DNA of 43,849 nt from Bdellovibrionales bacterium (lineage in GTDB: Bacteria > Bdellovibrionota > Bdellovibrionia > Bdellovibrionales > UBA1609). The notes under the pieces were generated by a model. It had not been told where the DNA came from, ran no database searches, and was given only the letters and a program-made list of their open reading frames with translations. This document shows, one piece after another, positions 1-43,849 of the stretch (its first letter is position 1; each line of letters begins with the position of its first letter). Where the stretch lies: contig JABSOQ010000014.1 of NCBI GenBank assembly GCA_013216195.1, positions 1-43,849 on the forward strand, read 5' to 3'. The translations under genes and the position numbers were made by a program.

Positions 1-102
1 ATCTCTACGTCAATTTTTAAAAAGGTAAAGGGCCCTGATAGTGGAGGGTGCTGAGCCGGTGCGTTTAAAGTTCTTTGTCTAAGTTTGGTAGAGGGCTAGG
101 TT

Positions 103-158
103 TTCGATAGTTCGATAGTTCGATAGTTCGATAGTTCGATAGTTCGATAGTTCGATAG
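103..158. repeat. Simple tandem repeat, 8-bp unit TTCGATAG x7
   Basis: Read directly: seven perfect consecutive copies of ttcgatag, 18 bp beyond the stop of the minus-strand gene ending at 177. Confidence 0.97.
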
Positions 159-176
159 TTCCGCTAGAGACCGACT

Positions 177-1322
177 TCAGAATTGTTTAGCGGTCGACGA
201 CTGGCCGCCGCCTTCTTCTTTTCCAAGAAGGGCAATCATAGTTTGAGGTAGCTCTGACCACTTTTCAGCTATAATTTCAAATTGCCCATCATCGTTCTTC
301 TTGGCGTAAAGCACTTTTTCGCCAAAGTCAGAGTTCACATTAGAGGCATAGCCTTGAAGAAACCGCACAATCATTCGGCCATTGTGGGTAAATACGGCTG
401 GTTTCGCGACATCCACTCTGATGAACTCGTATTTGCTGTTCAATGTGTCTTTATACTGTCGCCACTGAGCCTTGTTCATCTTTAGCGAATCGAAGTCGGC
501 AGAGTAATAAGTCATGTACTTATTCAGGTCTTTTGCTTCCCATGATTTTTTCCATGCATGTAGCCAATCCAAGAGCTCACGTCGTTTAGCTTTGTATTTC
601 TTTTGAGAGATGTACTCGACCTGCTTTTCGACAACGATCGGAGTCTTATTGGGTTCTACATATTTGCCTAAAGCAGTGATGATCTTGTCGCGCACCACCA
701 CGCAGCCTCTTGAGCCGCGATACAGGCTTTTCTTGTTAGGTACAGCATGAAGCCAAATGCCTGAGCCTGTTTTTTTGGCTCTCACATCAAATAGGTTCGG
801 GTAATCCATCGTGTAGGCTCTAGAGCCGTATTCATCGTAGTTGAGCATTTCAGCTTCGTGAATGGTGCGAAAGAAATAAATGCCCTCTGGAGTTTTGCGG
901 TCTCCGAGCACTTGCTTGTCACCTGAGCGTCGGCCCATGTCAGCTGGGTGTGCCTCGACAAGCTTCGGACCATCTTCAGTGTTCTGCCATATAGTGAGGG
1001 TTCGTGTGCTTTTGTCTAAAAGAAAGGCATATTTTGAAAAGTAAGAGCCTTCGCCCATTTGCACGAGGCCTGAGGGGATCATGCCCTTGGGTGGTTGAAT
1101 CGCGATAGGGTCAGGCTTCTTGATCTCGTCTTCTTCGAGGTCTTTCACCTTTTGTTCTTCTTTTTCAGTGACCTTGTTCTCTTGGCTGACGATTTTGCCT
1201 TGCTCATTTTTTACAGGAGCGGGCACTTCAGACAATACGGCCTCTGCCACTTCGTCTGCAAAAGTAGAGGCTCCGGCGAACAGAACACAAGACAATATAG
1301 TCATCTTCCACATGCGCATCAT
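177..1322 (-). CDS. L,D-transpeptidase (YkuD domain) with signal peptide and a C-terminal SnoaL/NTF2-like region
   Basis: ORF track 177..1430. YkuD-like sequence with GIWLHAVPNKKSLYRGSRGCVVV (His and Ser-Arg-Gly-Cys catalytic motif). Signal peptide MMRMWKMTILSCVLFAGASTFA suggests a start near 1322 rather than 1430. Confidence 0.88.
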   Translation of the reverse strand: MMRMWKMTILSCVLFAGASTFADEVAEAVLSEVPAPVKNEQGKIVSQENKVTEKEEQKVKDLEEDEIKKPDPIAIQPPKGMIPSGLVQMGEGSYFSKYAFLLDKSTRTLTIWQNTEDGPKLVEAHPADMGRRSGDKQVLGDRKTPEGIYFFRTIHEAEMLNYDEYGSRAYTMDYPNLFDVRAKKTGSGIWLHAVPNKKSLYRGSRGCVVVRDKIITALGKYVEPNKTPIVVEKQVEYISQKKYKAKRRELLDWLHAWKKSWEAKDLNKYMTYYSADFDSLKMNKAQWRQYKDTLNSKYEFIRVDVAKPAVFTHNGRMIVRFLQGYASNVNSDFGEKVLYAKKNDDGQFEIIAEKWSELPQTMIALLGKEEGGGQSSTAKQF

Positions 1323-1493
1323 TAAATTTCTCGGCTGGTCAAAAGTCAATGTTGAGCTGTTTCTTGGAGCTGGGATGGCTTTTGTTTCAACCTGAAACAT
1401 AACGCGCAACCGATAGCTGTGCCTTAACAAAAACTAGACCCTTCAGATAGCTAAAGGTCTTAAGACTCAGGTCTGGATACCGATAAATTGAGT

Positions 1494-2003
1494 ATGGCAG
1501 ATGACAAAAAACAAGATGCAGAACAGGGACCCAAGAAAAGCTTAGCAGGTCTTTTGACCTTAGTCTTTGCCGTGGTGAACCTCGCAGTACTAGGTGGGGG
1601 AGTGTACCTGGTCTACAGCAGCACTCTAGGCGCAACACACGAGATCACCAGTGAGGAGATGGCTAAACGAGAGCTGGCCGCATTTGAGGAGAAGCTCTCA
1701 GAGGGGCCGGTGATGTTCGACCTGGACCCTTTCAATACCAACCTTAATGGCACTCCACGTCGTCTAGTTCGAATTCAAATGAGTCTTGAGTTGCTTGATG
1801 CGCAAGGCTTTGAGGAGGCTGTGCAGTTAGGTGCACAGGCCCGTGACCGCGTTGTTCAACTACTCAACAGAAAGACTTTTGACGATATCGAAACTGTTCA
1901 AGGTAAGTTGCAGTTAAAGAACCAGATCATTACCCAGCTCAACGGTTTCTTAGATAAAGGTGTTGTTCAAAACGTCTATTTCTCAGATTTCCTAATTCAA
2001 TAA
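1494..2003 (+). CDS. fliL: FliL-family flagellar basal body/stator-associated protein
   Basis: N-terminal TM helix, then VMFDLDPFNTNLNG...RLVRIQMSLELLD...TFDDIETVQGKLQLKNQI...VYFSDFLIQ, which matches the FliL family pattern. ATG at 1494; the ORF track uses TTG at 1488. Confidence 0.85.
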   Translation: MADDKKQDAEQGPKKSLAGLLTLVFAVVNLAVLGGGVYLVYSSTLGATHEITSEEMAKRELAAFEEKLSEGPVMFDLDPFNTNLNGTPRRLVRIQMSLELLDAQGFEEAVQLGAQARDRVVQLLNRKTFDDIETVQGKLQLKNQIITQLNGFLDKGVVQNVYFSDFLIQ

Positions 2004-2117
2004 TCAAGGCATTGACACACATGTAGACCCCTTAAGACAATAGCTTTTGCGGAGAAGTCTGGCATATTTGTTTGGCTTCTGATCACGCAATCTAGCGTTT
2101 CAAACAAGGAGTCAGCT

Positions 2118-3461
2118 TTGAGAATTCTCTTCTTAGTTATAGCTCTTGCAAGTTTTTGGGCAAAGGCAAATGTTCCAGAAAACTTTGGTGAGCTCATTAA
2201 ATTTGAAGTAAAAAAAGAAACATTGCCAAACGGTCTCACAGTGATTGTTCATGAAGATCACTCTGTACCTGTAATGGCATTTCACCAGTGGTTTCGAGTT
2301 GGTTCTCGCGATGAAACTCCAGGTCGTACAGGCCTTGCCCACTTTTTCGAGCACCTCATGTTTAAAGGTACGAAGAAATACAAGGGTGATGACTTCGATC
2401 GCTTGATTCAGGCGAATGGTGGGGTCAACAATGCTTTCACTACTAAGGATTACACGGGTTATTACTTCAAGCTTCCGCCAGACAAGCTCGAGCTGGCTAT
2501 TGATATTGAGTCAGACCGCATGCGCAACTTGGTGTTTGATCCGAAAGAGATTAAGAGTGAGCGAGAGGTTGTTAAAGAAGAAAGACGCTTTCGTGTCGAC
2601 AACTCTGTTATGGGTTTTTTGTGGCAGCAGATTTTCTCAACAGTGTTCAAGGTACACCCTTACCGATGGCCTGTGATCGGCTATATGAGAGATCTTAACG
2701 CAGCCACAATTGATGACTTAAAAGACTTCTATAAAGTTCACTATTCGCCAAATAACGCCGTCGTTGTCATAGCAGGTGACATTGATGCTGATAGAGCCAT
2801 GCGCTTGGTTAAAAAGTATTATGGCAATATCCCAGCTCAGAAGCTTCCAGGCAAAAAGGGTGAAGATGAGCCGGGGCAAAAAGGACAAAGGAATGCAACT
2901 TTCAAAAAAGATGTCCAGTCGGCGACTATGGCAATCGTCTACAAAGGCCCAAAAGCTGGAGAAAAAGACGCATACACTCTTGATATAGCAGCAAACATTT
3001 TGGGAACAGGCGATTCAAGTCGATTGGTTAAGCGTTTGGTTTACGGCACTCAGTTGATGAGTCGTGTTTCGGCATTTAACTACACACCAAAAGAGCCGGG
3101 TATTTTTCAAGTTTCTGGGGCTATGCGGCCGGGTCAGAACCGTGAACGTGCCGAAAAGATCATCTTTTCAGAGCTGTACAAGTTGCGCACTAAACCAGTC
3201 AGTGAAAAAGAACTTCAGAAGGCAAAAAATCAAATCATGGCAGACTACGTATCTGGTTTGAAAACCGTACACGGAAAGGCGAATGCCATCGCTATTAATG
3301 AGATTCTTTTTGGTGACTACAAGATGCTTTTCAAAGACTTAGAGATGTATCAGAGCGTAACTGTTGAAGACGTTCAAAAAGCAGCTGAGCAATATTTGAA
3401 ACCTGCGCAGAGATCGGTTCTGAGAGTTCTGCCTAAGACTAAAGAGCAAGAGGGAGCATAA
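2118..3461 (+). CDS. M16 family zinc metallopeptidase (pitrilysin-like), secreted
   Basis: Signal peptide MRILFLVIALASFWAKA; inverted zinc motif HFFEHLMFKG (HxxEH); TTG start. Confidence 0.92.
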   Translation: MRILFLVIALASFWAKANVPENFGELIKFEVKKETLPNGLTVIVHEDHSVPVMAFHQWFRVGSRDETPGRTGLAHFFEHLMFKGTKKYKGDDFDRLIQANGGVNNAFTTKDYTGYYFKLPPDKLELAIDIESDRMRNLVFDPKEIKSEREVVKEERRFRVDNSVMGFLWQQIFSTVFKVHPYRWPVIGYMRDLNAATIDDLKDFYKVHYSPNNAVVVIAGDIDADRAMRLVKKYYGNIPAQKLPGKKGEDEPGQKGQRNATFKKDVQSATMAIVYKGPKAGEKDAYTLDIAANILGTGDSSRLVKRLVYGTQLMSRVSAFNYTPKEPGIFQVSGAMRPGQNRERAEKIIFSELYKLRTKPVSEKELQKAKNQIMADYVSGLKTVHGKANAIAINEILFGDYKMLFKDLEMYQSVTVEDVQKAAEQYLKPAQRSVLRVLPKTKEQEGA

Positions 3462-3463
3462 GA

Positions 3464-4870
3464 ATGTCTGTTAATCTCAAAAAACTAAGTGTCATTTTTG
3501 TCTCGGCGATGGCTTTTTTGCTTGTGAGCTGTGCTACGACTTCTCTCAATAAAAATGTCGAGATAAAGAAGTTTGAAGAAACGGCATTGAGTAATGGCCT
3601 ACCTCTTCTGATGATGAAAGATGACAGTCTTCCCTATTTTTCGGTCATATTGCTGATAAAGAGTGGAAGTGCCTCTGACCCTGACGGCCAAAAGGGTGTC
3701 TCTCGCATGGTTGCGAAAACGCTAGAGCGAGGAACCTCTAAGAGGTCTGCTGAGCAGATTGCTGAGAGCTTCGACCAAATTGGTGCGAGCTTTAGTGCAA
3801 GTGTGTCGAACGATTTCACGACTGTGACAGCATCAGGTCTGGCTTTTCACAAAGAGCAGATCTTAGACAACTTTGCTGAGGTCGTGACTCAGCCTGCCTT
3901 CTCGATGAAAGAGATTCGAAAAATGAAATCTCTGACACTCGCAAAATTGCAGCAGGCGGTTGATGAGCCGTCGTCGTTTATTGGGCTGGCTATGAGCGAT
4001 TATCTGTACGGTGATCACCCATACGGTTCACCTACAACAGGTAGCGTTAAAGACATTAAGAAAATGAAGAAAAGGCATATTATCCGGCAGTACCTAGGTC
4101 ATTTTCGGCCGAACAATGCGCACTTGGCTGTGGTCGGAAATTTTGATCCAAACGTCGTAAAGAAAAGTCTTGAGGCAAAATTTAAGGATTGGGCGAAGAG
4201 GGATGTGCCTCAAGTTGATGTTCCTGGGTTTCCTGAGGTCAAGGGCTTGAGTATTCGACTTATTGACAAGACTGACCTTAAGCAATCGCAGATTCGTTTT
4301 GGTGGAGTTGGGATCTCAAGAAAACACCCAGATTTCTTAAAGCTTAGGGTTGCTAACACCATTCTTGGTGGGGCTTTTAAGAGCCGACTTGTCGACAAGA
4401 TAAGAGCTGAGAAGGGTTTGACATACTCTATTTACTCTCGCTTTGATGCGCGCAAGGAAGAGGGGCCTTTCATGGTGTCGACTTTTACAAGGCACGAGAA
4501 GGTGAAGGAGACCATCAATGAGACCCTTGATGTGATTAAAAACTTTCGTGATAAAGGTGTGACTAAGCAAGAAGTGGAAGATGCGAAAAACTTGTTAAAA
4601 GGCAGTTTTCCGCGCTCTATTGAAACGCCAGAGGCCTTGGTGCAGAACTTACTCTATCTGCGCTTTTATGGAATTTCTGACGATTACCTGAAAGACTACA
4701 TTTCTACTATCGATAAGATTTCGATGTCAGATGTTAATGACGTGATTAAGAAGCACTTTGATACTGAAAACATGAAAGTTCTGGTTTACTCGTCTAAAAA
4801 AGAAGTCATGAGCCAGTTGAAAGATATAGGTGAGGTCAGTGTTCTGCCTTATAAGAAAGCTTTGAACTAA
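3464..4870 (+). CDS. M16 family peptidase-like lipoprotein lacking the HxxEH zinc motif
   Basis: Lipobox-like LLVSCATT; M16 fold sequence (NGLPLLMMKDDSLPYFSVILLIKSGSASDPDGQKGVSRMVAKTLERGT) without HxxEH. Two bases downstream of the active M16 gene. Confidence 0.88.
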   Translation: MSVNLKKLSVIFVSAMAFLLVSCATTSLNKNVEIKKFEETALSNGLPLLMMKDDSLPYFSVILLIKSGSASDPDGQKGVSRMVAKTLERGTSKRSAEQIAESFDQIGASFSASVSNDFTTVTASGLAFHKEQILDNFAEVVTQPAFSMKEIRKMKSLTLAKLQQAVDEPSSFIGLAMSDYLYGDHPYGSPTTGSVKDIKKMKKRHIIRQYLGHFRPNNAHLAVVGNFDPNVVKKSLEAKFKDWAKRDVPQVDVPGFPEVKGLSIRLIDKTDLKQSQIRFGGVGISRKHPDFLKLRVANTILGGAFKSRLVDKIRAEKGLTYSIYSRFDARKEEGPFMVSTFTRHEKVKETINETLDVIKNFRDKGVTKQEVEDAKNLLKGSFPRSIETPEALVQNLLYLRFYGISDDYLKDYISTIDKISMSDVNDVIKKHFDTENMKVLVYSSKKEVMSQLKDIGEVSVLPYKKALN

Positions 4871-4917
4871 CTGCAGTTGCCTCTGGCTATTGCAGTTTTA
4901 TAGGTGGTGCATTTGAA

Positions 4918-4942
4918 GGGGAGCTTTGGCTCTCCTTTTTTT
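4918..4942 (+). terminator. Rho-independent terminator after the M16 pair
   Basis: GGGGAGC-TTTG-GCTCTCC followed by TTTTTTT. Confidence 0.8.
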
Positions 4943-5065
4943 GTGAGAAAACGGCTGATGCGATTGTGTCGTTATATCTATGAAGTTTGTTGCTTGAGGT
5001 ATTGTAGCTTGAAAAAGGTTAGATCAAAGGCCTTGCTTATCGGTTTACAGTGGGAGCAAACTTCT

Positions 5066-5140
5066 AGATTAGATTAGATTAGATTAGATTAGATTAGATT
5101 AGATTAGATTAGATTAGATTAGATTAGATTAGATTAGATT
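5066..5140. repeat. Simple tandem repeat, 5-bp unit AGATT x15
   Basis: Read directly: 75 bp of perfect agatt pentamers between the convergent genes ending at 4870 and 5151. Confidence 0.97.
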
Positions 5141-5150
5141 AGCCTCTCAA

Positions 5151-5975
5151 CTATGCAGAAGCTTCCGTTGAGTTGATCGTCTGTTGTGTGGCTCTTTTGG
5201 CTTTGGCGAGAATCTTGCGGAACTCTTTGGCCTTGTCATTTGAGCAGGCGACAATCACTCTGTCATACTGGTTTTGCACAGAATTAATGAAAATTTCGAA
5301 CTGTGAAGAGTCTTGCTTTAGGCTGTTGCCAAGCCCTAGGCTTGGTACTACATCTAAGTTGTGAAGAATGTTATCACATACAGTCTCTCTGAAACTAATC
5401 TTCCCATTTAGATATTGGCTGAGAGAATTCTTAAGCAGGCTAGCCCTACTAGAATCGAGCAAAAGCAGAACCCTTTCTTCTTTGTTTGTGTGGTGTTGAG
5501 CATAGAAAGAGTCGACAATGTTCAGCAGACTGCCTCTCATCTGAGCTGGTTCTAGCTCTAACATCAAGATCTTGGCTTTAATCTGTTGAGGAGGCTGTTG
5601 CTCTCGAGACTCAAGGTGTTTGTCGACTAAAACTGGAAAGTTCGACAGTTGAAAATTAAGAGCCATCGGCGAGCCGAAATTGTCATCTTCAAACTGCATG
5701 TCTTTGTTGGTAAAGGCCTTAGTGACTTCTTCAAAAGTGGAGGGCGCTTGTGGCTCATCAGTAAGCTCATTTTCAAATTTGTTTTCACTCTCGGAGAAGC
5801 TGTTGGCCACAGCCAGAGCGTGTTTGGTTTCGGTTTGTTCAAGAAGCCAATACAGAGATATGCAAAAGATCATAAACTGGCTAAAGGCAAAAAGGTAGCT
5901 GCCTGTTGCCAAGCTTGTAAGCATGGTCGAAGAGGAGACCGCGCTAATTAATACTGTGACTTTGCTAGTTTTCAA
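5151..5975 (-). CDS. Membrane protein with a C-terminal region resembling a degenerate BY-kinase/CpsD-type P-loop domain
   Basis: N-terminal hydrophobic segments. C-terminal RVLLLLDSSRASLLKNSLSQYLNGKISFRETV...NLDVVPSLGLGNSLKQDSSQFEIFINSVQNQYDRVIVACS follows the BY-kinase layout but has no Walker A. Confidence 0.75.
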   Translation of the reverse strand: MKTSKVTVLISAVSSSTMLTSLATGSYLFAFSQFMIFCISLYWLLEQTETKHALAVANSFSESENKFENELTDEPQAPSTFEEVTKAFTNKDMQFEDDNFGSPMALNFQLSNFPVLVDKHLESREQQPPQQIKAKILMLELEPAQMRGSLLNIVDSFYAQHHTNKEERVLLLLDSSRASLLKNSLSQYLNGKISFRETVCDNILHNLDVVPSLGLGNSLKQDSSQFEIFINSVQNQYDRVIVACSNDKAKEFRKILAKAKRATQQTINSTEASA

Positions 5976-7033
5976 TCCAAAACCTCAATGTTTTTTTCGG
6001 ACAAAATTCCTTCTTGTAATGTCTTCTCGGAGTATGGCTGTATGAAAAAGAGTCCAGTTTCAGGCGGAGTGTCCCGTATTATCAGGGTCCAGCGGACTTT
6101 GGTGTTGGTACCCTCATCGAATTTAAGAGCTAAGAACGGAGTTTGACCGGCACTAAACTTTCTTAGCAAAGTTGTACCATTGGTCGCCTCGACTTTGACC
6201 TCGCAGGCCTTTAGGCACTTTTTCTTAAGTATGATAGGAATGCGACTTGGCTTTGAGTAAAGAAAAACAGTTTGATCACCTGGGTAGGGCAAAGCGTAGT
6301 TATAAGCAGCCTCCTTCACATCTAGCGTCTCATCGATTGAGAGTATCTGACCTTGAATATTGTAGTTGCCGTCTCCTCGGTAGTCAGGAGCCTGCTCTGA
6401 GCCACTGCCGGTGATCTTGTTAGTGGCAGTGTCTTGCTTTCTTTTGTACTGTGCTGGTTTCTCTCTAGGCTTTGAGCTAGACCCACTGGTTTGCTTTCTT
6501 TTGCGTGCAGTGAGCCCGGTTTTGTATTCAGTGAGAGTGAGCCCAGTGTCAGTGTACTGACTGACGCTAAAGGTAGTCGCCGATTCAGCTAAGATTTTCA
6601 TAGACTCTTGGTTGTTATGAATTTCAAGTTTAGCCTCTTTAGTTAAGCTTCCTGATACCTCACCATTAGCGATAAAGAGGTCAATTGTGCCCTCAATGAC
6701 ACGAATGTCTACAAGGGAGTTCGCGGCAATTCGAATAATAGAATCGTTCTCAAATTTCACAGTCAGTGAAGACCTGGGTGAAGTGAAAACTCGGTCTCCG
6801 TTCGCAAGGAAATATCCGGCTCTTAGAGGTCGAAAAGTAAAGCCCATTGCAAGTCTTCGGACAGGTCGGCCAGCGACCTTTTTGGCGATAGCGATAGAAT
6901 TCTCTTCGTTAACAAGATCACTCTCAAACAACACATCGTAGAACACAAGGGTGAGGGTAACGGCAGCAAACAATGCGAGATTAATACCGAGTAAAATGAG
7001 CTCTTTTCGAGTGAATGACGACAGGTAGTCCAT
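5972..7033 (-). CDS. FecR-domain-like single-pass membrane protein
   Basis: N-terminal TM (LILLGINLALFAAVTLTLVFYDVLF), then LANGDRVFTSPRSSLTVKFENDSIIRIAANSLVDIRVIEGTIDLFIANGEV, FecR-like. 4-bp overlap with the next gene. Confidence 0.78.
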   Translation of the reverse strand: MDYLSSFTRKELILLGINLALFAAVTLTLVFYDVLFESDLVNEENSIAIAKKVAGRPVRRLAMGFTFRPLRAGYFLANGDRVFTSPRSSLTVKFENDSIIRIAANSLVDIRVIEGTIDLFIANGEVSGSLTKEAKLEIHNNQESMKILAESATTFSVSQYTDTGLTLTEYKTGLTARKRKQTSGSSSKPREKPAQYKRKQDTATNKITGSGSEQAPDYRGDGNYNIQGQILSIDETLDVKEAAYNYALPYPGDQTVFLYSKPSRIPIILKKKCLKACEVKVEATNGTTLLRKFSAGQTPFLALKFDEGTNTKVRWTLIIRDTPPETGLFFIQPYSEKTLQEGILSEKNIEVLD

Positions 7034-7175
7034 GCCCTTTCATTGTACTGACTTGGACCAAATAATAGTATTGTTAGCGTCACGTGGTCTAGGTCGGGGA
7101 GACCTGTGTCTAGAATAAATCTAGTCGGGTTAGAGAAGCTTAACCTTTTATATAGAGCTAGCCGATCGGTTCAAC

Positions 7176-7889
7176 ATGAGAAAACGAAGTCAGATCAGAG
7201 AAGTTCTGATACTCATAATCGCAATGATTAGTATGGGATGCTCAACAGGCAATCTCTATTTGGTGTCAGACCAAGAGGGTGCCGAGGTGTTTTTGCGCGC
7301 AGTTGGTCAATCTAATTCTGAAAGCATCGGCAAGACCCCTTTGCAAAGACCACTAGACCAAGTGATTTCTAATCGCGACACAGGCAAGGGTTTGGTGCTC
7401 GAAATCAAGAAGGAAGGATTCGTAGACAAGCAAGTTTATCTTCCGGGGCTGAGAATCTCAGAAGACATCGAGATCAGAACACAACTGCAACCGCTACCAG
7501 TAGCCCAAGGTGTCGACAGTGAAGGCCGAGACATGAGAAGCCCGGCTGCTATACAAGCTGAGTTAATCAAAGAGCAAGAGACCAAAGTGGCTCGTATTTA
7601 TGAAACCAATACGATCATTGATCAAGTTTTTGAAATCAAGCGATTAATACATGTTGGCAGAAGAGAAGAGGCGACGAAGAGAATTAGTAGCCTGAAAGAA
7701 GAGTACCCGAACCTGTCTGTACTTTACGAGTTGCAGGGCGGAATAGCGTTCTTGGGTAAAAACTATCAACAGGCACTCGATGAATACAGCGTTGCCCTCA
7801 AGATTCATCCTGAGAATCTGCAGATACTGAATATGAAACGCTACCTCGAGAAGCTTCTAGGGGTTGAGCAAAGGGGGCAGGTGCAATGA
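7176..7889 (+). CDS. PEGA-domain/TPR lipoprotein
   Basis: Lipobox MISMGCSTG; PEGA-like NLYLVSDQEGAEVFLR...IGKTPLQRPL...LVLEIKKEGFVDKQVYLPG; C-terminal TPR-like NYQQALDEYSVALKIHPENLQ. Confidence 0.82.
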   Translation: MRKRSQIREVLILIIAMISMGCSTGNLYLVSDQEGAEVFLRAVGQSNSESIGKTPLQRPLDQVISNRDTGKGLVLEIKKEGFVDKQVYLPGLRISEDIEIRTQLQPLPVAQGVDSEGRDMRSPAAIQAELIKEQETKVARIYETNTIIDQVFEIKRLIHVGRREEATKRISSLKEEYPNLSVLYELQGGIAFLGKNYQQALDEYSVALKIHPENLQILNMKRYLEKLLGVEQRGQVQ

Positions 7890-9823
7890 TGCGTTTACTC
7901 CCCTTACTCTTAATGTTTTTCTCTTCAGCACTTGCTAACCCGCAGGTGAGTTACTTGTTTGAAAAACAGCGAGTCGACTTGGAAAAGCATCTTGAATCTA
8001 AAATACAAATGAACTTAGAGCCTATTCTGCCGAAGTCAGCCTATATTATTAATGTAGGTGTACGGTTAAAACCACTACCAAAAGTAAGTAGAGTACGGCG
8101 ACGGGCTCAGCGCCCCGTGAGGCCGATTGAAAACCCTAGTCCAGCAGAATTGAATGATCTGATTCCACTTCCTAAGGTCGGCTATTGGCCAATAAAAGAG
8201 ACTGTAGAAGAAGAGCCGCAAGAGGTTGTAGGTCTCGATGTCAGTTTTGATGAGATGGTCGATTCAATACTAATTGATATTCGAGTTGATGAAGAGAAAG
8301 TGACTCCTGAACAGAAGCAATCAGTTGAAGAAGTGACAAATCTCATTGCTCGGAAGTCGACGCCTGTGGACCCATTTGTAGTAGTCAAGCCGATGAAGGT
8401 TGCCTTTGAAAACCAGGTTGCGAAAGACTTCGTGCAGTCGGCTAGTGAAAAGCTGCAAGCAGAGTTTGATAAAAAAGCCGAGAACTTGATACGACAGGCT
8501 GAAGAGAACAAGAGCTCTAAGAGCCTGTTACTAGATCTTGCCGGCCCGATCGCACTTGTTGTTGTGATGATCTTGATGGCTATGGTGGCGAGTTTCTTAG
8601 GTAGAAACTTTTTGTCGCTGCAAGAAAAGCGTTTAGACTTAGATGAGACTATTTCAAGACGTCAAATGGAAGTCTCTATGCAAGATCGTCTTGATAGATC
8701 ACAGACTGGTGAAGTTTCTAGAGATGGCGAATCAAACGCCCTTGTTGAGGCCACTGAGATGGGCGCCTTTATAGGCGGTCTTGAGCAGGTCAAAAACTTA
8801 GCTGAGACCGAGCCTGAAGCTGTTGCCTTCCAGATTAAGAAGTGGTTGAGATCGAAAGACGAGCGAGCACCTGAAGCTCTGTACGCTGTTTCGCGTAGTT
8901 TGCCGATTCGCTACCTGTCGAACGTGCGACAGGCACTTTCAGACTCAGAGAGAAAAGTCTGGAACTCGATTATTCACAAGCACCCGATGAGGCACCCTAT
9001 TCATGTCATCGACAACTATGTTGCCGATTCTCTATCAGGTGAGGCCGTGTTTCCGATTTCGGTTGCAGATGTCGATGTGAAAGAGATGATTCAGTCGATC
9101 AATTCTGAAGAGGCGGCACTATGTATTGAACGCAATGGTCGTTTGGCGAAGCTCTTTATGCATTACCTGCCGTCGCTTACTATTGCAAAGATTGTGAAGC
9201 GACTAGATGCCAACTCTGTAAAAGGTTTGGCAATGAATTCAAGCGAGCCAAGTCATGACGAGATTCAATCACTTGGAAGATCTCTAAAAGAAACCTTAAC
9301 TGCTATAAGACAAGAGCGTTCGGGTTCAGAAACAGTTTTTCTCGAAATGGCTCCAGATCTATTGTTGGAAGTTGGCTATCTCAAAGAAGCCTCTGTCTTT
9401 GAAAGTATTGGAATGCTAGCCGGTAAAGACAAGCTGATTGAAATCGCACGAGAGTTCTTGCCAAGCCAGTTAGTTCAATATGTTCCTAAAGACATATTAA
9501 CTGCTGTCTTGAACAAAAGAAGCTTGGTGCAAAGGGCCGAGCTTCTTTACTCAGCTCAAGATGAGAGCCGAGTCCTGCTGCAAAAAGTTATAGGTGGTGG
9601 TCGAGCTCAAGAAGTCTTGCAGGCTGAGCTTGATGAGATTCAGGCAGACGCTAACAAGGCCTCTTTGATATCGAGATCAAGTCAAAAATACTGGCAAAGC
9701 TTCTTAGATGACATCAGGGCTGAGTTGCGAAGAAGTCCAGAGGTTGTTGACGAGATTCTGCCTCAGATTGAAAGCTGGGCAGGGCAAGTGGCTAGCTCTG
9801 GGGGACCAAGTGCTGCAGCTTAA
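7886..9823 (+). CDS. Signal-peptide, single-TM protein with a large helical cytoplasmic region resembling FliF/FliG
   Basis: Signal peptide MMRLLPLLLMFFSSALA; central TM LLLDLAGPIALVVVMILMAMVASFLG; then EPEAVAFQIKKWL (FliF-tail-like) and alpha-helical FliG-like segments. ATG overlaps the previous gene by 4 bp. The FliF/FliG relation is inferred. Confidence 0.7.
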   Translation: MMRLLPLLLMFFSSALANPQVSYLFEKQRVDLEKHLESKIQMNLEPILPKSAYIINVGVRLKPLPKVSRVRRRAQRPVRPIENPSPAELNDLIPLPKVGYWPIKETVEEEPQEVVGLDVSFDEMVDSILIDIRVDEEKVTPEQKQSVEEVTNLIARKSTPVDPFVVVKPMKVAFENQVAKDFVQSASEKLQAEFDKKAENLIRQAEENKSSKSLLLDLAGPIALVVVMILMAMVASFLGRNFLSLQEKRLDLDETISRRQMEVSMQDRLDRSQTGEVSRDGESNALVEATEMGAFIGGLEQVKNLAETEPEAVAFQIKKWLRSKDERAPEALYAVSRSLPIRYLSNVRQALSDSERKVWNSIIHKHPMRHPIHVIDNYVADSLSGEAVFPISVADVDVKEMIQSINSEEAALCIERNGRLAKLFMHYLPSLTIAKIVKRLDANSVKGLAMNSSEPSHDEIQSLGRSLKETLTAIRQERSGSETVFLEMAPDLLLEVGYLKEASVFESIGMLAGKDKLIEIAREFLPSQLVQYVPKDILTAVLNKRSLVQRAELLYSAQDESRVLLQKVIGGGRAQEVLQAELDEIQADANKASLISRSSQKYWQSFLDDIRAELRRSPEVVDEILPQIESWAGQVASSGGPSAAA

Positions 9824-10415
9824 GGCTTTTTTCTTATTCATTTTGATGAGTGCGACTGGCTTTGCCGCTGCAGACACTCCTGCACTTCAGGCCCATTTCC
9901 GCAGTGGTCTCATTCAAGGTAACTTCTCTGGTTCAACCAGTGAAGGTGAAGTCAGTGGTGACTTTTCAGCAGTGACTTCAATGGATCTTGAATTTGAGTA
10001 TTTCGCAGATAATCAGTCAAGCTATGTCACTCGAGCTACAATTCTGGGCGACCAGTCGACGGGTGAGTTGTCGTACTTCTACATGGGGTTAGGCTACAAG
10101 CGCTATATTTTCTCTCAAGGTCGCTACCTCGAGTCACTTGGTGATGAGCTCACATTTTCAATAGTGCCTAAATGGCGATATTACGTTCAAGGTGATGTTG
10201 GGCTGGCCAATGTCAAAATTGAACAGGTCACTGAGTCATTATCTGCCGAAGCCAACCTAGTCGAGCTTGGTGGAAGTGGTGGTGTGATTTATCAAATGAC
10301 AAAGTCGACTGGTATTGAAGCCATAGTAGGAGTGAGTTCAGGAGTACCAATCTCAAGTATTGCTGTTAGCAGCTTAGTGATTAAAGTCCTGATTGGAGCA
10401 ACGGCATACTTCTAA
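9810..10415 (+). CDS. Probable outer-membrane beta-barrel protein
   Basis: ORF track 9708..10415. The signal peptide VLQLKAFFLFILMSATGFAAA places the likely GTG start at 9810; alternating beta-strand-like sequence ending in ...VLIGATAYF. Confidence 0.72.
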   Translation: MLQLKAFFLFILMSATGFAAADTPALQAHFRSGLIQGNFSGSTSEGEVSGDFSAVTSMDLEFEYFADNQSSYVTRATILGDQSTGELSYFYMGLGYKRYIFSQGRYLESLGDELTFSIVPKWRYYVQGDVGLANVKIEQVTESLSAEANLVELGGSGGVIYQMTKSTGIEAIVGVSSGVPISSIAVSSLVIKVLIGATAYF

Positions 10416-10428
10416 GTAGGGAGAAGTT

Positions 10429-11220
10429 GTGAACATTTATTCGGTACTGGCATTTTTGCTTGCGGGCTTAGTCTTTTTTGGCTCGGTGTTCACTGCCAGT
10501 GATAATGTCTCTGCATTTTTAGACTGGCACGCCGCTCTTATAGTTTTTGGCGGTACCTTGTCGGTCGCAGCTATTTCATTTCAGCTCGACAGAATTACAA
10601 CTATGCTTCGGGTTTTTTATTACCGAGTGATGCGTAACCGCAAAAGCGAAAATATCGGTTTAATTAAAGACATTTTGGCCTTTGCTGAGGCCTACAGAAA
10701 GAATCCGCAAGACGCAGCTTCTCTTGTCGATTCATTCAAGGATCCCTTTCTGAAAGAGTGTATTACAGCCCTTCTTGAAGACTATATGGATCACGAGACA
10801 TTCAGAAAAGTAATGCAGCAAAGAATCGAGACAATTTTCGCTCGTTACAGTGATGACGCTAAGAAGTTTAAAGCTCTTGGTAAGTATCCACCAGCCATGG
10901 GTCTGATGGGTGCGGTCTTGGGAATGATTGCATTGCTTCAGACGCTCGGGCAGCCAGGTGCGGAAGACAATGTCGGGCCAGCCATGGCCATTGCGATGGT
11001 TGCAACTCTTTACGGAATTGCTTTTGCCAACTTAGTGGTGCTGCCTATTGCAGAGAATCTTACTGAAGGTGCAAAAGAGGTGCTAGTCAAGAACACGATC
11101 ATTCTTGAGGGTGTGCTATTGGCCGGGCAGCGCAAGAACAAAATCATTATGACGGAAGAGCTCAATTCATTTCTATTGCCATCAGAGAGAATTGATTGGA
11201 AAGAAGCTGTAGGTAGCTAG
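10429..11220 (+). CDS. motA: MotA-type stator protein
   Basis: Four TM segments; KYPPAMGLMGAVLGMIALLQTLG and VGPAMAIAMVATLYGIAFANLVVLPIAENL match MotA TM3/TM4; GTG start. Confidence 0.9.
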   Translation: MNIYSVLAFLLAGLVFFGSVFTASDNVSAFLDWHAALIVFGGTLSVAAISFQLDRITTMLRVFYYRVMRNRKSENIGLIKDILAFAEAYRKNPQDAASLVDSFKDPFLKECITALLEDYMDHETFRKVMQQRIETIFARYSDDAKKFKALGKYPPAMGLMGAVLGMIALLQTLGQPGAEDNVGPAMAIAMVATLYGIAFANLVVLPIAENLTEGAKEVLVKNTIILEGVLLAGQRKNKIIMTEELNSFLLPSERIDWKEAVGS

Positions 11221-11222
11221 TC

Positions 11223-11921
11223 ATGTCACTAAAACATCTGCATCACCACGAGGAAGAAGAAGACGGCGGAGAAGAAATTTGGCTCTTGTCGTATTCAGAT
11301 TTGATGACACTTTTATTTGGCTTTTTCGTCTTGATGTATGCTTTTGCCTCAGTGAACAACGCTATTGAGCGCGAACAGGTAAAAAACTCGATGGCTAAAG
11401 CCTTTGGTGGATCATTTGTGCCCCAGTACGAAGCTCTAGAAAAAGATCTCAAAGATTTTCGTGATTCAAATGCAGAATTGAGATTTGTAGAGGTTCAGCC
11501 CGATGACGAGGGTATTGAGATAGTGTTCCGTAGTGGTATGTTTTTTGAGTTGGGGAGTGCTGAGATTTTACCAGTGATAAAAACAAAGCTAAAAACCATT
11601 ATTGAGATTGTGTCGGTACACATACGCGAGGCAGAAGTGCGAGTTGAGGGTTACACAGACGATTTGCCGATCAAAACACCTCAGTATCCGTCAAATTGGG
11701 AGCTTTCTTCGGCGAGAGCCTCTTCGGTGGTTAGGCAGTTCGTGAAGTTTGGCTTTGATCCAAAGAGGCTTGTGGCGGTTGGTTTTGCTGATACTCGACC
11801 TGTAGTTCCACTTTATGACGAGTATGGTAAACTGATTCCTGAGAATAGAGAAAAAAATCGGCGGGTGGTTATCAAGATCGTTTCAAAGCAAAAAGTCAGC
11901 AACAAGGAATCTGCTCAATGA
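11223..11921 (+). CDS. motB: MotB-type stator protein with OmpA-like peptidoglycan-binding domain
   Basis: WLLSYSDLMTLLFGFFVLMYAFASVN (TM with the conserved Asp) plus OmpA/MotB signature VRVEGYTDDLPI...YPSNWELSSARASSVVRQFV. Confidence 0.92.
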   Translation: MSLKHLHHHEEEEDGGEEIWLLSYSDLMTLLFGFFVLMYAFASVNNAIEREQVKNSMAKAFGGSFVPQYEALEKDLKDFRDSNAELRFVEVQPDDEGIEIVFRSGMFFELGSAEILPVIKTKLKTIIEIVSVHIREAEVRVEGYTDDLPIKTPQYPSNWELSSARASSVVRQFVKFGFDPKRLVAVGFADTRPVVPLYDEYGKLIPENREKNRRVVIKIVSKQKVSNKESAQ

Positions 11922-12934
11922 GCCAAAAGTTGACCTGGGGGCAAATGGTTTTGTTTGCTGTTGGGGTTACAATTGTGCTCTTTGGAGCTGTTGGACTTTG
12001 GAATCGGTTTCCAGGGCAATCGATAGGGGCCTCTGAACAACATCAGAGAGATTTGGCAGTACTGAATGACTCTAGCCTGGGCGTTTTTGAAAAAAGAACG
12101 AGTGTTCTTAGGCTAGCTAAAAAGCAACACCGAAGAGCTTTCGAGTTGGCGCGCGCCTGGCTAGAGAGCGAAAACAAAACCATTCGAGCTCTTGGTTTTC
12201 AGGTGATTGCGCTTAGCTCCCTGCCTGAAGATCACAGCCAAGTCATTGAGTATTATAGAGACAGGGTGCCTGAGGGTGAGAGCCAAACTTACCTTAGGTT
12301 TTTGGCTCAAGGCTATCTGGGAGATCCGAGGCTCCGGGAGTTGGCCGAGGCATTAGAAGCTACAGATCCACTAAGAGCTTTTCCTGTTCATGAAGCTTTG
12401 TACAAGGCTGGTGACGATAAGAAGGCTTCAAAAGCTTATTTCTTGAAACAGGCAGAATCTCAGAACAATTTGTATTGGCAAAAGGCGCGTTTGTTTCTAT
12501 TGCAAAATAATGTTGAGCCTAGGCAAAACTTTGAGACTTTACTTAGCAGTTTTAAATTTAAGGTTTTGGAAAGATCTGTAGCGTCTGATGTGGTACTGAC
12601 CTTGGCAAAGAGAGCCTCCGAATTTGAGTCAGAAAAGAGAGTTTACTCACATTTGAGGCCAGACAAGGTTTGGTACATTCAATCGGCGTTGATTGATTCA
12701 TTGATCGTGGGCTGCCCTAAAGCAATAGACAAAATTGTTCAGAATTATTTGTCTTACAAAGAGTTAGAGACTAGAGGTGTGAAGAAGCTGGTTAGTTCGC
12801 TTCTTCGTATGGACTCGAAAAAGAATATGCCTTTGGTTGAAAAGTTGATGCAGACAGCAAAAACCTCTCAAGAACAGTTTCAACTACAAAAATTAGTTGA
12901 TCAGTACAAGACTCTTCCAGCAGTCTGCAATTAG
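11918..12934 (+). CDS. Membrane-anchored alpha-helical repeat (HEAT/TPR-like) protein, unassigned
   Basis: ATG overlaps the motB stop by 4 bp; N-terminal TM LFAVGVTIVLFGAVGLW; helical repeats follow. Stop TAG lies in the first repeat unit at 12927-13003. Confidence 0.82.
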   Translation: MSQKLTWGQMVLFAVGVTIVLFGAVGLWNRFPGQSIGASEQHQRDLAVLNDSSLGVFEKRTSVLRLAKKQHRRAFELARAWLESENKTIRALGFQVIALSSLPEDHSQVIEYYRDRVPEGESQTYLRFLAQGYLGDPRLRELAEALEATDPLRAFPVHEALYKAGDDKKASKAYFLKQAESQNNLYWQKARLFLLQNNVEPRQNFETLLSSFKFKVLERSVASDVVLTLAKRASEFESEKRVYSHLRPDKVWYIQSALIDSLIVGCPKAIDKIVQNYLSYKELETRGVKKLVSSLLRMDSKKNMPLVEKLMQTAKTSQEQFQLQKLVDQYKTLPAVCN

Positions 12935-13003
12935 CAATTAGCAATTAGCAATTAGCAATTAGCAATTAGCAATTAGCAATTAGCAATTAGCAATTAGCAA
13001 TTA
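12927..13003. repeat. Simple tandem repeat, 7-bp unit GCAATTA x11
   Basis: Read directly: 77 bp of perfect heptamers between convergent genes ending at 12934 and 13006. Confidence 0.97.
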
Positions 13004-13005
13004 GC

Positions 13006-16000
13006 CTACTCGCGTTTTAGGTGAAGACCAGAGCTTCTACCAACGGCACTGTCAAAGTTGTCTTGGCTGTCCACATGAAATACCTCTAGTGCCCCTATAC
13101 CTAGCAGACTTGCATCTATAGATTCGCTAGGAGAGCTTGTCTCTAGGCTTGTGACCTTATGATAGGCAGTTGAGCTACTGATGATTGCAGAGCTCTCGTT
13201 TGAGGCGCTAACAGCCTTAACTGCCTGGAAAACCTCAACAGTGCCGCTAAATAGGCCTGCAGAATAGCCAGGGTTACCTGCTGCAGCTGCGTTTTGTTGA
13301 GCACCACTATCTGAGTGATTCAGATTGCCATTAAAATGTAACAGGTGGACAGTGTCGCCGTCACTCGTAAAAGCTGATGGATCTACAACGAAACCTCCAC
13401 CAGAGTATCTTGCAGATTTCGACACTCTGAATTCATCGATGTTCCCGTTAAAATGTGAACCAGAGGCGTTACCAGCAAGTGACGATGCAGAGCTACTGAA
13501 GCTTAGGGTAGGTGAGGCAAAGTTCATGCTAGAGTCTTGATCGTCGCGACTACCATCGACGTAGAGTGAAATCGAAGATGAAGAAACAACGGCCGCCACA
13601 TGGTACCACTGATAGGTGTTCCATGAGCTACTGCTACTCTGCACACTGTAGAGCGTTCCATTGTGCCTAATTTCGAAGGTGAGAAAGCCAGATCCATCGA
13701 AGCGCAATCGAGTGGCACCATTTTCTGAGGTCACATCACCTTTTTCAAACAAGATACTTGAGTTAGGTGAAGAAGAGGGTCTGAACCTGAGTTCAATAGT
13801 AGCTTCCGATTCGCCTGAAAGACCAGCACCGTCAGCCAAAGTCAGGTATTCACTCTGAGCTGACTCAAGCGCCAAATAGTCTGAGAAAGGTAGGTATCCT
13901 GTTCCGATTATTCCAAAAGAGTTAGCCGTAGATGACCCAAAAGTGTCGTGCTCATTCAGAACAGTGAGGCCTCTATCGGTGCCCACCAAAATTTGATTGC
14001 GACCGGTCTGTGCAGCAGACGAGCCCTCAGCAATATGCATGCTGTTGAGTTCTAAGCTAACCAAAGCGGCGGCCGACGATTTGCTGTAGGTTCGGCTCTC
14101 ACTGAAATTTGCAGATAGAGGCAAGCTTAAGTCGGCCCGACGAACCCCAGAGTTTTCCTCAAGATAGTAAAGCCGGCTGTTAGAGGCTAAATACACATCG
14201 ACAACCTCATTGGCCCCAGAGTCAGCGTATTTGGTAGTGGTGCCAGAGACTCGCAGTAGATCGACCCCAGCTCCATGGCCAATTGCCAAATAGTCTACAC
14301 TCGAGATGGTATCACCATGAAGGGCTTTAACACCGTTGTTCGACAGGGCGGGGTAGGTGGTGTTAACGCTAAACACTCCGCTTGAGTTTCTCTGAGAGAG
14401 GTTGCGATTCGATAGGAATCGATTCGTAGATGTCAGTTTGTAGATTTGGTCTGTTACAAAGTCTAAAATCATGAGGCCATTCGACATACCAACAAAAACT
14501 TTACCGTTGTTTGCAAAGATCGACGTGATAGAGCCGAGGTTCGCATCGATAGCGTAATCGCTAGATCGTTGAAAGCGCATAAACAGCGTGTAATTTGTGA
14601 GATCTACGATATCGAGACCAGATGCTGTGCCCACAAGCATAACTCGCTCGGGGAATCTGTCTTTGTCACCTCGGTTTGCGCTCGACGACTCAGAGTACCA
14701 ACTCGGCCCTGATGTCGTTCTCCAGGTTGTTGAAGTGTTGGTGCTGGTATCCCAGTAAAACAGCGCCCCAATGTTGTTATTGCCTAAGCGAGAGCGTCCG
14801 TAAGCATCAGTGCTACCAGTGTTCCAATTGGTGCTCCCTGTACCAACACTGATATTCGCACTAGCTCCAGAGGCTCCCCCAGAGATCGACAAGACGCCCG
14901 AGCCAGCTTTAGCTCCAACAAGTGTGGTTGATGCAGTAGCTGTATCAGGAAAAGGTGCGTCGGCAACTGAATCATAGCCAATCCAGTTCACCGAGTCTGG
15001 CCCGAGGTAGTTACCCCAGCGGTCGTACTGGCTTGCGTAGTATGTGGCAGTCGCGTCTATACTGTAGCTATCAGCTGTGACTTCAGTCTGATTTCCACCA
15101 GCAGCGTCTTCGATTTGTGTACAGAAAGCAGAGTCAGCACTGACGGTAAAAACGCCACTGTTACCGGTGTAACCTGATTCATCTGTGGCCGTGACAAATG
15201 TGTTGGTAGCTGCAGACTTCAATTTCATGTTACCTGTGGTAGATCGCCCAAGCGAGAAGAACAGACTTAGAGGAGGCAATTCAACCAATGGGTTGATGGC
15301 TGAAGCACAAAGGTCGGCACCAGCGGCACCATTAGTTGCGATTGTAACAGTGTGAGAGCCTATATATGACTCAGCGACTTCGTTGTTGGCTCGCCTTGCA
15401 ATCACAGAGATGGTGAATGCTTCACCAGCGACGACGCTTGCGTCATTAACGACCACAAGAAAGTTGTCAATGCCACGAGCGGTATCAAACTCGTAAGGTG
15501 AGTTGTCGGCAGGGGTGGCGTTACCTGCATTGTCGTAGGCTGTTAGGCGCACTTTGTAAGGCGTATTGTCTAGTAGGCTACAGCCAGTAAAGCCATCAAA
15601 ATTCGTAGTACCAGCGGTCACGGTTACCTCAGCACAAGCTACAGCATTGTTGTCGAACAGAATCGCAACCCCGTATTCATCTTCTCCAGTAGTATCGGTC
15701 CAGGTGATTTCGGGATCGTTCAAGACATCTGTTAGCCATTCATCAACAGTGGTATCTGAGCCACCATCAAGACCTGATACATCAAAGCCAGCTGCAGGCG
15801 CTACCGTGTCGACCTCGAAAGAAAAACCATTGTTGCCGGCGGTCGCGCTGTTGCCGGCAGAGTCAATTGCCGTAATCTCAACTGTGTAGGTGTCTCCGTG
15901 AGTCAAGTTGCAGCCAGAGAAGGTATGTTGATTGCCAGTCACAGTGGCTGTGCCACAGACGTTTGTGAGACTGGCATTTCTAATCAACACTTCGTAAGTC

Positions 16001-19000
16001 ACAGGTGTCGCATCAGTGGCTGATGACCATTCAATTGTTGGTATATCGGTGTTACCGAGCCACTCATTGGCGATGAGGTCAGAGCCGCCTTTGGCTCCCA
16101 GTATCGGGCTGCCACCAAAGTTCGGGTTCGCGTTGTCATACCAAATGTCGTACTTGTCAGAGTTGTTTGAAACGTTTTGAGCGATATCTTTTGAGAAAAC
16201 ATGAATGTCTTTATTGCCTGGGCCACTGAGGGTAATACTCACCGGAAACGAGCCAGGTTTAGTTTGCCAGCATGAGTTGTTGTAACTTGGAGGGCTTGGA
16301 GCCACAGAATCAGGAAGCTCAAGCCAGCAATACTCGGTAGTGTCGACAGAAAGGTTCACGCTCAAATCGACGACTGCTACGTTTGTGAAACCACTTGCAG
16401 GGTCGAGAGGGTTTTCGACTAGGATACTTGATGGGTCTGCAGGTTTGATAGAATCTAGTGTTATCGTGCCAAGCTCTGCATTTTGGTTCACATTGTTTGC
16501 CGCATCTGCTGTCCAAACATAAATATTTTTTAAGCCTTGAGTCGACGTGGTTGTAAAGCTGGTCGGGCGTGTCGTGTGCCAGTTGTTGTCTGAGCCCTGA
16601 CCACCCACACAGTTGGCTCTATCGTTGGTACCGCTTGAGGGTCTACCTGCTGTTTCAGTGACACACCAGTAAGAGGCGGTGGTGTCGTTGGTGATGGCAA
16701 GTGCCACAGTGTTTTGCCTTATGTAGACCGCGTTAGATGTATTTGGATCTGAAAGGGCTAGTGTTGGGTCTAACAGCGGGTCTAAAACATTGTAGGCTTT
16801 AGATGGCACTGAGGTAAAGCCACTAGCCGTGGCATTCATAGTTTGGCTTGTGCCCGAAGATGTAAAGTAAAGATCAAAAGTTCTTGCTCCACCACTGAGA
16901 TTCACAGGGTTTGTTGAGGTCACATTTGAGTTTGGTGCATTCAAAGTCACCAGATCAGTCGCTGTGGGCAGCTGGTTGAAGAAGTTGTCAGTGGCGTGAA
17001 CATCAACTTGCAGTGTGTAGTTGCTACCTTGAGTTTGTGTGAATGGGGTGCCACTCGCTGCATCCGAAGCGCTCTCATGACCTGGGTCGAAAGACTGACC
17101 TGGCATCACAACTAATAGCTTTTGGCCCGGCCCTTGGCTAATGGCATAGTTGACCGAAGGTGTTCCGGCATACCCGGCTCCTGCCACCGAAACATTGTAG
17201 CCAGAGCCCACAAGAAAGGTTCTGAGGTTGTAAGTGGCTGTGCCGTCGCTCAGTGTATTTGAACTTGTAGGAGCTCGGAATGACAGACTCGACTTTGTCT
17301 GGCTAGGTGTCACCGATATGCTTGTCGAATCATCGTTGATGATATTGTACTCAGAGTCTGTGGCATATACGGTGATAGGTAAGGTCACCCCTGCGGCTAC
17401 AGTCTGCACGCCTAGGTCGCTCACGGCACCACCAAGGCTGAGGTGCCCTTCTTCAAGTGTTTGATAGTCATCAAACAACACGAGTAAATGCGTTTTGGCA
17501 CCTGTGCTCACATTGTAAGTCGATGGAGTATTTGAGCTCAGTGCAGCTGGTGCAACGATTGTGATTGTTTGCACGTTACCAGCTAGAACAGGGCTCAGAG
17601 TGATGTCATAGATACCTTCATCAAAATTTCCTGCGCCGGGGTCTGTGTCTCTCAGATCATCAACAGTGGTGACAGTTACTGCACCCGAATAGCTCGTGTC
17701 AGTGTTAAAGAAGGTGTCAACAGCCCTGATTTTGAGCGGAAGGGTGTCGTCAGTGCTAATAAAGCTTGGGCTGTTTACTACGGCCGAGGCATAGTCTCCA
17801 GAGGTCTGACCAGGGTCGTAGGTTTGCCCATCAAACACCGCAATGTATTGGTTTGCAGCTGCCGCTTGTACAGGTTGCGACTCTGAAATATTCGCAGTCA
17901 GATTTACACCTGAAGCATTGTCGGCTGTGAAATTGTGGTTCGGTATCGCCAAATAATTGGTAACGCTGAATGTGGTTTGACCGCCAGAGGTTATGGCCTG
18001 GTTCGCGATAGCTGGCGCTGCAGGGTCAGTGTTCAGTGTTAGAGATATGTCAGGGTGTGTGTAGCCAGAGATTTGGTTGTAATAATCGTCTGTGGCGATC
18101 ACCGTCACAGAATAGGGGCTTCCCGCAACCTGGGTGATAGCTCCTCCACCGATCGCCGTCGTTAAATCAGGTGCACCTTCATTTAATGCCTGACCAGGTA
18201 GGATCGGTACAAGTTGTGTGGCTGGGCCAGGTGTTACTGTAAAGCTGTAACTTGGCTCATTAATGTAGCCAGAGTCTGCGCTAATGGTATGTACACCCTG
18301 CTGTCTTGGAGTCACCAAGAACGAGGCAACGCCGTTTTGGTACTGGCCAGACGATGTGCTGGTGATCTCTAAGTAAGGGTCAGAAGAAGTCAGCACAGCC
18401 GGTGCTGTGTAGGTCGTGACAGTATTAAATGAGTCATCAACCGCTCTTAAAGTCACAGTGAATGGTGTGCCTACAGCTACGCTTGCCGTGCCTGAGAACG
18501 GCACGCCTGTAACAGCTGCGGCATAGCTTGCTGCACCCTCTACAAATGCTTGGTCTGGCAAAACTGGAACCTTTCGGTTCACTGAGCCTAACTGGGTCTG
18601 TACAGTAGCCGATGCAAAGAATGACGGGTCAGACTCTAAGTAAGCCGTAATCACAAAAGTGTCTTCGACTGTATAGGTGAGATCGCCGAATTCAACTTCA
18701 CCTCTATCCATGGTGCGAGCACCTGTGTAGTTACCAAGCGAGTTGGTATTGCCAGAAAGGCTAAGCGCCACGGTTTCAGAGTTCTCAGTTGTAATTCGGT
18801 TGCCATAGACATCAAGTATTTCAACTTTAAACGGAAATAATGGGTTGATCGTCGAGTTGACGGCCTGAGGTGCCGAGCCCGGAACAAATCGAAATGCCGT
18901 GATCGTAGGTAGTGGATCAATCGTCAACGAGTTAATAATATCAGGCCGACCCTGAAGAGGTGTGCCTGGTTGCACGAGGCCAAATGTCATATCACCAGCA

Positions 19001-22000
19001 TCAGTACCCGTGACTTCTAGACGTGCACGGCCGTTGACGAGGTCACCAACAATTTGCGTCTGATTTGGCGATGAGAAATTGCCTATATTGCGGTTGTCTA
19101 GCACTTGTGCGCCAACCAAGTCTTCGTCACCAAGGCTACTTGTGATATTAAAAGTCACAGTGTAAGAGGCCACAGGGTCTACAGTGATATCGTTGGCGTA
19201 GAAATCTTCTAAATAGACATTCACATAGGCTGTTTCACCAGAGAGCATGTTGCTATCTGATGGGTCTATGCGAATGTGATCAAAAGGCAGTTCTTCGACA
19301 ACGATACCGCTTGATCTACCGTCAATACCGTCTGGTGGGTTGAAAGCGTTCATACCAGCGGTAACTTGAAATGTGCCTCGTGTTGAATAGAGCTCGAAAG
19401 TGTCAGAGGTCCCAAGGGCATGAACTCCGTTTGTAAAGGTGAAGTTGCCGCTAGCTGGGCTGGTGTAGTAGTTATTCTCGCGGTTAGAGGCATTAATTTG
19501 CCTTACGCCGAGGCCAACGAAGTAGCTGCCATTGACCTGAGTACAAATATTTCGTTTGTCGTCTCTCACAGACAATGTTGGCCTAAAGGTTTGCCCGGCG
19601 GTAACTGTGCCGGGCACGCTAACTCCAATATAGTCAGGAGCACCTGGGCTGATAGTGATAAGCCCAGTGCTGGCGGTGACTGTGAGGTCTCCACTTGTAG
19701 AGGTGTAAGTTGCTCGCATCACACCATCAGAGGGAACATCTCCTTCAACAAAAATATTAGTAGCGGGAGTCACAATGGCCTGTAAGTTCGAGCCAATCGG
19801 AAAGTCATTACCAGAGTCATCCCAGTCGACACTGGTAGAGAGAATGTCGAGAAAGTTCAACTCACTGTCAAAAGCCTGCGCAAAGAACTGGGTACGATCA
19901 TCTGTAGATAAAGACACTGTGGCATTAGTAATATCAGTACCACCGTTAATCATAGTGTCGCCATCGTAAATGCGAAGTGAGTCAACTTCACCAGCCACCG
20001 AGCGAATCACCATTGTGTCTTGATAACTGGGTTCATCAACATCTTGTACAGAGATAGTGATGGCATCACCGGCCCTTGGAAGCCTCAAATTAAACCAACT
20101 AAATCGATTACCTTGGCCTGCTGCAAATTCAAAAAGTGCAGAAAAAGTAGAAGTACTTGGAAAGACTGGGCTTGTGCCGGCCGGAGAAGACCCTGGAGTG
20201 TTGCTGACAGTCACATTTAGATTCCGGTTACCAATGGTCACAGCTTCGGGGATCTGGTTTCCAAATTGATCTACTGGTAAAACTCGTAAGTTGAATGTCC
20301 CGACAGCAGGGGCTTCGTTTGGCCCAAGTGCTTGAGGCCAATTTGTGGGTGGGTCTACTCTTAGTCTGTAATCATAAAGATCAGCAGGAGCAATTTGCCC
20401 GAGTGCATTGTTGTCAACGGTAATGGTCCCGTAGGTGCCAGAGTAAGTGAATGCAAAGTTGAACCATCTCTCACCTATGCCACCGTTAGTTACAGTTAGA
20501 GGAGTGAGGGTCACAGCAGTCGTTAAGGCGCCCTCTGGAGAGAACTGACCGAAAAACCCTGAGGCTAAACGACCAGACATCGTGGCCAGGTAAGTTGCGG
20601 GTACATTTTCAAGAAAGTTGCCGGCCTTGTCCTCAACAGAAGCATAAATTGTGATTGCTCCTGAGCCCGCTTGTCGCTCTAGGCCGACGCAATTGGGTCT
20701 TAGACCTGATACAAAGCTTCCGCTCAGAACCTCGTCGAAAGTTCCGTCGAGATGGAGGGGGTAGTGGCGGAAGTTGCTCTGGCCATAACCGTCTTCGTAA
20801 ACGCCCTTACACACTGGCTCCGCATCTGCCCCGGGACCGAGTCGAAGGTTTCCATAAATGCTAGAGTTGAGAGTGACTGTGAAGGTAGCTGACCCAGCCG
20901 GTGAAAAGCTTGCAAATGGTGTGTCGTCAGTGAAAACTCGAATGTCCATTACAGGAGACACAGCGGTGGCGTCCCAGAAGATTAAATCTTCATTGTAAGA
21001 AGAGGCTAAACCACCGGTAAAGTTCTGTGAGATGGTTACGGTTTCCCCGTAGGGGTTGACAAAGTTGCGGTTGAAAGTCGGTATTGAACCCCCAGCAGGT
21101 GCAGTGCCAGTAACGTAATCACGAAAGCTAAACTCAACGTCATGAATACCCTGAATACCTGGGCCTGAGAATTGCGGGCCAACTCGGTTACCATCGGCAT
21201 CAACAACCTCAAGGTCAAAGTCAATTTCGTCACCTGCAGGCACACTCAAACCCCCTGGCAGAATGACATTTACTCCAACAGGGTCACCGGGGTCAATCGT
21301 CAACAGACCGGTAGAAGCGATGCCATGGGGTGGGCTGTTCACGGTTAAGTAACCACCGCCGGGGTGAGGGAGGGTATCTCGAAAAGAAAGCGTGGTAAAC
21401 TGACCTGTATTGGTCGACAAGTTGTTATCAATCTCAGGTTCAGCTGAGCTCCATGTGCCTGTGGTCATGTCGCTAATATAGTTACCCACGGCATCTGTTA
21501 TGGCTGCGTAATAAGTCTCATCAGTCGAGTCTGTAGTGTAAAGCTGTGTGCCCACGATTGCAGTGGCTCCAGCGTCTGGTCCACCCAGCCCATCGGTGAT
21601 AGCAAGATCAGATGCCGCAGATTCAAGAACTGTCACCTCATGTGCAAACACATCGATCAGCCCATCGTTACCATCTCCCATAAAAATAATGGTTTCAGTT
21701 CTGGTATCGGTTAGGGTGACCGTACCATCGGGGATCTCACAGACACCTTCTACAAAGGTACAAGATTGCACAGAGGGTAGCAGGGTTGGGCTAACGCCGC
21801 CCCAGCTATCAGAAGTTACGAAAGTCCACTCGAGGTCTACGGTCTCTTCGTAGCTGGTAACAACTGAGTTGGTGTCTGTGAATATCACTGAGACGCGAAA
21901 GCCAAAGCCAACACCCGCGACCTCTGTGTCACCGTTGGTTGATTCGAGGTCAAAGCGATAATTGTTGTTCTCTTCGTCTGAATTGACCAAGAAAACTTGG

Positions 22001-22416
22001 CAAGTTGCTGAGCCCTCAATACAGGCCTGAATTCGTGAGACCTCACCAAATACAACTGGCAATCTTATGTTGGTTTGCGCAAACCCACTGCTGTCAGTTA
22101 CGACGTTAGGAGACGTTATGAGTACTCCCGTTTCAGAGATTTCACGAAAGGTAACATCAATACCATTTGCCGGCTGACCGTCTGGGCTGGTGACTTGAAT
22201 GATGAGTGGGTCGTCGAGAAGCTTGTCTGCTTGGCCCAGCTGACTGTTACCAGAAACCATTGCGATGTTTAAACCGAAGTCATTAGAGGCTAGGCCCTCG
22301 AGGCCATCTTTGGTACAAGCTGTTAGCGTGGTAAGAGCAACACACAACACGGCAAGACATTTTCCTTTAAGAAAATGCAAAGATGATATCGTGCAATTGG
22401 TGTGTTTACTTTTCAT
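13006..22416 (-). CDS. Giant (~3,136 aa) lipoprotein: many Ig-like/filamin-like modules, a propeller-like region and a C-terminal LamG-like domain
   Basis: Single uninterrupted ORF. Lipobox LTACTKDG after MKSKHTNCTISSLHFLKGKCLAVLCVALTTLTAC. ATG at 22416 is preceded by GGACGGA (the track starts at GTG 22425). LamG-like ATIELRFRPSSSPNSSILFEKGD...WYHVAAVVSSSSISLYVDG. Confidence 0.9.
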   Translation of the reverse strand: MKSKHTNCTISSLHFLKGKCLAVLCVALTTLTACTKDGLEGLASNDFGLNIAMVSGNSQLGQADKLLDDPLIIQVTSPDGQPANGIDVTFREISETGVLITSPNVVTDSSGFAQTNIRLPVVFGEVSRIQACIEGSATCQVFLVNSDEENNNYRFDLESTNGDTEVAGVGFGFRVSVIFTDTNSVVTSYEETVDLEWTFVTSDSWGGVSPTLLPSVQSCTFVEGVCEIPDGTVTLTDTRTETIIFMGDGNDGLIDVFAHEVTVLESAASDLAITDGLGGPDAGATAIVGTQLYTTDSTDETYYAAITDAVGNYISDMTTGTWSSAEPEIDNNLSTNTGQFTTLSFRDTLPHPGGGYLTVNSPPHGIASTGLLTIDPGDPVGVNVILPGGLSVPAGDEIDFDLEVVDADGNRVGPQFSGPGIQGIHDVEFSFRDYVTGTAPAGGSIPTFNRNFVNPYGETVTISQNFTGGLASSYNEDLIFWDATAVSPVMDIRVFTDDTPFASFSPAGSATFTVTLNSSIYGNLRLGPGADAEPVCKGVYEDGYGQSNFRHYPLHLDGTFDEVLSGSFVSGLRPNCVGLERQAGSGAITIYASVEDKAGNFLENVPATYLATMSGRLASGFFGQFSPEGALTTAVTLTPLTVTNGGIGERWFNFAFTYSGTYGTITVDNNALGQIAPADLYDYRLRVDPPTNWPQALGPNEAPAVGTFNLRVLPVDQFGNQIPEAVTIGNRNLNVTVSNTPGSSPAGTSPVFPSTSTFSALFEFAAGQGNRFSWFNLRLPRAGDAITISVQDVDEPSYQDTMVIRSVAGEVDSLRIYDGDTMINGGTDITNATVSLSTDDRTQFFAQAFDSELNFLDILSTSVDWDDSGNDFPIGSNLQAIVTPATNIFVEGDVPSDGVMRATYTSTSGDLTVTASTGLITISPGAPDYIGVSVPGTVTAGQTFRPTLSVRDDKRNICTQVNGSYFVGLGVRQINASNRENNYYTSPASGNFTFTNGVHALGTSDTFELYSTRGTFQVTAGMNAFNPPDGIDGRSSGIVVEELPFDHIRIDPSDSNMLSGETAYVNVYLEDFYANDITVDPVASYTVTFNITSSLGDEDLVGAQVLDNRNIGNFSSPNQTQIVGDLVNGRARLEVTGTDAGDMTFGLVQPGTPLQGRPDIINSLTIDPLPTITAFRFVPGSAPQAVNSTINPLFPFKVEILDVYGNRITTENSETVALSLSGNTNSLGNYTGARTMDRGEVEFGDLTYTVEDTFVITAYLESDPSFFASATVQTQLGSVNRKVPVLPDQAFVEGAASYAAAVTGVPFSGTASVAVGTPFTVTLRAVDDSFNTVTTYTAPAVLTSSDPYLEITSTSSGQYQNGVASFLVTPRQQGVHTISADSGYINEPSYSFTVTPGPATQLVPILPGQALNEGAPDLTTAIGGGAITQVAGSPYSVTVIATDDYYNQISGYTHPDISLTLNTDPAAPAIANQAITSGGQTTFSVTNYLAIPNHNFTADNASGVNLTANISESQPVQAAAANQYIAVFDGQTYDPGQTSGDYASAVVNSPSFISTDDTLPLKIRAVDTFFNTDTSYSGAVTVTTVDDLRDTDPGAGNFDEGIYDITLSPVLAGNVQTITIVAPAALSSNTPSTYNVSTGAKTHLLVLFDDYQTLEEGHLSLGGAVSDLGVQTVAAGVTLPITVYATDSEYNIINDDSTSISVTPSQTKSSLSFRAPTSSNTLSDGTATYNLRTFLVGSGYNVSVAGAGYAGTPSVNYAISQGPGQKLLVVMPGQSFDPGHESASDAASGTPFTQTQGSNYTLQVDVHATDNFFNQLPTATDLVTLNAPNSNVTSTNPVNLSGGARTFDLYFTSSGTSQTMNATASGFTSVPSKAYNVLDPLLDPTLALSDPNTSNAVYIRQNTVALAITNDTTASYWCVTETAGRPSSGTNDRANCVGGQGSDNNWHTTRPTSFTTTSTQGLKNIYVWTADAANNVNQNAELGTITLDSIKPADPSSILVENPLDPASGFTNVAVVDLSVNLSVDTTEYCWLELPDSVAPSPPSYNNSCWQTKPGSFPVSITLSGPGNKDIHVFSKDIAQNVSNNSDKYDIWYDNANPNFGGSPILGAKGGSDLIANEWLGNTDIPTIEWSSATDATPVTYEVLIRNASLTNVCGTATVTGNQHTFSGCNLTHGDTYTVEITAIDSAGNSATAGNNGFSFEVDTVAPAAGFDVSGLDGGSDTTVDEWLTDVLNDPEITWTDTTGEDEYGVAILFDNNAVACAEVTVTAGTTNFDGFTGCSLLDNTPYKVRLTAYDNAGNATPADNSPYEFDTARGIDNFLVVVNDASVVAGEAFTISVIARRANNEVAESYIGSHTVTIATNGAAGADLCASAINPLVELPPLSLFFSLGRSTTGNMKLKSAATNTFVTATDESGYTGNSGVFTVSADSAFCTQIEDAAGGNQTEVTADSYSIDATATYYASQYDRWGNYLGPDSVNWIGYDSVADAPFPDTATASTTLVGAKAGSGVLSISGGASGASANISVGTGSTNWNTGSTDAYGRSRLGNNNIGALFYWDTSTNTSTTWRTTSGPSWYSESSSANRGDKDRFPERVMLVGTASGLDIVDLTNYTLFMRFQRSSDYAIDANLGSITSIFANNGKVFVGMSNGLMILDFVTDQIYKLTSTNRFLSNRNLSQRNSSGVFSVNTTYPALSNNGVKALHGDTISSVDYLAIGHGAGVDLLRVSGTTTKYADSGANEVVDVYLASNSRLYYLEENSGVRRADLSLPLSANFSESRTYSKSSAAALVSLELNSMHIAEGSSAAQTGRNQILVGTDRGLTVLNEHDTFGSSTANSFGIIGTGYLPFSDYLALESAQSEYLTLADGAGLSGESEATIELRFRPSSSPNSSILFEKGDVTSENGATRLRFDGSGFLTFEIRHNGTLYSVQSSSSSWNTYQWYHVAAVVSSSSISLYVDGSRDDQDSSMNFASPTLSFSSSASSLAGNASGSHFNGNIDEFRVSKSARYSGGGFVVDPSAFTSDGDTVHLLHFNGNLNHSDSGAQQNAAAAGNPGYSAGLFSGTVEVFQAVKAVSASNESSAIISSSTAYHKVTSLETSSPSESIDASLLGIGALEVFHVDSQDNFDSAVGRSSGLHLKRE
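16790..18578 (-). repeat. Five diverged ~120-aa modules within the giant lipoprotein, starting VLPDQAFVEG / ILPGQALNEG / VFDGQTYDPG / LFDDYQTLEEG / VMPGQSFDPG
   Basis: Each module carries a [VIL]xPGQxxxxG-like opening and a central VDDSFN/TDDYYN/VDTFFN/TDSEYN/TDNFFN motif; openings are spaced about 360 bp in the DNA. Confidence 0.75.
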
Positions 22417-22456
22417 TCCGTCCACGTTCCGCTTTATCTATATGTACGTTTCGGAC

Positions 22457-22669
22457 TTAATCAGGATGATCTAAACTGAAGTCGCGCACCAAAATGAGAA
22501 TCTTGGTGCGGTTTTTCATTGAGTGTTTAATCTTGAGAAATTGGGTTCGTGAAATGCTACTGAGGTTAATATCAGGTTGCAATTGCTGCAATACTGCTTG
22601 AAAAAACAGGGTTTCAAACAGATACAGGGTGAACCTTTTCGGCTTTGGGTGGGCTTTCAGGAGCTGCAA
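22457..22669 (-). CDS. Possible small protein (70 aa) following the SpoIIE phosphatase gene
   Basis: TTG start with GGGAGA 2 bp upstream, start 13 nt past the upstream stop codon; non-repetitive protein-like composition. Not verified. Confidence 0.35.
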   Translation of the reverse strand: MQLLKAHPKPKRFTLYLFETLFFQAVLQQLQPDINLSSISRTQFLKIKHSMKNRTKILILVRDFSLDHPD

Positions 22670-22681
22670 GTCTCCCGCAGA

Positions 22682-24541
22682 TTAAGCTTCTTGCTGCGGC
22701 AAGAACTGGCAAGCTACCAAGGTGACGTCATCAGGGAGAGGTGTATCTGACCTGAAATCACGAAGCTCGCGATTGAGGTCTCCGAGCTTCTTTTGAACGC
22801 CTGCCTCACCAGAAAACAGCTTTGCGAGAGTTCTTAAGAAGCTCCCTTCGGAGAGTTCCTCTCCTAGTGGGTTTGAGACTTCGAATACGCCGTCGGTAAA
22901 GAAAAGAATTTGATCAAAAGGTTGAATTTGGGCTTCTTTGTTTTCATATTTGGCATCCGCAGACTGGCCCAGGCGCTGAGAGCTATCAGACAAAAAGTAG
23001 TCTAGGTCTTTTTTCTTAACCTTGTCTTTTTTGGGGATCACAATCGGAAACTCGTGACCAGCATTTGCATAGCGAACTACACCCGTTTTGCGATCAATCT
23101 CACCGAAGAATAAAGTCATTTGAATGGAGCCTTGAGACACACTGTAGATTGCGCGATTCATGGTCTCAATTGCCGTTGCTGGGTCCATTGACATGTCTGT
23201 GATGCACAAGTGACCGACTGACTTTGCTGCGGCTGTCAGCATAGCTGGGCCGGCGCCGTGACCTGTGGCATCCCCGACAATCACACGAACCTTGTCTTCA
23301 GTGAAGTGGTAGTCAAACCAATCACCACCACACACCTCAGCCGGTTCAATGTAGCTGCATAGGTGAAAGTCTTTTTCTAAAACTTCCCATGGTGGTATCA
23401 GTTTATCTTGCACAAGCTTAACGGTTTCAATTTCATTCTCGAGCCGCGACTTTTCAGCTGTTTCATTAACGAGCTTGTGAACTTGGCCGGCCATCCATTC
23501 AACTCTGTTGGCAAGGTAGCCGACTTCGTCAGAGGTTTTTATATTCACTTTGGTATCAAATTCGCCTCTTGAGATGTCTTCGGTCGCCTTTACGAGCTTG
23601 TTCAAAGAGCCTGTTAAGCCTCTAGAAACTAGGTAGCCAATGAAGATCACCAGTAAAATGGCTGCAGCCCCGTAAAGCACAGACTGATTTATCAGTGCGT
23701 TTAAGTTTGCAAAGGCTCGGTCTTGGTTCACAGTGGTGATAACCCGAACACCCCAGTCTTGAATGGTCGAGTAAGCGACCAGTACCGTTGGCAGTTTCTC
23801 GTTCTTCATTTCTGTGACACCCTCTGGAAACCTCTTGGCAGCAACCTTTTTGAAGACACCATCTGAATGACCCTCGAGTGGTATAAGGGGAGCCGGCCAG
23901 ATACTCGGGGTTACAAGAACATCTCCATCGAGCGAGATCATGTACTTTTGATACTGGCCAGCGAGAGCGAAGGTCTCATAGAGAGGGCTCGACCTGAAAA
24001 CAACAAGAACAATAAGATACAAGTCGGGGTTTAGTGTTTTAATTGCCTCGGCTGCGATATAAAAGTTCTTCTTCAATTCATATTTACGTAGTACGAGCTG
24101 GCCCTCTTTGGCTGTGTTCAGAATTGAAGATAAGGTCTCTGGTTCGATCTCAACTTTTTCGATCTCTCTTGGAAACCTAATTTTACTATCTCGAAGATCA
24201 GTTATGCCTTTCGAGTCGATCTGGTAGAGGTAGACAAACTCCACAAATTTGAGCTCGTCGAGAAGACGGGTACTCGAGTCGATGAAGCTAAGCTTTTGAA
24301 TTGCGACTTCATCGAGCAATTTTGAATTCTGCCTCTTAACTGCTGCCAGATGAGTTTCGACCTGTCGAGCTGTGGCCTGGGCGATCTTCATAGTCGAGTC
24401 ATATACGTAGGCAAGTTTATCTTCTTTAAACAGGCTCAACGTGTAATAAGCAAACAGACTTAGAGATACGAGTGGCACACTAATCAATAAGAGAATGAGT
24501 TTGAGTCGGATTGGAAACTGAACTTTTGATTTTACTGCCAT
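22682..24541 (-). CDS. HAMP-SpoIIE/PP2C (RsbU-type) protein serine phosphatase with extracytoplasmic sensor
   Basis: Two TM segments flanking a sensor, HAMP (LVSRGLTGSLNKLVKATEDISRGEFDTKVNIKTSDEVGYLANRVE), and PP2C motifs CGGDWFDYH, VGDATGHGAGPAMLTAA, FFTDGVFE. Confidence 0.92.
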   Translation of the reverse strand: MAVKSKVQFPIRLKLILLLISVPLVSLSLFAYYTLSLFKEDKLAYVYDSTMKIAQATARQVETHLAAVKRQNSKLLDEVAIQKLSFIDSSTRLLDELKFVEFVYLYQIDSKGITDLRDSKIRFPREIEKVEIEPETLSSILNTAKEGQLVLRKYELKKNFYIAAEAIKTLNPDLYLIVLVVFRSSPLYETFALAGQYQKYMISLDGDVLVTPSIWPAPLIPLEGHSDGVFKKVAAKRFPEGVTEMKNEKLPTVLVAYSTIQDWGVRVITTVNQDRAFANLNALINQSVLYGAAAILLVIFIGYLVSRGLTGSLNKLVKATEDISRGEFDTKVNIKTSDEVGYLANRVEWMAGQVHKLVNETAEKSRLENEIETVKLVQDKLIPPWEVLEKDFHLCSYIEPAEVCGGDWFDYHFTEDKVRVIVGDATGHGAGPAMLTAAAKSVGHLCITDMSMDPATAIETMNRAIYSVSQGSIQMTLFFGEIDRKTGVVRYANAGHEFPIVIPKKDKVKKKDLDYFLSDSSQRLGQSADAKYENKEAQIQPFDQILFFTDGVFEVSNPLGEELSEGSFLRTLAKLFSGEAGVQKKLGDLNRELRDFRSDTPLPDDVTLVACQFLPQQEA

Positions 24542-24602
24542 GGCTTCTTTAGAGTATCAGACTCCCAAGGCAGTGATGATCGCTAAGTCTACCGCTCTAG
24601 AC

Positions 24603-25301
24603 CTAGGACTTAAATGCAAAGAACACGATCGCAATAATCATGATTGCAAAAGCAAAAACCAGTGAAGTGAGCAGTTTTGAGCCTAGAACTCTTTCGACCA
24701 GGCCAGAGCTGGTCATCGGGATGGGAGCTTGAACATTTGAATATTCTCCAGGGGCGGCAACACCTTGCTGACCGACAACACGTCGAGACTCCATCTTAAG
24801 CCTTTTCACTCGAATCGACTTTACGACTCTTGCAAATACATTGTTGTATTTGCGAGCCTTCGCCTTGTCTGCTGAAAGTGAGACTAGTATCGACAGGTTC
24901 TGAGACTTTGTGGCCAAGTAAAGAGTGTAGAAGTTCCGAACTTCGCTGCCTAAGTGCAAGCCCTCAACCCATTTCTGAGGGCCGAGTAACCTTTGTTTTG
25001 CGTGAATCACTTTTGAAGGTTGGGGTGCAGCTTTTGCCTCTTTGATTGCGAGCATCTTGGGTTGGCCCAAGTGCTTCAGGTAGTTGCCCAGGTTGTCTTC
25101 TGGCCCAGCTTGCTTAGCTGATACGACTACGATGGCTTCAGTTTGATCTTTACTGCTCTGTGGGGAGCACACCCAGTTCGGTGGTTTGTGTTCACAAATC
25201 CATGACTTCGGTAGATCAAATTTTAAAAATTCATTTTCAAATGCCAAACTCAGCGGGCTACCTAGCAGGCAAACAAGAATGAAAAATCGCTGTAGAATCA
25301 T
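24603..25301 (-). CDS. Secreted/tail-anchored membrane protein, paralogue of the upstream gene
   Basis: Signal peptide, C-terminal TM (LLTSLVFAFAIMIIAIVFFAF); shares AGPxDxxxNYLxxLxxPK, SKVxHxKxR, LGSEVxxxYTxYLAT with 25298..26104. Confidence 0.8.
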   Translation of the reverse strand: MILQRFFILVCLLGSPLSLAFENEFLKFDLPKSWICEHKPPNWVCSPQSSKDQTEAIVVVSAKQAGPEDNLGNYLKHLGQPKMLAIKEAKAAPQPSKVIHAKQRLLGPQKWVEGLHLGSEVRNFYTLYLATKSQNLSILVSLSADKAKARKYNNVFARVVKSIRVKRLKMESRRVVGQQGVAAPGEYSNVQAPIPMTSSGLVERVLGSKLLTSLVFAFAIMIIAIVFFAFKS

Positions 25302-26104
25302 ATTGGAGGCTCAACCTTTTTCTTTCTCTTCTTTTTTACTTTCTTCTTGACCGTTTTTTTCTTCTTTTTGGGTTTCATGCCCATCTTGTAGTAGGCGTAA
25401 AGCCCTAAGCCAAGCAAGAGGGCGAAAAGACCAAGAAGCTCAAAGGCACTCATGCCAAGAAAACCAGATGGTTCGTTTGGCAATTCTGCAACATCTTGAC
25501 CTGACGGGATCATGCTCCCCATGGGCGCGCCAAAGTTTTCTTGCGAGACACCGGTCGCCATGTTGGGTCGGTTGGCCAGAAGATCTTTAGTGGCAACCAC
25601 TCTCAGAGACTCAATCGCTCTAATGAAGTCTTTAGAGTATTTTGTGTAGTGGGCTTGATGTGCACTAAAGGTGACCAAGATGGCAATTCGGTCTTTCATG
25701 GTAGCCAGGTAGCGAGTGTAGTAAGAGGTAACCTCACTACCCAACTGCATACCGTCTACCCACTTGTGGTTGGCAATGTTTCTTTCTTTAACATGCAAAA
25801 CTTTAGACTGATTTGGCTTACCAGCTTTGGTCAGAATTGTTTTTGGCCCTTTTAGGTAGGCGAGATAGTTGGCGTAACTGTCAGAGGGGCCAGCTTCTTT
25901 GGCAGTCAGAATGATAATAGCCTCTTTTGACTTTTTGCTGTAGCGACTCGTGCAGACAGTTTCTGTGTGCTCTCGTTGACACTTCCAATTTGGCGGAAGT
26001 TCAAAGCTTGTGTAGGCATTATGAAAACGAGCCGCATGAGAAGACTCTGGGGTCAATACAATCAGGCAACTCATTGCTACTAACAGACATGAAAGTGTTT
26101 TCAA
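25298..26104 (-). CDS. Secreted/tail-anchored membrane protein with a poly-Lys cytoplasmic tail, paralogue of the downstream gene
   Basis: Signal peptide, C-terminal TM (ELLGLFALLLGLGLYAYYKM), then KPKKKKKTVKKKVKKKRKKKVEPPI; 4-bp overlap with the paralogue. Confidence 0.8.
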   Translation of the reverse strand: MKTLSCLLVAMSCLIVLTPESSHAARFHNAYTSFELPPNWKCQREHTETVCTSRYSKKSKEAIIILTAKEAGPSDSYANYLAYLKGPKTILTKAGKPNQSKVLHVKERNIANHKWVDGMQLGSEVTSYYTRYLATMKDRIAILVTFSAHQAHYTKYSKDFIRAIESLRVVATKDLLANRPNMATGVSQENFGAPMGSMIPSGQDVAELPNEPSGFLGMSAFELLGLFALLLGLGLYAYYKMGMKPKKKKKTVKKKVKKKRKKKVEPPI

Positions 26105-26200
26105 GGTGGTTCTCTTTCGCTAGATCAATCGATGTCTTATTATAGAGTACAGTGTCTCATTTTTTGACTTGGAATGGCAGAGAAGCCAGACAAAGGCCCT

Positions 26201-26233
26201 AAAAATAAAAGCCTGTCTCAAATTGAGACAGGC
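26201..26233 (-). terminator. Rho-independent terminator for the S8 protease gene
   Basis: Perfect inverted repeat GCCTGTCTCAA-A-TTGAGACAGGC (26211-26233) with an AT-rich flank at 26201-26210 that gives TTTTATTTTT on the minus strand. Confidence 0.85.
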
Positions 26234-26266
26234 TTCACGCTGCACAGAATCTTCAGCTGCCATGAT

Positions 26267-28054
26267 CTAGAATTCAGCGATTTCTAGACTTCCCCCCTTG
26301 GCCTGAAGTTTCTGTACTGCCAACTCCACTGCAGCGAGAGCCTGGAGTGTCTTTCCTGTTTTAACAAATTTGTCTAAGCCCTCTACCGATTTGCCAGACT
26401 CTTGAAGAATCTCGATCACCTCAGCAGGCGAAAGGTCTGGGTCAATGGCCAGAACTTGAGCCGCGACTCCGGCCGCAATTGGTGCTGCCATTGATGTGCC
26501 CATCATACCTTGAATCATGATTCCCTCGGCATTTTCAGCAGTCGCCGACATAATGAAGTCGTCGGGGCCAAGCCCACCAGGTGCAGTCATGTCTACAGAG
26601 TTAACCCCGTAGTTTGAATAGGGCGATAGCATGTTGAAAGAGTCTTTTGCTGCAATCGAGAGAATGTTTTCACTTTGATCTGCGGCAGGGTACATGCCGA
26701 TAGTGTCGATATTTACCCCAAAGCCGGTCGATGGGTGACCATTTCCAGAGGCTGCTACTGCTAAAACGCCTTTTTCTTCGAGGTACTCCATTACAAATCT
26801 GTAGCTATTCACTCTAGCGTAGGCACCGAAAGACATATTGATAATTTCAGCACCAGCATCTGCCGCGTAAAACACGGATCCGATGAGTGTCATGCGATCT
26901 AGACCAGTCAGACCACCAGCTTTCACTGGTATGATCTTGGCGTCTTTCGCCATTCCGAAAGTTTCAGAGGCAATGAGGCCCGCTACGTGAGACCCGTGAC
27001 CATAGTCATCAAAGCCGTATGGGTCTTGGTCATGAAGGTCGTAGCCATAGCGATCGTCGACCATTCCGTTGCCGTCGTCATCGATGCCATTGTCGGCAAT
27101 TTCACCTTCGTTGATGAAAATATTGTTTCTTAAGTGCGGATGGTTGTAGTTCACGCCGCTGTCGACTACAGCCACTACAACTCCTTCACCAGTTGAGATC
27201 TCCCAAGCCGCTCGTGCTTGCAGTTCAACAAGGTGTTTGAATTCACCCAGATTGTTCTCTGTGGCTTTCTTCGTTGGCCCGACGTACTTGGCATTCGAGG
27301 TAGCGCCAAATCGATTGACTTTGACTTCGCAAACATCTCTCTCGTCTTGCACTATAGTCAGAACTTCGAACACTCCTACTGAATCAAGTGTGAACTCGAG
27401 CTTGCCCTCTAAGGTCACCTGCGCCTCAACCTTTGATCCTGTTGGTGGCTGCACGATCATGCCGATCTTAACAGGCGAGTCGTGGTTCGCATTGGGCTCA
27501 GAGCCGTTAGCATCAAGTTGAATTCTTTGTCCCACTTCAAGTTGCTGAATCTCAGAATCGAGATCGAGAACTGAAACCTCTGTGGTGAGTTTGACAATCG
27601 GTTTGTTAGGGTCATCAAAGTTGCATCGATTCAGTTTTTCTCGCTTGATCTCGACTTCAGAAAACCGAGCAGAGCCGATAAGCTCTTGTGCCAAGAGCTG
27701 AGGGCTCTTATCTAGGTTGAGATTCTGATTCGCAACGAAGTCATTTTGAATCGTGAGATGATCTGGAAACAGTTGCTCCACTTGCTCTCGACTCAGACCT
27801 TTCAGCGTGTAGAGACCATGAGCCTTGTTCACTTCTCGGTACTGAAGACTCGGGTGCGTGGCGAGAGCAGAAGCTAACTCGGCCTCTGCCAAGCCGTAGA
27901 TGCCGATTTCGCTTTCGGCTTGGGCTTGATTCGTTGGAGCTATTGACTTCTGAGCTTCGAAAGCTGTCAAAGGCCCTAAATCAGCACCCACACCACAAGC
28001 TGTTAGCCCTAGCAATGAGGCCGCTGTGATGGATTTCGATAGAAGACTTTTCAT
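26267..28054 (-). CDS. Subtilisin-like (S8) serine protease, lipoprotein
   Basis: Lipobox LLGLTACG; catalytic motifs VAVVDSGVNYNHPHLR (Asp), YGHGSHVAGLIAS (His), MMGTSMAAPIAAGVAA (Ser). Confidence 0.93.
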   Translation of the reverse strand: MKSLLSKSITAASLLGLTACGVGADLGPLTAFEAQKSIAPTNQAQAESEIGIYGLAEAELASALATHPSLQYREVNKAHGLYTLKGLSREQVEQLFPDHLTIQNDFVANQNLNLDKSPQLLAQELIGSARFSEVEIKREKLNRCNFDDPNKPIVKLTTEVSVLDLDSEIQQLEVGQRIQLDANGSEPNANHDSPVKIGMIVQPPTGSKVEAQVTLEGKLEFTLDSVGVFEVLTIVQDERDVCEVKVNRFGATSNAKYVGPTKKATENNLGEFKHLVELQARAAWEISTGEGVVVAVVDSGVNYNHPHLRNNIFINEGEIADNGIDDDGNGMVDDRYGYDLHDQDPYGFDDYGHGSHVAGLIASETFGMAKDAKIIPVKAGGLTGLDRMTLIGSVFYAADAGAEIINMSFGAYARVNSYRFVMEYLEEKGVLAVAASGNGHPSTGFGVNIDTIGMYPAADQSENILSIAAKDSFNMLSPYSNYGVNSVDMTAPGGLGPDDFIMSATAENAEGIMIQGMMGTSMAAPIAAGVAAQVLAIDPDLSPAEVIEILQESGKSVEGLDKFVKTGKTLQALAAVELAVQKLQAKGGSLEIAEF

Positions 28055-28281
28055 TATTCCCCCCCCGGAGACAGAGAGAGAATCTTACTCTGAGCAAAAT
28101 TTATCAACCAAGGTTTACCTATTACAGGGTATAAGTCATATCGATGTAAGAATCTAAAAGCCAATAAGATCGGGCCTTTAACGGGGTCTTCCTGATTCAA
28201 AGCTGCCTAATTGGGCATTAGTGAATTGCGATTTTACAAAATTTACGGAAATAGTGTGGTGGTTCCAAATTCATCCCAGGA

Positions 28282-28296
28282 TTTCTTTCAAAGAAA
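28282..28296. promoter_or_regulatory. Palindrome TTTCTTTCAAAGAAA, candidate LysR-type operator
   Basis: Perfect 7-bp arms about a central C, containing T-N11-A spacing; lies about 100 bp upstream of the LysR-type gene. Confidence 0.3.
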
Positions 28297-28395
28297 ACAC
28301 GAGAATTTTCAGCAAAGGGTGAATGCGAAAGCTTGAGAGTTCCAGAATCCATAAAAAAATATTATACTGCGCGCTGTCGATCTTAGGGAGGATCA

Positions 28396-29301
28396 ATGAA
28401 TTTCCAGCAACTCACCACGTTTTGTACAGTGTTATCAGAAGGTAGTATGACCGCAGCAGCAGACAAGCTGTTTCTTACACAGCCGGCGGTCAGTCAGCAA
28501 ATTCGAAACTTAGAAGAAGAGATGGGTGTGAACCTGCTCGTCAGAGGGGTTCGGCAAATCAAGCCAACTCTGCAAGGTCAGCTTCTGTACGACTATGCAA
28601 AGCGAATTTTGCATCTCACGCAACAAGCAGAGGTAGCCATACAGACTATTTCGCAAGAGATTACTGGTGATTTAAAGATTGGTACCATGAACTCACTTGG
28701 GCTTTATCTCATTTCACCGATCATTGGCTTGTTCTTAAAGCACAATTCTAAACTCAACATTAAACTCACTTATGGTTCGGGAGAGAAGATCATCTCAGAG
28801 ATGCGCCGAGGTGAGATTGATGTTGTGATTTTGCCAGACCTCAAAACAGAGTACGGTATCGAGTTTCAAGACTACGACAAAAAATTCTTGTTTAAAGATG
28901 AAATCTGGTTAGTTGGATCTGGCAAGAACACCTCTTTGCCGTCTTCAATTCAGCTTAAGGATCTGCCAAATCATCCGATCATTTCATTCACCGAGAAGTA
29001 CCCAGGGTTTCGCTTGATGCTTGAGAAGAAGTTTAGCGAACAAAAGGTTAACCCTACGCCAACGTTTGAGACTGACAACGTGGGAACTTTGAAAAGAGTG
29101 ATTGAATCAGGCTTGGGTTGGGGTTTCTTGCCAGCACATTCCATCCGTAAACAAGTGCGAACAGGTCGTTTGCAGATGATTCAGTGTGAAGAGGTTCGCT
29201 ACGCTGTTAACGTCAATATGTACTTTAGAAGAGAGAGAGCACAAGACCAAGTGATCGACGTGTTCTTCAGAGCTCTCCATCAACAAGCTCTTAATCACTA
29301 A
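28396..29301 (+). CDS. LysR-family transcriptional regulator
   Basis: N-terminal HTH MNFQQLTTFCTVLSEGSMTAAADKLFLTQPAVSQQIRNLEEEMGVNLLVRG and a LysR substrate-binding-like domain; GGGAGG RBS upstream. Confidence 0.95.
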   Translation: MNFQQLTTFCTVLSEGSMTAAADKLFLTQPAVSQQIRNLEEEMGVNLLVRGVRQIKPTLQGQLLYDYAKRILHLTQQAEVAIQTISQEITGDLKIGTMNSLGLYLISPIIGLFLKHNSKLNIKLTYGSGEKIISEMRRGEIDVVILPDLKTEYGIEFQDYDKKFLFKDEIWLVGSGKNTSLPSSIQLKDLPNHPIISFTEKYPGFRLMLEKKFSEQKVNPTPTFETDNVGTLKRVIESGLGWGFLPAHSIRKQVRTGRLQMIQCEEVRYAVNVNMYFRRERAQDQVIDVFFRALHQQALNH

Positions 29302-29332
29302 CAGAGGTAATTGAGATAATTTAGACAAAGAG

Positions 29333-29360
29333 GCCTTGGTGGTTCAGCCAAGGCTTTTTT
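29333..29360 (+). terminator. Rho-independent terminator after the LysR-type gene
   Basis: GCCTTGG-TGGTTCAG-CCAAGGC followed by TTTTTT. Confidence 0.88.
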
Positions 29361-29362
29361 CG

Positions 29363-30208
29363 TTAAAGCATGGCCCCATAAGGAATTTCAATACGAGCAG
29401 CCACTAGTCTTACAATTTCAGCAGCCGTCTCTTCAAGAGCACGATCAGTAACATCGAAAACTGGCCACCGTTTGTTCTTCTTGAAGAGCTCGTTGGCAAA
29501 ATCGATTTCTTTTTGAATGTGAGCGAGACTGGCGTACTCACTGCCCGGGTCTTGGCCAAATTTTTCAAGTCGTTTCTTACGAATTCTCGACAACGAGCTG
29601 TGATCTATTGTGAGGCCAACAATCTTTCTTTGATCAATTTCAAACAGTTCTTCAGGCACAGGGGTACCAATGACCAAAGGCACATTAGCGACCTTCCAGC
29701 CCTTGTGGCTTAGAAATATACTCAATGGGGTCTTGCTGGTACGGCTGATGCCGACCAGGACAATGTCGGCCTTTTCAAGGCCAGATGTGAGTTTTCCGTC
29801 GTCATGTTTCACAGTAAACTCAATGGCTTCGATTCTTTTGAAGTAGCGTTCATCAACTGTTCGCAGAATTCCGGCCTCTGATTTTCGTGATTCATTGCCA
29901 AGGTAAGCGTCAAGGGCTGTAAGTACTGGTCCCATCAGGTCGACTGTTAAGATGCCCTTTTCGCTGGCTTTCTCTAGCAAAGAGTTTCGCATTTCAGGGC
30001 TTACCATCGTGTGAACGATGCAGCCCCGTTTGCTGAATACCTCTTCGACTAGAGATTCAATTTGATCTTCAGTTCTAACGTTTTTGCAGCGAACGATCTG
30101 AACATCTTTTTCTGGATACTGCACGAGGCCGGCTCTGACCATCGAGGTGGCAGTTTCTCCGGTGCCATCAGATAAAATGAATACCGTAAAGGTTTGGCTG
30201 TCTGTCAC
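29363..30208 (-). CDS. ppsR: PEP synthase/PPDK regulatory kinase-phosphorylase (DUF299 family)
   Basis: FILSDGTGETATSMVRAGLVQY, DIVLVGISRTSKTPLSIFLSHKGWKVANVPLV (P-loop-like motif) and GLTIDHSSLSRIRKKRL are typical of the family. Confidence 0.92.
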   Translation of the reverse strand: MTDSQTFTVFILSDGTGETATSMVRAGLVQYPEKDVQIVRCKNVRTEDQIESLVEEVFSKRGCIVHTMVSPEMRNSLLEKASEKGILTVDLMGPVLTALDAYLGNESRKSEAGILRTVDERYFKRIEAIEFTVKHDDGKLTSGLEKADIVLVGISRTSKTPLSIFLSHKGWKVANVPLVIGTPVPEELFEIDQRKIVGLTIDHSSLSRIRKKRLEKFGQDPGSEYASLAHIQKEIDFANELFKKNKRWPVFDVTDRALEETAAEIVRLVAARIEIPYGAML

Positions 30209-30212
30209 TCAG

Positions 30213-30677
30213 CTACTCCAAGGTTGTAGAATACGGAACTATAGAGACGAGATGCTGATCTTCTTCTGGCCAAAATGACTTCACTTGTTCAACATTCATG
30301 TTGTCGGGCAAGAATAGACGAACCTGTGGGCGCTCCAATTCAGCCCAAATTTTTCTCAAGGCATCAAACCAGTCAGCTTGCTTGTCTAAAAACGGAACCC
30401 GAACGATGGCCTCCACGGGAAGGTGCCCCTGGCAGCCAATAAGAAGTGGGGCACTTTTGTCTGCTGGAAAGTCAAACTCAGGGAGTTCGTTTTCTATCAG
30501 CGTTTGTTTGAGATCTGAATGAATCTCACGGTGTTGGTGCTTTTCAGCTCTGCGCATTTGCATGTTCAAGTACCAGTCAATGCGCTTGGTCCATGGCGAG
30601 TGCTCAGGTTGGGGCGTGATCCACAACTGGGCACCTGATGAGAACGCATTTGGACTAGTTAATACCTTAATAGACAT
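30213..30677 (-). CDS. Hypothetical protein, probably co-transcribed with ppsR
   Basis: Intact 154-aa ORF 4 bp upstream of ppsR on the same strand; family not recognised. Confidence 0.7.
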   Translation of the reverse strand: MSIKVLTSPNAFSSGAQLWITPQPEHSPWTKRIDWYLNMQMRRAEKHQHREIHSDLKQTLIENELPEFDFPADKSAPLLIGCQGHLPVEAIVRVPFLDKQADWFDALRKIWAELERPQVRLFLPDNMNVEQVKSFWPEEDQHLVSIVPYSTTLE

Positions 30678-30778
30678 AAGGTAACGCTAACAAAACTGAT
30701 CGGCTTAGGCACCAGAAATTGTGGTGAGAGAACTCTGATTGCGGCGCAACAGGTTTGACTAGGGGGTAGCGGGCTTCT

Positions 30779-31198
30779 CTAGTTCAGGCTTTTCAAGATC
30801 TGGTCAAGCACACCATTGACGTAGGAGCCTGACTCGGAGGAGCCATATTTTTTAGAGACTTCAACAGCCTCATTAATCGCTGTTTTGCCAGGTACTTCAT
30901 CTGCCATATGAACGATCTCAAAGGCCGCTATTCTCATGATGTTGAGTTCAACAAGGGCCATTCGCTCTAGCTTCCAGTGGGCACTATTGGCTTGCAAGGT
31001 CTGATCAAGGCTGTCTTTGTGTGAGTTTACTCCATTGAGCAAGACTTCAGCATATTGCCAAACCTCTGCGGGAGCTTGATGGTAAACTCGGAACCTTTCT
31101 AGCGCCTCTGCAAAAGGCATCGTGGGTGAGAATTCTTGTTGAAAAAGAACCTGCAAGGCAAGCTCTCTCGATTGACGTCTAAGTTTTGGAACAATCAT
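30779..31198 (-). CDS. nusB: Transcription antitermination protein NusB
   Basis: RRQSRELALQVLFQQEF and AINEAVEVSKKYGSSESGSYVNGVLDQI match NusB. Confidence 0.95.
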   Translation of the reverse strand: MIVPKLRRQSRELALQVLFQQEFSPTMPFAEALERFRVYHQAPAEVWQYAEVLLNGVNSHKDSLDQTLQANSAHWKLERMALVELNIMRIAAFEIVHMADEVPGKTAINEAVEVSKKYGSSESGSYVNGVLDQILKSLN

Positions 31199-31695
31199 GC
31201 ATTCACATCTTTATTCGGAATAGGGGGAAGTTCTTCTGGGGTGGTCTCGAGACTCTCAACAAATTCATGAATGTCTTTGAAGGTTTTGTAGACACTTGCG
31301 AAGCGAACATAGGCAACGTCATCGAGCTCTTTCAACTCAGACATTACAATTTGCCCGAGAAGCTTCGCATTCATTTCTTTTTCGCCTCGGTTTTGAGCCC
31401 ATTTGGCGATTTTAGCCACAGAGCTTTCAATCTCAGCAATGCTCACTGGTCGTTTTTTGCAGGCAATCTGAATACCTCTACGGAGCTTCTCTTTCGAAAA
31501 AGGCTCACGACGGCCATCTTTTTTCTTAACATGCGGATAATTGACTAAAATGCTCTCAACGGTAGAGAAACGGGTTTTGCATTTCATGCATTCACGCCGT
31601 CTTCGGATATCACCCTCTTTTTGAATTCGAGTGTCTAGCACCCGATTTTCTGTATAACCACAGTGAGGGCAATTCATGTCGCTTTTGTCTCCCAA
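31195..31695 (-). CDS. nrdR: Transcriptional repressor NrdR
   Basis: MNCPHCGYTENRVLDTRIQKEGDIRRRRECMKCKTRFSTVE zinc ribbon plus ATP-cone; adjacent to nusB. Likely start is the Met of MNCPHCG. Confidence 0.95.
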   Translation of the reverse strand: MGDKSDMNCPHCGYTENRVLDTRIQKEGDIRRRRECMKCKTRFSTVESILVNYPHVKKKDGRREPFSKEKLRRGIQIACKKRPVSIAEIESSVAKIAKWAQNRGEKEMNAKLLGQIVMSELKELDDVAYVRFASVYKTFKDIHEFVESLETTPEELPPIPNKDVNA

Positions 31696-31979
31696 GTCAT
31701 CTTCAAAAGATGTATCAACAACTGATGTGCTTCTTCCTAGTGCCCGGATTATTATGGCAGAATCTACCTCGGGTCAAGCTACGGGTGCTTTCTAACTCTT
31801 TTTCTTAGTTAAGAATATCAGATACTTAGCTCTATTGATCGAGATCTTAAGGTTGGCTTTTGGGGGAGCTTTAAGTTCAAATGCGGTCTGTCATATTTTT
31901 TCACCCGCACAGCGCAATGGGCTGTCGTACAGCCAAGCTTGATCTATTATAAACGGGCTTTTTTCAGGGAGACCCAAAT

Positions 31980-32702
31980 ATGCTGACATCATGGAATCTG
32001 CTAATTTTCACCTTGGTTTCAACACTAACATTCTCGGCTTACGCCCAAATAGAGGTTTATGATGACGAGTCTGGCAGTGAGACCAGGCAGGCCAAGCCGA
32101 AGACGGGTCGAGATGCAGCTGCCGACTATTTTATCAAGCGAAAGCAAAATAGGAGTGATGCCCGTCAGCCAAGTAAGCCCGGCAGAGTTGGCGATTACAG
32201 ACCTGCCACACGTTCTGTGGCTTCGAATGGCGACCGCTTCTTAAGCCTAAGCGCGGGCGTGTTTTTTGATAATGAGAGTTATGCCTGGGGTGAAGACAAT
32301 CAAGATGATGTGGCCAACTTCACTGCTGGAGTGACCTACCGAGTAGGTGAGTGGGTGAGTTCAATGGATATGAACTTTAGGGCCGATATCACCTCTTACA
32401 CCCTTGACGAGGGAGATGCTTTGAAGATTAGCATGATGCCGATTGTGACCTTTCCAGATGCGAGAAGTGGTTTCCCGCTTTACTTTGGTGCAGGAGGAGG
32501 TCTAGGAGTTTTCTTTAGACAGATTGATGATGAGTCACATTTGTCTTTTGACTATACGATTATGGCCGGAGCACGTATCATGGAAGTCATTGAAGGCATG
32601 GGTGTTATGATGGAAGTCGGAATGAAGAACCATGTCTTGTTGCTCAGTGATGGGCAGTTTAATGGCGCATACTTCTCAATAGGATCTGTATTTGAGTTCT
32701 GA
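31980..32702 (+). CDS. Signal-peptide protein, probable outer-membrane beta-barrel
   Basis: Signal peptide MLTSWNLLIFTLVSTLTFSAYA, Gly/aromatic-rich beta pattern, C-terminal FSIGSVFEF. Confidence 0.75.
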   Translation: MLTSWNLLIFTLVSTLTFSAYAQIEVYDDESGSETRQAKPKTGRDAAADYFIKRKQNRSDARQPSKPGRVGDYRPATRSVASNGDRFLSLSAGVFFDNESYAWGEDNQDDVANFTAGVTYRVGEWVSSMDMNFRADITSYTLDEGDALKISMMPIVTFPDARSGFPLYFGAGGGLGVFFRQIDDESHLSFDYTIMAGARIMEVIEGMGVMMEVGMKNHVLLLSDGQFNGAYFSIGSVFEF

Positions 32703-33960
32703 AGCAAATAACAAACTACATCGACCAATATACCTCGGGTTAGAACCTATGCTGAGAGAGATTTTTCTCGAACAGCGAAGAACCCCAGGTACTCTGAAAC
32801 ATGCTTTTTCTCAAAACCGTAAGTGGGGTGGTCGCGACCGCAAGATAGCGGCTGAGATCATATATGAGTGCGTGCGATGGTGGCGAAGGCTGCATTTCAG
32901 TAACTTCTCTGAATGGACAGATGCCTACCTTCATTCGCAGACGGCTCAGAAGCATCTGCCTGAAAACTATTTAATTGCGAATTTGCACTTGCAACTCTGC
33001 CGAATGGATCTCGACACAGGCGATTTGTTGGATCGATCAGAGTATGAGTCGGCCCTACAAAGGTTTAATGCGGCAGAAGACTTTGCTCCTGCGGTAATTG
33101 AGTCTACTTCAGATGTTTTCTTTTCTATTGGTGAGAGAGAACTCGCCGTAGATTGGAGTGAAACCCTGAAAGCGCTTAATGAAGCTGCTCCAGTTTTTTT
33201 GCGAGTCAATAGTCTAAAGGCTTCGTCTGTTGAAGAGGTCAAGAAAGCCCTGCATGATGAAGGTATCGAGACCGAGACAGTTGATGATGTCGAGATGGGA
33301 CTGAAGCTGAATCAGCGACAAAATGTTTTTGCAACTGAGACCTATAAGAAAGGTCTTTTTGAGATGCAAGATGCTGCTTCACAACAAGTAGCTCCACTTC
33401 TCGCACCTCAACCTGGTGAAAGAGTCATTGACGCTTGTGCCGGTGCCGGTGGAAAGACCCTACACATCAGTGCTCTGATGAAAAACAAAGGTCAGCTGAT
33501 CGCTCTTGATATCACCGACTGGAAGCTGGAAGAGCTTCAGAAACGAGCTGCTCGCGCTGGATGTGACAACGTTGAAACTCGAAGAATTGAGTCGACAAAG
33601 ACAATTAAGCGCCTTCATGATTCTGCAGATGCAGTTCTGCTTGATGTGCCCTGCACAGGATCAGGTACGATTCGTCGCTACGCAGATGCAAAATGGAAAA
33701 TAGATGAAGAGGAGCTTCAGCAGCTGATACATGCGCAGCGTGAAATCCTCGACCGCTACTCGAAAATGGTGAAACCGGGGGGGCGTCTTGTCTACTCCAC
33801 ATGTAGTGTTTTTCCGTCAGAGAATCAGAAGCAAATCGCCTGGGCTCTCGAGGGCCCCATGAAGGGGTGGAGCCAGGTCTCAGAGTACATAAACTTGCCT
33901 CAAAAAACAGGCTTCGATGGCTTCTATGCTGTGTTGCTTAAGCGGCCCGAGAGCGCTTAG
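32692..33960 (+). CDS. RsmB-like rRNA (cytosine-C5) methyltransferase (NOL1/NOP2/sun family)
   Basis: VIDACAGAGGKTLHISALM (SAM site), LLDVPCTGSGTIRRYADAKWKI and LVYSTCSVFPSEN (the two Cys motifs). TTG 32692 or ATG 32749 start. Confidence 0.9.
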   Translation: MSSEANNKLHRPIYLGLEPMLREIFLEQRRTPGTLKHAFSQNRKWGGRDRKIAAEIIYECVRWWRRLHFSNFSEWTDAYLHSQTAQKHLPENYLIANLHLQLCRMDLDTGDLLDRSEYESALQRFNAAEDFAPAVIESTSDVFFSIGERELAVDWSETLKALNEAAPVFLRVNSLKASSVEEVKKALHDEGIETETVDDVEMGLKLNQRQNVFATETYKKGLFEMQDAASQQVAPLLAPQPGERVIDACAGAGGKTLHISALMKNKGQLIALDITDWKLEELQKRAARAGCDNVETRRIESTKTIKRLHDSADAVLLDVPCTGSGTIRRYADAKWKIDEEELQQLIHAQREILDRYSKMVKPGGRLVYSTCSVFPSENQKQIAWALEGPMKGWSQVSEYINLPQKTGFDGFYAVLLKRPESA

Positions 33961-34030
33961 AGCATATCAACCTGATACACTTCGGTGATAGAAATGGGAG
34001 AATCTCCCCCTCTAGCCCTATAATTAAGGT

Positions 34031-34174
34031 ATGCAAATTTCAGCAGCAATCCTTATGGGATTGGTCGGCATTTTTGTGTTTTTGAACAGCTCGAGTAGCC
34101 GTGAGGGAGCCCTTGTGCGAATTCGCGATCACCAAGACCAAAAGTACCCGGCTAACAGATCACGACGACGATAG
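34031..34174 (+). CDS. Possible small single-TM protein (47 aa), below the supplied ORF-track cutoff
   Basis: Translated by hand: MQISAAILMGLVGIFVFLNSSSSREGALVRIRDHQDQKYPANRSRRR*. N-terminal hydrophobic helix and basic tail; Shine-Dalgarno weak. Confidence 0.4.
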   Translation: MQISAAILMGLVGIFVFLNSSSSREGALVRIRDHQDQKYPANRSRRR

Positions 34175-34219
34175 TTTTCGTTTCAGTATGTATGCAGAAC
34201 GTGAAGGGATAACATTCTA

Positions 34220-34690
34220 ATGGGGAAACTCAATTTCACTCGCTGGATAGCCACCAGCTCATTTGCACTAGCAGGTTTAATCACCTTGGGTCATTTTACC
34301 AATTGCGCGCCACCTCCCGCAGGAAGCGTGAGCGAATCTTCAGGCGATACCTATTACGATGGTGAGGTTCGAATCGTCGACGATTGGCAGAGCACCGAAA
34401 TCGCCTTTTTGAAATCTCACCAGCAGGTTGAGCAAGATGTAAAGACTCTCGTTCTCGATGGCATTTGTGGGCGTAAATCTCAAGGCTCGATCAATTGGGC
34501 CATCAAAGGTCGTGAAGAGATTTCTGGTGTCGGGGAGTGCGAACTAGGTGGGTTTCGTATCGAGGTTTCTGATATTGAAAGTCTCGACTGTGGCAACACT
34601 TACTTCTTAGAAGCCACCACCAAAGAGACCAACAAAACTGCTAAGATTTATCTTTCGAGAAACTGCAATGGCCGAGTTTCGACCTTGTGA
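34220..34690 (+). CDS. Small lipoprotein, unassigned
   Basis: Signal peptide with lipobox-like LGHFTNCAPPP; intact ORF. Confidence 0.75.
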   Translation: MGKLNFTRWIATSSFALAGLITLGHFTNCAPPPAGSVSESSGDTYYDGEVRIVDDWQSTEIAFLKSHQQVEQDVKTLVLDGICGRKSQGSINWAIKGREEISGVGECELGGFRIEVSDIESLDCGNTYFLEATTKETNKTAKIYLSRNCNGRVSTL

Positions 34691-36009
34691 AGCTCTCCGT
34701 TTTTCATAGCGAACTTTCCACGTATTAGGGTTGCGATTGGCCAACCCTTAACCGTTTGGTCTCGAAATGGTGTCCAGCCGACTTTCGACTCAATCCAGTC
34801 ATCAGTGATCACAGACTCTTTTTTTAAATCAACGATAGTCAAGCTCGCTTCGAAGCCTGGGGCAATATAACCTCGATCTTTAATGCCGAATATCTCAACC
34901 GGGTTTACACACATAAACCTCACGATGTCTTCTATTTTCATTCGACCCTTGCTAGCGTGATTAAGCAAAATGGGTAAGCTTGTTTGCACCCCGGGCATGC
35001 CTGATGGAGTGTTAGGATAATCGTTGTTTTTCTCGTCGAGAGTATGTGGCGCGTGATCAGAGCCTATTATGTCGACGACCCCTGATTGCAGCGCCTTCCA
35101 GAGGGCTTGCCTGTGTTCTGTCGATCGAATGGGTGGATTCATTTGCGCTAGGGTACCAAGGTTCAAATAGCAATCTGGAGATTCGAGCGTAAGATGTTGA
35201 GGAGTCACCTCAACAGTCATGAATTCACTTTTGTGCTCAGCCAAAAACTCCATTTCATCTCGAGTCGAAACGTGCAGCAAGTGAGCTGGGTGTTTGAGTT
35301 CGACGACCAATTTATGAAGACGCTTTGTCGCGATAAGAGCCGACTCTGCGTCTCGCCATTCGGCATGCTTTGAAACATCACCAGCCGAGTTCTCGGAGAC
35401 CGTTCTTCTTTCAAGTAATCGCGGCTCATCTTCTGCATGAACCGCGATTCTTTTCTTGGTCTTTAGCAAAACTTTTTTTAGTAAGTCGTCGTTTTCGATG
35501 AGTAAAGTGCCAGTTGAGCTACCCATAAAAACCTTGATGCCGCAGCACCCTCGCTCGTTCTCTAACTTGGGCAAGAGGTCTATGTTGTCGTGAGCGGCAC
35601 CACCATAAAACGCAAAATCAGAATATGAAGTGTTCTCGCCAATTTCGACCTTTTTGCGAAAAGCTTCAAGCGTAGTAGTTGGAGGGTTCGTGTTCGGCAT
35701 TTCAAAAAAAGCAGTGATACCTCCAGCTACAGCTGACCTCGAGCCGTACTGAATATTCTCTTTGTGCTCAAGGCCGGGTTCTCGAAAGTGAACTTGCGTG
35801 TCGATTAATCCAGGTAAAACCAATAGGCCTTTTGCATCAAACACTTCTTTGGCTGAAGACTTAGGCAGAGTGCCCATTTGTTCGATCTTTCCATCACGAA
35901 TTCCGATATCCATTTGTTCAACTTTGAACTGAGTTGGAGATTTCGGTGACGACAGCATCAGATCTGCGCCACTAATGATGAGATCAAAACTCGAATTGCT
36001 TTCAGTCAT
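34648..36009 (-). CDS. pyrC: Dihydroorotase
   Basis: GLIDTQVHFREPGLEHKENI (DxHxR), KVFMGSSTGTL (Lys), HAEDE, DIIGSDHAPH. Likely start at MTESNSS (36009); track start 36027. Confidence 0.93.
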   Translation of the reverse strand: MTESNSSFDLIISGADLMLSSPKSPTQFKVEQMDIGIRDGKIEQMGTLPKSSAKEVFDAKGLLVLPGLIDTQVHFREPGLEHKENIQYGSRSAVAGGITAFFEMPNTNPPTTTLEAFRKKVEIGENTSYSDFAFYGGAAHDNIDLLPKLENERGCCGIKVFMGSSTGTLLIENDDLLKKVLLKTKKRIAVHAEDEPRLLERRTVSENSAGDVSKHAEWRDAESALIATKRLHKLVVELKHPAHLLHVSTRDEMEFLAEHKSEFMTVEVTPQHLTLESPDCYLNLGTLAQMNPPIRSTEHRQALWKALQSGVVDIIGSDHAPHTLDEKNNDYPNTPSGMPGVQTSLPILLNHASKGRMKIEDIVRFMCVNPVEIFGIKDRGYIAPGFEASLTIVDLKKESVITDDWIESKVGWTPFRDQTVKGWPIATLIRGKFAMKNGELHKVETRPLQFLER

Positions 36010-36221
36010 GGCGAGCCCCCAGGCCAATAGAAACGATTAGTTTTCTAAAACAATATCAGAGTTTATTCGATCAGGTTTTGGTCTTGATTCACAGTGAGCC
36101 TAGACCAATGACTGGTATTCTGCATAGAAAGGCTCTAAAAGCCCCTACTCTTGTCCGTGCTCAGAAATGTAAACTCATGGATTCCTTGACCTTTTTTAAT
36201 TCAAAACGAGACAATTAATAC

Positions 36222-37766
36222 GTGGATTATACGTCGTTTTTTCAGTTTGTGACTGACCACAATGTGGCGATCTTTCAATGGACTACTGTCGCATTGTTTG
36301 TGTCGGTTTTAGCTTACATAGGTGTAAAGCTATTTCTTAAACCAGATGAGCCTACAACTATGATCGTGACAGGCTCATTAGATCAATTGAAAACGGCTTC
36401 TGGTCAGCCCGTGCAACTCGACACTGGTGACAAGCAGCTGGTTGATCAAATCATGAATCAACCTGGTATGGATGCAGCACCGGCTGCGGCTGATGGCGAG
36501 GCTGCTGAACCGGGGGCAGCGGCAGCTTCGGGGGCGGCATCTGCTGATATTGAGGGCCTCAAGAAAGAACTTTCCGACAGAGAAGAAGAGATCAAAAAAC
36601 TGCAATCAAATCTTGAGCAAGCCAAGGGCGATGGTGTTGGTGGTAGTGATTTAGAGGCCAAGTTAAAAGAACTAGAGGCCAAACTGGCTGAATACGAAAT
36701 TCTTGAAGATGACATTGCCGACCTCTCCCTATTCAAAGAAGAGAACGCTAAATTAAAAGAAGAGCTTGAGGCATTGAGAGCAGGCGGTGCAACCGCAGCC
36801 CCAGCAGCTGAGCCGGCTGCTGAGCCAGCGACAGAGCCTACTGATGATGGAGCTCCCGATGCGGGCGCTGACTTTGTTGCTGAGTTTGAGGCTGCTGTTA
36901 AACAAACGAAAGAAGAGCCAGAAGCTGCTCCGGATGCAGAAGAACCGGCTGCTGAGGCCCCAGTCAGTGAAGAGCCTGCTACTGAAGAGGCCGCTGCTGC
37001 ACCAGCGGTTGAAGAAGAAGTGGTGGATGCAGTACCAGCTAGCAAAGAAGAGCTTGAAGCTGAGCTTGAAGCAGCAATAGCAGAAGAGTTTGCAGGTCTG
37101 GGTGAAGAATTTAAGGCACCCGAAGCAGTCGCTCCCGAGCCTGAGGCCCCGGAGGAGTCAACCGAGCAAGAAGCAGCTGCAGCACCTACTGAGGAGCCAA
37201 CTGCTGAGGCCTCACCTGAGCCTGAAGCCGAGTCTGAGCCTGAGGTGAAGGCCGCAGCCGAAGAGGCCGAAGCCACGCCGGCCGACCCTACGGGTGAAGT
37301 TAAGCCGTCAGACCTTGCTGAGGCAATTAGTGCGGATGATATTTTGGCCGAATTCACAGCAGTTACATCTACAGACGAAGGCTCAGGTGAAGAAGCCACT
37401 TCATCAGAGGCGCCAACTGCATCAGAGCCAGTCACGGCTGAGCCAGCTGCAGAAGAGGTGGCCGCAGAGGAGCCTGCGGCTGAAAAGGCAGCAGCAGGTG
37501 GGCAAGATGAAATTGATGCTCTTTTTGCCCAGGCCTCAACCGAAGCTGAAAGTGGTGCAGAGCCTGTAGCAGATGAAGCTGCATCTGAGCCGGCTCCTTC
37601 TTCTGAAGATGAGGATGATGGCGACCTTGATACCGAAAAAATGTTAGCCGAGATGGAAGCATTGTCGAGCATGGATGTTAGTGAAGACGACAGCTCAGCT
37701 TTAGATGAAGAAACAGACACGGACAAGATGGCTGAAGAAGCGAGTAAGCTCATCTCTGGCGAGTAA
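36222..37766 (+). CDS. N-terminally membrane-anchored coiled-coil protein with a long acidic Glu/Ala/Pro-rich tail
   Basis: N-terminal TM (FQWTTVALFVSVLAYIGVKLFL), coiled coil (IEGLKKELSDREEEIKKLQSNLEQ...), then about 320 aa of E/A/P/S-rich low complexity; GTG start. Confidence 0.85.
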   Translation: MDYTSFFQFVTDHNVAIFQWTTVALFVSVLAYIGVKLFLKPDEPTTMIVTGSLDQLKTASGQPVQLDTGDKQLVDQIMNQPGMDAAPAAADGEAAEPGAAAASGAASADIEGLKKELSDREEEIKKLQSNLEQAKGDGVGGSDLEAKLKELEAKLAEYEILEDDIADLSLFKEENAKLKEELEALRAGGATAAPAAEPAAEPATEPTDDGAPDAGADFVAEFEAAVKQTKEEPEAAPDAEEPAAEAPVSEEPATEEAAAAPAVEEEVVDAVPASKEELEAELEAAIAEEFAGLGEEFKAPEAVAPEPEAPEESTEQEAAAAPTEEPTAEASPEPEAESEPEVKAAAEEAEATPADPTGEVKPSDLAEAISADDILAEFTAVTSTDEGSGEEATSSEAPTASEPVTAEPAAEEVAAEEPAAEKAAAGGQDEIDALFAQASTEAESGAEPVADEAASEPAPSSEDEDDGDLDTEKMLAEMEALSSMDVSEDDSSALDEETDTDKMAEEASKLISGE

Positions 37767-37815
37767 TTGATTTAAAATTAGACCTACTTTGAATTGCAAC
37801 ACTTGAGGAGACACC

Positions 37816-38592
37816 GTGATGGTTATGAATAGATCAGTTATTGTGATTTTGGCCTTCGTTATTTCGCCAATGACTTTGGCCGCAGTGCCAGGTAGCCCGA
37901 AAGACACGCTGAAGCCTGCGCCAATATCGAGAGATCTTGAAAGGACCAAAATGGCACTTCGTATGCCGGCTCCGCAAAGGCTTGATGCTTTGAAGACGAG
38001 AGGTGATAGAAGTTTTGACGATTTGGTCGCTTTGGCAAAGAACAACAAAGTTTCGCTTTCACTTCGATGGAAGGCCGTTACAGCTCTCGGTCGAATATTT
38101 CCTTTGAAATCAAAAACTGTGTTGAAAGAGTTCACCTACAGCAAAGAGTGGTACTTAAGAAATGCTGGCTTAGTAGCTCTAAAGGTTGCTTATGAGCCGA
38201 TGGCGCTTCAGGCTGCTCTGAGATTGGTGGATGACAAAGCACTTGTTGTGAGAACGGCAGCTGTTCAAATGATTGAAGAGATAGGCTCGCGTGAAGATGC
38301 TCGCAAACTTTGGGCTGCGATTAATCATCCAAGGAACTTTCGCAAAAAGAAAAGCCTTTGGATTCGGCCCCATATCATGCGCACACTCGCCAAGTTTGGT
38401 CAGCGTGGCGATGAACTAAAATTTGCGAGTTTCATTAATGACCGCGACCCAAAAGTTCAACTCTGGTCACTATTTGCAATAGAGAAAATCACGGGCTCTC
38501 AAAATAGAAACAAAGGTCTTAGCTTCAAGCAGCGCAAGCAAAAGTGGACAAGTTGGGCTAGGAAGCAAAAGACAGCTTCCACTTCACTTTAG
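37816..38592 (+). CDS. Secreted HEAT-repeat-like protein
   Basis: Signal peptide MVMNRSVIVILAFVISPMTLAA; helical repeats (LKEFTYSKEWYLRNAGLVALKVAYEPMALQAALRLVDDKALVVRTAAVQMIEEIGS). Confidence 0.82.
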   Translation: MMVMNRSVIVILAFVISPMTLAAVPGSPKDTLKPAPISRDLERTKMALRMPAPQRLDALKTRGDRSFDDLVALAKNNKVSLSLRWKAVTALGRIFPLKSKTVLKEFTYSKEWYLRNAGLVALKVAYEPMALQAALRLVDDKALVVRTAAVQMIEEIGSREDARKLWAAINHPRNFRKKKSLWIRPHIMRTLAKFGQRGDELKFASFINDRDPKVQLWSLFAIEKITGSQNRNKGLSFKQRKQKWTSWARKQKTASTSL

Positions 38593-39104
38593 AAATCAGA
38601 ATTCGAGTTCAGTTGCTTCTGGGCCTCATCTAAGGCCTTTTCAATAATGAGCTCTCGCTCGATCCGGTAAAGCAGAGACCTCTCTTCGAGCCCAGTGCTG
38701 GGTATACGGTTTTTTGGGGCGAAGAAGTCTTTTTGTCTGTAGACTTCTTTTGAGACCGAAACCTTTTGAGCACCTTTGCCCTCAATTTCGCCTTCCATAA
38801 CTTTCACGACCAATTTGTATTTGTCACCGCTACCAAGCCTTGGAATGTGCGGTGGGTTCCAGTAACGATTTGACTTAATATAATCAGTTTCGAGAATCTT
38901 GAGATCCATGTTGTTCACTCTCATTGGGTAGGCGGCGAGAGCTTTTTGGGTAGCAAGCCAGACCGAATCGAAATTGGCCAAGTAAACCTGCTCCATGGGG
39001 TCCATGGTTTGAGGTGGTGGGGCTGCGCTACCAAAGAGTGCACAGCCCGAAAAATAGAGACTACTTAAGATCCAAAAAGTTGCGCGTGATATGCGTAATG
39101 TCAT
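38589..39104 (-). CDS. Lipoprotein, unassigned
   Basis: Signal peptide with lipobox LYFSGCALFG; intact ORF; start overlaps the end of the upstream gene by 44 bp. Confidence 0.78.
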   Translation of the reverse strand: MTLRISRATFWILSSLYFSGCALFGSAAPPPQTMDPMEQVYLANFDSVWLATQKALAAYPMRVNNMDLKILETDYIKSNRYWNPPHIPRLGSGDKYKLVVKVMEGEIEGKGAQKVSVSKEVYRQKDFFAPKNRIPSTGLEERSLLYRIERELIIEKALDEAQKQLNSNSDF

Positions 39105-40545
39105 CTAGGCCCTCATCCATAAGCTCTTGGCGATCGAGACCTAAGTATATCACTTCCCATCTGCGATAGGTAGATGCATTCTCGTTCTCAATTTCAACTT
39201 CTGGTAGGTCGAGACGAGAGATCCAGCCAGAAGTGGCAAGTTCCCAAAGGCGAGTGCGCTTTTCAATTTTGATCTCTCCACTCTGAACCTCTTCAATTGA
39301 AGAGTAGACGATGAGAGTCATTGCTGGAATCACGCTGTCGTTTGTCGCAGGAGGAGTCAGCATAAGTGAATTGTCTTCAACAGAGGGCTTTGCAACAAGG
39401 CTCAAAAATTGTGGAGCCTGCCCTTGAGCGCTTTCAGGTTGAATCACAATACTCATTTGACCCAAGCCTTCAACGAGAGGCTCTACTTCGCTGTTTTCTT
39501 TGATCTGCGTGCCCAAGATAGAGGCGAATGATTCTGTCAGAGAAACCGGTCGGCTCTGAAACTCATCTACAATGATGACATCGTTTTGCGGACGATTTGT
39601 TAGCATTGAGGCGATGAACCGAGGTTGACCGTTATCGTAAGTGCTAAGAGTCTCGGTAGCTCCAGCGTCAATAAACTTAAGATCTGTCGGGTAAAGTAAG
39701 CCATCGTCTTGGCTAACGGCGATCGATAGCATCATTTGGTTGCGATCAAAAGAACTACCTTGCACAGTCATCTCTTGATCATAAGTGAACTCGTTCACCA
39801 TGATATTTTCTGAGGTTTTGTCTGAGCTTAAGTTAGCAGTAACCAATCCGCCACCTTTAAATGTGAAGTCGTTAATGACATCTAGGATTGAGTCGCCTCT
39901 GCGGATCTTGTCGATCACGCGCTTAACAGGAAACTGAGCATGGCTGGCAACAAACTGTTGTGGGCCCAACTTACGAGAAAATGTTCGGTATTGAGGTTTA
40001 TTAAGGGTAAATGGAATGAAGTATCTTTCACGCTGGTTTGGAAAAGCAATGTTGCTTGGTACCTCAAAAGATCGACCAGCAATTGAGAGTGTGTCTGTCT
40101 CGGGGCTAATCACAGATGAAATGTCAAAACTCAATAGATCTTTTCTGGTGAAGGTTGGCATTACCAATCCGACATCAAGTTTGCCATCACGTCTTAGTCT
40201 GCCATATCCATCAGTCATGCCGCCAAGCTCAAGAGTCTCTGGCAGTTCGGCTTTAGATAGTGAGAAGTTGCGAGCGACAGGTAGTGCATCTAGGTGAGTC
40301 TGAGTGACATAGCCATAAGCGCTAATGGTGATCGGCAATGTGCTCTTCCACTGATTTGGAACGGTAATGTTTCCGTTTGAATCAGAAGTGAACTGATTGC
40401 CCTCGAAAGGGTCATTGATTGAGTTTCCGATCATCACATTTGCTCCCGAGATAGGCGTGCCATCTTCAGAAGTAATTGAGATCAAATCAGCAAAACTTGG
40501 TATTGAGATTAGAAGCAGAGCTGCTGCCGCTAAAAGGTTTTTCAT
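39061..40545 (-). CDS. Secreted protein with an N-terminal carboxypeptidase-regulatory/Ig-like segment, otherwise unassigned
   Basis: ORF track 39061..40647; signal peptide MKNLLAAAALLLISIPSFA with GGAGG immediately upstream supports a start at 40545. ITSEDGTPISGANVMIGNSINDPFEGNQFTSDSNGNITVPNQW is CarboxypepD_reg-like. Confidence 0.82.
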   Translation of the reverse strand: MKNLLAAAALLLISIPSFADLISITSEDGTPISGANVMIGNSINDPFEGNQFTSDSNGNITVPNQWKSTLPITISAYGYVTQTHLDALPVARNFSLSKAELPETLELGGMTDGYGRLRRDGKLDVGLVMPTFTRKDLLSFDISSVISPETDTLSIAGRSFEVPSNIAFPNQRERYFIPFTLNKPQYRTFSRKLGPQQFVASHAQFPVKRVIDKIRRGDSILDVINDFTFKGGGLVTANLSSDKTSENIMVNEFTYDQEMTVQGSSFDRNQMMLSIAVSQDDGLLYPTDLKFIDAGATETLSTYDNGQPRFIASMLTNRPQNDVIIVDEFQSRPVSLTESFASILGTQIKENSEVEPLVEGLGQMSIVIQPESAQGQAPQFLSLVAKPSVEDNSLMLTPPATNDSVIPAMTLIVYSSIEEVQSGEIKIEKRTRLWELATSGWISRLDLPEVEIENENASTYRRWEVIYLGLDRQELMDEGLDDITHITRNFLDLK

Positions 40546-40787
40546 AGTGCCTCCTTGCAATATTAAATTGGCCCACAAGCTCGGCTTCGGGTCGTCGACT
40601 TTCCTTAGGCGACGAATATTTGCTGATGCTTTTGGGGCTACCTCCAATATTCAAGACGAAGGGCCGGTGGTGGTCAAGATCCCTAGAATAAGGGGGATCG
40701 CGACTGTTACAGGTTTGTTACATAATCGGGCAGTTGCTCTGTCAGCTCTCTCTTGTCTGCTCTGGGCGGATATGTTGAGATAGGGTT

Positions 40788-41612
40788 ATGGATGAACCGC
40801 ATCATAAACCACTGTTCGAAGAGTACGAAAATGCATTCGTGAGTGTGGTTGTGCCCGTATTCAATGAGGCCCCAAATGTTGTGGAAAACCTCTACACGTT
40901 ACTTGAAGAGCTAGAGCTTTCTTTTAAGAGTTTTGAAATTATCGTGATCAGCGATGGCAGCACCGATGGCACCAATTGGGAGGTGTTTCGCTTTAAGAGC
41001 CCGAATATAAGGGTTCGTATATTTCCTGAAAATGCGGGTAAAGGCGCTGTTGTAAGAGAGGGCTTCAGTGAGGCGAAGGGTGATTACATCTTATTTGTTG
41101 ATGGCGGCATGGAGATTCACCCCAGAGAGATTAGAATTTTTATTGGTCTGATGCTTCTTTACCGCTGTGACATTGTTGTGGGGTCAAAGAGGCATCCGCA
41201 ATCGCGAATTCACTACCCTTGGTTTCGTAGAATTCTAAGTTGGTTCTTTCAGAAGGCTGTTTACCTGCTGTTCGATGTGGATGTTACCGACACTCAAGTG
41301 GGTATGAAGCTGTTTCGCAAAGAGGTGATAGATGCCATCAAGCCCCACCTTGCTATCGATCGATATGGTTTTGATCTCGAGATTTTAAGTTTAGCTAAAA
41401 TGCATGGTTACAAAAGAATGATCGAGGCTCCTGTGAGTATGCATTATTTTGACAAGAATAGAAGGTTCATTCTTTTCGAGTTGCTTCATGTTGCAAAAGT
41501 GGCCTGGAGTCTTGGTAAAGACACAATGAGGCTCTATTTCAGATTGCGAAAGCTAAAAAAAGTCGGGGCTATTGAGGTGAAGCAAACTCCAAATAACGGT
41601 TGGCCGAGGTAG
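40788..41612 (+). CDS. Family 2 glycosyltransferase (dolichyl-phosphate mannosyltransferase-like)
   Basis: VVVPVFNEAPNVVENLYTLLEEL, IIVISDGSTDGT, GKGAVVREGFSEAKGDYILFVDGG, TDTQVGMKLFRKEV. Confidence 0.9.
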   Translation: MDEPHHKPLFEEYENAFVSVVVPVFNEAPNVVENLYTLLEELELSFKSFEIIVISDGSTDGTNWEVFRFKSPNIRVRIFPENAGKGAVVREGFSEAKGDYILFVDGGMEIHPREIRIFIGLMLLYRCDIVVGSKRHPQSRIHYPWFRRILSWFFQKAVYLLFDVDVTDTQVGMKLFRKEVIDAIKPHLAIDRYGFDLEILSLAKMHGYKRMIEAPVSMHYFDKNRRFILFELLHVAKVAWSLGKDTMRLYFRLRKLKKVGAIEVKQTPNNGWPR

Positions 41613-41617
41613 TTTTC

Positions 41618-41977
41618 TTGAGTCAGACTGTCGACTGGGATCACTATAGAAAGCTCAGCAGAGACCTGACTCCCGTCAACGATCCCTTGTGGGGGCCAGA
41701 GGACTACAGGCAGTTTTTGATCGAAATTGGCTTTGGTCAACTACCCAGTGGCTTTCATTTGTACTCTGGGCCAGTGGAACCGAATGAGATTTGCCCAAGC
41801 TTTGTTGGTTCTACAGATTGGCCCAATTTGATGTTTATTGGTGACGATGGAGTGGGCTACTCGGTCGGTCTCGTTCCCTCAGCTGGGTATATTCTCGAAT
41901 TTGATGCTAAAGGAGAGTTTGTCAGTCGTGTCTCAGATGACTTCTTGAATTTTGTCGATTTGTCGGTGGTAGTTTGA
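41618..41977 (+). CDS. SMI1/KNR4 (SUKH)-like small protein
   Basis: LWGPEDYRQFLIEIGFGQLPSGFHLY...NLMFIGDDGVGYSVGLVPSAGYILEFDAKGEFVSRVSDDFLNFV follows the SMI1/KNR4 pattern. TTG start 41618 or 41600 uncertain. Confidence 0.65.
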   Translation: MSQTVDWDHYRKLSRDLTPVNDPLWGPEDYRQFLIEIGFGQLPSGFHLYSGPVEPNEICPSFVGSTDWPNLMFIGDDGVGYSVGLVPSAGYILEFDAKGEFVSRVSDDFLNFVDLSVVV

Positions 41978-42095
41978 AAATATGCGGTCGGCTTAGGTTA
42001 ACATCTTGAAATGACTGAATAATTTTCTGTGAAAGCTTTCCTTGCGTAGTTGACAGAGCCAGCCTTGAGCGTTAAAACCCTAGCTTCTTATTTGT

Positions 42096-42172
42096 GCCGG
42101 GGTAGCTCAGCTGGTTAGAGCAGCGGAATCATAATCCGCGTGTCGGGGGTTCAAGTCCCTCCCTCGGTACCA
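42096..42172 (+). tRNA. tRNA-Met (CAU), elongator-type
   Basis: Folded by hand: GCCGGGG/CCTCGGT acceptor, GCTC...GAGC D-arm, GCGGA-ATCATAA-TCCGC anticodon arm (CAT), GGGGG-TTCAAGT-CCCTC T-arm, encoded CCA. Anticodon stem lacks the initiator GGG/CCC pairs. tRNA-Ile2 (lysidine CAU) is not fully excluded. Confidence 0.93.
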
Positions 42173-42225
42173 ACTTTCTCTTTAGACATACCTTACGAAA
42201 ATTAGAACTCAAGAGGTGGCAGGCT

Positions 42226-43849
42226 TTATGGGTTGGCTTGGTCTCGCTGTTCTGCAACGAGTTGAAACAGCCTCTCTGTTGAAATGCTCTGGTTGCCCAG
42301 TGAGCTTGAAATAGAGGCGCCACGAACCTGTCCGATGACCTCTAAGAAGTCCAACATTCCCTTGGTGGCATTGATCATGGCCGATTCAAAAGCAGCTTCG
42401 AGATTGATTCGAGTTTGATCGCCATCTGAAGTGGTAACAAAGGGGAGGTCCTCTGGCCTGGGGTCAGTGTTGTCAATCGGTGAGGCGTAGAGCTCAAGAA
42501 AGCGATTGTCTTCATTGATTTTCATGTAGCCACTGGTGATCCAGACCACGTCGGGAAATGTTCTTTCAATTGAGGTCTTCATATCAAAGTGAACCACATG
42601 ATTCCAGGTTATGATCTGATACTCGCCCTCAATATAAATCAAGGCGTACCTTGTCTTTGGGGTTTCGCGCGTAAAGGTAAAGCCTGAAAGTGGTTTTGTT
42701 AAAACCGCTCGGTTTAGCTCCCCAAAGTTTGATGTGGCAGAGGCCTCTGAGGCCAATTGGTCTAGCTCTGCTCGGTCGATCTCGCCATTCAGTACGCTGA
42801 CGACCGTGTCGGCAGAGTAGCGGTGTTTGTACTGCAAGAGAACAGGGTGAGGTTCTGGTTTGTACATGACATTCATGCCAGCTAGCTCAAGTTCAATGGC
42901 TTCAGCATTCACTTTCATGTTGCTGAGATGATCTTCAAAATCTGGGTACAGCTTGTTCAGCATTTTCAGGATTGAGGTAGAGATTTGTCTTCGGTTTGAG
43001 GGCACATTGGGGTCAGAGCTGAACACTTCGTGATTGGGATGGCTGTAAAACTCAAAAGAAAAAGTTTCGGACGCGCCGGTTGGGTTGGTCGCGTGGCTTT
43101 GCTCGCCGAGAACTCCGTCAATTTCGACTTTTAGCCCTTGCGTGTTAGGGGCTTTGGTCACTCTGATGTTGGTTGTGTAGGCCAGGTCGTCGAGATGACC
43201 TTCTACAATAACCGGCATACGCAAGTTTTCTTCACGAAGACCCCAAGCTCTTCTGATTGAATAAGCTCTGTAAGTGAACATAGAGGCATAAACTGCTTTT
43301 AATCCCTCTACAAAAGCTTCGAGGCTGTCACCATTGATCACGAGGCTTCTGTACAGACCTGCTCCAATCAGGTCTTCAATATCATTGTTACTTCTGAGTA
43401 TGAGAGGGCGGCCAAAGAAAGTATGACTTAGCTGATTGAAGGCTCGGTCGACAAAGCCCTGCTCTGCCGCCGGTGCTGTTGCACTGGCAATAGCTGTCTG
43501 CAAGCTTTGCAGCAGCTGACGTATTTTGTTTGCATCTTGAGTTTTAGCGAGCTGATTTTGGGTACTATCGATGAGGTCTTTTAAAGATTCGCCCTGGTAT
43601 TGATAGCTGTCGATGAACTTTTGGTAGAATGCACTTGTAAGAGTCGAGCGATTTCGTAGGAGTAAGTCTGAGATCAGTCGTCTTGAGCGCATCAAGGGTA
43701 AGAACTTGTCTCCGACAACCTCTCGAGAATAAACAATAGGGTCCTGCTCCTTGACAATGTGTGGAATATCAGTTCGTTCTTCAATATTCGAGGGGAGTGC
43801 TCGAGGTACAGGTGTTCTCTCCACAGGTTGACGAGTCGATATGTGGCTC
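42226..43849 (-). CDS. PEP synthase/PPDK N-terminal (ATP-grasp)-like protein, 5'-partial at the window edge
   Basis: PLILRSNNDIEDLIGAGLYRSL and FVEGLKAVYASMFTYRAYSIRRAWGLREENLRMPVIVEGHL resemble the PPDK_N pattern (RSS..ED..G....; aSlf..rA..YR...g). Frame stays open upstream of GTG 43824 to the end of the window. Confidence 0.65.
   Translation of the reverse strand, partial: SHISTRQPVERTPVPRALPSNIEERTDIPHIVKEQDPIVYSREVVGDKFLPLMRSRRLISDLLLRNRSTLTSAFYQKFIDSYQYQGESLKDLIDSTQNQLAKTQDANKIRQLLQSLQTAIASATAPAAEQGFVDRAFNQLSHTFFGRPLILRSNNDIEDLIGAGLYRSLVINGDSLEAFVEGLKAVYASMFTYRAYSIRRAWGLREENLRMPVIVEGHLDDLAYTTNIRVTKAPNTQGLKVEIDGVLGEQSHATNPTGASETFSFEFYSHPNHEVFSSDPNVPSNRRQISTSILKMLNKLYPDFEDHLSNMKVNAEAIELELAGMNVMYKPEPHPVLLQYKHRYSADTVVSVLNGEIDRAELDQLASEASATSNFGELNRAVLTKPLSGFTFTRETPKTRYALIYIEGEYQIITWNHVVHFDMKTSIERTFPDVVWITSGYMKINEDNRFLELYASPIDNTDPRPEDLPFVTTSDGDQTRINLEAAFESAMINATKGMLDFLEVIGQVRGASISSSLGNQSISTERLFQLVAEQRDQANP

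Follow-up and report, generated by a model that had tools for sequence, protein, structure and literature searches.

A natural FliF-FliG fusion encoded beside MotAB in Bdellovibrionota, probably the rotor of a non-flagellar machine

The 43,849-nucleotide contig analyzed here (the window), from a member of the Bdellovibrionales, encodes a protein in which the membrane-proximal portion of FliF (RBM3, TM2, and the tail that binds FliG) is almost certainly joined, by natural fusion, to a torque region like that of FliG. The fusion and a MotAB pair dedicated to it probably constitute the stator-driven rotor of a non-flagellar machine in predatory-type bacteria. Our best overall explanation, to which we assign a probability of roughly 60%, is that a ring of the fusion is turned by its own MotAB and moves a surface assembly without a flagellum. 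Sequence comparison and predicted structure show that the two parts are fused, that the torque charges are retained, that the gene is linked to motAB, and that the system persists where the flagellum is absent.

Results

Domain organization of the fusion protein

A sequence-only reading of the window had proposed a signal start, a periplasmic segment, one transmembrane helix, and a helical cytoplasmic half in a single chain. The ORF, the hydropathy scan, and the secondary structure of an AlphaFold model all bear this out: the reading frame is open and contains every motif that had been quoted from it. By sequence reading, the N terminus (MMRLLPLLLMFFSSALA/NP) is signal-like with an AxA site at the slash. 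Beyond this region, the hydropathy scan detected one transmembrane segment. Of 71 homologues, 64 likewise have a single call past residue 70, and two calls, several of them overlapping, were made in the remaining seven. The tail motif EPEAVAFQIKKWL lies at about residues 309 to 321, and the FliF proteins of the same order terminate in a similar manner (...EKAAGAFSLWLSRRD). In flagella, this C-terminal tail of FliF is the FliG-binding region.

The AlphaFold model of the fusion has a mean pLDDT of 77 and a pTM of 0.33, and the fold was read from its DSSP string and confidence values. Helix 19-44, strands 53-61 and 125-135, helix 141-158, and strand 164-170 are followed by helices only from residue 213 to 638. 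Both the model and the Foldseek matches to the FliF S-ring point to the alpha-beta-beta-alpha-beta fold of RBM3 with the collar insertion between strands 1 and 2.

Table 1 Features of the fusion gene and its neighbors in the window
Feature	Position	Strand	Basis
FecR-like membrane protein, upstream of fusion	5972..7033	-	FecR 7e-4, under Pfam cut-off
PEGA/TPR lipoprotein, 4-base overlap with fusion start	7176..7889	+	Window copy weak TPR; homologues weak PEGA and TPR
FliF-FliG fusion protein, 645 aa	7886..9823	+	ORF; PDB profiles (FliF/FliG sole matches for A4, top for A5); Foldseek FliG/FliF top
Signal-like sequence, residues 1-18, SALA/NP, in place of FliF TM1-RBM1-RBM2	7886..7939	+	Sequence reading; FliF aligned from its residue 230 on
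Periplasmic RBM3/S-ring-like domain, residues 19-172	7940..8401	+	AlphaFold secondary structure; Foldseek FliF S-ring 8z5v, TMt 0.54; hhalign to FliF
Single transmembrane helix, residues 211-245	8516..8620	+	Hydropathy scan (window and 70 homologues); model helix 213-272
FliF-like C-terminal tail, residues 298-322, ...EPEAVAFQIKKWL	8777..8851	+	Aligned to FliF C-tails
FliG-like helical region, residues 327-638	8864..9799	+	3ajc FliG aligned over 409-597; Foldseek
Torque-helix equivalent, residues 570-587, R573 = E. coli R281, E581 = D289	9593..9646	+	Column counts; register from 3ajc alignment
Putative outer-membrane beta-barrel, true start probably within ORF	9708..10415	+	OMP_b-brl matches of neighbors; gene order
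MotA-type stator subunit	10429..11220	+	MotA_ExbB 8e-23; closest NCBIfam, flagellar MotA/PomA; tree
MotB-type stator subunit, MotB_plug and OmpA peptidoglycan-binding domains, D26 invariant	11223..11921	+	Domain searches, alignment
338-aa protein, N-terminal hydrophobic segment, 4-base overlap with motB	11918..12934	+	ORF; no family
Giant 3139-aa lipoprotein, laminin-G-like domain, possible surface adhesin	13006..22425	-	Laminin_G_3 6.6e-20; lipobox LTAC
HAMP-SpoIIE phosphatase	22682..24541	-	Domain match; neighborhood counts

Homology to FliF and FliG

Searched alone, the window protein gave no meaningful match in Pfam, NCBIfam, or the PDB, nor did any FliG model match it. We relied on two profiles, one of the near family (A4, 25 sequences) and one of the divergent family with the window protein included (A5). 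Against all PDB chains, A4 matched five entries at E <= 10, comprising one FliG and four FliF structures. FliG 3ajc aligned with residues 409-597 (E = 7e-5), while the parts matched to FliF 8z5s were residues 30-76 and the C-tail, and the best match to FliF 6scn was the C-tail (residues 245-319). For A5, the FliG match reached E = 6e-22 and the FliF match E = 1.5e-4. Once the window protein was removed, A5 still recovered it at E = 6.4e-13, and shuffled and reversed decoys gave zero matches.

In hhalign, residues 21-325 aligned with residues 230-549 of FliF from the same order (probability 80%, E = 1.4e-5), and a MotB control reached a probability of 0.3%. The corresponding comparison with FliG of the same order was weak (probability 10%); the low diversity of the FliG sequences used (Neff 1.7) is the probable reason. 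TIGR00207 was matched by 7 of 48 family members. The profile comparison that the sequence-only reading had suggested matched both FliF and FliG. The PDB and hhalign alignments place a FliF C-tail of the FliG-binding type in the fusion. TM1, RBM1, and RBM2 of FliF are absent: the alignment starts at FliF residue 230, there is no second transmembrane segment, and the start is signal-like.

Foldseek searches with the window model returned FliG entries at the top and FliF S-ring entries within the top 22; whole-chain TM-scores were low, likely reflecting flexible domain placement. For a second AlphaFold model, of a divergent member from another subfamily, the top match was again FliG, and the FliG C-terminal domain 1qc7 was superposed with a TMt of 0.83 (1.7 A over 85 residues). 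Together with the PDB profiles, these two models support the proposal of FliF and FliG in a single chain. The further idea of a one-protein MS-ring and rotor holds in part: FliF and FliG are joined, but FliF contributes no more than RBM3, TM2, and its tail, and a flagellar role of the rotor is improbable.

Torque helix and stator contact residues

The E. coli FliG numbering used in Table 1 follows PMC12505986. In the alignment of 25 near homologues, the R281 column is basic in 25/25 sequences and the D289 column is acidic in 25/25, so the conservation of torque-helix charges that had been put forward as a check is found at both positions. Of 66 MotA proteins linked to a fusion, 54 carry a basic residue at the R90 position, while E98 is not conserved. 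The contact between MotA E98 and FliG R281 is the classical one between stator and rotor; since E98 is not conserved, the stator-rotor contacts of this system must differ. The EHPQ motif for FliM binding was absent from the fusion opposite the FliG sequences in the alignment, in which its placement is approximate.

Gene neighborhood of the fusion

Neighborhoods were compared with 20 control regions of 20 kb from five genomes. A relative of the lipoprotein occurs in 65 of 71 fusion loci, directly upstream of the fusion in 41. A relative of the barrel candidate is the next gene after the fusion in 41/71 loci and occurs in 0/20 control regions; the window copy has no Pfam match, and the OMP-like proteins of loci L122 and L123 match OMP_b-brl weakly, under the cut-off. 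Relatives of MotA and MotB are present in 65/71 and 64/71 fusion loci, respectively, the MotA count being inflated by the many loci that were found via MotA. The MotA protein scores far better to flagellar stator models than to TolQ, and the top models for MotB are flagellar. Proteins of a size similar to that of the 338-aa product come after motB in several other loci, and proteins of about 330-355 aa, comparable to the FecR-like protein, recur beside the system in the neighborhood listing.

Giant lipoproteins also recur near other fusion loci, although their enrichment is not statistically established. ORFs longer than 1000 aa occur in 26/74 fusion loci versus 5/20 controls, and those longer than 1500 aa in about 16/74 versus 1/20, a difference that is not decisive; the link between the giant lipoprotein and the fusion system is only suggestive. 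Relatives of the HAMP-SpoIIE phosphatase were counted in 24/71 fusion loci and in 3/20 control regions under a looser threshold for the controls. This association is likewise only suggestive, and the phosphatase is a possible regulator of the machine. Other flanking genes of the window (177-1430, 2118-4870, and 26267-28054) encode a YkuD/Cds6_C protein, two M16 peptidases, and a subtilase.

Distribution of the fusion in Bdellovibrionota

Ten of 142 genomes of the order, that of the window among them, gave matches in a protein search, and an alignment of ten proteins was built. As the ten-sequence fusion profile was too variable to seed a scan, the conserved neighbor MotA was used to scan GTDB genomes. 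This returned 64 loci, mostly labeled as Bdellovibrionota groups and with a few labeled Proteobacteria or just bacteria, and an iterated profile search found a fusion relative in most of them. Across 376 genomes of the phylum, a further search revealed fusion-sized proteins in many families of Bdellovibrionota; the 341 genomes that it returned should not be read as a tally of fusions, since the family profiles also match true FliG and FliF. The genome of the window (G000) carries a second fusion copy with a lipoprotein gene (G000:C244:951-2603, L160) and, elsewhere, a second MotAB pair of the system type (G000:C254, L168). At G000:C68:16500-20500 (L167), a further MotAB pair looks non-flagellar, and a divergently oriented ORF there, truncated at the end of the stretch, matches the fusion profile (E = 4e-7).

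G004, which is probably B. bacteriovorus HD100, encodes a 577-aa fusion homologue near 2.92 Mb, together with MotB and MotA (L122, G004:C1:2905000-2922000). By position, its fusion-linked MotA is the middle one of three MotA loci, which we matched to motAB1-3. According to the title of a 2011 paper, the products of three motAB stator genes of B. bacteriovorus reportedly contribute to motility by the single flagellum. The pair motA2-bd3021/motB2-bd3020, named in PMC11323537, fits the fusion-linked pair of G004, which is therefore probably motAB2, so far counted among the flagellar stators. Two FliG copies of HD100 are placed among the flagellar-related genes in a 2012 genome paper, and the second of these is probably the FliF-FliG fusion. 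Within the open-licence PMC literature, to the extent that its texts were available, we found no description of a FliF-FliG fusion of this type.

Independence from the flagellum

The genome of the window has an intact, separate fliF-fliG pair (G000:C60). Two genomes, G121 (97% complete) and G123 (99%), keep the fusion and the dedicated MotA, with MotB also adjacent in G123. FliG_M over the cut-off, FlhA, FliQ, and the rod proteins were all not found in these two genomes, so the fusion persists there without an export gate, a rod, or a canonical FliG. Since G121 and G123 keep it without a flagellum, the fusion looks like the rotor of a separate surface machine. G030 was also considered as a genome without a flagellum and was rejected, as it lacks FlhA but has FliQ and rod proteins. 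In the MotA tree, the fusion-linked proteins branch apart from the sampled MotA proteins of flagellar type, including the genome's own flagellar MotA and the MotA1- and MotA3-type proteins that G004 encodes (support 98/93). No flagellar operon was noticed beside the fusion in the neighborhoods listed, in which few neighbors are annotated, and no fliM or fliN was noticed near it.

Discussion

That the fusion is an alternative or additional part of the flagellar rotor, used with a second set of stators, appears quite improbable to us. Most of the fusion-bearing genomes of the order are also flagellated, and the title on three motAB pairs ties all of them to flagellar motility, as does, for FliG, the grouping of both HD100 copies with flagellar-related genes in the 2012 paper. 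However, G121 and G123 retain the fusion and MotA without FlhA, FliQ, the rod, and canonical FliG. The lack of RBM1/RBM2 and TM1, the separate clades of the fusion-linked MotAs, and the sparsely annotated neighborhoods, where no flagellar operon was noticed, also speak against a flagellar part.

An energized transenvelope device, formed by MotAB and the fusion, that rotates no ring but pulls on or gates a partner in the outer membrane or in secretion, in the manner of TolQRA, ExbBD-TonB, or SiiAB-type systems, is unlikely. It would account for the linked lipoprotein, the putative outer-membrane barrel, and the occasional giant lipoprotein, and it would fit the lack of conservation at MotA E98. 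Against it stand the nearness of MotA to flagellar stator models rather than TolQ, the flagellar top models of MotB, the plug and OmpA domain of MotB, and the torque-helix charges that the FliG-like region has kept throughout its near family. The FliG and MgtE_N folds resemble each other, and MgtE_N is the commonest weak Pfam match in the near family (12/25), which would fit a cytoplasmic half that was simply a non-rotary scaffold of MgtE_N/armadillo-like helices. We regard such a scaffold as very improbable: the FliG match of A5 is far better than that to MgtE in the same search (E = 0.0065), and the half of the chain N-terminal to the helical region resembles FliF and ends in its tail.

We therefore favor a ring of the fusion turned by its own MotAB, and we infer the following mechanism. 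The fusion would assemble into an inner-membrane ring via its RBM3-like domain. The adjacently encoded MotAB stator, ion-driven and bound to peptidoglycan through MotB, would push on the conserved charged helix at the cytoplasmic face and so turn the ring, whose periplasmic domain could drive or reposition a cell-surface assembly via the PEGA/TPR lipoprotein and the putative outer-membrane barrel. Such a machine would operate without a flagellar export gate, rod, or filament, and its likeliest job would be gliding or the movement of surface adhesins in Bdellovibrionota. Transmission of force to the surface is a little short of an even chance, and it is gene order that points to coupling through the lipoprotein and barrel. 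Gliding specifically is the leading candidate for the job, albeit a tentative one. The dedication of MotAB to this machine may not be strict, given the title on three motAB pairs, one of which appears to be fusion-linked.

In a 2026 review (PMC13104615), the gliding machinery of Bdellovibrio is described as unidentified and finding its motor as a major challenge. The locus offers a specific, testable gene set for that motor. With due reserve, we put forward that the gliding motor sought in Bdellovibrio and its phylum is a complete non-flagellar rotary motor that moves surface components by means of a fusion ring and its own MotAB, and that has no export gate, rod, or C-ring switch. As a flagellar rotor stripped of its export and switch functions, the fusion would inform what a minimal rotor needs, and the system gives a chance to ask how stator-rotor contacts shift upon the loss of E98. 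In addition, one motAB pair of B. bacteriovorus that has been counted as flagellar may belong to a different machine.

Comparison with known systems

The proposed machine resembles AglRQS/Glt of Myxococcus, for which an ion-driven stator-like motor for surface motility has been proposed (PMC13104615). Unlike the fusion system, AglRQS/Glt has no FliF/FliG rotor described in the accessible sources, and the Agl subunits are grouped with generic ion transporters of the ExbBD/TolQR type (PMC12505986). With the MotAB/PomAB stators the system shares a MotA and a MotB with a plug, a conserved Asp, and an OmpA domain, whereas the fusion-linked MotA clades stand apart from flagellar MotA of the same order and, although mostly basic at the R90 position, do not conserve E98. 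Like FliF, the fusion has an RBM3/S-ring-like periplasmic fold, one transmembrane helix, and a C-terminal xPExxAxxIxxWL tail; unlike FliF, it begins with a signal-like sequence instead of TM1, RBM1, and RBM2, continues after the tail into a FliG region of the same chain, and is separate from the genome's own fliF. With FliG it shares the middle and C-terminal homology and the torque-helix charges, but it is membrane-anchored, EHPQ was not seen at the aligned position, and fliM/fliN were not noticed nearby. A further parallel is engineered: FliF-FliG fusion proteins of Vibrio have been purified as an MS-ring (PMC11481574). Both place MS-ring and rotor parts in one chain, and the ring seen there is predicted here. 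In contrast to those engineered fusions of flagellar proteins, the fusion in the window is natural, truncated, found phylum-wide, and encoded outside a flagellar operon.
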